A stretch of 64,000 nt of DNA, from assembly GCF_015689175.1 (NCBI RefSeq), contig NZ_CP065047.1:4650001-4714000 (forward strand), given 5' to 3'. Each line of letters begins with the position of its first letter. The first letter of the stretch is position 1. This DNA comes from Mycobacterium kubicae (GTDB lineage: Bacteria; Actinomycetota; Actinomycetes; Mycobacteriales; Mycobacteriaceae). Position numbers and translations under genes: made by a program. The notes under the pieces are model-generated. The model saw only the letters and a program-made list of their open reading frames with translations, made no database searches and was not told the DNA's origin. Positions 1-64,000 of the stretch are shown here, piece by piece.

Positions 1-249
1 CGCGCGCAGCAGGCGGGTCTTGCCCTGGCCGCGTTCGCCCAGCAGGACGATGTCGTGGCCGGCGATCAGAGCGCGTTCCAGCTGGGGTAATACGGTGTCC
101 TCGAAGCCTAGGATGCCCGGCCATACGTCGTCGCCTTCGGCCAGTGCGGTCAGCAGGTTCTCGCGGATCTCCTGCTTGACCCCCCGTTCCCGGTGGCCGC
201 TGGCACGCAGCTCGCCGAGCGTGCGAGGCAGATTGCTTGGTGAAGTCAC
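1..249 (-). CDS. MoxR/magnesium-chelatase-type AAA ATPase, N-terminal 83 residues (partial)
   Basis: The reverse strand from 249 to the window edge is open, begins with GTG and reads MTSPSNLPRTLGELRAS, matching what I remember of the start of Rv0958, the gene next to purH in M. tuberculosis. A P-loop, GERGQGKT, lies at about residues 71-78. The family is AAA ATPases of the MoxR/Mg-chelatase ChlI type, thought to act as chaperones with a partner von Willebrand-domain protein. The gene runs off the left edge, so the Walker B and sensor regions cannot be seen. It is transcribed in the same direction as purN-purH, 45 bp downstream of purH. Confidence 0.85.
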   Translation of the reverse strand, partial: MTSPSNLPRTLGELRASGHRERGVKQEIRENLLTALAEGDDVWPGILGFEDTVLPQLERALIAGHDIVLLGERGQGKTRLLRA

Positions 250-293
250 CACTCCACGCTACGCGTTGTGAAGTGGTGTCTCTCGGTGAATTT

Positions 294-1865
294 TCAGTGG
301 GCGAAGTGACGGGCTCCGGTGAGGTACAACGTAATGCCCGCTCGGGTGGCCGCCGCGGTCACTTCGTCGTCGCGCACCGAGCCGCCGGGATGGACGATTG
401 CCTTGACCCCGCCGGCGGTCAACGTATCGAGGCCGTCGGGGAACGGGAAGAACGCGTCGGAGGCCGCGACGGCGCCGCGGACCCGTTCGCCGCCACGCTC
501 AACGGCCAGCCGGGCGGCGTCGACCCGGTTGACCTGACCCATGCCCACCCCGACGGTGGCGCCGTCGGCGACCACGACGATCGCGTTGGACTTCACCGCG
601 CGGCAGGCGCGCCAGGCGAAGACTAGATCGGTCAGGGTCGCCGGGTCCGCGGGTTCGCCGGTAGCCAGGGTCCAGTTGACCGGGTTGTCGCCATGCGCGT
701 CGAGTTGGTCGCGTTGCTGCATGAGCAGGCCGCCGCTGATCGGCTTGATCTCGATGCCACCGAGTTGCGGCTCGGAGGCCACCAGGACGCGGATGTTCTT
801 CTTGCGGGTCAGCAGGTCCAGCGCGCCGGGCGCATAGGCGGGCGCCACGATCACTTCGGTGAAGATGGTGCTGACATATTCGGCCATCTCGACGCTGACT
901 TCGGCGTTGGCGGCGATGACTCCGCCGAAGGCGCTGAGCGGGTCGCATTCGTGGGCCTTGCGATGCGCGTCGGCGACGGAGACCTCGGAGATGGCGATGC
1001 CGCACGGGTTGGCGTGCTTGATGATGGCCACGCAGGTCTGTTCGTGGTCGAACGCCGCGCGCCAGGCCGCGTCCGCGTCGGTGAAGTTGTTGTAGGACAT
1101 CTCTTTTCCGTGCAGCTGCTCGGCCTGCGCCAGGCCGGGCCACGCGGCGGGGTCGCTGTACAGCGCTGCCTGCTGATGCGGGTTCTCGCCGTAGCGCAGC
1201 GTCGCCGAGCGGCGCCAGTTGCGGCCGAACCAGTGCGGGAATTCCGTCGCCGGTTGCTCCGGCGCCAGCGTGGACTGCATCCAGGTGGCCACGGCGATGT
1301 CGTATTCGGCGGTGTGCTGAAACGCCAGCGACGCCAAGCGTTTCCGTTCGGCGAGGGTGAAGCCGCCGCCGCGTACCGCGGCCAGCACCCCGTCGTAGCC
1401 GCGCGGGTCGGTGACCACCGCCACGCTGGGATGGTTCTTGGCCGCCGCCCGCACCATCGAGGGCCCGCCGATGTCGATCTGCTCGACGCATTCGTCCTCG
1501 GATGCGCCGGATTCGACGGTCTCGGTGAATGGATACAGGTTGACCACAACGAGTTCGAACGCCGCGATGCCGAGTTCGTCCAGGGCCGCGGCGTGCTCGG
1601 GCTTGCGCAGGTCGGCCAGCAGCCCGGCATGCACATGCGGGTGCAGTGTCTTGACCCGGCCGTCGAGCACTTCCGGGAAACCGGTGACCTCTTCGACCGG
1701 TGTCACCGGGATGCCTTTGCTCGCAATGGTTTTGGCTGTGGACCCGGTGGACACGATGTCAACGCCGGCGGCCGCCAGGCCCCGCGCCAGGTCGACCAGG
1801 CCGGTCTTGTCGTAGACGCTGATCAATGCGCGGCGGATCGGCTTCTTCGAGTCGTCGGTGCTCAT
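294..1865 (-). CDS. purH: Bifunctional AICAR transformylase / IMP cyclohydrolase
   Basis: 523 residues, the normal length for bacterial PurH. It catalyses the last two steps of de novo IMP synthesis in the cytoplasm: 10-formyl-THF-dependent formylation of AICAR and closure of FAICAR to IMP. The N-terminal third (about residues 12-160) is the MGS-like cyclohydrolase domain ([37 protein letters not shown]). The rest is the transformylase, with the [11 protein letters not shown] and KHANPCGIA motifs that hold catalytic Lys/His residues, and a C-terminal [18 protein letters not shown] segment. The start ATG overlaps the purN stop in an ATGA (1862-1865), so the two are translationally coupled. Confidence 0.97.
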
Positions 1866-2491
1866 CCCAGTGTTGCCTTTCGTCCTGTCAAGGTCACTCC
1901 GCCGGTCGCGATCGCGGCCACCACGTCGACCAGAAGCCGTCGTTCGGTGACCTTGATGCGCTCATGCAATGTCGCCACGTCGTCGCCGTCCAGCACTGGG
2001 ACGGCTTGCTGGGCCAGTATCGGACCGGTGTCGGTGCCGGCATCCACCAGGTGGACCGTACAACCGGTGACCTTCACACCGTAGGCCAGCGCGTCGGCCA
2101 CTCCGTGCGCACCCGGGAACGCCGGCAGCAGCGCCGGGTGTGTGTTGAGGATCCGCCCGTAGTACCGCGAGAGAAACTGAGCGCCAAGGATTTTCATAAA
2201 TCCAGCCGAAACGACGAGATCCGGCTGGTGCGCGGCGGTGGCGTCGGTGAGCGCGGCGTCCCAGGCCTCGCGGCTCGGGTGGTCGCCGAGCCGGACGGTG
2301 AAGGCGGGTATCGACGCCTTGGCGGCTATTTCGGTGGCCGGGCAGTCGCGATCCACACCGACGGCCACGACGCGGGCGGGATAGCTTCCGACCGCAGCCT
2401 CGATCAGCGAATTGAGCAGTGAACCGGTGCCTGACGCCAGCACCACCAGTCGCGCCGGTGCACTTGGGGGTACACGGAGCGGTTCCTGCAC
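1862..2491 (-). CDS. purN: Phosphoribosylglycinamide formyltransferase 1
   Basis: 209 residues, typical of PurN. It transfers formyl from 10-formyl-THF to GAR, step three of purine synthesis. The N-terminal Rossmann-like start [15 protein letters not shown] binds GAR phosphate. The catalytic Asn/His/Asp set sits in [15 protein letters not shown] (about residues 110-124) and DAGTDTGPI. The start is GTG at 2491, and the next in-frame alternatives lie beyond conserved sequence. The 5' flank is unusual: the 55-bp tandem array begins 12 bp upstream of the start codon, so the purN promoter or leader must lie in or beyond the repeats, or the operon is read through from perM. Confidence 0.95.
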
Positions 2492-2503
2492 ACGGTGAGC
2501 CTA

Positions 2504-2872
2504 GTCGGACGACGATGCCGGCTTACCGGCCGGAGGAGGAGTCCGACGATTCAGGGCAGTCGGACGACGATGCCGGCTTACCGGCCGGAGGAGGAGTCCG
2601 ACGATTCAGGGCAGTCGGACGACGATGCCGGCTTACCGGCCGGAGGAGGAGTCCGACGATTCAGGGCAGTCGGACGACGATGCCGGCTTACCGGCCGGAG
2701 GAGGAGTCCGACGATTCAGGGCAGTCGGACGACGATGCCGGCTTACCGGCCGGAGGAGGAGTCCGACGATTCAGGGCAGTCGGACGACGATGCCGGCTTA
2801 CCGGCCGGAGGAGGAGTCCGACGATTCAGGGCAGTCGGACGACGATGCCGGCCCCACGGCCGGAGGAGGTCT
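2504..2872. repeat. 55-bp perfect tandem repeat, six copies plus a partial seventh (VNTR)
   Basis: Unit starts lie at 2504, 2559, 2614, 2669, 2724, 2779 and 2834; the first six are identical 55-mers and the last diverges after about 18 bases. Each junction contains GTCCGAC and GTCGGAC as inverted arms 11 nt apart, so every unit can fold into a hairpin. Because 55 is not a multiple of three, all three forward frames stay open through the array. Those open frames are a by-product of the repeat and not genes. The array resembles mycobacterial interspersed repetitive units and would be expected to vary in copy number between strains. Confidence 0.95.
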
Positions 2873-2887
2873 TGCCCGTTGCGCGTG

Positions 2888-3352
2888 TCGAGTGTGCGTT
2901 CTTGGCGTCGACTGTGCGTGCTGGGCGGTAATACGCGGGTTAGGCCGCCGCTGGCTCACACTCGACGCCCTAACCGCACACTCGGCGCCGTGCGCTCACA
3001 CTCGACGCCGTGCGCTCACACTCGGCGCCCCAGCGGCCCAAGGAGGAGGTCGAGTGTGCGTTCTTGGCGTCGACTGTGCGGCTAGGGCGGCGATACGCCG
3101 GTTAGGCCGCCGCTGGCGCACACTCGACGCCCTAACCGCACACTCGGCGCCGTGCGCTCACACTAGAAGCCCTGGCCACACACTCGACGCCCCAGCCGCC
3201 GAAGGAGGAGCTCGAGTGTGCGTTCTTGGCACCGACTGTGCGTGCTGGGCGGTGATACGCCGGTTAGGCCGCCACTGGCGCACACTCGACGCCCTAACCG
3301 CACACTCGACGCCGTTGGCTCACACTCGACGCCCTAACCGCACACTCGCGGC
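2888..3352. repeat. 162-bp imperfect tandem repeat, about 2.9 copies
   Basis: Copies begin at 2888, 3050 and 3212, the third being cut off near the perM stop codon. Each copy opens with TCGAGTGTGCGTTCTTGGC and contains several CGCACACTCGACGCC-type blocks in the opposite sense, so a copy is itself an inverted repeat with many possible hairpins. Copies differ by scattered substitutions, unlike the neighbouring 55-bp array. A related GAGYGTGCG/CGCACRCTC pair occurs as a hairpin after pgi (17125-17184), which suggests a family of intergenic palindromes. No coding gene is supported between 2492 and 3352. Confidence 0.9.
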
Positions 3353-4714
3353 CTAGGCCTCACTTTCGCGCCGACCCGTCGCTTCGTCGTCAACAGACAC
3401 GTCGGCCCCATCAGAGCCGACGCGCTCATCGACGCCCGACGAGCCGTCGACTTCGTCCACCTCGCCAACCCCGTCGACGTCGTCCACCTCGTCGACCTCG
3501 CCCATCTCGTCGTCGAAGTCGTCGTCGACCGGCGGTGGCGGGGCAGGTCGCCGGCGTCGGGGCCGTCGCCTGATCCCACCGGCGATCACCACCGTGAACG
3601 CCCCGACCACGGCGAACCAGAACAGCGCACCCAAGAACATCGCGCCGACATCGACGCCGACGTTGCCGAAATTGCCCAGCTTGCCGCCGCCGGCGTACCC
3701 GAGCAGCGCCATCACCAACGCGGCGGCCACCGCGGCGACGATCACCTTGGCCATGGCCGGCACGAACGGCAGCGGCCGCCGCGCACACTGCTGCCCGAGC
3801 GCCACCCCGGAGGCCGCGCCGATGATCAGCAATGCCACCCACACCGGGGCCAGCGGCGGTCTGGGGGCGGCGGCCAGAATGGGCAGAGCCGGGATGTCAC
3901 CACCGAAGACGGTGAACGAACTGAACGTCGCGAAGCCGATATGGGCGCTGGAGCCGACCGCGACGGCCGACGCGCCGACGATCACGTTGGGCGCATACAA
4001 CGCCGAGAGCGCCGTCAGGTTGAACTGACCCCAAATGGAATCGGTGATCCCGTACAGGTCTTGCATGGTCGACCAGTGCACGACCAGCGACACCGCGGTC
4101 GCTGCCGCAGAAAGCCCCAGCAACGCCAACACGCCCGCCGCGGCGGCGCGCACCGAATCCTCCAACCAGTTGGGCAACGGTGAGGCATACAACGCGCGCC
4201 GACCCAGCTGTGACCACACTCCGAACGCGGCGCCGATCGCGTGCACGACGAGCACGCTGGTGAAAGCCCGCAGCGCACTGGGGGTTTGCAGCTCGGTGAG
4301 GACCGACGACGCGTCATGGATGACCGCCAGCGCGATGGCCGTCATCAGCAGCGGCCCACCCAGCGCGGACGCCGCTATCCACCGCACCACCAGCCATGAC
4401 GAGTACGGCGAGGTGGCGCGCGCGGTGGTTCGCGCGGTACCCCACACCATCAGCAGCACGGGCAGCAGCGGCATGACGCCCAGCTCACGGCCGCCGATCG
4501 AGATCGGCACCTGGTGCACGCCCAGCCACATGCTGGCGATGGCGCCCAACGCGCCGGTCATGTCGCTGTTGGCGATCAGCAGCTGCAGCAGCGTGATCGC
4601 GGCGATGACGACCAGCGCCACGACGGCGGGCGCAAAAGCGACCCGGACAAGGTCACGCGCCTGGCGAGCGCCCGTTGCTCGACTGTCCCCGCTTTTTGCC
4701 GACACCCTTCTCAC
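3353..4714 (-). CDS. perM: PerM-like polytopic membrane protein (DUF6350 family)
   Basis: 453 residues, close to Rv0955 (PerM) in M. tuberculosis, which from published work is needed for cell division at low magnesium and for persistence in mice. The N-terminal 390 residues are strongly hydrophobic with about eight to ten membrane segments (for example [28 protein letters not shown] and [20 protein letters not shown]). The C-terminal 60 residues form an acidic, repetitive tail ([19 protein letters not shown] and several similar DEV/DGV blocks) that should be cytoplasmic. The start used is GTG 4714; GTG 4705 is an alternative. It shares the direction of purNH but is separated from purN by 860 bp of repeats. 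Confidence 0.85.
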
Positions 4715-4753
4715 TCTTCGCGCACGTGCTCGGCTAGGCGCGAGAGCGCCCGG

Positions 4754-5689
4754 TTAGACCGGAGCCGGTCCAGACGACGGCTGCTGGCCCTGGCCCTGGC
4801 CCTGGCCATAGGACTGTTGCTGGCCGCCACCCTGATTGGAGTAGTTGACCGGAGCGGAGCCGCCCTGCGAGCCGCTTCCGGCGTTGACCTGCGGCGGCGG
4901 GCTGAAGCTGGGGAAACCGGTGGGCGGGGTGGACGGTCCCTGGTGCTGGGACGGCTGGGCGGTTTGGGTCTGGGCATTGAAGCCGCCCGACGGCGGGTTC
5001 TGGCTGCCCGAATATCCCCCGTACTGCGAGCCGTAGCCGGACTGCTGGGGCGCCTGCTGCGGAGAAGACTGCTGATGCCCGCCGGTCTGCTGCTGTGCAC
5101 CCGGCTGACCGTAGTAGCCGCCACCCTGCTGACCGCCGTACTGGCCGTACTGCCCGTACTGGCCGTATTGGCCGCCATACGGGTCGAACTTGGGCCGCGG
5201 GGTCGGCGCGGTGATCACCCCGGCCTCGAGAAGCAGCGCAGCCACCGACGCGACGGCCTGAAAAACGATGAACACCAGCACCAGCCACAGCGCCCAGCCG
5301 TAGGAGAAGGCGTTGGGCTTGTTGAAGATCGCGCTGATCACAAGCAGCAGGGACAGCACGCTGAGCACCGCGACGATCGGCGTGTACACCTTCGTCTTGG
5401 GCAGCAGGCTCACCCCGGCCAGCAGCGCGGCCAGCACCGCGACCGTGACCGCCAGCCCGGTGTCACCGGTGACCTCGCCGCCGCCGGCTCCCAGATCCGA
5501 GCTGACCGTGAACAAGGGTCCGAAGCTCGCCAGGTACGCCGCCAGACCCAGCGCCACCGCCGCGATGTTCAGGTACAGCGGCAGCTTGCTCGGCCCATCA
5601 TCGGTCTTCGCGAAAGAAGGTGTGGACCCTCCGTAGGAGCCAGCGGGTTGTCCGGACGGATATCCGGGACTACCGGGCGAGTAGGTCAT
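4754..5689 (-). CDS. 34-kDa antigenic protein homologue (DUF5336), membrane protein with Gly/Gln/Pro-rich tail
   Basis: 311 residues, counterpart of Rv0954 and the 34-kDa antigen of M. avium subspecies. I place the start at ATG 5689 ([15 protein letters not shown]) because CAGGAGGAGT lies just upstream; the longer open frame to 5839 has no such support. Four hydrophobic segments follow from about residue 40 to 175 ([66 protein letters not shown]). The C-terminal 130 residues are low-complexity with [10 protein letters not shown] runs, SQQAPQQ-like stretches and QGQGQGQ. It lies 39 bp upstream of perM on the same strand and may be co-transcribed with it. The exact function is not known to me. 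Confidence 0.88.
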
Positions 5690-5889
5690 GACTCCTCCTG
5701 TTGCTTCCGGTGCCGCGCGGCCCCACTGTCGTAGTGCGACGCTGTGTACCTGTTGCGGGATTCGACCAACCACGCTAGCGCACCTTCGCCCGCCGGTGCG
5801 GGGGCGACCTGCCCCCCGGCGAGCGGCGTCGGCGCGCACCGATTGGTTCCCGGCTGTTCCATGTCGGGGGGTAGGTTGCCCGGCCCAGG

Positions 5890-5903
5890 TAGAACACGTT
5901 CTA
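5890..5903. promoter_or_regulatory. KstR-like operator
   Basis: TAGAACACGTTCTA matches the published KstR consensus TnnAACnnGTTnnA at every defined position. It lies 8 bp before the ATG of the F420 oxidoreductase gene (5912), a spacing at which bound repressor would block the promoter. KstR is the TetR-family repressor of cholesterol-catabolism genes in mycobacteria. The match is seen; the regulation is inferred. Confidence 0.65.
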
Positions 5904-5911
5904 ATTCAGGC

Positions 5912-6760
5912 ATGGACTACGGGCTCGTTCTATTCACCAGCGACCGCGGCATCTCGCCGGCCGCGGCCGCCAAGCTGGCCGACGATCACGGCTTTCACAC
6001 GTTCTACGTGCCAGAACACACTCACATCCCGATCAAGCGGGAGGCCGCGCACCCGACGACGGGCGACGCGTCGCTGCCCGACGACCGTTACATGCGCACG
6101 CTAGACCCATGGGTAAGTCTGGGCGCGGCGTGCGCGGTGACGTCGCGGGTGCGGCTGTCGACGGCCGTCGCGCTGCCCGTCGAACACGATCCGATCACGC
6201 TGGCCAAGAGCATCGCCACCCTGGACCATCTGTCCGGCGGCCGGGTCAGCCTCGGCGTGGGATTCGGCTGGAACACCGACGAGCTCACCGACCACGGGGT
6301 GCCGCCGGGGCGCCGCCGCACCATGCTGCGCGAGTACCTCGAGGCGATGCGGGCGCTGTGGACGCAGGAGGAAGCCGAATACGACGGCGAATTCGTCAAG
6401 TTCGGGCCCAGCTGGGCCTATCCCAAGCCGGTGCAGTCGCACGTGCCGGTTCTGGTGGGCGCCGCGGGCACCGAGAAGAACTTCAAGTGGATCGCACGCA
6501 GCGCGGACGGCTGGATCACCACTCCGCGTGACTTCGAGATCGACGAGCCGGTGAAGTTGCTGCAGGACACCTGGGCCGCGGCAGGCCGCGACGGCGCCCC
6601 GCAGATTGTGGCCCTGGATTTCAAGCCGGTGCCCGAAAAGCTGGCCCGGTGGGCCGATCTGGGTGTCACCGAGGTGCTGTTCGGCCTGCCCGACAAGTCC
6701 GAAGACGAGGTCGCGGCCTACGTGGAGCGGCTCGCCGGCAAGCTCGCCGCGATGGTGTGA
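5912..6760 (+). CDS. LLM-class F420-dependent oxidoreductase (Rv0953c-like)
   Basis: 282 residues from ATG 5912 (MDYGLVLFTSDRGISP); the upstream in-frame starts lack support and would run through the operator. Features of the luciferase-like TIM barrel are AAKLADDHGFHTFYVPEHTHIP near the N terminus, LDHLSGGRVSLGVGFGWN at about residues 95-112 and VPVLVGAAGTEKNFKWIARSADGW near residue 180. These match the TIGR03619 group that uses coenzyme F420H2. The substrate is unknown; the KstR-like box suggests steroid or lipid metabolism. It is convergent with the thiolase-like gene, with only 5 bp between stops. Confidence 0.88.
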   Translation: MDYGLVLFTSDRGISPAAAAKLADDHGFHTFYVPEHTHIPIKREAAHPTTGDASLPDDRYMRTLDPWVSLGAACAVTSRVRLSTAVALPVEHDPITLAKSIATLDHLSGGRVSLGVGFGWNTDELTDHGVPPGRRRTMLREYLEAMRALWTQEEAEYDGEFVKFGPSWAYPKPVQSHVPVLVGAAGTEKNFKWIARSADGWITTPRDFEIDEPVKLLQDTWAAAGRDGAPQIVALDFKPVPEKLARWADLGVTEVLFGLPDKSEDEVAAYVERLAGKLAAMV

Positions 6761-6765
6761 CCGCG

Positions 6766-8292
6766 CTAGGGAAAGCAGCGGTTGCCGTAGTCGAATGAGC
6801 GCACTCGCACCCTCGCGCCCAGCGGATCGCCGTCGGTCAGCAGGGCGATCAACTCGTCGTCCTCGGTGGTCGACAAGAACCGGCTCCCGTCGTCGAGCCT
6901 GCCGATGATGATCCCGGTGGGCCGCCCGTCGTCGCGCCGGACCGTATAGGTCTCGACGGTGCCGGGGCCGTCGGCGTTCTCGGTCACCGGCACGGTTGGT
7001 CCGCTGTCGATGCGGCTCTGCAGTTCGGCGTTGCGTTCGGGCTGCCACGCCGTCGGGGCGGTCGAGTAGACGCCGACCGAGTACTTGCTCAGGATGCCGC
7101 CGTTGGCGCCGACCAGACCGAAGTGTCCGGGCGCGCGGCGCATCCGGGTGACCGTCTCGGCGACGGCGTGCATCGAGTAGTTGTTGCCCGCCCCACCGAA
7201 GAACGGCAGCCCGCCGGTCACGGTCAGGCCGCGGGGGTCGTCGGGCGCGATGCCCAGGCCGTCGCAGATGTTGAACACCGGCACCGGAAAGCAGCTGTAG
7301 AGGTCGAAGGTGGCGACGTCCTCGACGCCGATGCCGGCCATGTCCAGCGCCTCGGTCGCGGCCAGCACGGCCGACGGCGCGTGACCGAGGTCCGGGCGTT
7401 CCAGCAGGCTCTGCTCCTCCAGGTCGACGTGCCCGTGCAGGAACACCCACTTGTCCGACGGCACACCCAGGCGCCGCGCTGTGCCCACTGACATCAGCAA
7501 CGCGGCTGCGCCCTGGTTGACCTGGTCGCGGGCCACCATCAGCCGCGGATAGGGGTTGGAGATCATCCGGTTGCGCTCGGTCACGGTGATCAGTTCCTCG
7601 ACCGTGCGCTCGACCGGCGCCGCGGCGAACGGGTTGCCGGCAGCAACCTTGCTGAAGGGCGCGAACAACTCCCCCATGCGCCGCAGATAGTCGGCGGGCC
7701 CCAGGCCGGTGCCGGCTCGCCGCGCGTTCTCCAGCAGCCCGTATTGCGTCGGCGCGTCGATGAGACCGTGCACCACGGTGTAGCGCGAGATGAGCCCGTC
7801 GATGCCCTGCCCGCGGTCCTCCAGGTCACCCTCGACGGTCTCGGTGAAGTCGGGCTTGGCCTCGGCGCGCGCGAAGTAGCGCAGGGTCGACGTCGCGTCG
7901 GATCCGAAGATCAGTGCGGCCCCGCAGCGGCCCGCAGCGATCTGCCCGGCCAGCTCATTGATCAGGTGCTGCGGGCCCTGACCGCCGACCACCTCCAAGA
8001 TCGCCCGCGCCGGGTTGGCGCCGAGCCGGTTGGCCACCGAGCGCGGATAGTTGTTGGACCGTCCCAGCGGAGCCGTCGCCACCGGCCCGGAGATCTCGAA
8101 TTGCCGGACCCCGGCCACGGTGTCGATCACCGCAGCCACCGACGCGAACTCGGCGTCGCAGTCTTCCAGCGCGGCGCGGGCGGCGGCCGCCGCCAGCTCG
8201 ACCGGAGACATCGCCCGGTACCCGGGATCGTCGATGCGCTCAGCGGCTTGGCCGACGCCGACGACGACGGGTGTGTTCGGGTCGATGTGCAT
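6766..8292 (-). CDS. Acetyl-CoA acetyltransferase-like protein (thiolase superfamily, Rv1867-like)
   Basis: 508 residues. The start MHIDPNTPVVVGVGQAAERIDD and motifs such as EVVGGQGPQHLINELAGQIAAGRC (nucleophile region without an obvious catalytic Cys), FDLYSCFPVPVFN and GGLPFFGGAGNNYSMHAV resemble the large thiolase-like proteins of mycobacteria such as Rv1867. The usual GGGHPxGxxG signature near the C terminus is replaced by FFGGAGNNYSMH, and a C-terminal OB-like extension (about residues 400-505) is present. The reaction is unproved; an acyl-CoA role is inferred. As far as I recall, the gene does not lie next to sucD in M. tuberculosis, so it is an insertion relative to that genome. The stop of sucD's upstream neighbour is not involved: this gene begins 8 bp downstream of sucD. 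Confidence 0.75.
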   Translation of the reverse strand: MHIDPNTPVVVGVGQAAERIDDPGYRAMSPVELAAAAARAALEDCDAEFASVAAVIDTVAGVRQFEISGPVATAPLGRSNNYPRSVANRLGANPARAILEVVGGQGPQHLINELAGQIAAGRCGAALIFGSDATSTLRYFARAEAKPDFTETVEGDLEDRGQGIDGLISRYTVVHGLIDAPTQYGLLENARRAGTGLGPADYLRRMGELFAPFSKVAAGNPFAAAPVERTVEELITVTERNRMISNPYPRLMVARDQVNQGAAALLMSVGTARRLGVPSDKWVFLHGHVDLEEQSLLERPDLGHAPSAVLAATEALDMAGIGVEDVATFDLYSCFPVPVFNICDGLGIAPDDPRGLTVTGGLPFFGGAGNNYSMHAVAETVTRMRRAPGHFGLVGANGGILSKYSVGVYSTAPTAWQPERNAELQSRIDSGPTVPVTENADGPGTVETYTVRRDDGRPTGIIIGRLDDGSRFLSTTEDDELIALLTDGDPLGARVRVRSFDYGNRCFP

Positions 8293-8300
8293 AGCGAGCG

Positions 8301-9203
8301 CTACAGGCCCTGCAGGATCTCCCGGGCCAGCGCGGCCGTCTCCGAGGGCGTCTTGCCCACCTTGACACCCGCGGCTTCCAGAGCTTCCTTCTTCGCGGCC
8401 GCCGTTCCCGAGGACCCGGACACGATGGCGCCGGCGTGGCCCATCGTTTTGCCTTCGGGCGCGGTGAATCCCGCGACGTAGCCGACGACCGGCTTGGTCA
8501 CGTTGGCCTTGATGAACTCCGCGGCGCGCTCCTCGGCGTCACCGCCGATCTCGCCGATCATCACGATGAGCTTGGTGTCGGGGTCCTTCTCGAACGCCTC
8601 GATGGCGTCGATGTGGGTGGTGCCGATCACCGGGTCACCGCCGATGCCGATCGAGGTGGAGAATCCGAAATCGCGCAGTTCGTACATCATCTGGTAGGTC
8701 AGGGTGCCCGACTTCGACACCAGCCCGACCGGTCCCGGGCCGCTGATGTTGGCGGGCGTGATCCCGGCCAGCGCCTCGCCCGGCGTGATGATGCCAGGGC
8801 AGTTGGGACCGATGATGCGCGTCTTCTGTCCTTTGTCGACGTTGTAGGCCCACGCGTACGCGCTGTCCTGCACCGGGATGCCTTCGGTGATGACGACCAG
8901 CAGCGGGATCTCGGCGTCAATGGCTTCGATGATGGCGTCTTTGGCGAATTTCGGCGGCACGAAGACGACCGACACATTGGCGCCGGTCTCTTTGATCGCT
9001 TCCGCGACGGTGCCGAACACCGGCAATTCGACGTCCTTACCGACGGGGTCGACGTGCGAGACCGTGGTGCCTGCCTTGCGGGCGTTGACTCCGCCCACGA
9101 CCTGAGTGCCGGCTTTGAGCATCAGCGCGGTGTGCTTGGTGCCCTCACCGCCGGTGATGCCCTGGACGATGACCTTCGAGTCCTTGTTCAGAAAGATCGA
9201 CAT
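8301..9203 (-). CDS. sucD: Succinyl-CoA synthetase, alpha subunit
   Basis: 300 residues, normal length. With SucC it interconverts succinyl-CoA and succinate with substrate-level phosphorylation in the TCA cycle. The CoA-binding Rossmann domain is N-terminal ([35 protein letters not shown]). The active-site His that is phosphorylated lies in [12 protein letters not shown] at about residue 252. [13 protein letters not shown] marks the ligase-CoA domain. It is 13 bp downstream of sucC with its own RBS (AAGAGGAG region) and forms the sucCD operon. Confidence 0.97.
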
Positions 9204-9216
9204 CTGTTGGCTCCTC

Positions 9217-10380
9217 TTACTTGTTCGCCAGCTCGGCGGCTTTGTCTGCGCCGGCGTCCATGGTCTCGGCCTGAATCACCAGCGGGTGGTTGGCCTGGGC
9301 CAGGATGCGGCGTCCTTCGTCGACGTTGTTGCCGTCGAGCCGGACGACGAGGGGCTTGTTGGCTTCTTCACCGAGCATGTTGAGGGCGGTCACGATGCCG
9401 TTGGCGACGGCGTCGCAGGAGGTGATGCCGCCGAAGACGTTGACGAAGACGCTTTTGACCTGCGTGTCATTGAGGATGACGTCCAGGCCGGCGGCCATCA
9501 CCTCGGCCGAGGCGCCGCCGCCGATGTCGAGGAAGTTGGCCGGCTTGACCCCGCCGTGCTTCTCACCGGCGTAGGCGACGACGTCCAGCGTCGACATCAC
9601 CAGGCCGGCGCCGTTGCCGATGATCCCGACCTGGCCGTCGAGCTTGACGTAGTTGAGGTCGTGCTCTTTGGCCTTGAGCTCCAGCGGGTCGGTGGCCGCG
9701 CGGTCCTCGAACTCGGCGTGGCCCGGCTGACGGAAGTCGGCGTTGGCGTCCAGGGTGACTTTGCCGTCCAGCGCCAGGATCTTGTCGTCGGGCGTCCGCA
9801 CCAGCGGGTTGACCTCCACCAAGGTGGCGTCCTCGCCGATGAACACCTCCCACAATTTCTGGATGGTCACCGCGGCGGCGTCGAGCACCTCGGCCGGCAG
9901 ATGGCCCTGTTCGGCGATGGACCGCGCGAACTCGAGGTCGACGCCCTTGACCGCGTCGACCGGGACCTTGGCCAGCCGGTCGGGTTTGGTCGCGGCCACC
10001 TCTTCGATCTCCATGCCGCCTTCCACCGAGCACATCGCCAGGTAGGTGCGGTTGGCGCGGTCCAGCAGGAAGGAGAGGTAGTACTCCTCGGCGATGTCGC
10101 TGGCCTCGGCCACCAGCAGCTTCTTGACGATGTGACCCTTGATGTCCAGGCCCAGGATGTTCTTGGCGTGCTCGTAGGCGTCGTCGGCGGTGGCGGCGTA
10201 CTTCACCCCGCCGGCCTTGCCTCGCCCACCCGTCTTGACTTGAGCCTTGACCATCACCGGACGACCGATCTCCGTGGCGATGGCCTTGGCGTCCTCCGCG
10301 CTGTCGGTCACCCGCCCCTGGTTGCCGGGCACGCCGTACTTGGCGAACAATTCCTTGGCTTGGTACTCGAAGAGATCCAT
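9217..10380 (-). CDS. sucC: Succinyl-CoA synthetase, beta subunit
   Basis: 387 residues, standard length. The ATP-grasp domain occupies roughly residues 1-240 ([38 protein letters not shown]), with [11 protein letters not shown] and [14 protein letters not shown] providing metal and nucleotide ligands. The C-terminal CoA-ligase domain has [29 protein letters not shown] and [15 protein letters not shown]. It heads the sucCD operon and is divergent from the M23 peptidase gene across a 276-bp region that holds a CRP-type site. Confidence 0.97.
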
Positions 10381-10537
10381 GGGCTCACTGTCTTCGCTCG
10401 GATTACTGCAGGCCTATAGGGAGGCGGTGCTAGATTCAGCCACTCGCACGGACGAACTGTATCGACATGCAAAATGGGGGTTGCGCCCGCATCCAGGCGT
10501 GTGGCCCAGGTCACCGGCCGGTCCACCCAGCCAGACA

Positions 10538-10553
10538 GGTGATAGAAATCACA
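10538..10553. promoter_or_regulatory. CRP (Rv3676-type) operator between sucC and the M23 peptidase gene
   Basis: GGTGATAGAAATCACA fits the CRP consensus TGTGA-N6-TCACA at all but the first base. It is 104 bp upstream of the M23 peptidase start and 158 bp upstream of sucC. From memory, the Rv0950c/sucC intergenic region is a predicted or bound site of mycobacterial CRP, so it probably controls one or both divergent genes. Nothing else gene-like is seen in 10381-10656. Confidence 0.7.
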
Positions 10554-10656
10554 ATCGCGGTTAGATCGCTGAACTTAGGTTGCCAGGCTCATCTCTTTGC
10601 GGATACCGTCTCAAGGTCCAGATAACAGTATGGTTACGATTCGAGGACATTAAAGG

Positions 10657-11763
10657 TTGTCCCAGCACCGATTCGCCCGGTCTGTCGCTGTTGAAGCGGC
10701 TCGCGCAACCCGCGATCGTTGGCTGAACCCTCCCCGAAACGAAGTCACCGAGATCATCCCGCTGGATGGGTTCGACGAACTCGACCAGCTGGAACTGTCC
10801 GAACTCGACGAGCTCGACTTCGGGGATTCCCAGTTCGACATCGAAGAGCAGGTTCTGCGGGCTCCCGAACTCGACGACCTCAGTGACGCCGACGACCCGA
10901 CACCGCTGACGCTCGACGCGCCGACTCAGGTGCTCGCGGTGGTCACCGTCGAGACCCACTACGACGACTTCGACGACGTTGATGACTTCGGCGACTTCGA
11001 TTACGACCGGGCGCCCGGTCGGTCGCTGGTCGACGTCATCGCGGTCCCCCGGCGCGGTGGCCAACACCGCAAGCAGCCAACCAGCGCGGCCAAGGGCCGT
11101 CTGCTCATCTCGTCGATGGCGGCGGGCGCGGCGGCCGCGGCCGTCCACACCGCGACCGAGCATTCCGAGAGCCCGAAGATCGAGACCGTCCTGACGGCGA
11201 ACACCTCGGCGCTCAACGGCGGGACGGGCAGCAACGAACCGCGCGGCGTGCAGATCGTCGCCGCCCACCCGGCCGCCGACGTCGCGATCCACAACCAAGA
11301 ACTCGCCCGCGGCAACGCATTTGCCGAAGAGCGCGCCGAGCGTGAAGCGCGACTGCAGCAGCCGCTCTACGTCATGCCGACCAAAGGCATCTTCACCTCG
11401 AACTTCGGCTACCGGTGGGGTGTGCTGCACGCCGGCATCGACCTGGCCAACTCGATCGGAACCCCGATCTACGCCGTGTCCGACGGCGTGGTGATCGACG
11501 CCGGCCCCACCGCCGGTTACGGCATGTGGGTCAAGTTGCTGCACGCCGACGGGACGGTCACCCTCTACGGCCACGTCAACACCACCATGGTCAATGTCGG
11601 GCAGCGCGTGATGGCCGGCGACCAGATCGCCACCATGGGCAACCGCGGCTTTTCCACCGGCCCGCACCTGCACTTCGAGGTGCTGCTCAACGGCACCGAG
11701 CGCATCGACCCTGTGCCATGGCTTGCCAAGCGGGGACTCAGCGTTGGCAGCTACGCCGGCTGA
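10657..11763 (+). CDS. M23-family peptidase (LytM-like), Rv0950c homologue
   Basis: 368 residues starting at TTG 10657 (MSQHRFARSVAVEAARATRD), with AAAGG just upstream. Residues 25-130 are very acidic (DGFDELDQLELSELDELDF, DDFDDVDDFGDFDYD). A short hydrophobic stretch, GRLLISSMAAGAAAAAVH, near residue 150 may be a membrane anchor or signal. The C-terminal 120 residues are a LytM domain with the two zinc motifs: HAGIDLANSIG (HxxxD) and GPHLHFEVLLNG (HxH), plus GYGMWVKLLHADGTVTLYGH. It likely cleaves or binds peptidoglycan peptides outside the membrane. Confidence 0.88.
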   Translation: MSQHRFARSVAVEAARATRDRWLNPPRNEVTEIIPLDGFDELDQLELSELDELDFGDSQFDIEEQVLRAPELDDLSDADDPTPLTLDAPTQVLAVVTVETHYDDFDDVDDFGDFDYDRAPGRSLVDVIAVPRRGGQHRKQPTSAAKGRLLISSMAAGAAAAAVHTATEHSESPKIETVLTANTSALNGGTGSNEPRGVQIVAAHPAADVAIHNQELARGNAFAEERAEREARLQQPLYVMPTKGIFTSNFGYRWGVLHAGIDLANSIGTPIYAVSDGVVIDAGPTAGYGMWVKLLHADGTVTLYGHVNTTMVNVGQRVMAGDQIATMGNRGFSTGPHLHFEVLLNGTERIDPVPWLAKRGLSVGSYAG

Positions 11764-11766
11764 CCG

Positions 11767-12375
11767 GTGACCGCGCCGAGCGACCCCCCTGCGCGCGAGA
11801 ACACCTCCGAGCCCACCTCGGCCTCCGAGCCCACCTCGACACCCTCGGAAGCACGGACCCGCATCATCCGGCGCGCACCCACCGGGCCGCTGCCGCCGAT
11901 CGCTGACACCGCGACCACACAAATGCCCACTCGGGCATCGGCTTTACCGCCTACCACGCGGGTGCCGCAGCTCCCGCCGCTGCCCAGCGTGCTCCATGAC
12001 GAGCCGCGCGCCGCCACGGCCGTCGCCGCCTGCGCGGTCGGCATCGTCAGCGGGTGGAGCACATCGGTGGTGGCCACCGACCTGATCGCCGGGTGGTGGC
12101 GCAGCGACCGGTTATTTTGTGTGGCGGTCGGATTCCTTGCCCTGGTCTTCGCCATAGCGACCATCTCCGGCGTGATCGCCTTGTTGTTGCACCGCCCGAT
12201 CGGGCGCTATCTGATCGTGGCGGGCGCGGTGGTGGCGCTGCTGACCTACGGCGGGGTGTTCATCGCGGGCGCGCGTGTGGCCTGGCTGGTGTACCTGCTG
12301 CCGGTGCTGCCGATTGCCAGCGTGGCCTTGGCATTGCATCCGCAGACCAACCGCTGGGTATCGCAGGAGTCTTAG
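11767..12375 (+). CDS. Small four-helix membrane protein with proline/threonine-rich N terminus
   Basis: 202 residues from GTG 11767, three bases after the M23 peptidase stop, so probably co-transcribed. Residues 1-75 are rich in Pro, Ser, Thr and Arg (PSDPPARENTSEPTSASEP). Four hydrophobic segments follow: AAVAACAVGIVSGW-like, LFCVAVGFLALVFAIATISGVIALLL, YLIVAGAVVALLTYGGVFIAG and VAWLVYLLPVLPIASVALAL. I do not recognise the family. Its position suggests a cell-envelope role with the peptidase. It converges on uvrD1 with a 10-bp gap. Confidence 0.72.
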   Translation: MTAPSDPPARENTSEPTSASEPTSTPSEARTRIIRRAPTGPLPPIADTATTQMPTRASALPPTTRVPQLPPLPSVLHDEPRAATAVAACAVGIVSGWSTSVVATDLIAGWWRSDRLFCVAVGFLALVFAIATISGVIALLLHRPIGRYLIVAGAVVALLTYGGVFIAGARVAWLVYLLPVLPIASVALALHPQTNRWVSQES

Positions 12376-12385
12376 CCGGCGCTGG

Positions 12386-14716
12386 TCACAGCTTGCTGAC
12401 CGGAGCGTGGTTGTGCATCAACTTCACCCGTCCGGCGCTGCCGAAGTCGATCAGCGACATCGCCGACTCCCCCACCCCGGACACTTCCTCGACGCGGCCC
12501 AGGCCGTACTTGTCGTGCGTCACCCGATCACCGGGTGACAGCACCAACATGGGACGCTTGCTGGCCCCCGAGCGCGTCGGGGCCACCCGCGGTGTGCCGA
12601 ACCGCCCGGCGCCACTGACCGGCGCGCTGAACGACGGCTTCGGCGCGGTGCGCCGCCACTCGATCAACTCTTGCGGGATCTCCAGCAGGAACCGCGATTC
12701 CGGGTTGAGCATCGGCTGGCCCCAGGAGGAGCGGACGATGGCCCTGGTCAGATACAGCCGTTGTCGGGCCCGGGTGATGCCGACGTAAGCCAGCCGCCGC
12801 TCCTCGGAGAGCTCCAGCGGATCGTCGAGCGCCCGCATGTGCGGGAACATGCCGTCCTCCCAGCCGGTCACGAACACGACGGGGAACTCCAACCCCTTGG
12901 CGGTGTGCAGCGTCATGAGCGTCACCACGCCGGAGCCGTGCTCGGGAATGTCGTCGGTGTCGGCGACCAGCGACACCCGCTCCAGGAAGGCGGCCAGGGT
13001 TCCGGTGTCCGGGACGTCCTCGTCGACCGGGGCGTCCTGCGTCTCCGCGAGCGCGGCCGCGATGTTGGCTTGGTCGGTGCTGAATTCGTGTGCGACGCTG
13101 ACCAATTCGTTGAGGTTGTCCAGCCGCGCCAGCTCCTGCGGATCGGTCGACGACTCCAGTTCTCGGCGGTACCCGCTGCGTTCGAGTACCGCCTCGACCA
13201 GTTCACCCAAGTCGTCGTCGAGGCGCCCGCGCAGTTCGTCGAGGATCTCGACGAAGCCCGCAATCGCCTTCTCCGCGCGGCTGTTGAGCATCGGCACTTT
13301 GCCTTCGGCGGCAGCCTGCAGCGCGTCGGCGAAGCTGGCCCCGGTGTTCTCGGCGTACACCGCCACGCACGCCTCGGCCCGATCGCCGATGCCGCGCCGC
13401 GGCGTGTTGAGGATGCGCCGCATGCTGACCGCGTCGCCGGGGTTGTCCAGCACGCGCAGGTAGGCGACGATGTCGCGGATCTCCTTGCGCTCGTAGAAGC
13501 GCACTCCCCCAACGACTTTGTACGGAATACCGGCGCGGATGAACACTTCTTCCAGCGACCGCGACGAGTTGTTGGTGCGGTAGAACACCGCCACGTCGTT
13601 GTAGGTGATCTCGCCGCGTTCGGCTAACGCGTCGATCTCTTCGGCCACGAACCTGGCCTCGTCGTGCTCGTTGTCGGCGACGTAACCGACGATCAGTTCA
13701 CCCTTGCCGGCGTCGGTCCACAGCCGTTTCTCCCGGCGTCCGGCGTTGCGGGCGATCACCGAGTTGGCCGCGGACAGGATGTTTTGCGTCGAGCGGTAGT
13801 TCTGCTCGAGCAAAATCGTTGTGGCGTCGGGATAGTCGCGTTCGAAGTCTTCGATGTTGCGGATGGTGGCGCCGCGGAAAGCGTAGATCGACTGGTCGGC
13901 GTCCCCGACGACGCACAGTTCGGCCGGCGGGACGTCGTCGGAGGATTCTCCGGACCCATGTCCGACTAATTCGCGTACCAGCATGTACTGGGCGTGGTTG
14001 GTGTCCTGATACTCGTCGACCAGCACATGGCGGAAGCGGCGCCGGTAGTACTGCGCGATCTCCGGGAAGTTCTGCAGCACGGCCACGGTTTCGCCGATGA
14101 GGTCGTCGAAGTCCAGCGCGTTGGCCGCCCGCAGCCTGCGCTGGTACTCGGCGAAGACGGAGGCCACCGTGCGGGCCAGCTCGTCGGAGTCGTCGGTCAA
14201 GTCGGCCAGCGCCTGATGCGGGTCGATCAGCTCGTTCTTCAGGTTGGAGATCGCGTTGGCCAGCAGTCGCGGCGAGAACCGCTTGATGTCCAGGCCCATG
14301 TCCCGGCCGATCATCTGCAGCAACCGCCGCGAATCGTCGGCGTCATAGATCGAGAAGTTGGAGTTGAGGCCCTCGATCAGCGACGCCTGGTTGCGCAGGA
14401 TGCGCACGCAGCTGGAATGGAACGTCGACACCCACATGTAGCGGGCGCGGTTGCCGACCAGGCTGACCACGCGTTCACGCATCTCGGCGGCGGCCTTGTT
14501 GGTGAAGGTGATGGCCAGGATCTGGCCGACGCCCACTCCGCGCGCCGCGATCAGATACGCGATGCGCCGGGTCAGCACGGCCGTCTTGCCCGATCCGGCG
14601 CCGGCGACGATCAGCAGCGGCGATCCTTGATGGACGACCGCCTGGCGCTGTTGCGGATTGAGGCCTTCGAGCAGTTGGTCTGCGTCGGACCTGGCTTCGG
14701 TTGCGTGCACACTCAT
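12386..14716 (-). CDS. uvrD1: ATP-dependent DNA helicase UvrD1/PcrA
   Basis: 776 residues, the usual size for mycobacterial UvrD1 (Rv0949). It is a superfamily 1A 3'-5' helicase for nucleotide excision repair and, with Ku, double-strand break processing. Motifs in order are: Q motif LLEGLNPQQRQAVVH, Walker A GAGSGKT at about residue 43, motif Ia ITFTNKAAAEM, Walker B DEYQDTNHAQ, motif III VVGDADQSIYAFRGA, motif IV LEQNYRSTQNIL, motif V TLHTAKGLEFPVVFVTG and motif VI RLAYVGITRARQRLYL. The C-terminal 60 residues include the Tudor-like RNA-polymerase/Ku contact module (LSPGDRVTHDKYGLGRVEEV). Confidence 0.97.
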   Translation of the reverse strand: MSVHATEARSDADQLLEGLNPQQRQAVVHQGSPLLIVAGAGSGKTAVLTRRIAYLIAARGVGVGQILAITFTNKAAAEMRERVVSLVGNRARYMWVSTFHSSCVRILRNQASLIEGLNSNFSIYDADDSRRLLQMIGRDMGLDIKRFSPRLLANAISNLKNELIDPHQALADLTDDSDELARTVASVFAEYQRRLRAANALDFDDLIGETVAVLQNFPEIAQYYRRRFRHVLVDEYQDTNHAQYMLVRELVGHGSGESSDDVPPAELCVVGDADQSIYAFRGATIRNIEDFERDYPDATTILLEQNYRSTQNILSAANSVIARNAGRREKRLWTDAGKGELIVGYVADNEHDEARFVAEEIDALAERGEITYNDVAVFYRTNNSSRSLEEVFIRAGIPYKVVGGVRFYERKEIRDIVAYLRVLDNPGDAVSMRRILNTPRRGIGDRAEACVAVYAENTGASFADALQAAAEGKVPMLNSRAEKAIAGFVEILDELRGRLDDDLGELVEAVLERSGYRRELESSTDPQELARLDNLNELVSVAHEFSTDQANIAAALAETQDAPVDEDVPDTGTLAAFLERVSLVADTDDIPEHGSGVVTLMTLHTAKGLEFPVVFVTGWEDGMFPHMRALDDPLELSEERRLAYVGITRARQRLYLTRAIVRSSWGQPMLNPESRFLLEIPQELIEWRRTAPKPSFSAPVSGAGRFGTPRVAPTRSGASKRPMLVLSPGDRVTHDKYGLGRVEEVSGVGESAMSLIDFGSAGRVKLMHNHAPVSKL

Positions 14717-15015
14717 GTCTGTCCAAACTTACCGCTGCGCACCGACGACAGGGCCGCGGTTGGCCACGTTGCCCGCGGCGTGGTGCGGAACTTCCCCGTC
14801 ACAGCGGTCGCTTGCAGCGCCGCGGGAGGTCGTGCCCCATGTGCCCGCCGGGCAGCGACACCACCGCGCCGCACACGGCCGCGAGCTGGACCGATTTCTC
14901 CGAGTTTTTTGCGCGGGCACAGCCGTCGGTGGCACACTCGTTTCGTGCTCAACACGCAGCCCCGATTTTTCTACGGGTACCGACCAGCGGTGCCCGTGGT
15001 CTAGCTGCTTTCGCA

Positions 15016-15048
15016 GAGCCCCGTGGTCCGCTTCCGGATACGGGGCTC
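15016..15048 (+). terminator. GC-rich hairpin upstream of the chorismate mutase gene
   Basis: GAGCCCCGT (15016-15024) pairs perfectly with ACGGGGCTC (15040-15048) around a 15-nt loop, followed by GTCTCTTGTGT. It lies 70 bp before the chorismate mutase ATG inside the 402-bp gap (14717-15118) between divergent uvrD1 and this gene. It could be an attenuator in the leader or the terminator of a short leader RNA. No other gene is visible in the gap. Confidence 0.5.
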
Positions 15049-15118
15049 GTCTCTTGTGTGAGGCCCGAACCGGATGAGACCAGACCCCCCACCTCACGAG
15101 AACGCGGAGTTAGCAGAG

Positions 15119-15388
15119 ATGAACACTGAGACCCTCGAAGGCCAAGAACTCGGCATCGACGAATTGCGTGCGGAGATCGACCGGTTGGACGCCGAAATCC
15201 TGGCTGCCGTGAAGCGACGCGCGGAAGTCTCCCGGGCCATCGGCAAGGTTCGGATGGCCTCCGGCGGCACCCGGCTGGTGCACAGCCGCGAGATGAAAGT
15301 CATCGAGCGCTACAGCGAGCTGGGTCCGGAAGGCAAGGATCTGGCGATGCTGCTGTTGCGGTTGGGCCGGGGCCGGCTCGGCCACTGA
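15119..15388 (+). CDS. Intracellular chorismate mutase (AroQ delta class)
   Basis: 89 residues from ATG 15119 (MNTETLEGQELGIDELRAEI), matching the 90-residue form of Rv0948c; the open frame extends 15 codons upstream but that part is not conserved as I recall. It converts chorismate to prephenate for Phe/Tyr synthesis. The all-helical fold is evident: ELRAEIDRLDAEILAAVKRR (catalytic Arg), GKVRMASGGTRLVHSREMKVIERY and LLRLGRGRLGH, the C-terminal LGH being the segment that M. tuberculosis DAHP synthase reorganises to activate the otherwise weak enzyme. It lies 62 bp upstream of pgi. Confidence 0.93.
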   Translation: MNTETLEGQELGIDELRAEIDRLDAEILAAVKRRAEVSRAIGKVRMASGGTRLVHSREMKVIERYSELGPEGKDLAMLLLRLGRGRLGH

Positions 15389-15450
15389 TCTGGGTAACGG
15401 CCGGGGCCCACGCCCGAGCCGACGCACCGGCACAGGATTAGGGTCGAACC

Positions 15451-17115
15451 ATGACCTCCGTGCGATCAATCCCTGACATCACCGCCACCCCGGCGTGGGA
15501 CGCCCTGCGCAGGCATCACGAACAGATCGGGGAAACCCACCTGCGGCAGTTCTTCGACGACGATCCAGAGCGCGGACGCGAACTCACGGTCACCGTCGGT
15601 GACCTCTACATCGACTACAGCAAACACCGCATCACCCGTGAGACCATCGGCCTTCTCGTCGATCTGGCCCGGGCCGCCGAGTTGGAGCAGCACCGCGACG
15701 CCATGTTCGCCGGCGAGCACATCAACACCTCCGAGGACCGCGCGGTGCTGCACACCGCGCTGCGGTTGCCGCGCGATGTGCAGTTGGACGTCGACGGGAC
15801 CAACGTCGTCAAGGAAGTCCACGAGGTGCTCGACGCGATGGGCGACTTCACCGACCGCCTGCGCAGCGGCGAATGGACCGGCGCCACCGGGGAGCGCATC
15901 AAGACCGTCGTCAACATCGGCATCGGCGGGTCCGACCTGGGCCCGGTGATGGTGTACCAGGCGCTGCGCCACTACGCCGATGCGGGCATCTCAGCACGCT
16001 TTGTCTCCAACGTCGATCCCGCCGACCTGGTCGCGACCTTAGCCGACTTGGACCCTGCCACAACGCTTTTCATCGTCGCCTCGAAGACGTTCTCCACCCT
16101 GGAGACGTTGACCAACGCGACGGCAGCCCGCCGCTGGCTGACCGATGCCCTCGGTGACAATGCGGTGGCCAAGCACTTCGTCGCGGTATCGACCAACCGG
16201 CGACTGGTCGACGAGTTCGGCATCAACACCGACAACATGTTCGGGTTCTGGGACTGGGTCGGCGGGCGGTATTCGGTCGATTCGGCCATCGGGCTGTCGG
16301 TGATGGCCGTCATCGGACGAGAAGCCTTCGCCGACTTCCTGTCTGGTTTTCACATCGTCGACGAGCACTTCAAGAACACTCCGCTGGAGTCCAACGCGCC
16401 TGTGCTGCTCGGCCTTATCGGCCTGTGGTATTCCAACTTCTTCGACGCGCAATCACGCGCGGTGTTGCCGTATTCGAACGACCTGGCCCGCTTCGCCGCC
16501 TATCTGCAGCAGCTGACCATGGAGTCCAATGGCAAGTCGACCCGCGCCGACGGCTCCCCGGTCGTCACCGACACCGGCGAAATCTTCTGGGGCGAACCGG
16601 GAACCAACGGCCAGCACGCCTTCTACCAATTGCTGCACCAGGGAACACGTTTGGTGCCGGCCGATTTCATCGCGTTCAGCCAGCCGCTGGACGACCTGCC
16701 GACCGCAGAGGGAACCGGCAGCATGCACGACTTGCTGATGAGCAACTTCTTCGCCCAAACTCAAGTGTTGGCGTTCGGCAAGACCGCCGAGGAGATCGCC
16801 GCCGAGGACACCCCGGAAGATGTCGTGCCGCACAAGGTGATGCCCGGAAACCGGCCCACCACTTCGATTCTGGCCAACCGGCTGACGCCGTCGGTGCTCG
16901 GGCAGTTGGTCGCCCTCTACGAACATCAGGTGTTCACCGAGGGCGTCATCTGGGGCATCGACTCGTTCGACCAGTGGGGCGTGGAACTGGGTAAGACTCA
17001 GGCCAAGGCGTTGCTGCCGGTGATCACCAGCGACGACGCGCCGGAGCAGCAGTCGGACAGCTCCACCGACGCGCTGGTGCGCCGCTACCGCACCGAACGA
17101 GGCCGCGCCAGTTAG
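15451..17115 (+). CDS. pgi: Glucose-6-phosphate isomerase
   Basis: 554 residues, standard length for actinobacterial Pgi. It interconverts glucose-6-phosphate and fructose-6-phosphate in glycolysis/gluconeogenesis. Sugar-phosphate binding motifs are visible: [20 protein letters not shown] at about residue 150, [28 protein letters not shown] at about 272, MESNGKS at about 358, and the signature [17 protein letters not shown] near residue 510. The start [16 protein letters not shown] is ATG 15451. Its stop is followed by a palindromic intergenic region shared with the convergent dehydrogenase gene. Confidence 0.97.
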
Positions 17116-17124
17116 CCATCGGCG

Positions 17125-17184
17125 GCGAGCGTGCGCAGTTGCACGCTCTTGGCCGGCGTGTCGCGTACCGACACGCACGCTCGC
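17125..17184. terminator. Bidirectional hairpin between convergent pgi and the SDR gene
   Basis: GCGAGCGTGCG (17125-17135) and CGCACGCTCGC (17174-17184) are perfect inverted arms. The 38-nt interval between them itself contains smaller inverted pairs (GTGTCG/CGACAC-type around 17157-17173). Placed between convergent genes, it probably ends transcription from both sides. The arm sequence is related to that of the 162-bp repeat at 2888-3352. Confidence 0.65.
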
Positions 17185-17203
17185 GTCCCAGGGAGTGGGG
17201 GGC

Positions 17204-17953
17204 CTAGGAGAACCGCTTGGTCAGCGGTGGGGGCAGCATGCGCACCAGCTGCACCAGCGGCGCCCACGGCCACCACGGCACCGCGGCCCGGCCGGGCTCG
17301 CGTTCGATGGCGTCGACGAGCGCCTTGACGCCAGTCTCGTTGTCCACCATCAGCATTGTGTTGGCAGTCCTGGCCGTCATCTCCGACTCGATATAGCCGG
17401 GCTCGATGGTCGAGACCCTGATGGGGCCTTTGCCGTATTCGGCGTGCAGGGATTGACCCAGTGAGCTCAGACCGGCTTTGCTTGCGGCATAGGCGGCTTT
17501 GACGCCCGGCACTCCCTTGTGGCCGAGCACCGAGGAGATGAGCACCAAGTGCCCCGAGCCGCTTTGGTGGAACATTTCCAGCGCGGTTTCGATCTGCACC
17601 AGAGCCGACACCAGATTGGTCTCGATGGTGGCCTTGTTGGCCCACAACTTGCCCGAGCCCAGCCGGGCGCCCTTGCCGATGCCGGCGTTGACGATGACCC
17701 GGTCGATGCCACCGAGTTCGTCCCTGAGTTCGCCGAACACCTTTGGCACTTGCTCGTGGTCGTTGACGTCCAGCGCGGCGATCGCGATGCGGATCGACGG
17801 GTTACTCTGCGCCAATTCGGCTTTGAGCTCTTCCAGCCGGTCGGTGCGGCGGGCGCACAGCGCCAGGTCACGGCCTTTGGCGGCGAACGCGCGGGCCATG
17901 CCGGCGCCCAGCCCGGAACTTGCGCCGGTGATCAGGATTTTCTGGCGAATCAC
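17204..17953 (-). CDS. Short-chain dehydrogenase/reductase (Rv0945-like)
   Basis: 249 residues from GTG 17953 (MIRQKILITGASSGLGAGMA). The open frame continues 43 codons further but runs over the start of the neighbouring glycosylase gene's end and is not dehydrogenase-like. Classical SDR features: TGASSGLG cofactor loop, NAGIG at about residue 87, catalytic Ser in VLISSVLG and YAASKAG (Tyr/Lys) near residue 155, then ETGVKALVDAIEREPGRA. A C-terminal hydrophobic/proline stretch (VPWWPWAPLVQLVRMLPPPL) may contact membrane. Substrate unknown. Confidence 0.9.
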   Translation of the reverse strand: MIRQKILITGASSGLGAGMARAFAAKGRDLALCARRTDRLEELKAELAQSNPSIRIAIAALDVNDHEQVPKVFGELRDELGGIDRVIVNAGIGKGARLGSGKLWANKATIETNLVSALVQIETALEMFHQSGSGHLVLISSVLGHKGVPGVKAAYAASKAGLSSLGQSLHAEYGKGPIRVSTIEPGYIESEMTARTANTMLMVDNETGVKALVDAIEREPGRAAVPWWPWAPLVQLVRMLPPPLTKRFS

Positions 17954-17969
17954 CCCGGCAGCATATCGA

Positions 17970-18833
17970 CTACTTGAGTAGTCGCGACATGCGCCGGTCG
18001 GCCAGCACTTTCCCGCCGGTCTGGCAGGTGGGGCAGTACTGAAAAGACTTGTCAGCAAATGACACTTCGCGCACCGTGTCACCGCAGACCGGGCAGGGCA
18101 GCCCGGTGCGGGCGTGGACTCGCAGCCCGGAACGCTTCTCGCCTTTCAGGGTGGCGGCCCCCTGACCGACGGACCGGCTGACCGCGTCGGTGAGCACCGT
18201 GATCATCGCGTCGTGCAGGGTCAGCAGCTGTTTTTCGGTCAGCTTCCCTGCCGTGGCGAACGGCGAGATGCGCGCGACATGCAAGATCTCGTCGCTGTAG
18301 GCGTTACCGATGCCGGCGATCACCTTCTGATCGGTGATGACGGTCTTGATGCGGCCGGTGTTGCCGGCCAGAATCTGGGCCAGGTCGTCGGGCCCCAGTT
18401 CCAGCGCGTCGGGTCCGAGCGCGGCGATTTGCGGGACCAGGAGCGGATCGGTGACCAGCCAGACCGCCAGCCGCTTCTGCGTCCCAGCTTCGGTCAGGTC
18501 GAAGCCCGGGGCATCGCCGGGAGTGCCGAGGTGCACGCGCAGCGCGATCGGCCCCTTGCCCGGGCGCAGCGGCGCGGCCGCCAGCTTGTCCGACCAGCGC
18601 AGCCAACCCGCCCGCGACAGGTGGGTGATCAGCCACAACTCACCGGCTTGCAGACCCAGGTACTTACCCCACCGCTGCGCCCCGACGACGGTCTGGCCGT
18701 GCAGGGCGTGGACCGGCGGATCGAAGGTCTTCAGCACCGACAGGGCGGTGACATCGACGCGGCCGACGGTCAGGCCGACGGCGTGGCGCCGCAGGTGGTC
18801 GACCAGCGCTTCGACCTCGGGGAGTTCGGGCAC
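17970..18833 (-). CDS. Fpg/Nei-family DNA glycosylase, full length
   Basis: 287 residues. The mature N terminus PELPEVEALVDHLRRH carries catalytic Pro2 and Glu3. The helix-two-turn-helix is around residues 160-210 (VITDQKVIAGIGNAYSDEILH, with the DNA-contacting Asn). The C-terminal zinc finger is CPVC...CPTC (PCPVCGDTVREVSF, FQYCPTCQTGG) but is followed by KVLADRRMSRLL, lacking the canonical Gln-Arg hairpin of Fpg. It should remove oxidised bases through beta/delta elimination. As I recall, the M. tuberculosis counterpart Rv0944 is a shortened protein of about 158 residues, so this is the intact form. Confidence 0.87.
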   Translation of the reverse strand: MPELPEVEALVDHLRRHAVGLTVGRVDVTALSVLKTFDPPVHALHGQTVVGAQRWGKYLGLQAGELWLITHLSRAGWLRWSDKLAAAPLRPGKGPIALRVHLGTPGDAPGFDLTEAGTQKRLAVWLVTDPLLVPQIAALGPDALELGPDDLAQILAGNTGRIKTVITDQKVIAGIGNAYSDEILHVARISPFATAGKLTEKQLLTLHDAMITVLTDAVSRSVGQGAATLKGEKRSGLRVHARTGLPCPVCGDTVREVSFADKSFQYCPTCQTGGKVLADRRMSRLLK

Positions 18834-18878
18834 CTATTCAGTCTGCCGATCCCAGCGCGGCCCGGCTAGACCGGCCGC

Positions 18879-19178
18879 CTATTGCAGCGGCGTCGCGTTG
18901 CGCGCTTCGGCCGCGGCGTACTGAGCCGCGCCGCCCGTCATGGCCTGGACGAACTGCTGATGGAACGATGCAGCCTGGGCGCTGAGCTCCTGATAGGCCT
19001 GCGCGTGCGCGCCGAACAGTGCCGCAATGACGGCCGAGACCTCGTCGCCGCCGGGAGCTACTACCGCGCTGGTGGGGAAGGCGGCCGAGGAGTTGGCCGC
19101 GCTGAGGCTCGAACCAATGCTCGCCAGATCGTTGGCCGCGGCAGCCACGTGGTCAGGGACTGCGTTCATCCACGACAT
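18879..19178 (-). CDS. Stand-alone PE-family protein
   Basis: 99 residues from ATG 19178 (MSWMNAVPDHVAAAANDLAS). The whole protein is one PE domain: two amphipathic helices, the AANSSAAFPTSAVVAPGGDEVSA turn, IAALFGAHAQAYQELSAQAA, and a C-terminal QYAAAEARNATPLQ that contains the YxxxE secretion motif for ESX type VII export. PE proteins usually act as heterodimers with PPE proteins, but no PPE gene is in this window. It is flanked by fpg and cobF on the same strand and is probably an independent insertion. Likely exported to the cell surface. Confidence 0.88.
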   Translation of the reverse strand: MSWMNAVPDHVAAAANDLASIGSSLSAANSSAAFPTSAVVAPGGDEVSAVIAALFGAHAQAYQELSAQAASFHQQFVQAMTGGAAQYAAAEARNATPLQ

Positions 19179-19322
19179 TGGGAACCTTCCGACAGTGCGA
19201 TAGGCCCCCACTACCGCCAGTTGCAATAGGCACTGTTGTACCGAAATGAATACTAGCCCGTAGCGGACGATGGTTCATGCACTTGTTCTGCACAGGTCCG
19301 TCTTTACAGACCGCCGACACTC

Positions 19323-20066
19323 TCAACCAGGCAGGCGCAGGAGATAGGTATCCATAATCCAGCCGTGCCGGTCGCGCGCCTCAGCGCGCAGCGCGGCTAT
19401 GCGGGCGCCCACCTCACCGACCGTGCCGGACACCAGCAGTTCGTCCTCGGTACCCAGATAGGCGCCCCACCAGATCAGCGTGTCGGGCGGGCACGTCTGA
19501 AACGAGCAGTCGGCATCGAGCATCACCACCGCCGAACCCGAGAGGCCCTGGGCCCGCAATTGTCTGCCGGTGGTGATCAGCACCGGTTCGCCCACGTCGT
19601 TGAGCGGAATGCGATGCCGCGCCGTCAGTGCCTGCACCGCGGTGATCCCCGGAATGACGTCGTAGCTGAACTCCACCTCGGCGGCCACCGCCGCCAAGAT
19701 GCGCAGCGTGCTGTCATACAGCGACGGGTCACCCCAGGCCAGAAAGGCACCCACTCCTTCTTCGCCGAGCTCGGAGGAAATGGCCGCCGCCCACACCCGG
19801 GCCCGCGCCGCATGCCAGTCGGACACCGCTTGCCGGTATTCGCCGTCGGTGGACCGCTGCGGATCGGGTAACTCGACGAACCGGTACCCCGGCTCCCGGA
19901 TGAACCGCGCGCAGATGTGCTGGCGCAGCGCTACCAGGTCGCTTTTAGCCGCACCCTTGTCCATCGCGAAGAACACCTGGGTGTCGTTGAGCGCCTCGAT
20001 CGCCTGGACTGTCACGTAGTCGGGGTCGCCAGCGCCGATGCCGATGACGTGGATGTGCCGGCCCAT
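19323..20066 (-). CDS. cobF: Precorrin-6A synthase (deacetylating)
   Basis: 247 residues from ATG 20066 (MGRHIHVIGIGAGDPDYVTV). CobF methylates precorrin-5 at C1 with loss of acetate in aerobic cobalamin synthesis. SAM-dependent tetrapyrrole methylase features: the IGIGAGDPDYVT glycine loop at the N terminus, FLAWGDPSLYDSTLRIL at about residue 110, VIPGITAVQALTARHRIPLND at about 140 and a C-terminal DTLIWWGAYLGTEDELLVSG. cobF is known to be missing from the M. tuberculosis complex but present in M. canettii and many other mycobacteria; here it is intact, away from other cob genes. Confidence 0.93.
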   Translation of the reverse strand: MGRHIHVIGIGAGDPDYVTVQAIEALNDTQVFFAMDKGAAKSDLVALRQHICARFIREPGYRFVELPDPQRSTDGEYRQAVSDWHAARARVWAAAISSELGEEGVGAFLAWGDPSLYDSTLRILAAVAAEVEFSYDVIPGITAVQALTARHRIPLNDVGEPVLITTGRQLRAQGLSGSAVVMLDADCSFQTCPPDTLIWWGAYLGTEDELLVSGTVGEVGARIAALRAEARDRHGWIMDTYLLRLPG

Positions 20067-20175
20067 GCGGCCCAACCTAATTGAGATCGCAAAAGCTCTA
20101 TGCGGAACCGCGGGTACTGGATACCATGAGTCTTACCCTCGTGTGATCTCCCTAACTGCTGAAGGGACACCAGCG

Positions 20176-21081
20176 ATGACCACTGCGGTGCGACCAAGCG
20201 GGCCCAGTCGTGAAGAGTTCTCCGATCGCCTGCTCAAGGGCTCGCTCAAGAAGTCCTATGCGCCCGTGGTCGACATCGACTGGGACGCTCCCCTGGATCC
20301 CGACAAGTTCTTCCTGCCGCCCCGGCTGGTGTCCTTGTATGGCACGCCGATGTGGGACGAGATGACTCGTGAGCAGCAGATCGAACTGTCCCGCCAGGAG
20401 TTGGTCAACACGCTGTCGGCCGGCATCTGGTTCGAGAACATGCTCAACCAGGCGCTGTTGCGGACCATCCTGCACGAGGACCCGACCAGCCGCTCAACGC
20501 ATTACAAGCTGACCGAGCTCGGCGACGAGACGCGGCACATGGTCATGTTCGGCAAGGCCATCGAGCGCATCGGCGCCAAGCCGGTCCGCCCCAAGCGATT
20601 CCACCGGATGATCATCAATGCGCTCCCGCTGGCGTTTCAGCGCGGCTCGATGCTGTGGGTGGCCGCCCTGATCGGCGAAGAGATCTTCGACTCCCTGCAA
20701 CGGCAGATGATGGACGATCCTGAGCTGCAGCCAATGATCCAGCGGCTGATGCGGATTCACGTCACGGAGGAAGCCCGCCACATCCAGTTCGCCCGCGACG
20801 GTGCCCGCAAACGGGTGGCCGAGATGCCGCGGGTCAATCGGTGGTTCATGGCCAACATCAACGGGCTGGGCGGCTACTTCTTCAACTATCTGTTCAGCAA
20901 CCCGATCCCCTATGCCCGCGCCGGTCTGGATCCCAAGCGGGCACGGCACATCGCCCGCACCAGCGCGCACCGACGCGACGTGCAGGTGGCCGGCTTCGCC
21001 CCGCTGGCGGCGTTTTTGACGGAGGTGGGATTGCTGGGCCCCATTGCGCGCCGCGGCTGGAAGCGCAGCAGGTTTCTATGA
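20176..21081 (+). CDS. AurF-like diiron N-oxygenase / ferritin-like protein
   Basis: 301 residues from ATG 20176 (MTTAVRPSGPSREEFSDRLL), with GAAGGGA upstream. The AurF family comprises non-haem diiron oxygenases; AurF itself oxidises p-aminobenzoate to p-nitrobenzoate. Likely iron ligands are in DETRHMVMFG (about residues 115-124), GEEIFDSL (about 170) and EEARHIQFARDG (about 197), the expected ExxH pairs. The substrate here is unknown. Its stop overlaps the next gene's ATG (ATGA, 21078-21081), so the two are coupled and probably work together. It is divergent from cobF. Confidence 0.88.
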   Translation: MTTAVRPSGPSREEFSDRLLKGSLKKSYAPVVDIDWDAPLDPDKFFLPPRLVSLYGTPMWDEMTREQQIELSRQELVNTLSAGIWFENMLNQALLRTILHEDPTSRSTHYKLTELGDETRHMVMFGKAIERIGAKPVRPKRFHRMIINALPLAFQRGSMLWVAALIGEEIFDSLQRQMMDDPELQPMIQRLMRIHVTEEARHIQFARDGARKRVAEMPRVNRWFMANINGLGGYFFNYLFSNPIPYARAGLDPKRARHIARTSAHRRDVQVAGFAPLAAFLTEVGLLGPIARRGWKRSRFL

Positions 21082-22268
21082 CGCCACCGCGCGGCCCGGC
21101 ACAGTCGCGCATCGTCGTCCTCGGCGCTGCCCTGGATGCCGGTGAGGCGCTGCGGACAGCCGGCATCACCGAGTTCGACGTCCTCGGCAAGGACGTCGCC
21201 AGTTCGGTTTTCGCCGACGACACCGACACCTGGACCCTCACCACAGCCGACGGAGAAACGGTCGAGGCGCGTGTCGTCATCGCCGCGGCGCCGCTGGTTC
21301 CGTGGACGCCGAATATCCCTGGCCGCAATACTTTTGCGGGCCAGACATGCCACGCCGCGTCCTGGAACCCCGACTTCGATCCAGCCGGCAAGCACGTCGC
21401 CGTGATCGGCACCGATTCGGCCGCCGGCCACCGCCTTGGCTCGCTGAGCCGGTCGGCCGCGTCGGTCACCGTGTTCGCGCACCCGCCGCGCCGATTCGTC
21501 GCCGATATGCCGTCCTGGTCCACCCGCGTCAAGCACCGAATCCTCAGGCGCACCGCGGCGGCCGTACCCCCCGGCGAACAGTCGTTGGTGGGGACGGCGA
21601 TCGAGGCGCTCACCCCCTCAGGCATCCGCACCCGCGACGGCGTCGAGCACCGCGCCGACGCCATCATCTATGGCACCGGGTATCGCGTGGGCGCCCAGAC
21701 CGCCCTGGTCGGCGCCCGCGGATTGAGCATCCACCAGGCGTGGCACGACGGGATGGAGCCGTTCTTCGGCGTGGCGGTGCACGGCTTCCCCAACTACTTC
21801 TTCGTCACCGGTCCCGACTCCGAGGCGCAGACCCGCTACGTCGTCGAGTGCTTAAAGCTCATGGCGCGCACAACCAGCAGCCGCATCGAAGTGCGCCGCA
21901 GCAGCGAACAGGTGTTCAACGAGCGGGCTCAACTCCGGCCCGCCCAGCCCCCAGCGCTCGCGTCCGCGTTCGACCTGTCGTCCAGCGCCCCTGAGTTCGA
22001 CGACACCTACGAGGGCGCCGCCACCCTCGAATTGGCGGGGGCCCGGCTGCCGGTGAACGTGCGCCTGACTGGCCGCCTGGAGCCGATCGACGGCAATTAC
22101 CACTGGCAGGGCACGGTTTTCGACCGGTTGCCGGCCGAGTCGCTCAAACAAACACGCGCGGCCACGCTGTCGATCGGCACGCACAGTGCGCCGGCTCGCA
22201 TCGTGGAAGAAACGCCGTGGGGCACCCATTCGGTCGCCGGAGTCGGAGCGCCGCCGTACGCCCGCTGA
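21078..22268 (+). CDS. Degenerate flavin-monooxygenase-like protein with DUF4873 domain (Rv0943c-like)
   Basis: 396 residues. The order resembles Baeyer-Villiger-type monooxygenases, but the N-terminal FAD loop is RIVVLGAALDAGEAL with no GxGxxG, and about 60 residues of the normal FAD domain are missing before TADGETVEARVVIAAAPLVPWTPNIPG. The NADPH-loop region is VAVIGTDSAAGHRL, also atypical, while AIIYGTGYRVG and the FPNYFFVTGPDSEAQTRYV segment are conserved. The last 90 residues (EFDDTYEGAATLELAGARLPVNVRL to THSVAGVGAPPYAR) look like DUF4873, a domain found fused to such monooxygenases. Catalytic competence is doubtful. Coupled to the diiron protein upstream. Confidence 0.78.
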   Translation: MTPPRGPAQSRIVVLGAALDAGEALRTAGITEFDVLGKDVASSVFADDTDTWTLTTADGETVEARVVIAAAPLVPWTPNIPGRNTFAGQTCHAASWNPDFDPAGKHVAVIGTDSAAGHRLGSLSRSAASVTVFAHPPRRFVADMPSWSTRVKHRILRRTAAAVPPGEQSLVGTAIEALTPSGIRTRDGVEHRADAIIYGTGYRVGAQTALVGARGLSIHQAWHDGMEPFFGVAVHGFPNYFFVTGPDSEAQTRYVVECLKLMARTTSSRIEVRRSSEQVFNERAQLRPAQPPALASAFDLSSSAPEFDDTYEGAATLELAGARLPVNVRLTGRLEPIDGNYHWQGTVFDRLPAESLKQTRAATLSIGTHSAPARIVEETPWGTHSVAGVGAPPYAR

Positions 22269-22321
22269 ACGGCGGCAGCCACTTCGTCCGTTGGCCGACA
22301 GTGCTTGGCGCGTCACGCGAT

Positions 22322-22347
22322 GTTGACCGAGCGCTGGAAGTGGGTAT
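22322..22347 (+). promoter_or_regulatory. Possible SigF-type promoter
   Basis: GTTG (22322-22325), a 16-bp spacer and GGGTAT (22342-22347) approximate the mycobacterial SigF promoter GTTT-N15-17-GGGTAT with one mismatch. It lies about 195 bp upstream of a STAS-domain gene, a class of gene tied to SigF control. Apart from this I see nothing in the 274-bp gap 22269-22542. Confidence 0.35.
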
Positions 22348-22542
22348 CACCCCGAAATGGCTTGCTCGAGGGCAGGCGACAGGAGAGTTGTGTCGTCGCG
22401 CCCCGCGCGTGCGCTCGACTAAACAGGGCAATTCCCCCAAGATGGAAATCTCTGCCGCCGAAGGGGGCGGCATCGGTGAAGCAGTGCCGGCAGGAGTCGA
22501 GGAGCGGGAGATGCAACTTCCGGACGACACGAGGGAACAAAC

Positions 22543-23361
22543 TTGCCGGCTGAACGCACTCCTGCGGCCGCCCGCGCCACGGCGAAGGCGGCGCCGGTGA
22601 GCGCGGTGGCCAAGTCGCAGAGTTCGCTCGCCATCTCCACACGCACCGAGAATTCGGTGGTACTGCTGACGGCCGAGGGTGTGCTGGAACCCAGCAACTC
22701 CGCCGAACTGCGCGACGCCATCATGAAGGCGACGGTCGACCTGCCGTCGGCGGTCATCGTCGACGTCAGCTCGCTTCAGGTTCCCGACCAGACGGCGTGG
22801 CTGGTGTTGCTGGGCGCCCGCTGGCACGTCGACACCCGCCCCGACGTGCCGATCATGTTGGTCAGCAACAACCGCGTGGCGCGCGAGGCGATCACCGGCA
22901 AGGGCGTTGCCCGCTTCATGCCCGTCTACCCGACCGAGAAGGCCGCGGTCAAAGCCGTCGACCGGCTCTCCCGGCGCAAGGTCCGGCACGCCCAGGCCAA
23001 GCTGCCGGCCAATCTCACGAGCCTGCGCGAGTCCCGCCAACTGGTTCGCGAGTGGCTGACCAACTGGTCGAAGCCCGGCCTGATCCCCGTCGCGCTGGTG
23101 GTGGTCAACGTCTTCATCGAAAACGTGCTCGAGCACACCGGCAGTGAGCCGGTGATGCGGGTCGAATGCGACGGGCCCACCGCCACCATCGCGGTCGCCG
23201 ACGCCAGCACCGCCCCCGCCGTGCCCTTGGCATCGCCGCCCAAGGGCATCGACGTCTCGGGTCTGGCGATCGTCGACGCGCTGTCCCGCGCCTGGGGTAG
23301 CACGCCCACCGCGTCGGGCAAGACGGTCTGGGCCGTCATCGGACCGGAGAACCAGCTGTAG
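22543..23361 (+). CDS. STAS-domain regulator with C-terminal histidine-kinase-like ATPase region (Rv0941c-like)
   Basis: 272 residues from TTG 22543, with GAGGGA 7 nt upstream. Residues 25-140 form a STAS (anti-sigma factor antagonist) domain: TENSVVLLTAEGVLEPSNSAELRDAI, PSAVIVDVSSLQVPDQTAWLVL. Residues 165-272 resemble the HATPase_c fold of anti-sigma factors, with an N-box-like VVVNVFIENVLEHT and a C-terminal GLAIVDALSRAWGSTPTASGKTVWAVI. One protein thus combines antagonist and kinase-like halves, which suggests partner-switching control of an alternative sigma factor; which one is not shown. It is 9 bp upstream of the next oxidoreductase gene. Confidence 0.8.
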   Translation: MPAERTPAAARATAKAAPVSAVAKSQSSLAISTRTENSVVLLTAEGVLEPSNSAELRDAIMKATVDLPSAVIVDVSSLQVPDQTAWLVLLGARWHVDTRPDVPIMLVSNNRVAREAITGKGVARFMPVYPTEKAAVKAVDRLSRRKVRHAQAKLPANLTSLRESRQLVREWLTNWSKPGLIPVALVVVNVFIENVLEHTGSEPVMRVECDGPTATIAVADASTAPAVPLASPPKGIDVSGLAIVDALSRAWGSTPTASGKTVWAVIGPENQL

Positions 23362-23370
23362 TCTCAAGCG

Positions 23371-24237
23371 ATGCGGTTCAGCTACGCCGAGGCGATGACC
23401 GACTTTCGCTACTACATCCCGCTGGCCCAAGCGGCCGAGGCGGCCGGCTATCACGGCATGACGATTCCCGACAGCATTGCCTACCCGTTCGAGTCGGATT
23501 CGAAGTATTCGTACACCCCCGACGGCAACCGTGAATTCCTCGACGGCAAGGCGTTCATCGAAACCTTTGTTCTGACAGCCGCTTTGGGCGCGGTGACGAC
23601 GAAGTTGCGGTTCAACTTCTTCGTCCTCAAGTTACCCATCCGGCCGCCGGCCCTGGTGGCCAAGCAAGTGGGGTCGTTGGCCGCGCTGATCGGCAACCGG
23701 GTGGGCTTCGGCGTGGGCACCAGCCCATGGCCGGAGGACTACGAGCTGCTCGGTGTCCCATTCGCCAAGCGCGGCAAGCGGATCGACGAGTGCATCGAGA
23801 TCATCAAAGGTCTGACCACCGGCGACTACTTCGAATTCCACGGGGAGTTCTACGACATCCCCAAGACGAAGATGACGCCGGCTCCCACCGAGCCGATCCC
23901 GGTTCTGATCGGCGGCCATGCCGATGCCGCGCTACGGCGCGCGGCCCGCAATGACGGCTGGATGCACGGCGGCGGGGATCCGCAGGAACTCGACCGGCTC
24001 ATCGCCCGGCTCAAGCAATTTCGCGAAGAAGAAGGCCGGACCGGGCCCTTCGAGATCCATGTCATCTCGGTGGACGGCTTCACCGTCGACGGCGTCAAAC
24101 GTCTGGAAGACAAGGGCGTCACCGATGTCATCGTCGGCTTCCGCATCCCTTACATCATGGGCCAGGACACCGAATCGCTGGAGACCAAGATCCGTAACTT
24201 GGAGATGTTCGCCGAGAACGTGATCGCGAAAGTGTAA
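23371..24237 (+). CDS. LLM-class F420-dependent oxidoreductase (Rv0940c-like)
   Basis: 288 residues. Luciferase-like features: MRFSYAEAMTDFRYYIPLAQAAEAAGYHG at the start, RVGFGVGTSPWPEDYELLGVPFAKRGKRIDE around residues 110-140 and PIPVLIGGHADAALRRAARNDGWMHGG near 185. The GFGVGTSPWPED segment lines the cofactor phosphate site in F420-using members. Substrate unknown. It follows the STAS gene by 9 bp and is probably in its operon. It converges on the broken enoyl-CoA hydratase gene. Confidence 0.87.
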   Translation: MRFSYAEAMTDFRYYIPLAQAAEAAGYHGMTIPDSIAYPFESDSKYSYTPDGNREFLDGKAFIETFVLTAALGAVTTKLRFNFFVLKLPIRPPALVAKQVGSLAALIGNRVGFGVGTSPWPEDYELLGVPFAKRGKRIDECIEIIKGLTTGDYFEFHGEFYDIPKTKMTPAPTEPIPVLIGGHADAALRRAARNDGWMHGGGDPQELDRLIARLKQFREEEGRTGPFEIHVISVDGFTVDGVKRLEDKGVTDVIVGFRIPYIMGQDTESLETKIRNLEMFAENVIAKV

Positions 24238-24297
24238 GCGCCGGGCGGCGGATGTGCGCACGCTCGGAGCCGTGGACGCTCACTGGGTCAACGGCCG

Positions 24298-25115
24298 TCA
24301 CAGTTGATCCCACACCGGCGGGCGCTTTTCCCGATGGGCCTGGGCGGCCTCGGTCGGGTTGTTGGTGAAGCCGGTGAGGATCTGAGTGCGGTTCTCGATC
24401 TCGATCGCATGCCGCAGACTGGGCGCATCCAGAGCCGCGTTGAGGCCAATCTTGGTCTGCCACACGCCAAAGGCGTTGTTATCGGCGATCTCTCGCGCCT
24501 TGGCCCGCGCGGCCGCGATCAGGTCATCGGGTGCGACGACTTCGTGCACCAGCTTGATCCGGTACGCCTCGGCGGCGTCGATGATGCGACCGGTCAGCAT
24601 CAGCTCCCGCGCCACACCGGCGCCGACGATCTTGGGCAGCAGATAACTGGTGCCCATATCCATCGATGAGTAGCCGGCCTTGATGAACACCGAGCCGAAC
24701 CTGGCGTTGTCCGAACCGATCCGGATGTCGCAGTGCAAAGCGAACGCCAGCCCGCCGCCGACGGCGACGCCGTTGACCGCCGCGATCACCGGGATGGGCA
24801 GTTCGTACATCCGGACGTACAGATCGGCCAGTCGCACCTGGGCGTCGTAATTGGTTTTGAACGCGGGCTGTGCGGCTTGGTGTCGACCCACGCCTCGCCG
24901 GTACCGCTGAGGTCCGCGCCGGCGCAGAAGCCGCGCCCGGCTCCGGTGAGGATCGCGGCGCGATACACCCCCGCACTCAGCGCGTCCAAGGCGGCGTCCA
25001 TCCCGCGGATCAACGATCCGTCGATGGCGTTCAACACCCGGGGCCGGTTGAGGGTGACCAAGGCGATGTCGTCGTCGAGAGCTTCCAGTTGCACTGCGTT
25101 GTCTTGGGAGGCCAT
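24298..25115 (-). pseudogene. Enoyl-CoA hydratase/isomerase, frameshifted
   Basis: The gene starts at ATG 25115 (MASQDNAVQLEALDDDIALV) and in that frame includes the crotonase oxyanion motif AAILTGAGRGFCAGADLSG, but from about 24862-24890 the homologous sequence continues in another frame (PAFKTNYDAQVRLADLY, AAVNGVAVGGGLAFALHCDI, to the stop at 24298). The total span is 818 nt; adding one base gives 819 nt and a 272-residue protein of normal crotonase length. A single-base deletion on the minus strand near the CAGCCCGCG stretch is the simplest reading. It is either a recent inactivation or a sequencing error. The intact enzyme would hydrate trans-2-enoyl-CoA in fatty-acid oxidation. Confidence 0.85.
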
Positions 25116-25169
25116 ACCGCACCGTAAGTGACTCAGCAGATTTCCAGGGACCCGGCCTACCGTGGACGC

Positions 25170-26087
25170 ATGGCACGCAGTGCAGACGACAGCTGGGACC
25201 TGGCGACCAGCGTGGGAGCCACCGCCACCATGGTCGCCGCCGCCCGGGCCGCCGCAACCCGGCGGCCGCACCCGGTGATCACCGATGAGTTCGCCGAGCC
25301 ACTGGTGCGTGCGGTGGGCCTGGACGTGTTCACCCGCGCGGCCGCCGGTGAAGTGGATCTCGACGAGATCGGCAACGAGGTCGGGTTTCCGCGGATCGTC
25401 GACACCTTCGCCGCCCGCGCACTGTTCTTCGACCGCTACTTCGCCGAGGCCGGTGCCGCGGGCGTGCGTCAGGTGGTGATCGTGGCTTCCGGGCTCGATG
25501 CCCGCCCCTACCGGCTGCCCTGGCCGGCGGGCACGGTCGTCTACGAAATCGACCAGCCCGAGGTGATCGCATTCAAGGCGGCGACGGTCGCCGAGCTCGG
25601 TGCCGTCGCCCCCACGCAGCATCGCACCGTGGGTATCGACCTGCGCGAGGATTGGCCCGCCGCGCTGCGGGCGGCCGGCTTCGACGCCACCCAGCCGACC
25701 GCGTGGCTGGCTGAAGGGGTACTCATCGGCTTCCTGCCGCCGGCGGCCGAAGTTCGGCTGTTGGACAACGTCGTTGAGCTCAGTGCCGCCGGCAGCCGGT
25801 TCGCCGCCGACTACGGAACGCTCAACGACAACTCCCCCGAGTCGCAAGAACTGTCGCGGCGGATGACCCGCGGCTGGCAGGCTCAGGGACTCGACATGGA
25901 CATCGCCGGCTTGACCTACCCCGGCGAGCACACCGATGTCGCCGCGCGCCTGGCCGCACACGGTTGGCAGGCTTCGACGTTTGAGCACGCCGAGCTGATC
26001 ACCACTGCCGGACTACCCGAAGTGGTCGGCGCCGACCAGCAGGGCCCGGCCCCCCGGCTGAAGTTCGTCAAAGCCGTTCGAGCCTAG
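25170..26087 (+). CDS. Class I SAM-dependent methyltransferase (TIGR00027 / leucine carboxyl methyltransferase-like)
   Basis: 305 residues from ATG 25170 ([20 protein letters not shown]), the typical start of this mycobacterial family; GTG 25128 is possible but adds 14 non-conserved residues. Motifs: [51 protein letters not shown] (SAM loop), [15 protein letters not shown] and [17 protein letters not shown]. The family is greatly expanded in mycobacteria, is thought to O-methylate lipids or polyketides, and is mostly uncharacterised. It is divergent from the hydratase gene with 54 bp between starts. Confidence 0.9.
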
Positions 26088-26130
26088 ATCACAACCGTCA
26101 CAGCGGTCCCTGACCCGGGCTGTGTTCGAG

Positions 26131-26177
26131 GTGCCCGCCTCACAGCGACAACCGCGTTGTCGCTCGGAGCCGGGCAC
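26131..26177. terminator. Two-tier hairpin between convergent genes
   Basis: Outer arms GTGCCCG (26131-26137) and CGGGCAC (26171-26177) enclose a perfect inner hairpin, AGCGACAAC (26044+100 to 26152) and GTTGTCGCT (26156-26164) with a CGC loop. In absolute terms the inner left arm is 26144-26152. It sits between the methyltransferase stop and the stop of the convergent bifunctional enzyme gene, so it likely terminates both transcripts. Confidence 0.7.
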
Positions 26178-26229
26178 AAAGAGCACCACCGGCAGCGGCG
26201 ACCCGTGGGGCCGATGTGACGAAAGGCGT

Positions 26230-28161
26230 TCAGGAGCTGCGGGCCAGCCACTCGGCTTGCATCACCAGCAAGCCGTACAACTCCGGCTGCGGTGTGTCCG
26301 GATCGAGTTCGCGGTACCGCTGGTGCACGTTGACGACGACGCGTTCGGCGTCCAACCAGGACGCGTACTCGCCGAGGTCGATGGTGTCCACCGCCTCGGC
26401 GAACGACAGTCCCTTCTGGTATGCGGCGTCTGCTTGCTCGCAGATATGCACGAAATAGCCACGCACAGCGCGGATTCCGTCCGGGTCGGTGACCGGACCG
26501 TGGCCGGGAACCACGATGGGCGCAGCCAACGCGATCATCGCGTCGCACGCCGCAATCCAATTCGCGATCGGCCCGGCCCACACGATCGGCGTGCAGCCGG
26601 CGAACAACAGATCCCGGGCGAACAGCACACCGGCATCGGGGACGTGCACGACCGAATCGGCGGCGGTGTGCGCCGGACCGAGGTTATACAAGTCGACCCG
26701 CCGTCCGCCGACCTCGAGGTTAAGTTCGCGGTCGAACGTCCGATCGGCGTTGCGTACGGTGATGCCGTCGAAATTGAAGTGGCCGAAACGTTCTCGCACA
26801 TATCGAGTCGCCAGCGGGCCAAGGTCGGCGGTCTGAAGCCGGGTGAGCGCCGCCACGCCGTGTCCGTGCTCGATCTCGTGCGCGGTGCCTTCGGCGGCGA
26901 TTATCCGCACCGAGGAGTCCAGCAATTGATTGCCGTGCGTGTGGTCGCCGTTGGAGTGGGTGATCAGCGCGTCGGTGATGGGCGCCGCAGCGGTGATCGG
27001 CCGCATCGCATCCAGCATTTCGCGGGTCAACGCCAAGTCGAACAGCGTGTCCACCAACAGCGAAGCCCCGTCCCCGGCGATCAGGCCGGCGTTGCTCCAG
27101 CCGTATCCGCCATCGGGCAGGGTCCACGCCCACACCCGGTCAGCGACTTGGTGCAGTCCCCGGGTGTACGGGACTCGGGCCGGCGCGGGATTGGATGGCC
27201 GTTGAGCGGGCGGGGCGTCCGGGTTCGGCCGCGGTGCCAACGGGATCGGCGGACTGGTCGCCCGGACGGTCTGCCGCGTCTGGCCCAAGCCGTCCACGTG
27301 CAGCGTCACAACGTCGCCGTCGGTCAGCCAACCCGGGAAGGATTCCGGCTTCGTCAAGTGCTCGACGAGGGTGCAGGTAGGCACCGTCCCCGAACCGAAC
27401 ACGTCACCCGGTTGCAGCATCACTCCCCGCGAGGCGTAGGAGATGACTTCGCCGAACGACCAATCCATCGTCGCGGTCGAGCCCGATCCGATCACGGTGT
27501 CGTTGACCAGCGCGGTCACGTGCAGGCTCAGCTTGTCGTCGCGGCGGTACGGTTCCAACTCATCTGCGGTGACCAGGTACGGCCCCAGGGTGACACCGCT
27601 GTCCTTGCCCTTGGCCTGCCCGATCCGCAGCTGACCCTCTAGCGCCTGCAGATCGCGTGCCGACCAGTCGTTGAAGATGGTGTAGCCGATGATCGACTGT
27701 TCGGCTTGTTCGACCGAAAGGTCCTTACCGCCGGTCCCGATCACCGCCGCGATCTCCAATTCGAAGTCCTGCCAGACGCTTCCGGGAGCCATGGGCGCAT
27801 CGTCATACGGGCCGAGAACCGTGGCGGGACAAGCGAAGTAGAACGCGGGAATGCGGTACCACGCGTCGGCAAGTACCCGGCCACCGCCCATGGCTTCCTG
27901 GCAATTGCGCATGTGGTCCAAGAAGGACAGGGCGTCGCGGATGGACGGCGGGCGAGGGATGGGCGCCGCCAGTGAAACATCATCGACGCCGACCACCTCT
28001 GCAGGTAAACGCAACGCTTCGTCACCGGCCGCCTGCAAGCCTTGGGCGCCGCGCGAGATCAGGTCGAGCAGCGTCAGTTCCGGTGGCAGTCCGAAGATTT
28101 CGCTTCCGACGAGCACACCGGCCCGCAGACCGTCCGTGCCGCGGTAGGTCACCCACTTCAT
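26230..28161 (-). CDS. Fusion of fumarylacetoacetate-hydrolase-fold and metallo-beta-lactamase-fold domains (Rv0939-like)
   Basis: 643 residues in two enzymes' worth of sequence. Residues 1-320 are FAH-like (MKWVTYRGTDGLRAGVLVGSE; metal ligands in DFELEIAAVIGTGGKDL; GYTIFNDWSARDLQ; FGSGTVPTC), a fold used by decarboxylases and isomerases of aromatic meta-cleavage. A Pro/Ala linker (PIPLAPRPNPDAPPAQRPS) joins residues 350-643, an MBL domain with HSNGDHTHGN (HxxxDH type), GPAHTAADS, FARDLLFAG and VPGHGPVTD zinc ligands. M. tuberculosis Rv0939 has the same length and order, so the fusion is old. The start overlaps the ligD stop (ATGA at 28158-28161), coupling it to ligD. Substrates unknown. Confidence 0.85.
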   Translation of the reverse strand: MKWVTYRGTDGLRAGVLVGSEIFGLPPELTLLDLISRGAQGLQAAGDEALRLPAEVVGVDDVSLAAPIPRPPSIRDALSFLDHMRNCQEAMGGGRVLADAWYRIPAFYFACPATVLGPYDDAPMAPGSVWQDFELEIAAVIGTGGKDLSVEQAEQSIIGYTIFNDWSARDLQALEGQLRIGQAKGKDSGVTLGPYLVTADELEPYRRDDKLSLHVTALVNDTVIGSGSTATMDWSFGEVISYASRGVMLQPGDVFGSGTVPTCTLVEHLTKPESFPGWLTDGDVVTLHVDGLGQTRQTVRATSPPIPLAPRPNPDAPPAQRPSNPAPARVPYTRGLHQVADRVWAWTLPDGGYGWSNAGLIAGDGASLLVDTLFDLALTREMLDAMRPITAAAPITDALITHSNGDHTHGNQLLDSSVRIIAAEGTAHEIEHGHGVAALTRLQTADLGPLATRYVRERFGHFNFDGITVRNADRTFDRELNLEVGGRRVDLYNLGPAHTAADSVVHVPDAGVLFARDLLFAGCTPIVWAGPIANWIAACDAMIALAAPIVVPGHGPVTDPDGIRAVRGYFVHICEQADAAYQKGLSFAEAVDTIDLGEYASWLDAERVVVNVHQRYRELDPDTPQPELYGLLVMQAEWLARSS

Positions 28162-30425
28162 TCCCGCACCACCTCACTGGGGTCCTTGTCCGGCCGCAGC
28201 CCCCGCCAACTCGGCTGCCGCAGCCGGTCATCGGGTGTCCACTCGCTGTAGCGCACCTCCCCCACCAGAACCGGCTCGACGAAGGTGACGCCCTTGGCGT
28301 CGCGGGTGGGAAGCCTGGTGCGGAACGGAGATTGGTTGGTTTGCAACGGAGCGAGTGTTTTCTTGAGCTCGGCCAGGTCCCGTTCGCTGAAGCCGGTGCC
28401 TACGCGACCGGCGAATCGCATGCCGTCCGGACCTGGTATCCCGAGCACCAGCGACCCTATCCCGCTGGTTCGGCCGCCTTCACCGGCTCGCCAGCCGCAG
28501 ATGACGACTTCTTGGGTGTTCCAATGCTTGTCCTTGATCCACGACGCCGAGCGCCGGCCGGGCTGATAGCTGGAGTCACGCTTCTTGGCCACGACGCCTT
28601 CCCATCCTTGCCGGCCCGAATACTCCAGCGCTTGGGCGCCGTCGCCGGGCAGCAGGTCGGGCACAATGAGGTCGACACCACTGGCCAGGGTCTCGAGCAA
28701 TCGCCGCCGGTCCTGATACTTCGCCCGTAACAGCGAGCGACCGTCCAGATACAGCACGTCGAATGCCCAGAATTCGATGCGCGTGGCGCGAACCCGGTTC
28801 TGCATTTGGTGAAAGTTCGGCACGCCGGATTCGTCGAGTGCGACGACCTCACCGTCGAGCACCACATGGTGATCGGCGAGATCGGCTGCCAAAGCCCTTA
28901 ATTGGGGATACTCGGAGGTGACGTCACGGCCGCTGCGAGAGCGCAGCCGGAGGCTGCCGTGATCGGCGTCCACCAGAAGCCGGTACCCGTCCCACTTGCC
29001 TTCGAAGGCCCATTGACCCGACTTGAGCCCGGCCACCGAACCGTGGGAGGCGAACATCGGTGCCAGCGAGTCGAATTCGAAGACCTTCTGGTCTTTCATG
29101 CGGTGGGCCAGCCACTGATTGCCCTTGGTTTGAATCAGCGCGTAGCGCCCCGAGATGCGATTGCCGTGCAGCGTCACGATGACCTCGTCGTCGAGGAACT
29201 TCTCCGCCTCGTACGTGCCGGCGTCCCAGATGATCACCTTGCCCGCGCCGTATTCTCCCTTGGGGATGTTGCCTTCGAACGAGGCGTATTCCAGGGGATG
29301 GTCCTCGGTGTGCACCGCAAGGTGGTTGACCGAGGTGCTCTCCGGCAGGTTCTTCGGCACCGCCCAGGAGACCAGCACCCCGTCGCGCTCCAGCCGGAAG
29401 TCGTAATGCAGCCGCCGGGCATGGTGTTCCTGTATGACGAAGGTGTTGTTCTGTCCGACAGCGGGTTTCGTGCCTGGTACCGGTTCGGGCGTCTTGGACG
29501 CATCGCGCATGCTGCGGTAGGTGGTCAGCCGGTCGGGCACGGGCGCATCGACGTCCAGCGCAGCCAGCAGGTCACCGTCGCGGGCCACCCGTTCCAGCAC
29601 CTCGTCGTAGCGCAGGTGGCGCAGCTCAGGGTCTTCCAGTTCTTCCCAGGTGCGCGGCGCCGCCACCGTCGGATGCTCCCGCCCCCGCAGCGAGTAGGGT
29701 GCGATCGTGGTCTTGGCGCCGTTGTTCTGGCTCCAGTCGAGGAAGATCTTGCCCGCCCGCAGGCTCTTTGTCATGGTCGACGTGACCAGTTTGGGCATCG
29801 CCTTTTCCAGTTGCTGCGCAACGCGTTTGGCCAACACCGTGGCACCGGCACTGCTCACCGGCTCCTCCAGGGGAGTGTAGAGATGCAACCCCTTGCTACC
29901 GCTGGTCAGCGGATAGGTGGTCAAGCCGATGTCGGTGATCAGGTCTCGGACCGCGTGTGCCACCTGGCACAGCTGCGCCATCGTCACGCCTTCGCCGGGA
30001 TCCAAGTCGAACACCAAACGCGTTGCGGGACCGGGCTTGAGCTCCTCGGCGCCCTTGCGCGTCCACTCAGCGACGAATCGCCACTGCGGCACGTGCACCT
30101 CGAGTGCGGCCTGCTGCGCGATCCATGCGAGGCCCGCTTCACTGTCGATGATCGGGTAGGTCGTGGTGCCGGATTTGTGCGTGACGCTGGCGCGCGGCAG
30201 CCAATCCGGCGCCGAGGACGCCAGTTGCTTCTCGAAGAACGACAGTCCATCGACGCCGTTGGGCCAACGCTTGCGGGTTGCCGCCCGCCCCGCGATGTGG
30301 GGCACCATCACCTCGGCGATGCTGGTGTAGTAGTCGAAGATGTCTTGCTTCGTCGTGCCGGTGGCCGGATACAGCACCTTATCGGCGTTGGTGAGCTTCA
30401 CCCGCTGCTGCGCCGCCGAGGCCAT
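28158..30425 (-). CDS. ligD: Multifunctional NHEJ enzyme LigD (polymerase, phosphoesterase, ligase)
   Basis: 755 residues from ATG 30425 (MASAAQQRVKLTNADKVLYP); the frame extends 97 codons more, but that part is antisense to pfkB. Domain order POL-PE-LIG as in M. tuberculosis LigD. POL (1-290): metal-binding Asp pair in LVFDLDPGEGV and LTSGSKGLHLYTPL. PE (about 300-445): HHARRLHYDFRLERDGVLVSWAVP with the catalytic His set. LIG (about 460-755): EGKWDGYRLLVDAD with the adenylated Lys, VVALDESG, EGVVAKKRDSSY and WIKDKH motifs. With Ku it repairs double-strand breaks by end joining. The partner gene ku is 2.8 kb away, separated by inserted genes. Confidence 0.96.
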   Translation of the reverse strand: MASAAQQRVKLTNADKVLYPATGTTKQDIFDYYTSIAEVMVPHIAGRAATRKRWPNGVDGLSFFEKQLASSAPDWLPRASVTHKSGTTTYPIIDSEAGLAWIAQQAALEVHVPQWRFVAEWTRKGAEELKPGPATRLVFDLDPGEGVTMAQLCQVAHAVRDLITDIGLTTYPLTSGSKGLHLYTPLEEPVSSAGATVLAKRVAQQLEKAMPKLVTSTMTKSLRAGKIFLDWSQNNGAKTTIAPYSLRGREHPTVAAPRTWEELEDPELRHLRYDEVLERVARDGDLLAALDVDAPVPDRLTTYRSMRDASKTPEPVPGTKPAVGQNNTFVIQEHHARRLHYDFRLERDGVLVSWAVPKNLPESTSVNHLAVHTEDHPLEYASFEGNIPKGEYGAGKVIIWDAGTYEAEKFLDDEVIVTLHGNRISGRYALIQTKGNQWLAHRMKDQKVFEFDSLAPMFASHGSVAGLKSGQWAFEGKWDGYRLLVDADHGSLRLRSRSGRDVTSEYPQLRALAADLADHHVVLDGEVVALDESGVPNFHQMQNRVRATRIEFWAFDVLYLDGRSLLRAKYQDRRRLLETLASGVDLIVPDLLPGDGAQALEYSGRQGWEGVVAKKRDSSYQPGRRSASWIKDKHWNTQEVVICGWRAGEGGRTSGIGSLVLGIPGPDGMRFAGRVGTGFSERDLAELKKTLAPLQTNQSPFRTRLPTRDAKGVTFVEPVLVGEVRYSEWTPDDRLRQPSWRGLRPDKDPSEVVRE

Positions 30426-30447
30426 ATTGTCAACGTAACCTGTCTTG

Positions 30448-31365
30448 ATGGCGCGTGGGCTGGTGGTCGGTGAAGCCCTGATCGACATCGTCGAAGGGCC
30501 AACGACCGCCGAGCACATCGGCGGCAGCCCGCTCAATGTCGCCGTCGGGTTGAGCCGGCTGGGCCGCGATGTCGACTTCTTGACCCGCATCGGCGCCGAC
30601 GCCCATGGCCGGCGCATCCGCGACTTCGTCGAAGCGTCGGGCGCGCGGCTCATAGCCGGATCTGACGTGCCCGCCCGCACCGCGACCGCGGTGGCGACCA
30701 TCGATGCGAACGGCAAGGCCAGCTACGCGTTCGACGTGGACTGGCAGCTGTCGGGCATCCCGCCGGTGCCGCCGCCGATTCTCGCGCACACCGGATCAAT
30801 CGCGGCCGTGCTCGAGCCCGGGTGTCTGGCGGTCGCCGCCCTGCTCGACGCCTACCGGGTATCGGCCACGATCACCTTCGACCCCAATGTGCGTCCCGAC
30901 GTGATCGTCGACCCCGACCTGGCCCGAGAACGCATCGATCACCTCGTCGAGCGCAGCGACATCGTCAAAGCCAGCGACGAGGACCTGCGCTGGCTCAACC
31001 CCGAGCGCGACGCGGAGCACACCGCCCGCACCTGGCTGGCCTCCGGGCCGGCAATCGTGGTGCTGACGTTGGGTGAACGCGGCTCGGTGGCCTTCTGCGC
31101 CGCCGGCGAAGTCCGCGTGCCGGCCAGGCCGGTATCGGTGGTGGACACCGTCGGCGCCGGAGACGCTTTCCTGGTCGGTTTGCTCGACGCACTCTGGGCT
31201 CAGGGCGTGCTGGGCGGCGACCGCCGCGCCCGGTTGCGCCGTATCGGCCTCGACGCGCTGAGAGCCGCGCTGGACACCGCGACGCTGGCCGCGGCGCTCA
31301 CCGTGCAGCGCGCCGGCGCCGACTTGCCCGACCGGGCGGCGCTGGACGCGGCCCGGTCCCGCTGA
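30448..31365 (+). CDS. PfkB-family carbohydrate kinase
   Basis: 305 residues from ATG 30448. Ribokinase-like sugar kinase: MARGLVVGEALIDIVEG, EHIGGSPLNVAVGLSRLGRDVDFLTRIGADAHGRRI (substrate motif 1), FDPNVRPDVI, ASDEDLRWLNPE and the PfkB signature 2 DTVGAGDAFLVGLLDAL with catalytic Asp at about residue 237. It likely phosphorylates fructose or a related sugar with ATP. Only 22 bp separate its ATG from the divergent ligD ATG, leaving room for leaderless or overlapping promoters. As I recall it is not between ligD and ku in M. tuberculosis. Confidence 0.9.
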   Translation: MARGLVVGEALIDIVEGPTTAEHIGGSPLNVAVGLSRLGRDVDFLTRIGADAHGRRIRDFVEASGARLIAGSDVPARTATAVATIDANGKASYAFDVDWQLSGIPPVPPPILAHTGSIAAVLEPGCLAVAALLDAYRVSATITFDPNVRPDVIVDPDLARERIDHLVERSDIVKASDEDLRWLNPERDAEHTARTWLASGPAIVVLTLGERGSVAFCAAGEVRVPARPVSVVDTVGAGDAFLVGLLDALWAQGVLGGDRRARLRRIGLDALRAALDTATLAAALTVQRAGADLPDRAALDAARSR

Positions 31366-31380
31366 GGATCGCCGAACCGG

Positions 31381-31400
31381 CTGCGGCCGTGCGGCCGCAG
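31381..31400 (+). terminator. Perfect hairpin after the pfkB-family gene
   Basis: CTGCGGCC and GGCCGCAG are perfect 8-bp arms around GTGC, 15 bp after the kinase stop codon. No U-run follows, which is common for mycobacterial terminators. Confidence 0.6.
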
Positions 31401-31401
31401 C

Positions 31402-31427
31402 GATTACCGGGCCGGCCATGCGGGTAT
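31402..31427 (+). promoter_or_regulatory. Possible SigF-type promoter of the csbD-like gene
   Basis: GATT (31402-31405), a 16-bp spacer and GGGTAT (31422-31427) match the SigF pattern GTTT-N15-17-GGGTAT except for one -35 base. It is 30 bp upstream of a CsbD-family stress gene, members of which are controlled by general-stress sigma factors in other bacteria. Confidence 0.45.
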
Positions 31428-31456
31428 CCGTGACGCACGTCGAAGGAGGATGTGCC

Positions 31457-31657
31457 ATGGCTGGTGCGGACAAGGCGAGGAACAAGTTTCAGAAGGTCGG
31501 CGGCATGGCCAAGGAGGCCATGGGCCGCGCCACCCGAAATCGCCGTCTGGAAATGGAAGGCCGAAACGACCAGCGGCGAGCCGATTTCAAGGACGCCGGC
31601 GAAAAGCTCAAGGACGCGTTCCGGCCGAGGACTTCGCGGCGCCGCACGGTCCGGTGA
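31457..31657 (+). CDS. CsbD-family stress-response protein
   Basis: 66 residues from ATG 31457 with AAGGAGGA 6 nt upstream, a strong RBS. The start MAGADKARNKFQKVGGMAKEA and the following GRATRNRRLEMEGRNDQRRAD match the CsbD-like motif (KGKxxEAxGxxTxxxxLxxxGxxdq). It is short, hydrophilic and predicted helical, with a basic tail RPRTSRRRTVR. Family members accumulate under general stress; the biochemical role is unknown. Confidence 0.85.
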   Translation: MAGADKARNKFQKVGGMAKEAMGRATRNRRLEMEGRNDQRRADFKDAGEKLKDAFRPRTSRRRTVR

Positions 31658-31663
31658 GCTTGG

Positions 31664-31686
31664 GCGCCGCGCTCGCCGCGCGGCGC
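31664..31686 (+). terminator. GC hairpin after csbD
   Basis: GCGCCGCG (31664-31671) pairs with CGCGGCGC (31679-31686) around a 7-nt loop, starting six bases after the csbD stop. It also marks the leftmost plausible boundary of the IS110 element. Confidence 0.6.
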
Positions 31687-31805
31687 TAGACGGTATGGAG
31701 GCTGACTCGAGGCCGAAGGCCTCGGGCTGCAATCGGACGTGGGTTGCCGGTGTCGGGTGAACACTCGCACGGGTAGAGCCACAGTTGCAGATCAGGAGGC
31801 CTCCG
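31687..31805 (+). ncRNA. Candidate bridge-RNA region of the IS110 element
   Basis: In IS110-group elements the non-coding left end upstream of the recombinase encodes a structured bridge RNA with target- and donor-binding loops. This 119-bp stretch occupies that position and contains a stable hairpin, CGAGGCC-GAA-GGCCTCG (31708-31724), plus further weak stems to 31780. Only position and one hairpin support the call; the loops have not been matched to the ends. Confidence 0.35.
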
Positions 31806-32888
31806 GTGAGTTTCAACGGTACGAGTGTCGGGTTGGACGTGCACGCGCTTTCGGTGGTTGCTCATGCCGTCGATGAACAGACGGGTCGAGTCGAACGGGC
31901 GCGGTTGTGTCCTGATCACGGTGAGATCTTGGATTGGTTGCACCGGTTGCGAGGCCCGGTGCGAGTGGCCTATGAGGCCGGGCCAACGGGGTTTGGTCTG
32001 GCACGAGCTCTAGCGGATGCCCAGATCGACTGCGTGGTCGCCGCGCCATCGAAGCTGATCCGCCCGGCCGGGGATCGGGTCAAGACCGATGCTCGTGATG
32101 CTGCGCATCTGACCAGGTTGCTGCGGTTGGATGAGATCACTGCGGTTACGGTGCCCGACGTTGAGGTCGAGGCGGTGCGAGATTTGGTTCGTGCTCGCGA
32201 GGACGCCCGTGCGGATCTGATGCGTGTTCGGCACCGGTTGTCGAAGCTGTTGCTGCGCCAAGGCCGGGTCTACTCAGGTGGTCAGGCCTGGACCGGAGTG
32301 CACGAAACGTGGCTTAGGCGCCAACGATTCGACGATGTCCACACCGCGGCGGCGTTTGATCATCACTTTGACGCGGTGCTCACCGCTACCGCGGCCAGGA
32401 ACCGTCTCGACGAGCAGATCGTCATGGTCGCGGCCTCACCGCGCTGGGCCGATCCGGTCAACCGGCTGGGCTGCCTACGCGGGATCTCGGCGTTGACTGG
32501 TCTGGCCTTAGCCGTAGAAATCGGGGACTGGACCCGATTCACCGGTGCCTCGATCGGCGCCTACGTCGGTCTGGTGCCCACCGAGTACTCCTCGGGGACT
32601 TCACGGGTCCAGGGTTCGATCACCAAGGCTGGCAACGCCCACGTCCGCAGACTGCTGATCGAATCGGCCTGGCACCACCGCGCCGGCTACCGCACCCCCG
32701 GTCCGACGATGCGGGCCCGATGGGCCAAGGTCGACCCAGCGCTCAAGGACCGCGGGCACGCCGGAAACCGCCGTTTACATCAGCAGTGGTGCCGGTTCAA
32801 TGAGCGCAAGAAGCCCCACGTCGTGGCCAACGTCGCGGTCGCTCGTCAACTGGCCGGTTGGTGTTGGTCGCTGGCCACGCTGACATAA
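31806..32888 (+). CDS. IS110-family transposase (DEDD recombinase)
   Basis: 360 residues from GTG 31806, chosen because AGGAGG ends 6 nt upstream. The N-terminal RuvC-like DEDD domain shows Asp in SVGLDVHALSV, Glu in VAYEAGPTGFGLA and Asp in DRVKTDARDAAHLTRLL. The C-terminal transposase_20 domain is visible as LRGISALTGLALAVEIGDW, YVGLVPTEYSSG and SITKAGNAHVRRLLIESAW, the region that holds the catalytic Ser. Apparently intact. It lies between csbD and ku. Confidence 0.93.
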   Translation: MSFNGTSVGLDVHALSVVAHAVDEQTGRVERARLCPDHGEILDWLHRLRGPVRVAYEAGPTGFGLARALADAQIDCVVAAPSKLIRPAGDRVKTDARDAAHLTRLLRLDEITAVTVPDVEVEAVRDLVRAREDARADLMRVRHRLSKLLLRQGRVYSGGQAWTGVHETWLRRQRFDDVHTAAAFDHHFDAVLTATAARNRLDEQIVMVAASPRWADPVNRLGCLRGISALTGLALAVEIGDWTRFTGASIGAYVGLVPTEYSSGTSRVQGSITKAGNAHVRRLLIESAWHHRAGYRTPGPTMRARWAKVDPALKDRGHAGNRRLHQQWCRFNERKKPHVVANVAVARQLAGWCWSLATLT

Positions 32889-32905
32889 GCGCAGCCGCCC
32901 GAAGC

Positions 32906-33127
32906 TTGATCGGAGTCAGCCGGTCGGCGGTGAGGTAGGCGAACTGGACCTGCGTTACAGCTATGAGCAACAACAGCATTCGACCAATGCTGATGTGACG
33001 CCCGCCCCTAGAAAGCAGCCACCGTTCGCGCCGAACCATCGTCTTGCGGTACCCAACCCGCGTATATCAGTCTGACACCACCGTCGTTGACCAACGACCG
33101 CCGCGACGCCCGACTGACCCCGATCAA
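32906..33127. repeat. 222-bp structure with 24-bp imperfect inverted-repeat ends
   Basis: The left end (32906-32929, beginning TTGATCGGAGTCAGCCGG) and the right end (33104-33127, reverse complement beginning TTGATCGGGGTCAGTCGG) match at 20 of 24 positions. The interior has no convincing coding sequence. It occupies most of the 345-bp gap between the IS110 transposase and ku (32889-33233). It may be a MITE-like or decayed IS; no target duplication is obvious. Confidence 0.6.
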
Positions 33128-33130
33128 ACG

Positions 33131-33162
33131 AAAGCCGCCCCGGCCCATACCGGGGCGGCTTT
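33131..33162 (+). terminator. Strong intrinsic-type terminator upstream of ku
   Basis: AAAGCCGCCCCGG (33131-33143) and CCGGGGCGGCTTT (33150-33162) form a perfect 13-bp stem with a 6-nt loop, with A/T tails at both sides, so it can work in either direction. It insulates ku from transcription coming from the IS110 side. Confidence 0.85.
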
Positions 33163-33172
33163 CACCTGCCTA

Positions 33173-33227
33173 TTGACAAACAGTGCCTACATATCAGCTG
33201 TTAACCCACCGACGGTGTGGGCATACT
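33173..33227 (+). promoter_or_regulatory. ku promoter region
   Basis: TTGACA at 33173-33178 is a consensus -35. No -10 with ideal spacing follows, but TGTTAA (33199-33204) is near. A second -10-like CATACT (33222-33227) is 6 bp before the ATG of ku (33234), which would give a leaderless mRNA; no Shine-Dalgarno sequence is seen. Confidence 0.5.
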
Positions 33228-33233
33228 GACTGC

Positions 33234-34172
33234 ATGCGCTCCATCTGGAAGGGTTCGATCGCCTTCGGGCTCGTCAATGTGCCGGTCAAGGTCTACAGCG
33301 CGACCCAAGACCATGACATCAAGTTCCACCAGGTGCATGCCAAGGACAACGGGCGCATCCGGTACCAACGCATTTGCGAGGTCGACGGCGAAGTCGTGGA
33401 ATTTCGTGACATCGCGCGGGCCTACGAATCCGACGACGGCCAATCGGTGATCATCACCGACGAGGACATCGCCACCCTGCCCGAAGAGCGCAGCCGCGAG
33501 ATCGAAGTTCTCGAGTTCGTCCCTGCCAGCGATGTCGACCCGATGATGTTCGACCGCAGTTACTTCTTGGAGCCCGATTCCAAATCCTCCAAATCCTATG
33601 TGCTGCTGGCGAAGACGCTCGCCGAGACCGACCGGATGGCGATCGTGCACTTCACGCTGCGCAACAAGACCCGGCTGGCGGCGTTGCGCGTCAAGGACTT
33701 CGGCAAGCGCGACGTGATGGTGGTGCACACACTGCTCTGGCCCGACGAGATCCGTGACCCCGATTTCCCGGTGCTGGACAAAGAAGTCGACATCAAGCCC
33801 GCCGAACTCAAGATGGCCGGTCAGGTCGTGGAATCGATGGCCGAGGACTTCAACCCCGACCGCTACCACGACACCTACCAGGAACAGCTGCAGGAACTGG
33901 TAGAGGCCAAACTGCAAGGCGGCGAAGCGTTTACGGTCGAAGATCAACCGAAGGAGCTGGACGAGACCGAAGACGTGTCGGACCTGCTGGCCAAGTTGGA
34001 GGCCAGCGTCAAAGCGCGCTCAGGAGACGGTCAGGAACCGGCCAAGAAGGCCGCGGCGAAGAAGGCACCGGCCAAGAAGGCAGCAGCGAAAACAGGGGCC
34101 AAAAAGGCGACGAAGAAAGCAACCGCCAAGAAGGCACCGGCCAAGCAGACGGCGAAAGCGGCGTCAAAGTAA
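33234..34172 (+). CDS. ku: DNA end-binding protein Ku with lysine-rich tail
   Basis: 312 residues from ATG 33234 ([20 protein letters not shown]). The Ku core spans about residues 1-260 ([74 protein letters not shown]). After about residue 265 a tail of some 45 residues is built of [16 protein letters not shown] repeats. M. tuberculosis mKu, about 273 residues, lacks this tail; similar low-complexity tails in M. smegmatis Ku are reported to bind DNA. Ku rings DNA ends and recruits LigD. Confidence 0.95.
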
Positions 34173-34228
34173 ATCGACGGGCGTAAGCTCGTCGTGCTGC
34201 CGACCCTGAGTCTTCACCAGGAGGTTCC

Positions 34229-35344
34229 GTGAAGTTCACTGGATCAAATGTCGCGTTGAGCCTGTTATTCGTGTGCGCAATGGTGTTGACGGCCTGCGGA
34301 GGCAATTCCAATACGACGGCATCGTCGACCTCCAGTAGCCCGGTGGTCCCGGTGAACTGCGGGGGTAAGAAGAAGATTCTGGCCGCAGGCTCGACGGCTC
34401 AGAAGAACGCGATGGAACAGTTCGTCTACGCCTACATCCATGCTTGCCCAGGCCACACTCTGGACTACAACGCCAACGGTTCGGGCGCGGGCATGAAGTC
34501 GTTCCTGGGCAATCAGACCGACCTCGCGGGTTCGGACTCGCCGATGGACGCAGCAAAAGGTGAGCCGGAGCGGGCGCAGGAGCGCTGCGGGTCACCGGCG
34601 TGGGACATCCCCGTCGTCTTCGGCCCGATCGCAGTCACCTACAACATCAACGGGGTGACCTCGCTCAGCCTGGATGGTCCCACGGCCGCGAAGATCTTCA
34701 ACGGCGCCATCACCAAATGGGACGATCCGGCCATCAAGGCGCTCAACTCGGGCACCAACCTGCCGCCCACCCCGATTCACGTCGTGTTCCGCGGTGATCA
34801 GTCCGGCACCACGGACAACTTCCAGAAGTACCTGGAATCGGCGTCCAACGGTGCGTGGGGCAAAGGCGTGGGCCAAACGTTCAACGGTGGCGTCGGCGAG
34901 GGCGCCACCGGCAACGACGGCACCTCCCAAGCCATGAAGCGAACCGACGGATCGATTACCTACAACGAATGGTCCTTTGCCGTCGGTCACCAATTGAACA
35001 TGGCACAAATAATTACCTCGGCGGGTCCGCAGCCGGTCTCCATTACCGCCGAATCGGTAGGCAAGACGATCGCCGGGGCGGCGTTCAAGGGCGACGGCAA
35101 TGACCTGGTGGTGGACACATCGACGTTCTATCGACCGACCCAAGCTGGCGCTTACCCGATCGTGTTGGTGACCTACGAGATCGTTTGCTCGAAGTATCCG
35201 GATTCCCCCACCGGGCAAGCGGTAAAGGCATTCATGCAAGCCACAATTGGTGACGGCCAAATTGGTTTGGACGAGTACGGCTACATTCCGCTGCCCAGTT
35301 CGTTCCGTGGCAAATTGCTGCCGGTGGTGAACGCCATCGCGTGA
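34229..35344 (+). CDS. pstS: Phosphate ABC transporter substrate-binding lipoprotein PstS (PstS2 position)
   Basis: 371 residues from GTG 34229 behind AGGAGG. The signal peptide ends in the lipobox VLTACGG, so it is a lipoprotein on the outer face of the membrane. Phosphate-binding motifs: [14 protein letters not shown] (residues about 50-63), [37 protein letters not shown] and [10 protein letters not shown]. By order (directly before pknD) it corresponds to PstS2, Rv0932c. The permease genes lie beyond pknD on the other strand. Confidence 0.93.
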
Positions 35345-35424
35345 TTGGCGGTGAGCCTCGCCGTGGCCTGAACGCGACACTTGCCCCACCGGTCCCCACA
35401 GATCGATGTCTTACGCCGAATCGC

Positions 35425-35442
35425 AAAGGCGCTCAGCGCTTT
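35425..35442 (+). terminator. Short hairpin in the pstS-pknD gap
   Basis: AAAG(g)CGC and GCGCTTT pair with one bulged G around TCA, followed by TTGG. It lies 80 bp after the pstS stop in the 313-bp gap 35345-35657, in which no gene is seen. A weak terminator candidate. Confidence 0.35.
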
Positions 35443-35657
35443 TGGCGTCTGCCGCACTGTGGTACACCGCCCGTCGTTACCTAGTCGTGATTAGAAGTTC
35501 ACTGTGAGTCGGCCGATTTTGTTGTGTGCCTGCTCTCCAAGGATTTACCGTGTGTTAACCACCAGTTCCGACGGGGCGGCACTGATGGCGAGAGATATGG
35601 AAGACCAAGGCTGATTCGCCCCGCGGCATCGGGTGGTCAGCGAAGGGAGCGTCGGCG

Positions 35658-37796
35658 GTGACCAACACCGGGACGAATTCGCGGGTGGGGTCGCGCTTCG
35701 GGCCTTACGAGCTGGTGCGACTGATCGGCCGAGGCGGCATGGGCGAGGTGTACGAGGCTGAGGACACCCGCAAGCACCGTGTGGTGGCGTTGAAGCTCAT
35801 CTCCTCGCAGTTCTCCGACAACCCGGTCTTCCGCGCGCGCATGCAACGCGAGGCAGACACCGCCGGACGGCTGACCGAACCGCACATCGTCCCGATCCAT
35901 GACTACGGCGACATCGACGGCCAGTTCTTCGTCGAGATGCGACTGATCGACGGCGTCTCGTTGCGGTCCATGCTGACCCAGTACGGTCCGCTCACCCCGG
36001 CTCGCGCGGTGGCCGTCGTGCGGCAGATCGCCGCGGCGTTGGACGCCGCGCACGCCAGCGGCGTCACCCACCGCGACGTCAAGCCGGAAAACATCTTGAT
36101 CGCAGCCGGCGACTTCGCCTACTTGGTGGACTTCGGCATCGCCCGCGCCGCCCACGATCCGGAGCTGACCCAGAGCGGGATGGCCGTCGGCACCTACAAC
36201 TACATGGCCCCGGAACGGTTCACCAACGACGAGGTGACCTACCGCGCCGATATCTACGCGTTGGCCTGCGTGTTGGGCGAATGCTTGACCGGGTCGCCGC
36301 CTTATCGGGCCGACAGCGTGGAACGGTTGATCGCCTCGCACCTGATGGAGCCGCCGCCGCGCCCGAGTGTGCTTCGGCCCGGGCGGGTCCCGGAAGCCTT
36401 GGATCGAGTGATCGCCAAGGGCATGGCCAAGAACCCGCAGGAGCGTTACATGACCGCCGGCGACCTGGCGATGGCCGCCCATGAAGCGCTCACCACCCCC
36501 GAACAGCGCCAGGAAGCCACCATCCTTCGCCAAGGTGACAACGCGACCCTGATCGCGCCCATCCCGGAGCAGAACTTCGGCGTCGGCTCCGGCAGCTACG
36601 GAATCCGCAACACAGGAGCCTCGGGTTCGCATCCGCAGACCGAGCGGGCTATGGCTCCGCCGCCGCAGTACCGGACCGGTGACGAGACCATGGCCCAGCC
36701 GGTGCCGCCCAACAACGGCGGCTGGGCCAACACGTCCAACCCGTCCGACCAGTGGACCCAGGCCGCGCCCGTCGCGAATGCGGGCGGCTGGGTCAGCCAA
36801 CCGGGAGTGGCGACCGGAATCGCACCCGTAGGACCGCGCCCGGGTGGATCGCCCCCCTTCGCCCAGCCTGCGCAGCAACGCCCGCCTGCTCCGCCGCCCA
36901 AGAAGCGCAAGAAGCGCAAGAAGCTGATCATCGGTGCCATCGCGGCGGTGGTGGTGCTCGTCGCCGCGATCGGCATCACCGCGCTGCTGCTCAACAAGTC
37001 CTCCGGTGATGACGGCCCGAAGGCCGACCCCTCCGGACAGACCGTGTTGCCCTTCACCGGCCTGAACTTCCGCCTCTCCCCCGGCGGGGTCGCGGTGGAC
37101 AACAACGGCACCGTCTACGTCACCAACCAGGGCATGTACGGCAAGGTCGTCGCGCTGGCAACAGGACACAGCCCGACGGTCAAGCCGTTCAACGGACTCT
37201 ACGAACCGCAGGGCATAGCGGTGGACAGCTCCGGCAAGCTCTACGTCTCCGACTTCAACAACCGCGTGGTCGCGTTGGGGGCGGGGTCCAACAACCAGGT
37301 CGAGCTGCCGTTCAACGGGCTCAACTACCCCGAGGGTGTGGCCGTGGACGCTCAGGGCGATGTGTTCGTCGCCGACCGGGGCAACAACAGGGTGCTCGAG
37401 GTGGCATCGGGCGCCGACGCCCAGACCGTCCTGCCGTTCAACGGCCTGAAGAATCCCGACGGGGTGGCGGTGGACAGCAACGGCAACATCTACGTCACCG
37501 ACACCGACAACAACCGGGTGCTGATGCTCGACGCCGGGACCAGCAACCAGACCGTGCTGCCGTTCACCGGTCTCACCGCGCCGTGGGGTATCGCCGTGGA
37601 CGGCGCGGGCAATGTCTACGTCACCGAACACGACAACAACGTGGTCGTGAAGTTGCCGGCCGGAGCGACGGCCTCGGTCGAGCTGCCGTTCAACGGCCTG
37701 AACACACCGTTGTCCGTGGCGGTCGACAAGAACAGCAATGTCTACGTCGCCGACCGCGGTAACGGCCGGGTGCTCAAGATCCCGCAGGGCAAGTAA
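35658..37796 (+). CDS. pknD: Receptor serine/threonine protein kinase PknD
   Basis: 712 residues from GTG 35658 with AAGGGA upstream. Kinase domain about 15-275: LIGRGGMGEVYEAED (P-loop), ALKL (Lys), THRDVKPENIL (catalytic Asp) and LVDFGIARA (DFG). A Pro/Gln-rich juxtamembrane region leads to KKRKKRKK and the single membrane helix LIIGAIAAVVVLVAAIGITALLL (about 418-440). The extracytoplasmic part is six NHL blades with the repeat LPFNGLxxPxGVAVDxxGxxYVxDxxNNRV, the beta-propeller sensor solved for M. tuberculosis PknD. It sits between Pst genes, in line with the phosphate locus. Confidence 0.96.
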   Translation: MTNTGTNSRVGSRFGPYELVRLIGRGGMGEVYEAEDTRKHRVVALKLISSQFSDNPVFRARMQREADTAGRLTEPHIVPIHDYGDIDGQFFVEMRLIDGVSLRSMLTQYGPLTPARAVAVVRQIAAALDAAHASGVTHRDVKPENILIAAGDFAYLVDFGIARAAHDPELTQSGMAVGTYNYMAPERFTNDEVTYRADIYALACVLGECLTGSPPYRADSVERLIASHLMEPPPRPSVLRPGRVPEALDRVIAKGMAKNPQERYMTAGDLAMAAHEALTTPEQRQEATILRQGDNATLIAPIPEQNFGVGSGSYGIRNTGASGSHPQTERAMAPPPQYRTGDETMAQPVPPNNGGWANTSNPSDQWTQAAPVANAGGWVSQPGVATGIAPVGPRPGGSPPFAQPAQQRPPAPPPKKRKKRKKLIIGAIAAVVVLVAAIGITALLLNKSSGDDGPKADPSGQTVLPFTGLNFRLSPGGVAVDNNGTVYVTNQGMYGKVVALATGHSPTVKPFNGLYEPQGIAVDSSGKLYVSDFNNRVVALGAGSNNQVELPFNGLNYPEGVAVDAQGDVFVADRGNNRVLEVASGADAQTVLPFNGLKNPDGVAVDSNGNIYVTDTDNNRVLMLDAGTSNQTVLPFTGLTAPWGIAVDGAGNVYVTEHDNNVVVKLPAGATASVELPFNGLNTPLSVAVDKNSNVYVADRGNGRVLKIPQGK

Positions 37797-37805
37797 TCCC
37801 AGCGG

Positions 37806-38777
37806 TCATCCGGCTCCGTAGAGCAGCCCGCGAATCGACATCAGGAGCAGGGTGAAGACCTGCCGGGCGGCCAGGAAGCGGATGAGCGCGGCGAACAGGT
37901 TGATCGCGGCGACCATGATGATCAGGGTCAGCGCCGCGCCCCAGACCCGTAGGAACCCGGCGTGTTCGGGATTTGTGAGTTCGGTGTAGATCAGCAGCGG
38001 CAGGGAAGCCATGTTGCCGTTGAAGATGTCGGTGTTGATGGAGCGGCTGTAGCCGACCAGCACCAGAACGGGCGCGGTTTCGCCGATGATGCGCGCGACC
38101 GACAGCAGCACGCCGGAGACGATGCCCGGCGTCGCGATCGGTACGACGATGCGCACGATGGTCTTCCACTTCGGCACACCCAATGCGTAACTGGCTTCCC
38201 GCAGTTCGTCGGGCACCAGCCTGAGCATCTCCTCGGTGGAACGCACGACGACCGGCAACATCAGCAGCACCAACGCCAACGAGACGGCGAACGCGCTCTG
38301 CTGGAATCCCAACGTGGCGATCCACAGGCTGAAGATGAACAGCGCCGCGACGATCGACGGCACGCCCGCGAGCACGTCGACCATGAAGGTGGTCGTGCGC
38401 GCCAACCGGCTGGCTCCGTATTCGACGAGGTACACCGCGGTCATCAAGCCCAGCGGCACCGCAATGACCGCGGACACCCCGGCCTGCACCAAAGTGCCGT
38501 AGAGCGCGTGATAGATGCCGCCGGCGAATTCCTCGGGCAGAACACCGCGCAGCGAGTGCGTCCACCAGTCCAGCCGCGTCACGGCATACCACCCGCGCGC
38601 GATCACCACCCCCAGCAACCAGAAGAGCGGCACCAGCGCCACGGCGAACGAGGCAAAGAAAAACGTTGTGGCAGCACCGTTTTTGATGCGCCGCCACGGG
38701 CTCAGGGTGCGAAACACCGCCGCCTTCACCGGCTGATCCAGCGCGTCGGCGCCCAGCGGGCTCAGTTGCTGACTCAT
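37806..38777 (-). CDS. pstA: Phosphate ABC transporter permease PstA
   Basis: 323 residues with six membrane helices. The binding-protein-dependent transport EAA motif is visible as [32 protein letters not shown] at about residues 195-225. The start ATG 38777 overlaps the pstC stop (ATGA), so the two are coupled. With PstC it forms the membrane channel for phosphate import. It converges on pknD with a 9-bp gap. Confidence 0.94.
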
Positions 38778-39748
38778 CCGTTGACTTTCCCGCCGGCGAT
38801 GGCGCGCGCGGCGGCATTGACCACGAACGTCAGGACGAACAACGCGAACCCGGCCGAGATGTAGGCCCCGGTGGGCAAGGGTTCACTGAATTCGGATGCC
38901 GCCGAGGCGATCTTGGACGCGAAGGTGTAGCCGCCGTCGAACAGTGACCAGTTCCCCGGCTTGGCCGCCGAACGCAGAATGATCAGCACCGCAACGGTTT
39001 CCCCCAGGGCGCGGCCCAAACCGAGCATCGAGGCCGCGACGACACCGCTGCGGCCGAACGGCAGCACGGTCATGCGCACTACCTCCCATTTGGTGGCGCC
39101 GAGCGCCTGCGCCGCTTCTATCTGCATCAGCGGGGTCTGGCGGAACACTTCCCGGGACACCGAGGAGATGATCGGCAGAATCATCACGGCCAGCACGATG
39201 CCGGCGGTGAATATCGTGCCGCCACCGGCCAACGACACGTTGCCCTGCTTGAACAGAAACAACCAGGACAGGTTGCGGTTGAGGGCCTGGGCCAACGGCT
39301 CGAGTTGCGGCGCCAGTACGAAGATTCCCCACAACCCGTAGATGATCGACGGCACCGCGGCAAGCAGGTCCACCATCGCGCCGAACGGACGCGACAACCT
39401 CTTCGGCGCGTATTGGGTGATGAAGATCGCGATCCCGACCGCGATGGGCACCGCCACGACCAGGGCGCTGACCGAGCTGAGCACCGTGACCATGAACAAA
39501 TCCCGGATACCGAACGACAGCTTCTCGTCGTCGGCGGTATTGAAGTCAGCGCTGGTGAAGAAGTTCGCGTGGTTGGCACGCAGTGACGGAATGGCGCGGA
39601 TCAACAGGAAAACGGCGATCAGCACGATCGCGACGACCATCGTCGAACCGGCGGCAGAAGCCAGCAGCTTGAACAACCGGTCCCCTCGACGCGCTGCGCG
39701 CGCGTCGACCGCCACTAGCTCAGGTGTTGCTAGCGGGGCTTTGACCAC
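38774..39748 (-). CDS. pstC: Phosphate ABC transporter permease PstC
   Basis: 324 residues from GTG 39748. Six membrane helices (for example [21 protein letters not shown] near the N terminus, [21 protein letters not shown]). The PstC-type EAA loop is [28 protein letters not shown] at about 215-245. It lies 12 bp downstream of pstS and upstream of pstA: a pstS-pstC-pstA operon equivalent to Rv0928-Rv0930. Confidence 0.94.
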
Positions 39749-39760
39749 GTCGACCTCAGA

Positions 39761-40876
39761 TCAGGCGATGGCGTTGACCGCGGTCGACAACCTCGACTTG
39801 AAGGAGTCCGGGATGGGGATGTAGCCGTTGTCTGCCAATCCGTTTTGACCGCCGCCAATCGTTGACTGCAGGAACGCCTTCACCGCGGTGCCGACCTGCG
39901 CATCGGGATACTTCGAACAGACGATCTCGTAGGTTGCCAGGACAATCGGGTACGAGCCGGCCTGAGCCGGGCGGTAGAACGACACGGTGTCGAGCACCAG
40001 GTCGTTGCCTTGACCCGAAATGGTGGCTCCCGCAATGGTCTTGCCCACCGAGTCGGCACTGATCGCGACCGCATCCGGGCCCGCCGACGTGACGATCTTG
40101 GCCATGTTCAGCTTTTGCCCTTGCGCGAACGACCACTCGTTGTAGGTGATCGAGCCTTCGGTGTTCTTGATGGCCGCCGACGTGCCGTCGTTGCCCTTCG
40201 CGCCCTCGCCGACACCGCCCTTGAACGCCTTGCCCGCGCCCTTGCCCCAAGCACCGTCGGACGCCGCGTCCAGGTAGCGCTGGAAGTTGTCGGTGGTCCC
40301 CGATTCGTCGCTGCGGAAGACGACGTGGATGGGCGTCGCGGGCAGGTTCGCGCCCGCGTTGAGCCCCTGGATCGCCGGATCGTTCCAGGTCGTGATGGCG
40401 CCGTTGAAGATCTTTGCCAGAGTCGGACCGTCCAGATTCAGCGAGGTGACGCCGGCGATGTTGTAGGTGACGGCGATCGGTCCGAACACCACCGGCAGGT
40501 TCCACGCCGGCGCCCCGCCGCAGCGCTGCTGGGCGGCGCCGGCCTCAGCCTGACTGAGCGGTGAGTCCGAGCCGCCGAAATCTGTTTGATTGCCGTTGAA
40601 TTCGCTGATGCCGGCGCCGGATCCGTTGCCGGTGTAGTTCAGCGTTTGCCCGGGGCACGCCTGCTCGAACGCCTTGACGAAGCGGGTCATCGCGTTCGCC
40701 TGCGCGGTCGACCCACTGGCTTTGAGCGTCTTCTTGCCGCCGCAACTGACGTTGCCAGAGGACTGCCCGCTCGACGCGCCGCCCCCACTTGCGTTGTTGT
40801 CACTGCCACACGCGGACAAAACCATTGCGCTAGAAGCCAGAACTCCCAGCGCGGCGCCAAATCGGTTGAGTTTCAA
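39761..40876 (-). CDS. pstS: Phosphate ABC transporter substrate-binding lipoprotein PstS (PstS3 position)
   Basis: 371 residues. Lipobox in MVLSACGSD, then phosphate-binding [53 protein letters not shown] and [11 protein letters not shown]. It is about as long as, and clearly homologous to, the lipoprotein at 34229, so these are paralogues. It heads the operon pstS-pstC-pstA; by order it corresponds to PstS3 (Rv0928). No ATPase gene (pstB) is present in the window. Confidence 0.94.
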
Positions 40877-41151
40877 TTCAGTTCCTAACGGTAGAGATGA
40901 AACACCGTTGCCGCCACTCGTAAGCCGCGGCCCCGCAGATCCCGTCGCTTTCTTCCCAGCCCTTCGGCTACATTAACAACAAGTAACCTCCGATGAAACA
41001 GTTGCTGCTACCGTGGTCGGCCCATGTCGCCCGGTCATTTCCTGCGACTGCCGAGAATTGAAACAGATCTTGGCGACCACACCTAGAGGCACCTGGTGCT
41101 GACTTGATGAACTCGGCGGGTCGGTTACATTTCCGCGCCTGTGTGCGAAAC

Positions 41152-41165
41152 TAGAACCTGTTACA
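41152..41165. promoter_or_regulatory. KstR-like operator
   Basis: TAGAACCTGTTACA fits TnnAACnnGTTnnA at every defined position. It is 67 bp upstream of a short-chain dehydrogenase start (41233) in the 356-bp gap 40877-41232 that also holds the divergent pstS promoter. I see no gene in this gap. Confidence 0.5.
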
Positions 41166-41232
41166 GAAATGCCCGCCTTCCGAGACGGCGCGGTTCGTCG
41201 CGGTCTCGCCCGATAACTGAAACGAGACCGAC

Positions 41233-42024
41233 GTGATCCTCGACAGGTTCCGCCTCGACGACAAGGTCGCCGTCATCACCGGCGGTGGTCGCGGCCTGGG
41301 CGCCGCCATCGCTTTGGCTTTTGCCGAGGCAGGTGCGGATGTCGTCATCGCTTCGCGCACGCAGGCTCAGCTCGAAGAGGTCGCCGAGCAGGTGCGCGCG
41401 ACCGGCCGTCGCGCCCATGTCATCGCCGCCGACCTCGCACATCCGGAGTCGACTGCGGAGCTCGCCGGTCAAGCCGTCGCAGCGTTCGGCAAACTAGACA
41501 TCGTCGTGAACAACGTCGGCGGCACCATGCCGAACACGTTGTTGACCACCTCGACCAAGGACCTCAAAGACGCGTTCACCTTCAATGTCGCCACCGCGCA
41601 TGCGCTGACCGTGGCGGCGGTGCCGTTGATGCTCGAGCACTCCGGCGGCGGCAGCATCATCAACATCACCTCCACCATGGGCCGGCTTGCCGGGCGTGGT
41701 TTCGCCGCCTACGGCACCGCCAAGGCGGCGCTGTCTCACTACACCCGGTTGACCGCGTTGGACCTGTGTCCCCGCGTCCGGGTCAACGCCATCGCACCGG
41801 GTTCGATCCTGACTTCCGCGCTCGACGTGGTGGCCTCCAACGACGACCTGCGCGCGCCGATGGAAAAGGCCACGCCGCTGCGCCGCCTGGGAGATCCCGT
41901 CGACATCGCCGCTGCCGCAGTCTATTTGGCGTCACCCGCCGGAAGTTTCCTGACCGGCAAGACTTTGGAGGTCGACGGCGGCCTCACCTTCCCGAATCTG
42001 GACATACCCGTCCCCGATCTGTGA
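41233..42024 (+). CDS. SDR-family oxidoreductase (Rv0927c-like)
   Basis: 263 residues from GTG 41233 ([26 protein letters not shown]). Classical [11 protein letters not shown] cofactor loop, NNVGG at about residue 93, catalytic Ser in INITSTMG and Tyr/Lys in YGTAKAAL near 160, then the NAIAPGSI and [11 protein letters not shown] signatures. It resembles 7-alpha-hydroxysteroid-dehydrogenase-type enzymes; the KstR-like box upstream would fit a steroid or lipid substrate, but that is inference. Ten bp separate it from the next gene. Confidence 0.88.
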
Positions 42025-42034
42025 GGAGCCAGCC

Positions 42035-43111
42035 ATGGCCATACCCGTCGTGCAACTCGGCACCGGCAACGTGGGCATCCACTCGCTGCGGGCGCTGATC
42101 ACCAACCCCGACTTCGAACTCACCGGCGTGTGGGTGTCCTCGGCGGCCAAGGCGGGCAAGGACGCCGCCGAACTGGCTGGTCTCAGCGACGCCACCGGGG
42201 TTTTGGCCAGCACCGATCTGGATGCCGTCCTGGCGAGCGGGCCGCAGTGCGCGGTCTACAACGCGATGGCCGACAATCGGCTGCCTGAAGCGCTGGAGGA
42301 CTACCGCCGCGTACTGGCCGCCGGGGTCAATGTGGTCGGCAGTGGCCCGGTCTTTCTGCAGTATCCGTGGCAGGTGGTACCCGAGGAGCTGATCAAGCCA
42401 CTGGAAGAGGCTGCGCGCGAAGGTAACTCGAGCTTGTACGTCAGCGGCATCGACCCCGGCTTCGCCAATGATCTGCTGCCGTTGGCGTTGGCGGGCACGT
42501 GTCAGAGCATCGAGCAGCTGCGCTGCATGGAGATCGTCGACTACGCGACCTACGACAGCGCCGTGGTCATGTTCGACGTGATGGGCTTCGGCAAGCCGAT
42601 GGACGATGTGCCGATGTTGCTGCAGCCCGGTGTGTTGAGCCTGGCCTGGGGATCGGTGGTCCGCCAACTGGCTGCGGGCCTGGGCATCGCGCTGGACAAG
42701 GTCACCGAGAACTTCGTGCGGGTGCCGGCGCCCGAGGCGTTCGACATCGCGTCGGGTCACATCCCCGAGGGCAGTGCCGCCGCCCTACGGTTCGAGGTGC
42801 AAGGGTTGGTCGACGGTCGGCCCGCAGTGGTGTTGGAGCACGTCACCCGGCTGCGCGAGGACCTGTGTCCGGACTGGCCGCAGCCGGCCCAGCCGGGAGG
42901 TTCCTACCGGGTCGAAGTCACCGGTGAACCCTCCTACGCGATGGACATCTGCCTGAGCAGTCGGCGCGGCGATCACAACCACGCCGGTCTGGTCGCCACC
43001 GCGATGCGCGTCGTCAACGCGATTCCGGCCGTGGTCGCCGCCGAACCGGGTATCCGGACGACGCTCGAGCTACCGCTGGTCACCGGCCGAGGGCTCTACC
43101 GCGCCGGTTAG
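42035..43111 (+). CDS. Dihydrodipicolinate-reductase-like NAD(P)-binding dehydrogenase (Rv0926c-like)
   Basis: 358 residues from ATG 42035 behind GAGGAG. The N-terminal Rossmann loop is VVQLGTGNVGIHSLRALI; the C-terminal half (SLYVSGIDPGFANDLLPLALAG, RYEVQG-like segments, RVVNAIPAVVAAEPGI) resembles the DapB/2,4-diaminopentanoate-dehydrogenase group, which is abundant in mycobacteria. The substrate is unknown. It is probably in an operon with the SDR gene upstream. Confidence 0.82.
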   Translation: MAIPVVQLGTGNVGIHSLRALITNPDFELTGVWVSSAAKAGKDAAELAGLSDATGVLASTDLDAVLASGPQCAVYNAMADNRLPEALEDYRRVLAAGVNVVGSGPVFLQYPWQVVPEELIKPLEEAAREGNSSLYVSGIDPGFANDLLPLALAGTCQSIEQLRCMEIVDYATYDSAVVMFDVMGFGKPMDDVPMLLQPGVLSLAWGSVVRQLAAGLGIALDKVTENFVRVPAPEAFDIASGHIPEGSAAALRFEVQGLVDGRPAVVLEHVTRLREDLCPDWPQPAQPGGSYRVEVTGEPSYAMDICLSSRRGDHNHAGLVATAMRVVNAIPAVVAAEPGIRTTLELPLVTGRGLYRAG

Positions 43112-43192
43112 TACGCGCATGTGTCGGTATCTGTGCGAATTGTGACCGCCGTGCAGTACCCGATCGGAGCTACCGCGTCCCAGACTTGAGTC

Positions 43193-43906
43193 ATGGCGAA
43201 GCGACGAGTGCTGATCACAGGAGCATCCAAGGGCATCGGCCGTGCGGTGGCCGATCGGCTGGCCGCCGAAGGTCATGAACCGATCGGACTGGCGCGCAGC
43301 GCGCCGCACGATTTCCCGGGACCGTTCTATCCGGTGGACCTGGCCGACCGGGCGGCAACCGCCGAGACGCTCGCCGCGATTGCCGAGGCCGGCCCCGTGG
43401 ACGCGGTGGTCAACAACGTCGGTTTCGCCCGGTTCGGCCGGATCGGTTCGATCGACCTCGACGACCTGTTCCTCACCTACGACATGAATGTGCGCACCGC
43501 CGTGCAGGTGGTGCAAGCGGTGTTGCCGGGCATGGTCGCCGCCGGGTGGGGCCGGATCGTGAACCTCAGTAGCCTGACCACCCTGGGCACCGCCGAACGC
43601 ACCCCGTACGCCGCCGCCAAGGCCGCGCTCGAGACATGTACGCGCATCTGGGCCGGTGAACTGGCGTCCACGGGGGTGACCGTCAACGCCGTCGCGCCGG
43701 GACCGATCGAGACCGAGATGTACCGGGAGCGCAGCCCGGCCGGATCCGAACGTGAAGCTCGCATGCTGACGGCCATACCGATGCGTCGGGTCGGCACTCC
43801 AGCGGAGATCGCCCACGTCATCTGCTCGCTGTTGCACGAAGACGCCGGTTACCTGACCGGTCAGATCGTGCGAGTCGACGGCGGAGGAAGCATCAGCGCC
43901 GCGTAG
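43193..43906 (+). CDS. SDR-family oxidoreductase (FabG-like)
   Basis: 237 residues from ATG 43193 (MAKRRVLITGASKGIGRAVA). SDR features: TGASKGIG, NNVGFA at about residue 72, Ser in NLSSLTTLG and Tyr/Lys in YAAAKAAL near 140, VNAVAPGPIETEMY and VDGGGSISAA at the C terminus. It reads in the same direction as the two genes upstream and mntH downstream. Substrate unknown. Confidence 0.87.
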   Translation: MAKRRVLITGASKGIGRAVADRLAAEGHEPIGLARSAPHDFPGPFYPVDLADRAATAETLAAIAEAGPVDAVVNNVGFARFGRIGSIDLDDLFLTYDMNVRTAVQVVQAVLPGMVAAGWGRIVNLSSLTTLGTAERTPYAAAKAALETCTRIWAGELASTGVTVNAVAPGPIETEMYRERSPAGSEREARMLTAIPMRRVGTPAEIAHVICSLLHEDAGYLTGQIVRVDGGGSISAA

Positions 43907-43944
43907 ATGGGTTAACGATCCACATTCGGGTACTTGTCTCGCCG

Positions 43945-45243
43945 GTGGCCGCGGCCGGAAGGTTTCGGTTACCCTCACTTTTCGATTCGACTACTCGGAT
44001 AGAGGTTGGGACTCGTTTGGCGCAGGACACTGAAGTCGCTCGCAGCGCGAGCTGGTATCTGCTGGGCCCTGCCTTCGTGGCGGCGATCGCCTACGTCGAC
44101 CCCGGCAACGTCGCGGCCAACGTCAGCTCCGGCACCCAATTCGGCTACCTGCTGCTGTGGGTCATTGTCGCGGCCAACGTGATGGCCGGTCTGGTGCAAT
44201 ACCTGTCGGCCAAGCTGGGCCTGGTGACCGGCAACTCGCTGCCCGAAGCCATCGGCCAACGAATGGGCCGGCCGGCCCGGCTCGCCTATTGGGCGCAGGC
44301 CGAAATCGTCGCCATGTCAACCGATGTCGCAGAGGTGATCGGCGGCGCCATCGCATTACGGATCCTGTTTCACCTGCCGCTGCCGGTCGGCGGCCTCATC
44401 ACCGGCGCGGTGTCGATGCTGCTGTTGTCGGTGCAGGATCGGCGCGGCCAGCGCCTCTTCGAACGCGTCATCACCGGCTTGCTGCTGGTGATCGCCGTCG
44501 GCTTCACCGCCAGTTTCTTTGTCGCAACGCCGCCCCCGGATGCCGTCCTGGGTGGCCTCGTCCCGCGCTTCGAGGGCAGCGAAAGCATCTTGCTGGCCGC
44601 GGCGATCCTGGGGGCCACCGTCATGCCGCACGCGGTGTACCTGCATTCCGGCCTCGCCCGCGACCGCCACGGACAGCCTGCGCCGGGGCCACAGCGCCGG
44701 CGCCTGCTGCACATCACCCGCTGGGATGTCGGCCTGGCCATGGTGCTGGCCGGCGGGGTGAACGCCGCGATGCTGCTGGTCGCCGCGTTGCACATGCGGG
44801 GCCGCGGGGACGTCGCAACGATCGATGGCGCTTATGCCGCCGTGCACGACACCTTGGGCGCCACCATCGCGATCATGTTCGCCATCGGCTTGCTGGCCTC
44901 CGGTCTGGCGTCCTCGTCGGTGGGCGCCTATGCCGGCGCCATGATCATGTCGGGTCTGCTGCACTGGTCGGTGCCGATGGTGGTGCGCCGCCTGGTCACG
45001 CTGATCCCAGCCATCTCGCTGCTGGCTTTGGGGTTCGACCCCACCCGCACGTTGGTCCTCTCCCAAGTGGTGCTGTCCTTCGGAATACCGTTTGCGGTAC
45101 TGCCGCTGGTCCGGCTCACGAGCAACCGGGAAGTGATGGGCAGCGACACCAACCACCGCGCCACCACCGCGATCGGTTGGGTGGTCGCGGTGATGATCAG
45201 CCTGCTCAATGCGGTGCTGATCTATCTGACCGTCGCCGGCTAG
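43945..45243 (+). CDS. mntH: Nramp divalent metal transporter MntH
   Basis: 432 residues from GTG 43945; the conserved part begins at about residue 32 (ASWYLLGPAFVAAIAYVDPGNVAANVSS), with the metal-binding DPGN in helix 1. Helix 6 is GATVMPHAVYLHSGLARDRHG, with the MPH motif. About eleven membrane segments, for example VGGLITGAVSMLLLSV and VVLSFGIPFAVLPLVRL. It imports Mn2+ (and Fe2+/Zn2+) with protons and corresponds to Rv0924c. The N-terminal 30 residues are variable, so the exact start is uncertain. Confidence 0.94.
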   Translation: MAAAGRFRLPSLFDSTTRIEVGTRLAQDTEVARSASWYLLGPAFVAAIAYVDPGNVAANVSSGTQFGYLLLWVIVAANVMAGLVQYLSAKLGLVTGNSLPEAIGQRMGRPARLAYWAQAEIVAMSTDVAEVIGGAIALRILFHLPLPVGGLITGAVSMLLLSVQDRRGQRLFERVITGLLLVIAVGFTASFFVATPPPDAVLGGLVPRFEGSESILLAAAILGATVMPHAVYLHSGLARDRHGQPAPGPQRRRLLHITRWDVGLAMVLAGGVNAAMLLVAALHMRGRGDVATIDGAYAAVHDTLGATIAIMFAIGLLASGLASSSVGAYAGAMIMSGLLHWSVPMVVRRLVTLIPAISLLALGFDPTRTLVLSQVVLSFGIPFAVLPLVRLTSNREVMGSDTNHRATTAIGWVVAVMISLLNAVLIYLTVAG

Positions 45244-45347
45244 GCTGGCGCGCCGCTGAGCCGGTACGGCAGGATGGCAGTGTCGTCGTTGGTCGAGGTG
45301 CGCGGGGAGTCAGCTTGCTGCAGATCAATTCGCGCCGGCGCGCCTAG

Positions 45348-46424
45348 ATGCCGGCGCGTCGGCACGCCTACTTCGCGTATGGGTCCAACCTGTGTGCGCA
45401 GCAGATGGCCAAGCGCTGTCCCGACGCCGGTGATCCGCGTCCGGCGGTGCTGCCCGATCACGACTGGCTGATCAATCAGCGCGGTGTGGCAACTGTCGAG
45501 CCGTTTGCCGGCAGCCAGGTGCACGGAGTGCTCTGGCAACTTTCCGAGCACGACCTGACCAAGCTGGACAGCGCCGAAGGGGTGCCGGTGCGCTACCGGC
45601 GCGACCGACTCACCGTCCGCACCGCCGACGGCCCGTTGCCGGCGTGGGTGTACATCGACCACCGAGTGACGCCCGGGCCGCCCCGCCCCAACTATCTGAC
45701 GCGCGTCATCGACGGGGCGCTTGAGCATGGGCTACCGAAACCGTGGATCGACTTCCTGCACCGCTGGGACCCCGCGCGCTGGCCGGGTCAGCCGTCGCCG
45801 CCGACGACGGAGCAAGGGCCGCAATCACTTTCGGCGCTGCTGCAGGAACCTGGGGTAGTCGAGGAGTGCCAGTTACGTTCCCGCTTCGGGTTTCTGGCCA
45901 TCCATGGCGGCGGGCTGGAACAGATGACCGACGTCATCGCCCGGTGCGCCGCCGATTCCGCGGATGCCAGCGTGTACCTGCTGCGTCATCCCGACCGCTA
46001 CCCTCATCACCTGCCGTCGGCACGTTTCGATCCCGCGGAATCGCCGCGGCTCGCGGAGTTTCTCGATCACGTCGACGTGGTCGTCTCGCTGCACGGGTAC
46101 GGCCGAATTGGACGCAGCACCCAGTTGTTGGCCGGAGGCCGCAATCGCGCGCTGGCCACCCACCTGGCCCGACACATCCAGGTGCCCGGCTACCAGGTGG
46201 TCACCGATCTCGAAGCCATCCCACCAGAGCTGCGCGGTCTGCATCCCGACAACCCGGTGAATCGCGCGCGGGGCGGTGGCGCCCAGTTGGAACTGTCGGT
46301 TCGGGTCAGGGGGCTCAGCCCGCGCAGCCCGTTGCCCGGAGCCGATGGGTTGTCGCCCGTCACTGCTGATTTGGTGCGGGGACTAGCCGATGCGGCCCGG
46401 GCGTGGCACTTGTCGTCAAGGTAA
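45348..46424 (+). CDS. Fusion of gamma-glutamylcyclotransferase-like and poly-gamma-glutamate-hydrolase-like domains
   Basis: 358 residues from ATG 45348. Residues 5-140 are GGCT-like: YFAYGSNLCAQQMAKRCP (the YGSNL substrate motif), VHGVLWQLSEHDLTKLDSAEG with the expected acidic residues, and AWVYI. Residues 165-355 resemble the zinc-dependent PghP-type poly-gamma-glutamate hydrolases: RFGFLAIHGGGLEQMTDVIA (HGGxxE), VVSLHGYGR and LEAIPPELRGLHPDNPVNRARGGGAQLELSVRVRG. Both halves act on gamma-glutamyl bonds, so a combined role in gamma-glutamyl peptide breakdown is plausible. No signal peptide. Downstream of mntH, 104 bp. Confidence 0.78.
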   Translation: MPARRHAYFAYGSNLCAQQMAKRCPDAGDPRPAVLPDHDWLINQRGVATVEPFAGSQVHGVLWQLSEHDLTKLDSAEGVPVRYRRDRLTVRTADGPLPAWVYIDHRVTPGPPRPNYLTRVIDGALEHGLPKPWIDFLHRWDPARWPGQPSPPTTEQGPQSLSALLQEPGVVEECQLRSRFGFLAIHGGGLEQMTDVIARCAADSADASVYLLRHPDRYPHHLPSARFDPAESPRLAEFLDHVDVVVSLHGYGRIGRSTQLLAGGRNRALATHLARHIQVPGYQVVTDLEAIPPELRGLHPDNPVNRARGGGAQLELSVRVRGLSPRSPLPGADGLSPVTADLVRGLADAARAWHLSSR

Positions 46425-46441
46425 CTAAACGGAGGTCATTG

Positions 46442-47260
46442 GTGGTCAGGGATTTTCGCTTCAGTTTGAGCGTGCGCTTCTTCAAGTCGCGCGAGGCGTT
46501 GGTGGAGATTGCGAAGCGGGCAGATGGACTGGGCTTCGACATCCTCTGTGTGCCCGACCATTTGGGCGCGGCGGCGCCGTTTCCGACCCTGACCGCGGTC
46601 GCCATGGTCACCGAAAAGCTCCGGTTGAGCATGTATGTGCTCAACGCCGCCTTCTACAAGCCGGCGCTGCTCAGCCGTGACATCGGAGCGCTGGAGCTGC
46701 TCAGCGAGGAGCGCCTCGAGGTCGGCTTGGGAACCGGTTATGTCCGAGAGGAGTTCGAAGCCGCCGAACTGCCCTACCCCAGCGCCGGCGCGCGGGTCGA
46801 TTACCTCGAACACATGACGACTTACCTCAAAGAGCATCATCCGCGGCTGCCGCTGATGATCGCCGGCAACGGCGACCGGGTGTTGACCTTGGCCGCCCGG
46901 CACGCCGACACCGTCGGCCTGACCGGCGCCCGGGTTCGCGACGTCGAAGATCCGCTGGCCGAGCGCATCGACTTTGTCCGGAACGCCGCGGGCGACCGGT
47001 TCGACGCGCTCGAACTCGACATGGTGATCACTGCGGTGCCACGGCCCGGGGAGAGCCTGCCGAACTTGTCGTTGACCCGCCGCAACGCCCCCGACCTGTC
47101 CGACGAGGAACTGCTGGCCATGCCGTCGGTGCTCAGCGGGTCACCTAGCGAGATGGCCGACAAGCTGGCGGGATTCCGGGAAAAGTACGGAGTCACCCAC
47201 TTCACGGTGCAGGACAACCACATCGACAACTTCGCGAACGTGATCGCCGAACTGCGTTAA
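46442..47260 (+). CDS. LLM-class F420-dependent oxidoreductase (TIGR03621-like)
   Basis: 272 residues from GTG 46442, chosen for GGAGG 6 nt upstream. MVRDFRFSLSVRFFKSREALVEIAKRADGLGFDILCVPDHLG, ERLEVGLGTGYVREEFEAAELPYPSAGARVDYLEH and LPLMIAGNGDRVLTLAARHADTVGLTG match F420-dependent luciferase-like enzymes. The gene is short for the family, which suggests one of the compact subgroups. It starts 17 bp after the GGCT fusion gene and is followed after 29 bp by tRNA-Arg. Confidence 0.85.
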   Translation: MVRDFRFSLSVRFFKSREALVEIAKRADGLGFDILCVPDHLGAAAPFPTLTAVAMVTEKLRLSMYVLNAAFYKPALLSRDIGALELLSEERLEVGLGTGYVREEFEAAELPYPSAGARVDYLEHMTTYLKEHHPRLPLMIAGNGDRVLTLAARHADTVGLTGARVRDVEDPLAERIDFVRNAAGDRFDALELDMVITAVPRPGESLPNLSLTRRNAPDLSDEELLAMPSVLSGSPSEMADKLAGFREKYGVTHFTVQDNHIDNFANVIAELR

Positions 47261-47289
47261 GCCCTAGCCCCGGTAAGCTCAGCCCGTCC

Positions 47290-47365
47290 GCCCTCGTAGC
47301 TCAGGGGATAGAGCACGGCTCTCCTAAAGCCGGTGTCGCAGGTTCGAATCCTGCCGGGGGCACCA
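47290..47365 (+). tRNA. tRNA-Arg (CCT anticodon)
   Basis: 76 nt with a complete cloverleaf: acceptor GCCCTCG/CGGGGGC (one T-G pair), D arm AGCTCAGGGGATAGAGC, anticodon arm CGGCT-CTCCTAA-AGCCG giving anticodon CCT, T arm GCAGG-TTCGAAT-CCTGC, discriminator A and encoded CCA. The last 25 nt before the CCA's second base form the attachment core of the integrated element. Confidence 0.96.
47339..47363 (+). repeat. attL core (25 bp) inside tRNA-Arg
   Basis: Identical to 56797-56821; begins CAGGTTCGAATCC and ends GGGGGCAC. It covers the T arm and acceptor 3' strand, so integration restores the tRNA. Confidence 0.95.
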
Positions 47366-47389
47366 CTTGAACAGGTAAAACGAGTTTCT

Positions 47390-47408
47390 GTGCAAGATGC
47401 GTGCAACT
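47390..47408 (+). other. Candidate integrase arm-type site, left
   Basis: GTGCAAGATGCGTGCAACT matches 56661-56679 (GTGCAAGATTCATGCAACT) at 17 of 19 positions in the same orientation. Each copy contains two TGCAA half-sites 11 bp apart, that is one helical turn. One copy lies 27 bp inside attL and the other 118 bp inside attR, as expected for P and P' arm sites. Confidence 0.6.
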
Positions 47409-47553
47409 GATCCTCGTTATGGCACCGACGAAGTCGAGTGGGTCTCGGTTTCGCCAACGCTTTCGTTTCTGATGCGCAACACGCTGTGGTGCCCCAAGGG
47501 GGTGGTACGCGCCGCCGCCAGGGGTCGCGTGGACAAGGAAAGCGGTGATGCGT

Positions 47554-48807
47554 TCACAGCTGGCCGAGCTCCTCCAGCAACTCCTCGGCGGTCACCGCTC
47601 CGTACATGAACTCGGACCCGTCGAGAGATTGCGTGCCGGGAATGAACGCATCCATGAGGTACACGCGAGGCCTGAACCCCCTCTTGGCGTCTCCCTCAAG
47701 CAGCCCAAGGGAAGTAAGCTTCCCGGTGTCATGGGACAGGGCGCGATCGCCTACGCCCGCGTACATTTCCGCCAGTTCTGGTGTCAACCGGCGAAGTCTC
47801 GCACGCGGCGTCCAGGCGTCCTCCGGCAGGCTCAACAGTAACGTTCGTCGCCGCTTCGACGTTTCACCCTGCGACTGGTTCTGGAACACCTCATGGACAT
47901 AGTTGACCCATGCCACTCGGCGCTGTTCCCATTGCACAAGTGCGATTTGCTCCCGAAGTTGATCGACGAACCCTTCGGCCGCGTACTCGATGAACCCGAC
48001 GACGTCACCGTGGCGCGACGCCGCGTCAAGCTTCGCGTAATACTTTGTGCGCGTGCGGTTGTAATGATCTGACAATAGGCTGCTCGACACCCAGGGGACC
48101 AACCCCGAATGCGCGAGGATCGCGCATTCGAGTGCACGCGCGGTCCGACCATTGCCGTCGCCGAACGGGTGAATCCACGCGATGTACAGGTGGCCGAGCA
48201 CCGCCGCGTAGAACGCCTGGAAGAATCGCTTGTCCGCGTCGAGCTTCCGGTCGTACACGTGCATAAGCATCTCGTTGACCCAAACGCACAGCTTCTCAAC
48301 TAGGTACGGAACATCCTCGGGGGGCGCCGCCCGATAGACGCTGCCGACCAGCAACGGGCGCGTCGTGTATTCGCCGGGTATGACATGGTCTTCGTCCGGG
48401 ATGCCCTGCAGGATCTCGCGGTTTTGCGCCCTCAACCACGAAGGGGTCAACTGCCACCCCTGCGAGTTGCGCGCTTCGACGTCGATGCGCTGCAAGACCC
48501 GCTCCATGTTCTCGACTTCACGTTGGAGATATTCCTGCGACGGCGGCAGCTTCTTGCGGTCCGCCAAGATTTCGGCGACCTCGGTCTCGGTCAAGGTGTT
48601 GCCTTCGATTGCGGTGGTCGCCGAGACGCCCTTGATGAGATAGACCCGTGCAAGCTCAGCAGCCAGCGCCGGCTGCAGCGGTGTGCCCGTCAGGTGCTGG
48701 CATTTGGAGAACGCCTCGCCCAGTCTGACGCTTAGAACGTTGAACTGGCCGCCGCGAAAATCGAAGCTGATCCAAGGATGACTTTCCTGATATTTACGTG
48801 TCTCCAC
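47554..48807 (-). CDS. Fic-domain protein, class II self-inhibited adenylyltransferase type
   Basis: 417 residues from GTG 48807. The Fic core motif is HPFGDGNGRTARALE at about residue 210, fully canonical (HPFx[D/E]GNGRxxR), so AMP transfer is likely. The N-terminal segment has the inhibitory helix motif in SATTAIEGNTLTETEV at about residues 62-77, whose Glu blocks ATP in class II Fic proteins. The rest of the N terminus is the Fic_N domain, and the C-terminal 120 residues look like a winged-helix (KLTSLGLLEGDAKRGFRP). A TATAGA -10-like box (48816-48821 on the minus strand) is 8 nt before the start and no SD is seen, so the mRNA may be leaderless. It is cargo at the tRNA end of the element. 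Confidence 0.92.
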   Translation of the reverse strand: METRKYQESHPWISFDFRGGQFNVLSVRLGEAFSKCQHLTGTPLQPALAAELARVYLIKGVSATTAIEGNTLTETEVAEILADRKKLPPSQEYLQREVENMERVLQRIDVEARNSQGWQLTPSWLRAQNREILQGIPDEDHVIPGEYTTRPLLVGSVYRAAPPEDVPYLVEKLCVWVNEMLMHVYDRKLDADKRFFQAFYAAVLGHLYIAWIHPFGDGNGRTARALECAILAHSGLVPWVSSSLLSDHYNRTRTKYYAKLDAASRHGDVVGFIEYAAEGFVDQLREQIALVQWEQRRVAWVNYVHEVFQNQSQGETSKRRRTLLLSLPEDAWTPRARLRRLTPELAEMYAGVGDRALSHDTGKLTSLGLLEGDAKRGFRPRVYLMDAFIPGTQSLDGSEFMYGAVTAEELLEELGQL

Positions 48808-48947
48808 CAGCCAAATCTATAATCTTGGCCCATATTTGTCCACGTTGACGCCGGCGTTTGCGCCGAGGTTCGCGCCGAGCGTAGTGTCGTCAGGGACGCC
48901 CTGCGTCGGCCGCCCTCGCGCGGTGCACAGGAAAGGAAGTTTGTCGA

Positions 48948-49115
48948 ATGGATACGCCGACGTCGGCGGCGCGCGACGCGCTGTTGAACTCAATCGCAGA
49001 GTCCGCAGAGGGCACAAAGATGCCGCGCGGCTTGGCACAGCTGGCCTACGCGTACGCGTGCGTAGTGTCGCCGGGATCCGCGGGCGAAGTCCCGTCAGAC
49101 GAGGGAAGTAGGTGA
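48948..49115 (+). CDS. 55-residue small protein, first gene of a coupled trio
   Basis: MDTPTSAARDALLNSIAESA with RBS AAAGGA 9 nt upstream of ATG 48948. The middle (LNSIAESAEGTKMPRGLAQLAYAYACVVSP) is predicted helical and resembles short actinobacterial hypothetical proteins of the pattern LxxIAexAeg...LAxLAxAYAxxxxP. The stop TGA overlaps the next GTG start (GTGA, 49112-49115). The function is unknown; it may be a helical adaptor or regulator of the genes below. Confidence 0.75.
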   Translation: MDTPTSAARDALLNSIAESAEGTKMPRGLAQLAYAYACVVSPGSAGEVPSDEGSR

Positions 49116-49342
49116 ACGTGACTGCATCGTCTGCCCAATGGTCGGTGGCGGTCCGCGAGCCGAACGATCGCGGCAACGTTGCCGCGGGCTACATCGTGGT
49201 GGTGCTCGAACAGGACTCCGAGGCGAATGCCCGCAACACCTACGCCGACTGCAAGCGGGTCGCGCCCAGCCTGGACTATCAATCTGTCGAGTTGCGGTGC
49301 GGCGACACGGTCGTCGAACGCTGGCCTGATGGGATGCGGTGA
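49112..49342 (+). CDS. 76-residue small protein, second gene of a coupled trio
   Basis: Starts GTG 49112 (MNVTASSAQWSVAVREPNDRG). The sequence alternates beta-like strands (WSVAVREP, AAGYIVVVLEQ, SVELRCGDTVVERW) and one helix (SEANARNTYADCKRV), suggesting a small alpha/beta fold. It overlaps both neighbours by GTGA, so all three proteins should be made in a fixed ratio. No family recognised. Confidence 0.72.
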   Translation: MNVTASSAQWSVAVREPNDRGNVAAGYIVVVLEQDSEANARNTYADCKRVAPSLDYQSVELRCGDTVVERWPDGMR

Positions 49343-49986
49343 TCAATATGGAGGGCATTCAATTGTTTGGTCGCGGCAGCCTGATGGATTTCAGCAATCT
49401 CCTCTCCACTGCTCTCGACGCAACCGCGCGGAATGTTGCAGAGCGCCTTCGAAACTGGAATGCCGACAGCCTTTTGGATACGCCGGCGGAAACGGTCATC
49501 GCCCAGCTCGTCGAGGAGGGCTCGGTCCGGTGCCCACGTCTGCTCACCGATCAGGCGTGGCAGCAACCCGATGCACGTGAGGTCGACAAGCAGATAATCG
49601 AGTTCGGAGAACCGGTCACCCGCCGTGTGAAACGACTCGTGCTCGTGGTTCCCTTTGAGGGTGAAATGGACGTGTTCACCCTCCGGGCTGACACGTCATC
49701 TACGAATCCGCCTCGGGTGCTGAGGTTAGATCCTCAGGAGCTGCATCTTGCCGTCGACGACCCACCCAGTGACGGCGCTGCGGTACGGGCGATGTTCGAG
49801 GAGCAGATCGCCAATATCGAAAGGTACCTCGGCTGGTCGCGCCAACAGATCGACGCGCACAACAAACGCATTCGTGACCAGGTGCCGAGGATGGTGGAGG
49901 TACGCCGGGAGGAAATGCGCGCTACGCGGAGGCTCCAGGCTGACACAGGTTATCCGACCAGCCGCCCCACCGGCAGCGACACCTAA
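49339..49986 (+). CDS. 215-residue protein, third gene of a coupled trio; possibly a shortened nuclease-associated protein
   Basis: Starts GTG 49339 (MINMEGIQLFGRGSLMDFSN). An N-terminal helical part is followed by a beta-rich part (VKRLVLVVPFEGEMDVFTLR, VLRLDPQELHLAVDD) and a long C-terminal helix (AAVRAMFEEQIANIERYLGWSRQQIDAHNKRIRDQVPRMVEVRREEMR) that looks coiled-coil. This layout recalls longer (about 400-residue) bacterial proteins with the same LGWSRxxIDxHNxxI helix followed by a nuclease-like C-terminal half; that comparison is from memory. Here the protein stops just after the helix. It converges on the SRA nuclease gene with a 72-bp gap. Confidence 0.72.
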   Translation: MINMEGIQLFGRGSLMDFSNLLSTALDATARNVAERLRNWNADSLLDTPAETVIAQLVEEGSVRCPRLLTDQAWQQPDAREVDKQIIEFGEPVTRRVKRLVLVVPFEGEMDVFTLRADTSSTNPPRVLRLDPQELHLAVDDPPSDGAAVRAMFEEQIANIERYLGWSRQQIDAHNKRIRDQVPRMVEVRREEMRATRRLQADTGYPTSRPTGSDT

Positions 49987-50058
49987 CCCATCGCACCTGC
50001 CGGTTGCCGGGAAACGAAAACGCCACACCGGGGCTAGGGGGACGCCTGGATATCGACG

Positions 50059-51015
50059 CTAGGGACACCGGCCCAAGCCGGTCATGTCGGTGAACTGGCC
50101 GGGACTGCCCTCCACGACGCAGCCGACGCCGTGGCTTTCGAGCAACTCGACCAGATCAGCGGCCGGCGTGCCGGGCAGCAACACTGCAAGCTCGGCGCCC
50201 TTCACGTAGCGGCCGTAGTCCAGGACCTGCCCGAGCGCTAGTCGTACGCTCATCCGCTCAGCAATGCCCTTCGCCTCATACAGCACGCCGTCGGTGATGT
50301 CGGCGGTGTCGGTGAACAGGACACCGGTAGGTGTCGTGATCTTGTAGCGCTTCACTTCTCGGCCATGCGATTTCAGATACTCCCGGAAGCGTGCGGTGAG
50401 CGCGGCCTCCTTCTGCACCGCGGTACCACTGGCAGTGCGCTCGAACTCGGTGCGCTCAGCTTTTATGTCCGCCTCCGGGACGGCGTCGACCGACACCGCC
50501 TCGACAGTCGATGCTGCGACAAATCCTCCGATCACGCTGAGCTGCCCGACGTCGCGAAGAACCTGCCCGACCGGCCGAAGCCGAAAGACAAACACATCGC
50601 GGGGCAGGCCGTCCCTGCCTGGCGCCTTCTTCGTGACGTGCCCGGTATCGGCGTCGATCTCAAACTCTCCGACATAACGGTGGACCCGAGTGCCGGTACC
50701 CGGTTTATTTCCTACCGCGACCAACAGCCTCAGCGCCCGGTTCTGCTCCTTGTGGTCAACTATGGCCTTATTGCCGCTTACGAGCCGCTGATCGCCGTTG
50801 GCACCCTCACCCGTGTAAAAGAACAGCTCACGGTTGGCGTCCCAACCGTCGAAGTCATAGCCGGACTCGCCGGCCTTGTCGTGATCGGAGTAGATGACGA
50901 CGTCTTCGGTCAACGGAACGATGCCGCGGTATCTGTGATCGCCGCCGCACCTTGCGGAAATTTCTTCTCGGGTGTTGTCCTCGCCGGGAGCAATCGTCCA
51001 CGTCGTTGAAGCCAT
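50059..51015 (-). CDS. SRA-like plus PD-(D/E)XK nuclease, probable modification-dependent restriction enzyme
   Basis: 318 residues from ATG 51015 (MASTTWTIAPGEDNTREEI); an ATG at 51048 is also possible. Residues 1-145 resemble the SRA-type domain of ScoMcrA-like type IV restriction enzymes: TIAPGEDNTREEISARCGGD, YSDHDKAGESGYDFDGWDAN, LFFYTGEGANGDQRLVSGNKAIVDHKE. Residues 210-318 carry a PD-(D/E)XK-type core: FTDTADITDGVLYEAKG (Asp, then ExK) and SVRLALGQVLDYGRYV with the trailing Gln/Tyr. It should bind modified bases in foreign DNA and cleave. No methyltransferase partner is present, consistent with a type IV enzyme. Confidence 0.8.
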   Translation of the reverse strand: MASTTWTIAPGEDNTREEISARCGGDHRYRGIVPLTEDVVIYSDHDKAGESGYDFDGWDANRELFFYTGEGANGDQRLVSGNKAIVDHKEQNRALRLLVAVGNKPGTGTRVHRYVGEFEIDADTGHVTKKAPGRDGLPRDVFVFRLRPVGQVLRDVGQLSVIGGFVAASTVEAVSVDAVPEADIKAERTEFERTASGTAVQKEAALTARFREYLKSHGREVKRYKITTPTGVLFTDTADITDGVLYEAKGIAERMSVRLALGQVLDYGRYVKGAELAVLLPGTPAADLVELLESHGVGCVVEGSPGQFTDMTGLGRCP

Positions 51016-51294
51016 GGGCGTGATCGTAGGCCGGCCGCTTGCCGTCATACGGCGGCCGACACGCCGTGCCGACGGTTTTCAGCTCCGGAGAGCGACGAGA
51101 AACCTGCGCCGGGATTGCAAGTTTAGATTGGCACAATCGCACCTCCGAAGCTGTTGCTGCTCAACCGTTTTGGTATTGCCGAACGTCGTGTTCGGGGTAT
51201 TCTTCACAAATATTCGGAGAAAAATGCGATAGATAAATCGGACGCGATCGTCCCGGGCGGCGCTGCCCTTCCAAAAAAAGCGGGGCCGTGCTGG

Positions 51295-51705
51295 TCAGCG
51301 GACACCGAGCACGCGCCCGTAGTGCTGCGAGTGCTCGATGGGCAGGGCGGCGACAGTCATGCGCTCGATGAAGTCAGCCTCGGCGCGGCGGCGGGCCTCC
51401 GCGGCTGCCGCGGTAATCGTGGGCGACGAGGCGGTCCGGGCCTCGACGACCTGGGGGGCCGGCCGCGGATGCGGCAGCGGGTCGCCGGCGCGGTGAAAGC
51501 ACGCGGCGCAGCGGCCGTCGTATCCGCCAAAACCGCAGACCGGGCACGGCGGCAAGGCGTGGGTGCGGCTGCGTTCATCGCGAGCTCGACTTTCGACGGC
51601 AGCCAATTCGGTGGCGACCCGTTCGGCTCGGCGCCGGGCGACGACGAGCTCGCTCCACCATGACCACGGTCCCGGTGCGGCATAGAGGCTGACAGTGTGG
51701 TGCAT
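51295..51705 (-). CDS. Small zinc-ribbon protein of the element
   Basis: 136 residues from ATG 51705 (MHHTVSLYAAPGPWSWWSEL) with AAAGGA 7 nt upstream. An Arg/Glu-rich helix (ELVVARRRAERVATELAAVES) precedes a four-Cys ribbon, CPVCGFGGYDGRCAACF. The rest is Ala/Arg-rich and helical. The leader, AAAGGACTAAACCC before ATG, is nearly the same as that of the next gene upstream. Unknown function; the 279-bp stretch between it and the SRA nuclease (51016-51294) is AT-richer and holds no gene I can support. Confidence 0.72.
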   Translation of the reverse strand: MHHTVSLYAAPGPWSWWSELVVARRRAERVATELAAVESRARDERSRTHALPPCPVCGFGGYDGRCAACFHRAGDPLPHPRPAPQVVEARTASSPTITAAAAEARRRAEADFIERMTVAALPIEHSQHYGRVLGVR

Positions 51706-51709
51706 GGGT

Positions 51710-52174
51710 TTAGTCCTTTCGTGAGGTGCGGGGTCGGGGCGGCGGGCTGATGCGGTAGCCGACGGACTCGCCCCGCAGGTAGCCGTCCATTCGGGCGCTT
51801 GCGGCGGCGAGGCGTTCGTCGTTGACCCGCGCGCCGAACAAAAAGTCGACCGCTTGGGCGCCGGCACCGACTTCGCCGTTGGCGCGCATTTCTGCGTGGC
51901 GGGCGTCGATAGCGTGGCGGCGCGCGCGGGCGGCGGCGACCGGCGCGCCGAGCCGGGTGGCGAGGTCGCGGCGGCGTTGCTGGTCGGCTTCGATTGCGGC
52001 AGCTCGCTGCTCGATCAGTTTCCGGCACACGGAGGCGTGCACGACGCGCAGTCCGGTCTCGGGGGCGATCGTCACATGATCGGCGCAGCGGGCGGCTAAC
52101 ACGGTTACGGGCTGGTCGAGCTCGGCCGCAAGGGTGACCAACGGAACGTTTTGAGCCGCAGTCTCTTTCATCAT
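51710..52174 (-). CDS. Helical hypothetical protein of the element
   Basis: 154 residues from ATG 52174 (MMKETAAQNVPLVTLAAELD) with GGAAGGACTAAACAC just upstream. The N-terminal third (LVTLAAELDQPVTVLAARCADHV, VHASVCRKLIEQRAAAIEA) resembles a DNA-binding helix set of phage proteins with a putative HTH (VTVLAARCADHVTIAPETGLRVVH); the rest is Ala/Arg-rich helix. It lies 4 bp upstream of the zinc-ribbon gene. Function not recognised. Confidence 0.68.
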   Translation of the reverse strand: MMKETAAQNVPLVTLAAELDQPVTVLAARCADHVTIAPETGLRVVHASVCRKLIEQRAAAIEADQQRRRDLATRLGAPVAAARARRHAIDARHAEMRANGEVGAGAQAVDFLFGARVNDERLAAASARMDGYLRGESVGYRISPPPRPRTSRKD

Positions 52175-52203
52175 GTGTTTAGTCCTTCCTCTGGTGCGGT
52201 TTC

Positions 52204-52794
52204 TTAGGGCTGTGGCGGCCGTGCAGCCGCGAACAGGGTCGAGGTGGGGTGCAGGGCCCGCGCGCGTGCCGCGGTAACGTGCTGGCCGCCGTGATCGCGT
52301 GCGGCGTGATAGCGGCCGCAGCCCGGGAACAGGGCGCGGTGCCGGTCGGCGTCGGTGGCGCATAACTGGCAGACGACGAGAGCGCCGGGCACGTCGGGCG
52401 GCCCGAATACGACGACGGTGGCGCGGCGGCCGAACCGTCTCTGGCACGCGGCGCAGCTTAGGTGCCCGCCGGCGGAGCGGGTGGTCGGCTGAGTGATTGT
52501 CGGCGGCGGCTCAGGGATGCTGGCGGGTTCGGGCGCCGCGTGGTCGACGAGATGATCGACCGGCGGCGTGAGGTCGACCAGCTCGGCGTCCGGCTCAGGC
52601 ACTGTGTCAGCGGTCGGCGCGGGGTCGAAGCGAGGCGGGGCCTTGCCGGCAGCGCACAGCGCGCAGGTGTCGCCGTCGGTCACCAGTCCTCTACGGCAGC
52701 GGCAGAGTCGGGCCAATTCACCGATCGGGCGGGCGCGTTTCTTGGCGCGCCGCCGGGCGGTCGGGCCGGGCCGGGGGCCGGCGGGTGATTTCAC
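52204..52794 (-). CDS. Zinc-finger hypothetical protein of the element
   Basis: 196 residues from GTG 52794, overlapping the upstream stop by GTGA. A Lys/Arg-rich N terminus is followed by two Cys clusters: LCRCRRGLVTDGDTCALCAAG (about 30-50) and HLSCAACQRRFGRRATVVVFGPPDVPGALVVCQLCATDADRHRALF (about 110-155), separated by a Pro/acidic linker. Probably nucleic-acid binding. No known family. Confidence 0.68.
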   Translation of the reverse strand: MKSPAGPRPGPTARRRAKKRARPIGELARLCRCRRGLVTDGDTCALCAAGKAPPRFDPAPTADTVPEPDAELVDLTPPVDHLVDHAAPEPASIPEPPPTITQPTTRSAGGHLSCAACQRRFGRRATVVVFGPPDVPGALVVCQLCATDADRHRALFPGCGRYHAARDHGGQHVTAARARALHPTSTLFAAARPPQP

Positions 52795-53177
52795 GGGGTC
52801 GTCTCCTGTCTATCGGTGTCGTCGGGGGCGCGGCGGTGCCAGCCGCACGCTTGTCCGGGCTGGCCGACAGGCATACGGCAGCGGCCGCCGCGCAGCGTGC
52901 GCCGGCCGCACCGGAGTGGGGCGAGCTCGACGCGGGTTTGCCAGAGCGCCGGCAGCGGGCCGGGCTGCTCGTGCGGGGCGTCGGCGCAGCCGGCGTCGAA
53001 CACCGCAGCCGGGTCGCCGATACCGTCCTTCTCGGCGAGCAGCAGCAGGACCGTCCCGTCGGGGCGCACGGCGGTCACCGCGGCGTAGTCGGAAGCACCG
53101 GCGTCGCACAAACACACCGAACGGTCGTCATCGACCAGCGCCGTCGTCACGCGCGGGCTCACGGCGACCACCTCCAA
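52791..53177 (-). CDS. Small Cys/His-motif protein of the element
   Basis: 128 residues. A beta-rich first half (VVAVSPRVTTALVDDDRSVCLCD, DGTVLLLLAEKDGIG) is followed by a Cys/His motif, LRCGRRTLRGGRCRMPV...CGWHR, at about 88-115. That C-R-x(n)-C-x(n)-C-x2-H arrangement is common in actinophage and integrative-element proteins. The start is uncertain (GTG 53177 used). It overlaps the next gene by GTGA. Confidence 0.66.
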   Translation of the reverse strand: MEVVAVSPRVTTALVDDDRSVCLCDAGASDYAAVTAVRPDGTVLLLLAEKDGIGDPAAVFDAGCADAPHEQPGPLPALWQTRVELAPLRCGRRTLRGGRCRMPVGQPGQACGWHRRAPDDTDRQETTP

Positions 53178-53283
53178 TTCTCATTTCTCATTCGCACTCC
53201 CTCTCGCCTCCGGGGAGAGGGAGGGAGTGAGAATTTTGAGCGCGAGTGATGAATCGGCGTGCGAATCGGGTGAGAAATTCTCA
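53170..53283. other. TGAGAA-rich palindromic intergenic region
   Basis: Between the ATPase stop (53281) and the next gene start (53177) lie a perfect 9-bp hairpin, CTCCCTCTC/GAGAGGGAG (53197-53205, 53215-53223), an odd palindrome TGAGAAATTCTCA (53271-53283) and several more TGAGAA copies in both orientations, some continuing into the ATPase gene to about 53560. Such clusters next to a replication ATPase can be an origin or repressor sites. Neither is shown. Confidence 0.45.
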
Positions 53284-54459
53284 TGCTGTATCGGTCTCGC
53301 TGCTGTCGAGGGTCGGCCCGAGGTAGCGGTATCGAGGTCGCTTATCCGTGCCGATGTTGACAAGCGCACTCCTGTTTATCAGTGTGTTTGCGGCTCGGTA
53401 GGCGGTCGCTTGGTTCATCCCGGACTCGACTGCGAGCTTGACGAGCTGGGACCGCGTGAGCCCTTCGATGCCGCACGATTTCTCAGCGAGATTCGCAAGC
53501 GTTTCGCACGAACCAGTGAGAGTTTCCGTGAACTTCTCATCGGCGAGTGAGAAAACGACCAGCGACTTTCGGAATTGCTCGTCAACGCCGGGCATGAGCG
53601 CTTCGGAGACGGTGTGCGGGACGAGCCGGTACTGAAATGTTTTGCCACTCGGCGCGTCCTTATGCTTCTCGACCTTGATTTCGACCCGAAATGCGTCAGG
53701 GGCGGTGAGGCGGAGGTCAGACCAGACCGCGCCGTCCCAAGCCGTCGATCCGCGCGGGGTCGAACCGTTGCGGCCGGTGTGGTGAATCCCCCAGACGGTG
53801 CAGCCGGCGGCGGCGCGTATCCGCTCGGCCGCCGCCACGGCGACGCCTTGCTCGGTGGCGCTGTTTTCTTCGAGCGCGAGGGTGCAGCGGGCGCGGGTGT
53901 CGATCACCAGCAGACCCGCGCCGACCTCGCGAGCCATCGCGACCGCATCGTCGACTTCGACGACCGCGCCGAGTTGGATCGGCATCGGCAAGATCAGCAG
54001 CCAGCCATCGACGCGGCCGGGGTCGACGCCGTGGTGTTCACACCACGCCAGGATGCGGGCACGCAACCCGGTGGCACCTTCGGCGGCGACGTAGACCACC
54101 CTCGTGCGGTCGCGGATCCGGTGACCTTCCCAACTGTTCTGCCCGGATGCCAGCGCGCAAGCGATATCGACGGCGACGAAACTCTTGTAGGTGCCGGGGC
54201 CGCCGGAGAGTTGGGCGAGGGTGTTCTGATAGAGCAGCCCGTCGACCAGGGGCCGCACCGGCGGCAGCACCGCGAGGTCGGCGACCGAGAGCAACTGAGA
54301 GCGGAACGTCGGACGGCTTGGCGTGTCCCGGCCGGCGTCGAGGCAGACGGCGGACACGTTGTTCTGGTCGGGCATGGACCGGCCGTCTTCGTCGACCCAG
54401 ACAGGCTCGGGATAGTCGCGGCCGTACGGGATATCGGGAATCAGGCGGCCCTCCCGCAT
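53281..54459 (-). CDS. RepA/RecA-like AAA ATPase with C-terminal winged helix (element replication)
   Basis: 392 residues. The RecA-fold core has Walker A GGPGTYKS at about residue 85, a Walker B-like GLLVIDTRAR at about 170, and GCTVWGIHHTGRNGSTPRGSTAWDGAVWSDLRL, which closely follows the RepA-type (AAA_25) hexameric helicase family of plasmids and phages. The last 90 residues (GLTRSQLVKLAVESGMNQATAYRAANTLINR) form a winged-helix. It probably loads or acts as helicase for element replication. Its start overlaps the upstream small gene by 19 bp. Confidence 0.85.
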   Translation of the reverse strand: MREGRLIPDIPYGRDYPEPVWVDEDGRSMPDQNNVSAVCLDAGRDTPSRPTFRSQLLSVADLAVLPPVRPLVDGLLYQNTLAQLSGGPGTYKSFVAVDIACALASGQNSWEGHRIRDRTRVVYVAAEGATGLRARILAWCEHHGVDPGRVDGWLLILPMPIQLGAVVEVDDAVAMAREVGAGLLVIDTRARCTLALEENSATEQGVAVAAAERIRAAAGCTVWGIHHTGRNGSTPRGSTAWDGAVWSDLRLTAPDAFRVEIKVEKHKDAPSGKTFQYRLVPHTVSEALMPGVDEQFRKSLVVFSLADEKFTETLTGSCETLANLAEKSCGIEGLTRSQLVKLAVESGMNQATAYRAANTLINRSALVNIGTDKRPRYRYLGPTLDSSETDTA

Positions 54460-54707
54460 AGCGCCGCGGCAACGTCAGCAGGGACCAGCGGAAGCAAGCC
54501 GTGCTCGGTCAGGTGTCCGATCGCGTGGCGCCACCCTTCAAGCTGGTGAGGGGTCAGTGGCGGCCGTGAGGCGAGGACACAGCGCATCGGGTCTCGGTGG
54601 TTGTGATGCCCGCAGGGCAGCGGCTCGCACCGGGCGGCGGCGACACGTCGAGCCTGCCAGCCCCGCGCCGCGGGCGTGTATCCCTGTGGTCGGTTAGCCT
54701 CCGCCAT
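54441..54707 (-). CDS. 88-residue hypothetical protein upstream of the ATPase
   Basis: MAEANRPQGYTPAARGWQAR, then CEPLPCGHHNHRDPMRCVL (a Cys/His cluster) and LTPHQLEGWRHAIGHLTEHGLLPLVPADVAAALCGRA, the last part resembling a helical segment that prefigures a replication or HTH module. It starts ATG 54707 and overlaps the ATPase start. Family not recognised; probably in the replication operon. Confidence 0.7.
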   Translation of the reverse strand: MAEANRPQGYTPAARGWQARRVAAARCEPLPCGHHNHRDPMRCVLASRPPLTPHQLEGWRHAIGHLTEHGLLPLVPADVAAALCGRAA

Positions 54708-54825
54708 ATCCGCTGTCCTTTGTTTCGCGGCATCGGCTGGTGGATTCGATAGTGGTGGTGGCGTCCCGGGCGGTCAGTTCGGGACGCTCCGCTTTTCTCG
54801 TTGATGGCATGTATGGCAACGGTTT

Positions 54826-55032
54826 TCAGGCAGCGCCGCCGACGGGCCGCATCAGGGCGTCGAGGTCGTCGGCGCGAACCTTTAACAGCCGCGGCCCGAC
54901 CCGAACGGCGTTGAGCCGGCCGGCGGAAATGTAGCGACGAACGCTGCGGTAAGAGACGCCAAGACGGTCGGCGGCTTCCTGAATGCCGATCAGCTCGGGG
55001 CGTGCAGCGGAGGGTTCGGTCTTTCTGGGCAC
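54826..55032 (-). CDS. Excisionase-like helix-turn-helix protein
   Basis: 68 residues from GTG 55032. IGIQEAADRLGVSYRSVRRYISAGRLNAVRVGPRLLKVRADDLDALM is a MerR/Xis-type winged HTH of the excisionase family (HTH_17). It probably directs excision and may repress int. Its SD (GGAAGG on the minus strand) lies in a perfect hairpin, GGAACC-TTCC-GGTTCC (55036-55051), just before the start. The gap 55033-55140 holds no gene. Confidence 0.85.
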   Translation of the reverse strand: MPRKTEPSAARPELIGIQEAADRLGVSYRSVRRYISAGRLNAVRVGPRLLKVRADDLDALMRPVGGAA

Positions 55033-55140
55033 GGTGGAACCTTCCGGTTCCTGAGCGGCCCTGCGGTTACCTCAGATTCGTCATTCCATGACGGGCAACA
55101 ACAACCTTGTAATTCTGAACCGTAGATTACGAGTGTCCGG

Positions 55141-55554
55141 TTACGCAATACCGCGGCCGGTTCCGCCCCCGGTGTCGGGTCGCAGAATGCGGACCGGGCG
55201 GCCCGGTGACGCGCCCGCGAGGTCAGCGTGCAGATCGCGCACCCACGCAGTTTCGTCGACGTGAGTGCACACCAGCCGTAACCATGCGAACTCTGGCGGG
55301 TAATCGGCGAGCCAGCCGACCCAATCGGAGGTTTCCGCCGGCGCGCCCGGACCCTCCCAACCGGGCATCTCGGCCCACTCGCCCGTCAGGGCCGATCGCT
55401 CGACGTTGCGGGCCAAGCCGTAGCGGCCCGAGACACGGTTGGCGGGCGCGCGGAACTTTGGACCGTCCGGGGTTTGCCATATCTGCAACAGCAGGCAACC
55501 CTTTGCGCGGCAACGGTATTCGAGCAGCACCGCGCCCCGGTGCGGTCTGGTCAT
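55141..55554 (-). CDS. 137-residue protein coupled to the integrase gene
   Basis: Starts ATG 55554, overlapping the integrase stop by ATGA. MTRPHRGAVLLEYRCRAKGCLL opens with a Cys pair that may form a half zinc-ribbon; then GPKFRAPANRVSGRYGLARNV and a Trp-rich part (SDWVGWLADYPPEFAWLRLVCTHVDETAW). Similar small proteins follow integrase genes in actinobacterial elements, but I do not know a function. Confidence 0.7.
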   Translation of the reverse strand: MTRPHRGAVLLEYRCRAKGCLLLQIWQTPDGPKFRAPANRVSGRYGLARNVERSALTGEWAEMPGWEGPGAPAETSDWVGWLADYPPEFAWLRLVCTHVDETAWVRDLHADLAGASPGRPVRILRPDTGGGTGRGIA

Positions 55555-56645
55555 CCTGCGACCGCCAGCTTCGACAGGCGGCGCGCGATTTCGGCGTCGC
55601 GGCCCTCGCCGACGTGCTGATACCGCAACGCCATTTGCGGCGTTGTGTGCCCGAGCCGATGCATCAGCTCGGCAGTCGTCGCACCCGACTGCGCCGCGAG
55701 CACCGCGCCGACGTGCCGCAGGTCGTGCACCCGAAAGCGTGGTTTGCCAATCGCGGCGCGCGCTTTCTCCCAATGCGCCCGGTAGCGGTCAGGCCTCAAG
55801 TGAGTGCCGCCGGCGTCGGCGAAGAGCAGCGCCTCACCGCCGCGGCCGACGTGCTCGCGCAGGTGCGCCGCCAAGATGGGCCGCAGGTGCGGCGGCACGG
55901 TCACGTCGCGCGACCCGGCCGCGGTTTTCGGTTCGCCGACGGTGAATCGGCCGGCGCGGTAGGTGACGGCGCGGCGAATGTGAAGCACGCTGTGGTCGGC
56001 GCTCACGTCACGCCGGCGCAGCTCCGAGGTCTCCCCCCAGCGCAGCCCGCACCACGCGGCGAGCAGCACACTCGCGCACAGTTCGGCCGGCATCGCCGCG
56101 GCCAGGGCGTCGAGCTGGACGGGCGTGAGCACGTCGATCGAGCGGCGCCGCTTGGTCTGCATCGCCGCCCGGATACGGCACGGGTTGGCGTCGAGCAACT
56201 CGTCGGCGACCGCGGTCGCGCAGATTGCGTGCAGCAGGGCGTAGGCGTGAGCGTTGCGGGTCGGGTGCTTGGTGCCGAGCCCGGCGTGCCACTCGCGCAC
56301 TCGCGCCGGCGTGAGAGCGGTCAGTTTCGCGTCGCCGAGCTCGGGCAGGATCAGCCGCTCAAGCATCGACTCGTACAGCGACTGAGTGCGGGTCCGCAGG
56401 GCGCGCTGCTCTATCCACCTGTCGGCGTAGCGGCGTAGCGTCACACCGTCGGAGCGTTCGACGGCGCCCCACGTGCCGAGGTCGATCTTGCGGCGTTCGG
56501 CGGCGAGCCAGCCCTCCGCGTCGTGCTCGCTGGCGTATGTTCGCGGCGCCTTGTGCAACTTGGCATCGGGGCCGACGTAGGCGGCCTGCCAGCGCCCTGA
56601 CGGCAGTTGCCGCAGCCGCCCGAATCCCCGCCGTTTCCGCGCCAT
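55551..56645 (-). CDS. int: Tyrosine site-specific recombinase (integrase)
   Basis: 364 residues from ATG 56645 (MARKRRGFGRLRQLPSGRWQ), with GGGGG close upstream. Residues 8-55 are an arm-binding domain (RYGRLRQLPSGRWQAAYVGPD-like), 75-165 the SAM-like core-binding domain, and 180-364 the catalytic domain: Arg in LLAAWCGLRWGETSEL, His-x-x-Arg in RVHDLRHVGAVLAAQSG, His in RLGHTTPQ and Tyr in MALRYQHVG. It should recombine attP with the tRNA-Arg attB. It sits 152 bp from attR and reads away from it. Confidence 0.95.
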   Translation of the reverse strand: MARKRRGFGRLRQLPSGRWQAAYVGPDAKLHKAPRTYASEHDAEGWLAAERRKIDLGTWGAVERSDGVTLRRYADRWIEQRALRTRTQSLYESMLERLILPELGDAKLTALTPARVREWHAGLGTKHPTRNAHAYALLHAICATAVADELLDANPCRIRAAMQTKRRRSIDVLTPVQLDALAAAMPAELCASVLLAAWCGLRWGETSELRRRDVSADHSVLHIRRAVTYRAGRFTVGEPKTAAGSRDVTVPPHLRPILAAHLREHVGRGGEALLFADAGGTHLRPDRYRAHWEKARAAIGKPRFRVHDLRHVGAVLAAQSGATTAELMHRLGHTTPQMALRYQHVGEGRDAEIARRLSKLAVAG

Positions 56646-56660
56646 ATCCCCCGCCATTCC

Positions 56661-56679
56661 GTGCAAGATTCATGCAACT
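56661..56679 (+). other. Candidate integrase arm-type site, right
   Basis: GTGCAAGATTCATGCAACT, partner of 47390-47408 (17 of 19 identical). It overlaps the region just upstream of int, so integrase binding could also autoregulate. Confidence 0.6.
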
Positions 56680-56796
56680 TGAGTGTCCCAACGTGTCCGA
56701 AAGTGACTATAACTGCCGGAACGGCGGAGCGGGCTTATATGCAGGTCAAGCGGACAAATCAGCAGGTCGGCGATTCGGTCGGCCCGCAGGTTCTGT

Positions 56797-56821
56797 CAGG
56801 TTCGAATCCTGCCGGGGGCAC
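56797..56821 (+). repeat. attR core (25 bp)
   Basis: Second copy of the tRNA-Arg 3' end; the bases on its left do not continue a tRNA, so it is not a gene. Chromosomal DNA resumes to the right. Confidence 0.95.
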
Positions 56822-56899
56822 TTTCCGGTGAGTATGACTTCCGCTTACGGGGTGACGGCGTGGAACTGCGCTCGATGCGCGCGCCCGACCGGGCGTGCG

Positions 56900-58015
56900 C
56901 TAGCTCGTCGCCTTGGCGATCGTCTCCCAGATGTCCATGTCCTCGGCGATGTCGTGGGCTCCGACCTGAACCTGCGGTCCGTAGCGGAAGATCAGACCGG
57001 TCGCACCCGATTCCATCCACGACTGCAGACGCTTGGCGATCCGCCGGTGCGAGCCGATCAGGAATGCCGTGTCGACGTAGTCGTCGGGGACGGCGGCGAG
57101 CGCCTCGTTGCGGCGGCCCGCGGCCACGAGCTCGGCGAGCCGGTCGCAAAGGCCGGTGAACCCGAGCGCCTCGGTTTGCAGCCGCATGTACTCCGACCAC
57201 TCCACGACGTAGGCGCGGAAGAGGTCGATACCGGCCGCGACGTCATCGCAGACGAGGAGGTCGACGATCGCCCAGACATCGAATTCGGCACGCCTCTTGC
57301 CGTCCGTGCGGCGCGCAAAACCGGCGTCGAGTTGCCGCTGAAAGGTCGGCATCATTCCCGGTGCGAAACCCCATGGGAACCATCCGTCGGCGATTTCCGC
57401 GGTCAACTCGAGCATTTGCGGGCCGACGGCGGCCAGGTGCACCTCCGGCTCGAAGCCGGACTCGACAGGCATGGCCCACGGCAAGACACCCAGCGCGCCG
57501 GAGCCGCTGTAGGGAAGGCTGGTCTCCGAACTCTGGCACCGTACGGGATTGGCGAGGCGTGCGCGTGACTGCTCCCAGTACAGTTCGGTGCTCTCTATCG
57601 CGTTGCCGCTCGTGTCCCGCGCACCCTGGCTCGCGAAAGCCTGACGCAGGACGCCGACATAATCGCGCATTCGGCGCACGGGTTTTCCCCAGGGCCGGCC
57701 ATGCCAGCCCTCTGCGATGCTGGGAAACCCTGCGCCGACACCGGCGATCACCCGGCCGCCACCTGCCATCGCGTCGATGGTCGCCAGACCCTGTGCCAGC
57801 ACGGTTGCCGGACGCGCGGTCACCGTCGCGACGTGCGTGCCGAGCCGAATCTTCGAAGTGTGGGCCGCGATATAGGCCAGCGGCGTCAGCGCGTCCGAAC
57901 CCGCGCCCTCAGCGGTGAAGACCGCGTCGAACCCCAGTTGCTCGCAGCGAGTGATGCGCTCCAGCGGGACGGTGAATTGCCGACTCTGCCAGGGCACCTC
58001 GCACGCGATCTTCAT
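56900..58015 (-). CDS. LLM-class flavin-dependent oxidoreductase
   Basis: 371 residues from ATG 58015 (MKIACEVPWQSRQFTVPLER). TIM-barrel luciferase family: ITRCEQLGFDAVFTAEGAGSDALTPLAYIAAHTSKIRLGT, MAGGGRVIAGVGAGFPSIAEGWHGRPWGKPVRRMRDYVG and VHLAAVGPQMLELTAEIADGWFPWGFAPG are typical. Residues 150-195 look unusual and longer than in relatives. Cofactor could be FMN or F420. It is divergent from the Rieske oxygenase across a 289-bp gap and might share control with it. Confidence 0.82.
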   Translation of the reverse strand: MKIACEVPWQSRQFTVPLERITRCEQLGFDAVFTAEGAGSDALTPLAYIAAHTSKIRLGTHVATVTARPATVLAQGLATIDAMAGGGRVIAGVGAGFPSIAEGWHGRPWGKPVRRMRDYVGVLRQAFASQGARDTSGNAIESTELYWEQSRARLANPVRCQSSETSLPYSGSGALGVLPWAMPVESGFEPEVHLAAVGPQMLELTAEIADGWFPWGFAPGMMPTFQRQLDAGFARRTDGKRRAEFDVWAIVDLLVCDDVAAGIDLFRAYVVEWSEYMRLQTEALGFTGLCDRLAELVAAGRRNEALAAVPDDYVDTAFLIGSHRRIAKRLQSWMESGATGLIFRYGPQVQVGAHDIAEDMDIWETIAKATS

Positions 58016-58262
58016 CAGAGCTGCGTCACATTCCCTGCTACGCAGGCCGAATGCGCCGCCGGACCGGGCAATGCCGATCGCGGTGGACCGACAAGTGACT
58101 TAGCCTCATATCTCCCAACCTGCCGTGCTCAGATGTTGTTATCCAGGCCGTGTTACTCCTAGCCTCGAATCGCGGCGCGCCAGGGCGCTTGAGGCCAGGC
58201 GCAAGTCGGGCGGCCGCCTCTATCGGAAGAGTTGCGTGGCACCGGCCCAGAATTGCCACTGT

Positions 58263-58268
58263 TATAGT
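58263..58268 (+). promoter_or_regulatory. Possible -10 box of the Rieske oxygenase gene
   Basis: TATAGT matches the mycobacterial -10 TANNNT; no good -35 at 17 bp. An RBS (GGAAGG, 58292-58297) follows 8 nt before the ATG. GTTAAC (58276-58281) lies between. The rest of the gap 58016-58304 shows nothing gene-like. Confidence 0.4.
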
Positions 58269-58304
58269 AAAGACAGTTAACTTAGGCACATTGGAAGGCC
58301 GTCA

Positions 58305-59276
58305 ATGCCGGTCACTGCACGTCGGTTCCCGTTCGCCGACTACCCGAAAGGGTGGTTTCAGGTCGCCTACAGCCGGGACGTCGAAGCCGGTGACGTCGTC
58401 GGGCTGTATTACTTCGGCCGGCGCCTGGTGTGTTACCGCGGCTCCTCGGGCACCGCGTACGTCCTGGATGCGTATTGCCCCCACCTGGGCGCCGACATCG
58501 GCGTCGGTGGATCGGTGCGCGAGGACTGTGTGGTGTGCCCGTTCCACGGCTGGAAGTTCGACGGGCACGGCGCCAACGTCGAAATCCCTTATACCAAGCG
58601 CCCTAATCCCACCGCGAAGTTGAGGGCATGGCCCACGGTCGAGCGCGCCGGGATCATCTTCGTCTGGCACTCCCCCAGCGGTTCCGCACCGGAGTGGGAG
58701 CTGCCCAAGATTCCCGAAAGCGACGACGCCGCTTTCACGTTCTACGCGCCCGAAGACGCCAAGTGGACTTTCCGGTCCCATCCACAGGAAGTGTTCGAAA
58801 ACACCGTCGACATCGCACACTTCGCGACGGTGCACGGGGTGTCGGCCTTCGGCGCGCTCGACGTATCGGAGGACGGGCATCTGTTTCGCGCGGTCGCCGA
58901 GGTCAACTTCGAGACCCCGCGCGGCCCGGTGTCCGGCGCGGTCGACTCCGAACTGTTCGGCATGGGGGTCGACGTGGTACGGCATCGCGGACTGGGCCGG
59001 TCCTGCACCATCCTGACCGTCACGCCGATCGACGGCGAGTACGTCGAGGCCCGCTACACCTTCTTCGTCGCCATCGATCCCGACACCGGCGAAATGACCA
59101 GAATGGGAAAGGGTTTCGCCCGCGACTTCTGCAAGCAGATCGAGCAGGACATCCCGATCTGGGAGAACAAGGTCTACCGCGATCGCCCCAAGTTGGCGCA
59201 GGGCGAGGGCGCGATCATGGAGTTTCGCACCTGGGCGCAACAGTCGTACGACGCCGAAGTGCCGGCCCCGAATTGA
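58305..59276 (+). CDS. Rieske non-haem iron oxygenase (KshA-type alpha subunit)
   Basis: 323 residues from ATG 58305. The Rieske [2Fe-2S] cluster motif is CPHLGADIGVGG...CPFHGWKF (CxH...CxxH), at about residues 66-90. The mononuclear iron ligands are in ENTVDIAHFATVHG (about 165-178, DxxHxxxxH). Short for the family, as in the 3-ketosteroid-9-alpha-hydroxylase (KshA) group, which acts on steroids or related hydrophobic molecules. It needs a reductase that is not in the window. The stop overlaps the TTG of the next gene. Confidence 0.88.
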   Translation: MPVTARRFPFADYPKGWFQVAYSRDVEAGDVVGLYYFGRRLVCYRGSSGTAYVLDAYCPHLGADIGVGGSVREDCVVCPFHGWKFDGHGANVEIPYTKRPNPTAKLRAWPTVERAGIIFVWHSPSGSAPEWELPKIPESDDAAFTFYAPEDAKWTFRSHPQEVFENTVDIAHFATVHGVSAFGALDVSEDGHLFRAVAEVNFETPRGPVSGAVDSELFGMGVDVVRHRGLGRSCTILTVTPIDGEYVEARYTFFVAIDPDTGEMTRMGKGFARDFCKQIEQDIPIWENKVYRDRPKLAQGEGAIMEFRTWAQQSYDAEVPAPN

Positions 59277-59284
59277 CCGCACAC

Positions 59285-60091
59285 GTGCACCGCAGCAGGC
59301 GCGTCGCCGTCGCACTCGCCGTAGTGGCCACGGTGGCAACCGCCTGTGGCGGACCACCGAAGAACACCACCACGTCGACGTCGGCGCCGACCTCACCACC
59401 ACCGACCTCGGTAGCCACCACGACCACGACCACGACCACCGTCGCCGACTCCGGCATGGCCAACGGCCAGAGCTACCGGGTGACAACGGCCTCGATCACC
59501 GGCGCGACCGATGATCGCCGCGGCCAATGGAACGCCCGCTTCGGCCAGATTTCCGGCGGCGACGCCGCGGTGATCGACGCTTTCAACAACGCCAGCACCG
59601 CGTCAGCACGCGACCAACTCGACCAAGCCCGCACCGAGGCGAGTCCGGACGCCGAGTGGACTTTCGAATCGACTCCGACCGTCAGCTTCCGCGCGGTCGC
59701 GGTTGCCCAAGTCATCGTCGGTGTCTACTCAGCCAAACACGCCGCGCACCCGAGCAATTACGTGAGCACCGTCGTCATCGATGCCCGCACCGCCCAGCCC
59801 ATCACCCTGGCCACGCTGTTCGCCAATCAACAGAGCGGCCTCAACCGGCTCTCCGAGCAAACCAAACTCATCTTCCCGCGGGTCTACGGCGGCGGTCCGG
59901 ACCTGATGCCCGACGAACCGGGAAACCAGCCGGTGGCTGCAAACTTCGCCAACTGGATCCCGACCTCGGCGGGCCTGGAACTGCATTTCGCCGACTACCA
60001 ATTCGGGCATGGCTTGGCGGTTATCACCGTGCCGTGGTCGGCACTGGCCGACGTGTTGGCGCCCAATATGGGGGCACTCACCCACGACTGA
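59285..60091 (+). CDS. Lipoprotein with DUF3298/RsiV-like domain
   Basis: 268 residues from GTG 59285 (MHRSRRVAVALAVVATVATACGG), with a TTG at 59273 (overlapping the Rieske stop as TTGA) as alternative start. The signal peptide ends in the lipobox VATACGG; a Thr/Pro linker (TTTSTSAPTSPPPTS) follows. The body (QSYRVTTASITGATDDRRG, VSTVVIDARTAQPITLATLF, LHFADYQFGHGLAVITVPWSALADVL) fits DUF3298, as in MPT64-like secreted proteins. Surface-anchored; function unknown. Confidence 0.8.
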   Translation: MHRSRRVAVALAVVATVATACGGPPKNTTTSTSAPTSPPPTSVATTTTTTTTVADSGMANGQSYRVTTASITGATDDRRGQWNARFGQISGGDAAVIDAFNNASTASARDQLDQARTEASPDAEWTFESTPTVSFRAVAVAQVIVGVYSAKHAAHPSNYVSTVVIDARTAQPITLATLFANQQSGLNRLSEQTKLIFPRVYGGGPDLMPDEPGNQPVAANFANWIPTSAGLELHFADYQFGHGLAVITVPWSALADVLAPNMGALTHD

Positions 60092-60299
60092 GGCGCACCC
60101 GAATCGGTGCCGATGACCCGGCGCGGTGCCGTGCGAACTGCCAGTTCATGGTTGACACACACCAAAAGTCGCGCTGCCGCAGATGAAGTGGCCGTAGGTG
60201 TTCACCACACCCGCCCGGTGGGATAAATGTTTGTTACACCCCGCTGGCGGTAATGATCCAACGGAGGTGGGCGTATCGGCCGGCCTATACGTCCACTCA

Positions 60300-60334
60300 G
60301 GTCCCGTCGGTTCAGCCCGAGAGCCGACGGGACC
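60300..60334. terminator. Perfect 11-bp hairpin
   Basis: GGTCCCGTCGG (60300-60310) and CCGACGGGACC (60324-60334) pair around 13 nt. It lies in the 310-bp gap 60092-60401 and is the first of two hairpins before the thiolase gene. It is 208 bp beyond the lipoprotein stop, so a terminator role is possible but unusual. Confidence 0.6.
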
Positions 60335-60347
60335 GCCTTATATATGG

Positions 60348-60383
60348 CCGGTTCAGCAACTCTTCCGAAGAGAGCTGAACCGG
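60348..60383. promoter_or_regulatory. 36-bp nearly perfect palindrome next to the thiolase start
   Basis: CCGGTTCAGC (60348-60357) pairs with GCTGAACCGG (60374-60383), and inside it CTCTTC (60360-60365) pairs with GAAGAG (60367-60372). The palindrome ends 18 bp before the ATG (60402), overlapping the RBS GGAG area. The loop of the preceding hairpin contains the same GGTTCAGC word. It may be a double operator or an RNA switch. Confidence 0.6.
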
Positions 60384-60401
60384 CGGAGTACCGTGCCGCG
60401 T

Positions 60402-61628
60402 ATGGACGGCGCGGCTAGCGTGTGGATTCTCGGCGGCTACCAGAGCGATTTCGCCCGCAACCTGGCCAGAGAGGACCGCGATTTCGCGGCTCTGACCGAA
60501 GAAGTCGTCAATGCGACGCTGGCCTCGGCGCGCGTGTCCGCCTCCGACATCGGCGTCATCCACGTCGCCAATGCCTTCGGGGAGATGTTCGCCGGCCAAG
60601 GCCATCTGGGGGCCATGCCGGCCACCGTGTGCGACGGCCTCTGGGACACCCCGGCCGCACGGCACGAAGCGGCGTGCGCGTCGGGCAGCGTCGCGGTCCT
60701 GGCGGCGATGGCCGACCTGCGCGCCGGTTTTTACGACAGCGCGCTGGTCGTCGGCGTCGAACTGGAAAAGACCGTCCCGGGTGACGTCGCCGCCCAGCAT
60801 CTGGGGGCGGCGGCCTGGACCGGGCACGAAGGAGGGCAGGCGCGGTACCTGTGGCCCTCGATGTTCTCCGACGTCGCCGACGAATACGACCGCCGCTACG
60901 GCTTGGACGACACCCACCTGCGGGCCATCGCCCAGACCAACTTCGCCAATGCGCGGCGCAACCCCAACGCTCAAACCCGCGGCTGGACCGTCCCCGACCC
61001 GATCACCGACGACGACGCGACCAACCCGGTCACCGAAGGCCGCCTGCGCCGGTTCGACTGCAGCCAGATGACCGATGGCGGCGCCGGTGTCGTCCTGGTC
61101 AACGACGCCTACTTGCGGGCACACCCCGGCGCGCGCCCGGTGGGCCGTATCGACGGGTGGGGTCACCGCACCGTCGGCCTGGGTTTACGCCAGAAGCTGA
61201 CCCGCAGTGCCGAGGACCCGTATGTGCTGCCCCACGTCCGTGCAGCCGTTCTGGACGCGTTACGCCGCGCGCGGGTCACCCTGGACGACGTGGACGGGTT
61301 CGAGGTGCACGACTGCTTCACCCCCAGCGAGTACCTGGCCATCGACCACATCGGGCTCACCGGCCCGGGCGAATCATGGAAGGCCATCGAAAACGGCGAG
61401 ATCGAGATCGGCGGCCCGTTGCCGATCAACCCCAGCGGCGGGCTGATCGGCGGCGGGCACCCGGTCGGCGCCTCGGGTGTGCGCATGCTGCTGGACGCGG
61501 CCAAGCAAGTCAGCGGCACCGCGGGCGACTACCAGGTCGAGGACGCGCAGACTTTCGGCACGCTCAATTTCGGTGGCAGTACCGCCACCACCGTGAGTTT
61601 CGTCGTCACCACAACCGAAGGCGCATGA
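60402..61628 (+). CDS. Thiolase-superfamily acyl-CoA acetyltransferase
   Basis: 408 residues from ATG 60402 (MDGAASVWILGGYQSDFARN). Thiolase features: HEAACASGSVAVLAAMADL with the nucleophilic Cys at about residue 90, VHDCFTPSEYLAID and NPSGGLIGGGHPVGASGVRM near 345-364 with the catalytic His. The family includes SCP2-type thiolases that act on bulky acyl-CoAs such as steroid side chains. Six bases separate its stop from the next gene. Two hairpins precede it. Confidence 0.88.
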   Translation: MDGAASVWILGGYQSDFARNLAREDRDFAALTEEVVNATLASARVSASDIGVIHVANAFGEMFAGQGHLGAMPATVCDGLWDTPAARHEAACASGSVAVLAAMADLRAGFYDSALVVGVELEKTVPGDVAAQHLGAAAWTGHEGGQARYLWPSMFSDVADEYDRRYGLDDTHLRAIAQTNFANARRNPNAQTRGWTVPDPITDDDATNPVTEGRLRRFDCSQMTDGGAGVVLVNDAYLRAHPGARPVGRIDGWGHRTVGLGLRQKLTRSAEDPYVLPHVRAAVLDALRRARVTLDDVDGFEVHDCFTPSEYLAIDHIGLTGPGESWKAIENGEIEIGGPLPINPSGGLIGGGHPVGASGVRMLLDAAKQVSGTAGDYQVEDAQTFGTLNFGGSTATTVSFVVTTTEGA

Positions 61629-61632
61629 CCAC

Positions 61633-63147
61633 ATGGACGTCGAAATCGTCGGCAAATTCCTGTCGACCCTGCCCGAGGACGACCACCACCCCTACCGGAC
61701 CGGTCCGTGGCGACCACAGACCACCGAGTGGGATGCCGACGACCTGACCGTCGTCGCGGGTGACATCCCGCGCGACTTGGACGGCATCTACCTGCGCAAC
61801 ACCGAAAACCCGCTGCACCCCGCGTTCAAGACCTACCACCCGTTCGACGGCGACGGCATGATTCACGTCGTCGGATTCCGCGACGGAAAAGCGTTCTACC
61901 GCAACCGCTTCGTCCGCACCGACGGATTCCTCGCCGAGAACGAAGCGGGTGAGCCGCTGTGGCCGGGTCTGGCCGAGCCGGTGCAATTCGCCAAGCGGGA
62001 AACGGGTTGGGGCGCAAGGACCCTGATGAAGGACGCGTCGAGCACCGACGTCGTCGTCCACCGCGGTATCGCGTTGACCAGCTTCTACCAATGTGGCGAT
62101 CTCTACCGGCTGGACCCCTACTCGGCCAACACGCTGGGCAAAGAGAGCTGGAACGGCCGCTTCCCGGTCGACTGGGGAGTCTCGGCACATCCCAAGGTAG
62201 ACAACCAAACCGGTGAGCTGTTGTTCTTCAGCTACAGCAAGCAAGACCCGTACCTGCGCTACGGAGTCGTGGACGAAAACAACGACCTGGCCCACCACGT
62301 CGACATCCCGCTGCCCGGACCGCGTCTGCCGCACGACATGGCATTCACCGAGAACTACGCGATCCTCAACGACTTTCCGCTGTTCTGGGATCCGCGCCTG
62401 CTGGAACACGATGTGCACCTGCCGCGCTTCTACCCCGACCTCCCGTCGCGGTTCGCGGTGATCCCGCGGCGTGGCTCGACCGCCGACATTCGCTGGTTCG
62501 AGGCCGACCCGACGTTCGTGCTGCACTTCACCAACGCCTATGAGGACGGCGACGAGATTGTGCTCGACGGCTTCTTCGAAGCAGATCCCCAGCCGCTGGA
62601 CACCGGTGGCGGCAAGTGGGACAAGCTGTTTCGATTCTTGGCCTTGGACCGTCTGCAAGCCCGGCTGCATCGCTGGCGGCTCAACCTGGTCACCGGAGCG
62701 GTGAAGGAAGAACGGCTGTCGGAAGCGATCACCGAATTCGGCACCATCAACGCCGACTACGCGGCCCGCGCCTACCGCTACGCCTATGCCGCCACCGGCA
62801 AGCCGGGCTGGTTCCTGTTCGACGGCCTGGTCAAGCACGACTTACTGACCGGCGGACAGGAGCACTACTCGTTGGGCGAGGGCGTCTACGGCAGCGAGAC
62901 CGCGATGGCTCCCCGGGTCGGCGGTAGCGCCGAAGACGACGGCTATCTGGTCACTCTCACCACCGACATGAACGACGACGCCTCCTACTGTCTGGTCTTC
63001 GACGCGGCTCGGCTGCTGGACGGGCCGGTGTGCAAACTGCAATTGCCCGAACGCATTTCCAGCGGCACGCATTCGACATGGGTGCCGGGTGGCCAGTTGC
63101 GCCGCTGGAACAGCGCGGAATCAGCGGCCGGCGCGGTCGGGCTGTGA
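61633..63147 (+). CDS. Carotenoid oxygenase family dioxygenase
   Basis: 504 residues from ATG 61633. Retinal-pigment-epithelium/carotenoid cleavage fold: LRNTENPLHPAFKTYHPFDGDGMIHVVGFRDG, SAHPKVDNQTGELLFFSY, PLPGPRLPHDMAFTENYAILNDFPLF and HFTNAYEDGDEIVLDGFFEADPQ show the blade His residues that bind Fe(II) (HP, HD, H near FTNAYE). It should cleave a conjugated double bond in a carotenoid, stilbene or lignin-like molecule; the substrate is unknown. It is in the operon with the thiolase gene. Confidence 0.88.
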   Translation: MDVEIVGKFLSTLPEDDHHPYRTGPWRPQTTEWDADDLTVVAGDIPRDLDGIYLRNTENPLHPAFKTYHPFDGDGMIHVVGFRDGKAFYRNRFVRTDGFLAENEAGEPLWPGLAEPVQFAKRETGWGARTLMKDASSTDVVVHRGIALTSFYQCGDLYRLDPYSANTLGKESWNGRFPVDWGVSAHPKVDNQTGELLFFSYSKQDPYLRYGVVDENNDLAHHVDIPLPGPRLPHDMAFTENYAILNDFPLFWDPRLLEHDVHLPRFYPDLPSRFAVIPRRGSTADIRWFEADPTFVLHFTNAYEDGDEIVLDGFFEADPQPLDTGGGKWDKLFRFLALDRLQARLHRWRLNLVTGAVKEERLSEAITEFGTINADYAARAYRYAYAATGKPGWFLFDGLVKHDLLTGGQEHYSLGEGVYGSETAMAPRVGGSAEDDGYLVTLTTDMNDDASYCLVFDAARLLDGPVCKLQLPERISSGTHSTWVPGGQLRRWNSAESAAGAVGL

Positions 63148-63194
63148 TTTCCGCGAGCCGGTAATTTTGCAGGCAAATCACGACTTGGGTTCAG

Positions 63195-64000
63195 GGGGTA
63201 ATTGCAACACTTCGTAGTAAGGAGTGTTCGGTGACGCGCCAATGGCAGGGGTTATCGGCTCGGCGTCGGTTCTGGGAGTTGATCGCTGCGGGATGGTCTT
63301 CAGAGGATGCCGGTGTTGCTGTCGGCGTGTCTGGAAGCTGCGGCTGGAGATGGTTTTGCAGATTTGGTGGCGTGAATCCACAACTGCAAGCGCCACAGGG
63401 GCGCAAGCGTCCGCGGCTGTCGCCTGAGGAGCGCGAACAGATCATGATCGGCACCTCACGAGGTGAGTCGATTCGCTTGATCGCTCATCGATTGAAGCGG
63501 GCGCCGTCAACGGTCATGCGCGAGATTGACCGAAACGGCGCTGCTCGCGGTCTGACCGGTCGCTATCGGGCTAAGTATCGGTTCGGGGCCCGCCAGTGCG
63601 GGTGGGATGCCACGTCGGGGTATTCGGCGCGGATCGCTCAACGCCGGAGCGAGGAACGGGCGCGCCGCCCGAAGGCCGGCAAGCTGACCCGCTGCCCGCA
63701 GTTGGCCGGCAAGGTGCAGGCATTGTTGACTAAGAAATACAGCCCGGAGCAGATCGCCGGCGAGCTAGCCAAGACCTATCCCGACAGCCCGGAGATGCAC
63801 GTGTCCCACGAGACCATCTACCGAGCGCTTTACGTGCAAGGACGCGGTGAGTTACGCCGCGATCTGGTCACCTGCCTGCGCACCGGGCGCGCGCTGCGTC
63901 GACCCCGTAAGAGAGCTCGCGCAGGAGATGGTCGCAGCCGCATTCCGGGCATGGTCAACATCAGCGAGCGCCCCGCCGAGGCCGCCGACCGCGCCGTACC
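63195..64000 (+). mobile_element. IS30-family insertion sequence, left part (cut by the window edge)
   Basis: The transposase gene begins at 63231 and is open to the edge. The left inverted repeat probably lies around 63195-63230 but cannot be fixed without the right end. Confidence 0.75.
63231..64000 (+). CDS. IS30-family transposase (partial, 256 codons)
   Basis: GTG 63231 with AAGGAG 6 nt upstream. RRFWELIAAGWSSEDAGVAVG is the N-terminal HTH; RLSPEERE, SIRLIAHRLKRAPSTVMREIDRNG is the second, typical IS30 HTH; then GRYRAKYRFGARQ, KYSPEQIAGELAK and MHVSHETIYRALYVQGRG (the conserved HETIY motif). The DDE catalytic core would lie beyond the window edge. Apparently intact so far. Confidence 0.93.
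   Translation, partial: MTRQWQGLSARRRFWELIAAGWSSEDAGVAVGVSGSCGWRWFCRFGGVNPQLQAPQGRKRPRLSPEEREQIMIGTSRGESIRLIAHRLKRAPSTVMREIDRNGAARGLTGRYRAKYRFGARQCGWDATSGYSARIAQRRSEERARRPKAGKLTRCPQLAGKVQALLTKKYSPEQIAGELAKTYPDSPEMHVSHETIYRALYVQGRGELRRDLVTCLRTGRALRRPRKRARAGDGRSRIPGMVNISERPAEAADRAV

Follow-up and report, generated by a model that had tools for sequence, protein, structure and literature searches.

A putative defence-carrying, satellite-like element with no capsid gene in a tRNA-Arg gene of Mycobacterium kubicae

A tRNA-Arg(CCT) gene of Mycobacterium kubicae contains an element, 9.46 kb (about 9.5 kb) between its att cores, that is probably an integrated, capsid-less and defence-carrying member of a mycobacterial lineage of satellite-like elements of a known kind. 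It lies in the window, a 64,000-nucleotide stretch of contig NZ_CP065047.1. A repeat of the tRNA 3' end, enclosing integrase and excisionase genes, confirms that the region is an integrative mobile element. Its preliminary description as a phage satellite or small integrative element with anti-phage genes is supported, and the satellite half is strengthened by the capsid genes of its att-bounded kin (10/16).

Boundaries and backbone of the element

The proposed 25-bp duplication of the tRNA 3' end is exact at both ends (Table 1). The 6.0-Mb genome has three copies of the 25-mer (read-backwards control: 0): one in the tRNA-Arg(CCT) gene of the window, one at 56797, where no tRNA is called, and one at a different locus, in a tRNA-Arg(CCG) gene. 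An empty tRNA-Arg(CCT) site, of the kind the preliminary description had suggested looking for, was found in G282, a genome of another species whose left flank is 69% identical to that of the window; the 11.6 kb after this tRNA hold neither a second att copy (with up to 5 mismatches) nor an integrase of the clade described below. The right flank led to no such site: its two best orthologs, in G103 (83%) and G066 (81%), lie near neither a tRNA nor an att copy, and thus the right neighbour is either not ancestral or rearranged. Behind the tRNA of G103 come an arm-like word and a short stretch of no evident character, a site that looks neither plainly empty nor plainly occupied.

The integrase, excisionase and RepA-like ATPase first read from the sequence are upheld by Pfam, with the integrase, the excisionase-type HTH, the AAA_25 ATPase and Fic all above their cut-offs. 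Relatives of the ATPase are distant, the best other match among 198 genomes being 40% identical. The block of small genes between the SRA protein and the ATPase has no profile family above cut-off, and some of its genes are kept in sibling elements (clusters c12 and c20). Calling small genes of the element zinc-ribbon genes is not borne out, since the name came from visible CXXC pairs only and the best match, zf-Vps39_C (E 0.021), falls below cut-off.

Table 1. Features of the element and its target site, in window coordinates
Feature	Position	Strand	Remarks
tRNA-Arg(CCT)	47290..47365	+	integration target, 3' end regenerated by the element; ARAGORN
attL core, 25 bp	47339..47363	+	exact direct repeat
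Putative arm-type integrase site, tandem CGTGCAA-like pair	47389..47407	+	25 bp inside attL; 2 mismatches to clade word; predicted function
Fic/Doc protein, 417 aa, motif HPFGDGNGRTAR	47554..48807	-	PF02661 5.5e-14; PADLOC SoFic 2e-51; FICD-type structures
Small ORF, 55 aa, trio member 1	48948..49115	+	GTGA overlap with next ORF
Small ORF, 76 aa, trio member 2	49112..49342	+	no profile family
PDC-S54-like protein, N-terminal half only, 215 aa (212 aa from ATG 49348)	49339..49986	+	PADLOC PDC-S54 1.6e-37
SRA + PD-(D/E)XK-type nuclease, putative modification-dependent restriction enzyme, 329 aa	50059..51048	-	homologs suggest start about 11 codons later
About 4 small GC-rich genes	51295..53177	-	51295-51705, 51710-52174, 52204-52683, 52791-53171; gene caller
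AAA_25 / RepA-like ATPase, putative replication helicase, 392 aa	53281..54459	-	PF13481 7.8e-33; phrog_906 6.7e-47
Small ORF, 88 aa	54441..54707	-	kin to ORF in locus L100 (51% over 37 aa)
Excisionase, 68 aa	54826..55032	-	TIGR01764 1.4e-11, over cut-off; PF12728
Small ORF, cluster c4	55141..55560	-	in 6/25 loci compared
Tyrosine integrase, 371 aa as longest ORF	55551..56666	-	PF00589; phrog_1 4.6e-57; sibling start MARKRRGFGR
Second putative arm-type site, by integrase start	56659..56677	+	1 mismatch to clade word; predicted function
attR core, 25 bp	56797..56821	+	exact direct repeat

The block beside the tRNA gene

The Fic gene, the coupled trio and the SRA nuclease are present at the tRNA-proximal end as first described, with the first two trio ORFs overlapping by GTGA and the third adjoining the second from either GTG 49339 or ATG 49348. 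The claim that this cargo is of anti-phage type is convincing for one gene only: from its homology and predicted fold, the SRA protein is convincingly predicted to be a modification-dependent restriction enzyme, no other cargo gene is convincing as defence, and functions proposed for the rest are guesses.

The match of the SRA protein to SAD_SRA (PF02182) is below the Pfam cut-off (E 0.015), but PADLOC (3.4e-5) and the PDB entry of ScoMcrA (8.6e-4), the nearest SRA protein by sequence, also match, and precomputed PF26348 is present on most of the homologs listed. Residues D247, D250, E258 and K260, which we take to be a PD-(D/E)XK-type catalytic motif, are invariant in 48 sequences including that of the window. 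In a fold search with the whole predicted model, the best matches are AspBHI (E 5.3e-9) and MspJI (E 3.4e-8). With these two enzymes and ScoMcrA the protein has an SRA-type reader in common, whereas identity to them is 13-27%, TM-scores are about 0.3 over the whole chain, and the sulfur-binding and HNH domains given for ScoMcrA are missing. Of its relatives, 11 are on viral contigs and one is in a Gordonia phage.

The third trio protein matches positions 12-205 of the 410 in the PADLOC candidate profile PDC-S54, so that only the N-terminal half of the profile is present and the C-terminal nuclease half is missing. The short form is conserved, with 21 further short homologs. By sequence, nothing in the PDB matches it at an E below 0.45, and a fold search gave no match either (best E 0.15); in IMG/VR, 6 pattern matches yielded 0 confirmed loci, plasmids gave one distant match (Streptomyces), and the name PDC-S54 was not found in the literature searched. 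The preliminary description would have been refuted by the same genes lying outside the att-bounded region in a host genome, and relatives of the S54-like protein do lie outside such elements in two genomes, full-length in G001 and split in G391, though at 48-52% identity.

These observations bear on a further explanation, in which Fic and the trio serve to stabilise the element as a toxin or regulatory cassette, and the SRA protein is left over from an old restriction system. No Fic target is established, the S54-like protein is without the nuclease half of its profile, and the trio runs on the strand opposite to Fic and SRA, all of which would suit such a cassette. We nonetheless consider a non-defence block unlikely, given the invariant catalytic residues, the viral and phage relatives of the SRA protein and the predicted fold, which resembles enzymes that cut modified DNA.

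Relatives of the integrase and missing structural genes

A six-frame scan took in every ORF of 60 aa or more within the element, 63 in all, and found 12 Pfam families at E <= 0.01, none of them structural, relaxase or FtsK/SpoIIIE. The six-frame profile scans gave neither a capsid, portal or large-terminase gene nor a relaxase or FtsK gene, and the original statement that no structural or conjugation gene is visible thus withstood a search for hidden ones. PHROGs matched 34 families, and among the 25 listed the only head or packaging name is phrog_57, a small-terminase profile (E 0.0015) that coincides with the excisionase HTH and was taken as a chance match. The same profile scans found no packaging or capsid-redirecting gene of the element's own; such genes occur in many satellite families, not in all.

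The integrase belongs to a clade from non-tuberculous mycobacteria at 72-84% identity to that of the window. In a first scan of 248 genomes, 17 integrase loci fell at 72-83%, followed by a gap down to 54% and below, and a scan of named species gave 23 loci at 72-84%. With the window included, 16 of 26 clade loci could be bounded by att repeats, in tRNA-Arg or tRNA-Pro and 6.9-18.6 kb in size; at one of the rest (L111) only about 2.4 kb of element is present. The element and its relatives have in common the integrase, the excisionase, the att core and the way in which the att ends are organised: an excisionase homolog accompanies all 17 first-round relatives, and the arm-type word is found at attL in 14 of 15 loci tested. 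Elements of this clade with other cargo were found in the same and in other tRNA genes, as the preliminary description had anticipated. In isolated phages the clade is absent (1011 records match, every one below 60%), and the integrase query retrieved 3 loci from IMG/VR, two of them being the G236 and L122 elements again and the third a match at 44%. A distant phage search covering 8000 of 9431 element bases gave 66 matches, of which the 15 listed fall in the ATPase and excisionase genes, and no packaging-like stretch common to the element and isolated phages was found.

The capsid genes of the bounded relatives are of HK97 type (PF05065 over cut-off and inside the att sites; PHROGs agrees), and 3 of the 10 carriers have portal and large-terminase genes too; the other 6 bounded elements have no capsid. 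A size of 6.9-18.6 kb is too small for an ordinary tailed phage. The clade is nevertheless not purely satellite-like: the 18.6-kb G236 element has a tape-measure-like gene and is closer to a prophage, and L100 and L124 have single tail genes. A 371-aa protein of L093 that looked capsid-like by eye has no PHROGs match at 1e-5, nor is there PF05065 inside that element, which was counted as having no capsid and carries no label in the tree. In the integrase tree the window pairs with L101 (97/82), itself a carrier of capsid, portal and terminase, within a four-member fork (86/87) in which all but the window carry capsids. The capsid label requires 5 changes, a number as low in 29 of 500 shuffles, and with 13 of 28 inner branches open the tree does not distinguish capsid loss or replacement from repeated gain.

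An integrase, an excisionase and a replication ATPase in a tRNA gene are also the backbone of IME- and ICE-type elements. The element could accordingly be an IME or the remnant of an actinomycete ICE, moved by conjugation or generalised transduction, with an integrase merely of satellite or phage descent, and the missing capsid, portal and terminase agree with this. We regard such an origin as distinctly unlikely, since no relaxase or FtsK/SpoIIIE family appears among the 63 ORFs, the integrase kin are mostly capsid-bearing, and megablast against plasmid records finds no match; judged by its gene content, the element would not class as an actinomycete ICE or relaxase-type IME, which are recognised by an FtsK/SpoIIIE translocase or a relaxase. 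Less probable still is an immobile, decaying remnant of a capsid-bearing satellite or prophage whose cargo was kept since it protects the host: the capsids of its kin, the lack of any packaging gene and of a resident helper by two profiles (PF05065, phrog_9) would fit, but there is no difference between the two att cores, and the genes for integrase, excisionase and ATPase can each be read through from end to end with no internal stops.

Known satellites and a proposed exchangeable slot

In a published survey, candidate phage-inducible chromosomal islands (PICIs) of Mycobacterium, phiRv1 and phiRv2 included, are defined by an integrase and a major capsid gene (PMC10654092). The element resembles these candidates, as they are described there, in its size of about 10 kb, a tyrosine integrase at a tRNA, a replication gene and a mycobacterial host, but falls outside that definition in having the integrase and no capsid. 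Its 10 capsid-bearing bounded siblings fit the definition, their likeness to phiRv1 and phiRv2 being one of description.

With PICMI, minimalist satellites of Vibrionaceae, the element shares an integrase, an HTH regulator, a primase-type gene, the lack of capsid-remodelling genes, and defence genes in an interval at the integrase-distal end (PMC10803314). PICMI differ in their hosts, in their att site (fis) and in their other genes, and the element has no known helper. P4-like satellites also have an interval holding exchangeable anti-phage genes, but no P4 genes were found in the element, and integrase lineage and hosts are different (PMC9122126). Among the titles and abstract openings searched, with subscription journals largely outside, there was no paper on capsid-less, defence-bearing mycobacterial satellites.

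Transfer by phage we infer from kinship, since the element carries no gene for packaging and no helper for it is known. On the satellite reading, the integrase would insert the circular element at the tRNA-Arg 3' end, the excisionase would reverse this upon phage infection, the RepA-like ATPase may help to replicate the circle, and the circle would be packed into particles of a helper phage. With neither PF05065 capsid nor phrog_9 terminase in the host genome, any helper would come from outside. A member without capsid, portal and terminase would need it for heads and tails, in the manner of PICI or PICMI, whereas capsid-bearing kin would need it mainly for tails. Homology gives good support to a role of the SRA nuclease in cleaving DNA that enters the cell with modified cytosines, which it would thus destroy. 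Accessory or abortive effectors might conceivably be what Fic and the PDC-S54-like protein are.

The Fic, PDC-S54-like and SRA-nuclease block occupies the attL-side interval that is the position of the capsid in relatives. We tentatively propose, as a possibility somewhat short of even, that within this one integrase lineage the interval from attL to the replication gene is an exchangeable slot for either a capsid module or an anti-phage block, in which the swap of one cassette would change the dependency class of the satellite. On this equally tentative view the window would be the clearest case of a defence slot and L096, a second capsid-less member in tRNA-Pro that carries a PDC-M41B/M30B pair, the next. 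That pair alone was counted as defence-type when PADLOC was run on 110 sibling proteins; three RTasDnaG-like matches are probably primases. Weaker single matches in siblings were mad1, PtuB, PDC-M01B, MTase_II and RT_UG29.

Satellite surveys in mycobacteria that are based on capsid genes (PMC10654092) are unable to call capsid-less members. Three features allow a search for such elements that does not depend on the capsid: the clade of the integrase, the att core of 25 bp and the arm-type word. Within the clade, relatives that have a capsid of their own lend themselves to comparison with those that have none. Should the element indeed travel by phage, then mycobacteria too would have satellites with defence genes, comparable to the hotspots of P4 and PICMI, and this would bear on phage resistance in non-tuberculous mycobacteria.

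Bounds and gene content of the element

The preliminary description placed the element between copies of a duplicated tRNA 3' end, and the 25-bp repeat proved exact: one copy forms the 3' end of tRNA-Arg(CCT), and a second stands 9,458 bp away near int. The genome holds three copies of this 25-mer, the third inside tRNA-Arg(CCG). The att cores enclose integrase (int) and excisionase (xis) genes, genes for an AAA_25/RepA-like ATPase and for Fic, and the gene of the SRA protein, a predicted modification-dependent restriction nuclease. The attL-side interval consists of Fic, a trio of coupled ORFs ending in a PDC-S54-like gene, and SRA, with a GC content of 61.7% compared with 69.1% for positions 51295-56796 and about 66% in the flanks. 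The same description saw int, xis, and the ATPase gene without a visible structural or conjugation gene. A six-frame scan of all 63 ORFs of ≥60 aa against Pfam and PHROGs agrees: no structural, relaxase, or FtsK family was among the 12 Pfam families matched, no hidden capsid, portal, or relaxase emerged, and the 25 PHROGs families listed of 34 are integration, replication, or unknown only, save phrog_57. That small-terminase match (E 0.0015) is at chance level.

Relatives of the integrase and their capsid genes

The window integrase matched 107 of 248 genus genomes at E ≤ 1e-30; the top group comprises 17 loci besides the window (72-83% identity), and the next matches are at 54% and below. A scan of a species-representative collection turned up 53 loci; 23 share 72-84% identity with the window integrase, and these are labelled as mycobacteria in 22 cases and as a MAG of Actinomycetota only in one (L118). 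Fifteen of these lie on contigs from the first search and eight are new (L106, L107, L111, L113, L116, L118, L122, L124), bringing the clade to 26 loci with the window. All 1,011 phage records matching the integrase fall below 60%. Excisionase homologs occur in 17/17 first-round relatives. Att copies flank 16 of the 26 loci, window included, enclosing 6.9-18.6 kb; the bounded counts leave aside ten loci where the contig end was reached or a second att copy was not found (L086, L087, L088, L091, L102, L107, L111, L113, L116, L118). Despite 72-84% integrase identity, the targets vary among at least three tRNA-Arg species plus tRNA-Pro(GGG).

Bounded elements of the integrase clade, followed in the last two rows by loci of the PDC-S54 family, with coordinates of features discussed in the text (L, locus; G, genome)
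Locus	Target	PF05065 in element	Feature and coordinates
Window	tRNA-Arg(CCT)	absent	element 47339-56821; attL core 47339-47363; attR core 56797-56821; trio 48948-49986; SRA 50059-51048; dyad-like word 56686-56722
L093	tRNA-Arg(CCT)	absent	
L097	tRNA-Arg(CCT)	present	
L098	tRNA-Arg(CCT)	absent	
L101	tRNA-Arg(CCT)	present	
L122	tRNA-Arg(CCT)	present	
L090	tRNA-Arg(CCG)	present	
L094	tRNA-Arg(CCG)	absent	
L095	tRNA-Arg(CCG)	absent	WXG100/ESX-like by eye, 16224-17785
L124	tRNA-Arg(CCG)	present	
L106	context like tRNA-Arg(CCG) elements, no called tRNA	present	WXG100/ESX-like by eye, 17500-18333
L096	tRNA-Pro(GGG)	absent	PADLOC pair 6715-8591
L099	tRNA-Pro(GGG)	present	
L100	tRNA-Pro(GGG)	present	
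G236 (L092/L193)	tRNA-Arg(TCT)	present	element C7 27622-46214
L089	sequence starts within att, tRNA out of view	present	entire contig 1-9560
L180			PDC-S54 family locus 8886-10093
L181			PDC-S54 family locus 9235-10479

Matching capsid against element coordinates placed PF05065, over cut-off, within 10 of the 16 bounded elements; genome-wide, none was found in G000 or in G104, the host of L096. PHROGs agrees: among 110 sibling proteins (≥100 aa, int and xis excluded, drawn from 14 of the bounded relatives plus L118, which is unbounded; families listed, 25 of 107), nine match phrog_10, and two each match a portal family (phrog_104), a terminase family (phrog_9), and a head-tail connector. L101 and L122 both encode a portal and a large terminase of the same protein clusters, c27 and c9; the G236 terminase also belongs to c9, its portal being assigned by inspection. 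Scattered tail genes occur as well: L100 encodes a minor tail protein, L124 has a match to a tape-measure family, and inspection points to tape-measure-like ORFs in G236, L102, and L116. In seven of the nine capsid carriers other than G236, the capsid gene is found in the interval from attL to a large primase-like gene (cluster c3 or c21, or by inspection in L099), the interval that Fic, the trio, and SRA occupy in the window; no such large gene was identified int-side of the capsid in L090 and L106. The 18.6-kb G236 element has genes for a capsid, a protease, and a terminase together with portal-like and tape-measure-like ones; it may represent either a small prophage or a satellite that has acquired or kept one tail gene.

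In a tree of 31 integrases (25 from the clade, with L111 left out, and 6 outgroups), the window pairs with L101 (97/82) and both join L090 and L106 in a fork of four (86/87), the other three members carrying capsids. Because 13 of the 28 inner branches are open and L101, whose called start is late, sits on a long end branch, we take from the tree solely that the window integrase is nested among capsid carriers. The capsid and no-capsid labels each need five changes, a number as low in 29/500 versus 500/500 shuffles, respectively.

Element ends and integration sites

The proposed search for empty tRNA-Arg(CCT) sites turned up one unoccupied site, in G282. In L097, L098, and L101 the left neighbour is 54-56% identical to that of the window; orthologs of the window's right neighbour occur in G103 and G066, not adjoining the tRNA. 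Judged against 300 mononucleotide shuffles, with the word picked from the same sequences and G236 left out, a tandem CGTGCAA-type word lies ~25 bp inward of attL in 14/15 elements tested (the exception is L090, and the L098 copy is weak) and is clear close to int in 9/15, being weaker or absent in L090, L095, L097, L098, L101, and L124. A dyad-like word near CCGGCAGTGTCCTATACTGCCGG, ~90 bp into the pre-attR stretch, is common to most siblings (1-8 mismatches, 14/15), the window copy being weak with 7 mismatches; this word might serve int as an operator or promoter. The L089 contig (M. ostraviense) spans att core to att core, as if the assembly broke there; an excised or multi-copy state is one possible cause, the short repeat itself another.

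Cargo genes and the probable satellite lineage

The SRA protein has 220 homologs; most of the 120 listed carry PF26348, and in one record the type is called ScoMcrA-like SRA. ScoMcrA is its sole match by sequence in the PDB, and D247, D250, E258, and K260 are invariant across 48 sequences. The structural model has a pLDDT of 88.6 and a pTM of 0.56, the latter leaving domain placement unsure; by fold, AspBHI and MspJI rank best, followed by plant SUVH SRA domains and ScoMcrA. Relatives occur on 11 viral contigs and, at 30%, in Gordonia phage Sidious. The Fic protein has the canonical motif, and its closest solved relatives are FICD-type.

The PDC-S54-like protein of the window matches only the N-terminal half of its profile. 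Searching for proteins ≤1.75 times the query length returned 21 further short homologs, including one 122-aa fragment; matches occur in 3 of 396 genus genomes, window included. The G001 form is 414 aa, and its C-terminal part, with a D...ECK motif, is 78% identical over 127 aa to a separate gene following the short form of G391. The family is joined to a putative D...ECK nuclease in G001 and separated from it in G391, and the window has a conserved short form that lacks the nuclease. No separate D...ECK-type gene follows in the window; the convergent SRA gene stands there, and it is speculation that the two proteins act together.

The L096 pair matches PADLOC PDC-M30A/M41A and M41B/M30B (best 1.3e-110) and, on these profile matches, is a predicted second defence-type cargo of the clade. 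L106 and L095 encode proteins resembling, by eye, WXG100/ESX-type secreted proteins, which recall the PEST systems that PMC10654092 describes in prophages and candidate PICIs.

Capsid-bearing Mycobacterium PICIs (PMC10654092) and satellite defence hotspots in P4 (PMC9122126) and PICMI (PMC10803314) are already reported, making the window element a variant and not a separate kind. That the interval from attL to the replication gene alternates, within this integrase lineage, between a capsid module and an anti-phage block is a tentative idea that we hold with some doubt, and the prophage-like 18.6-kb relative makes it slightly less likely. We somewhat favour the reading that the element of M. 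kubicae belongs to a lineage of mycobacterial satellites, as a member that lacks a capsid gene and carries defence genes.
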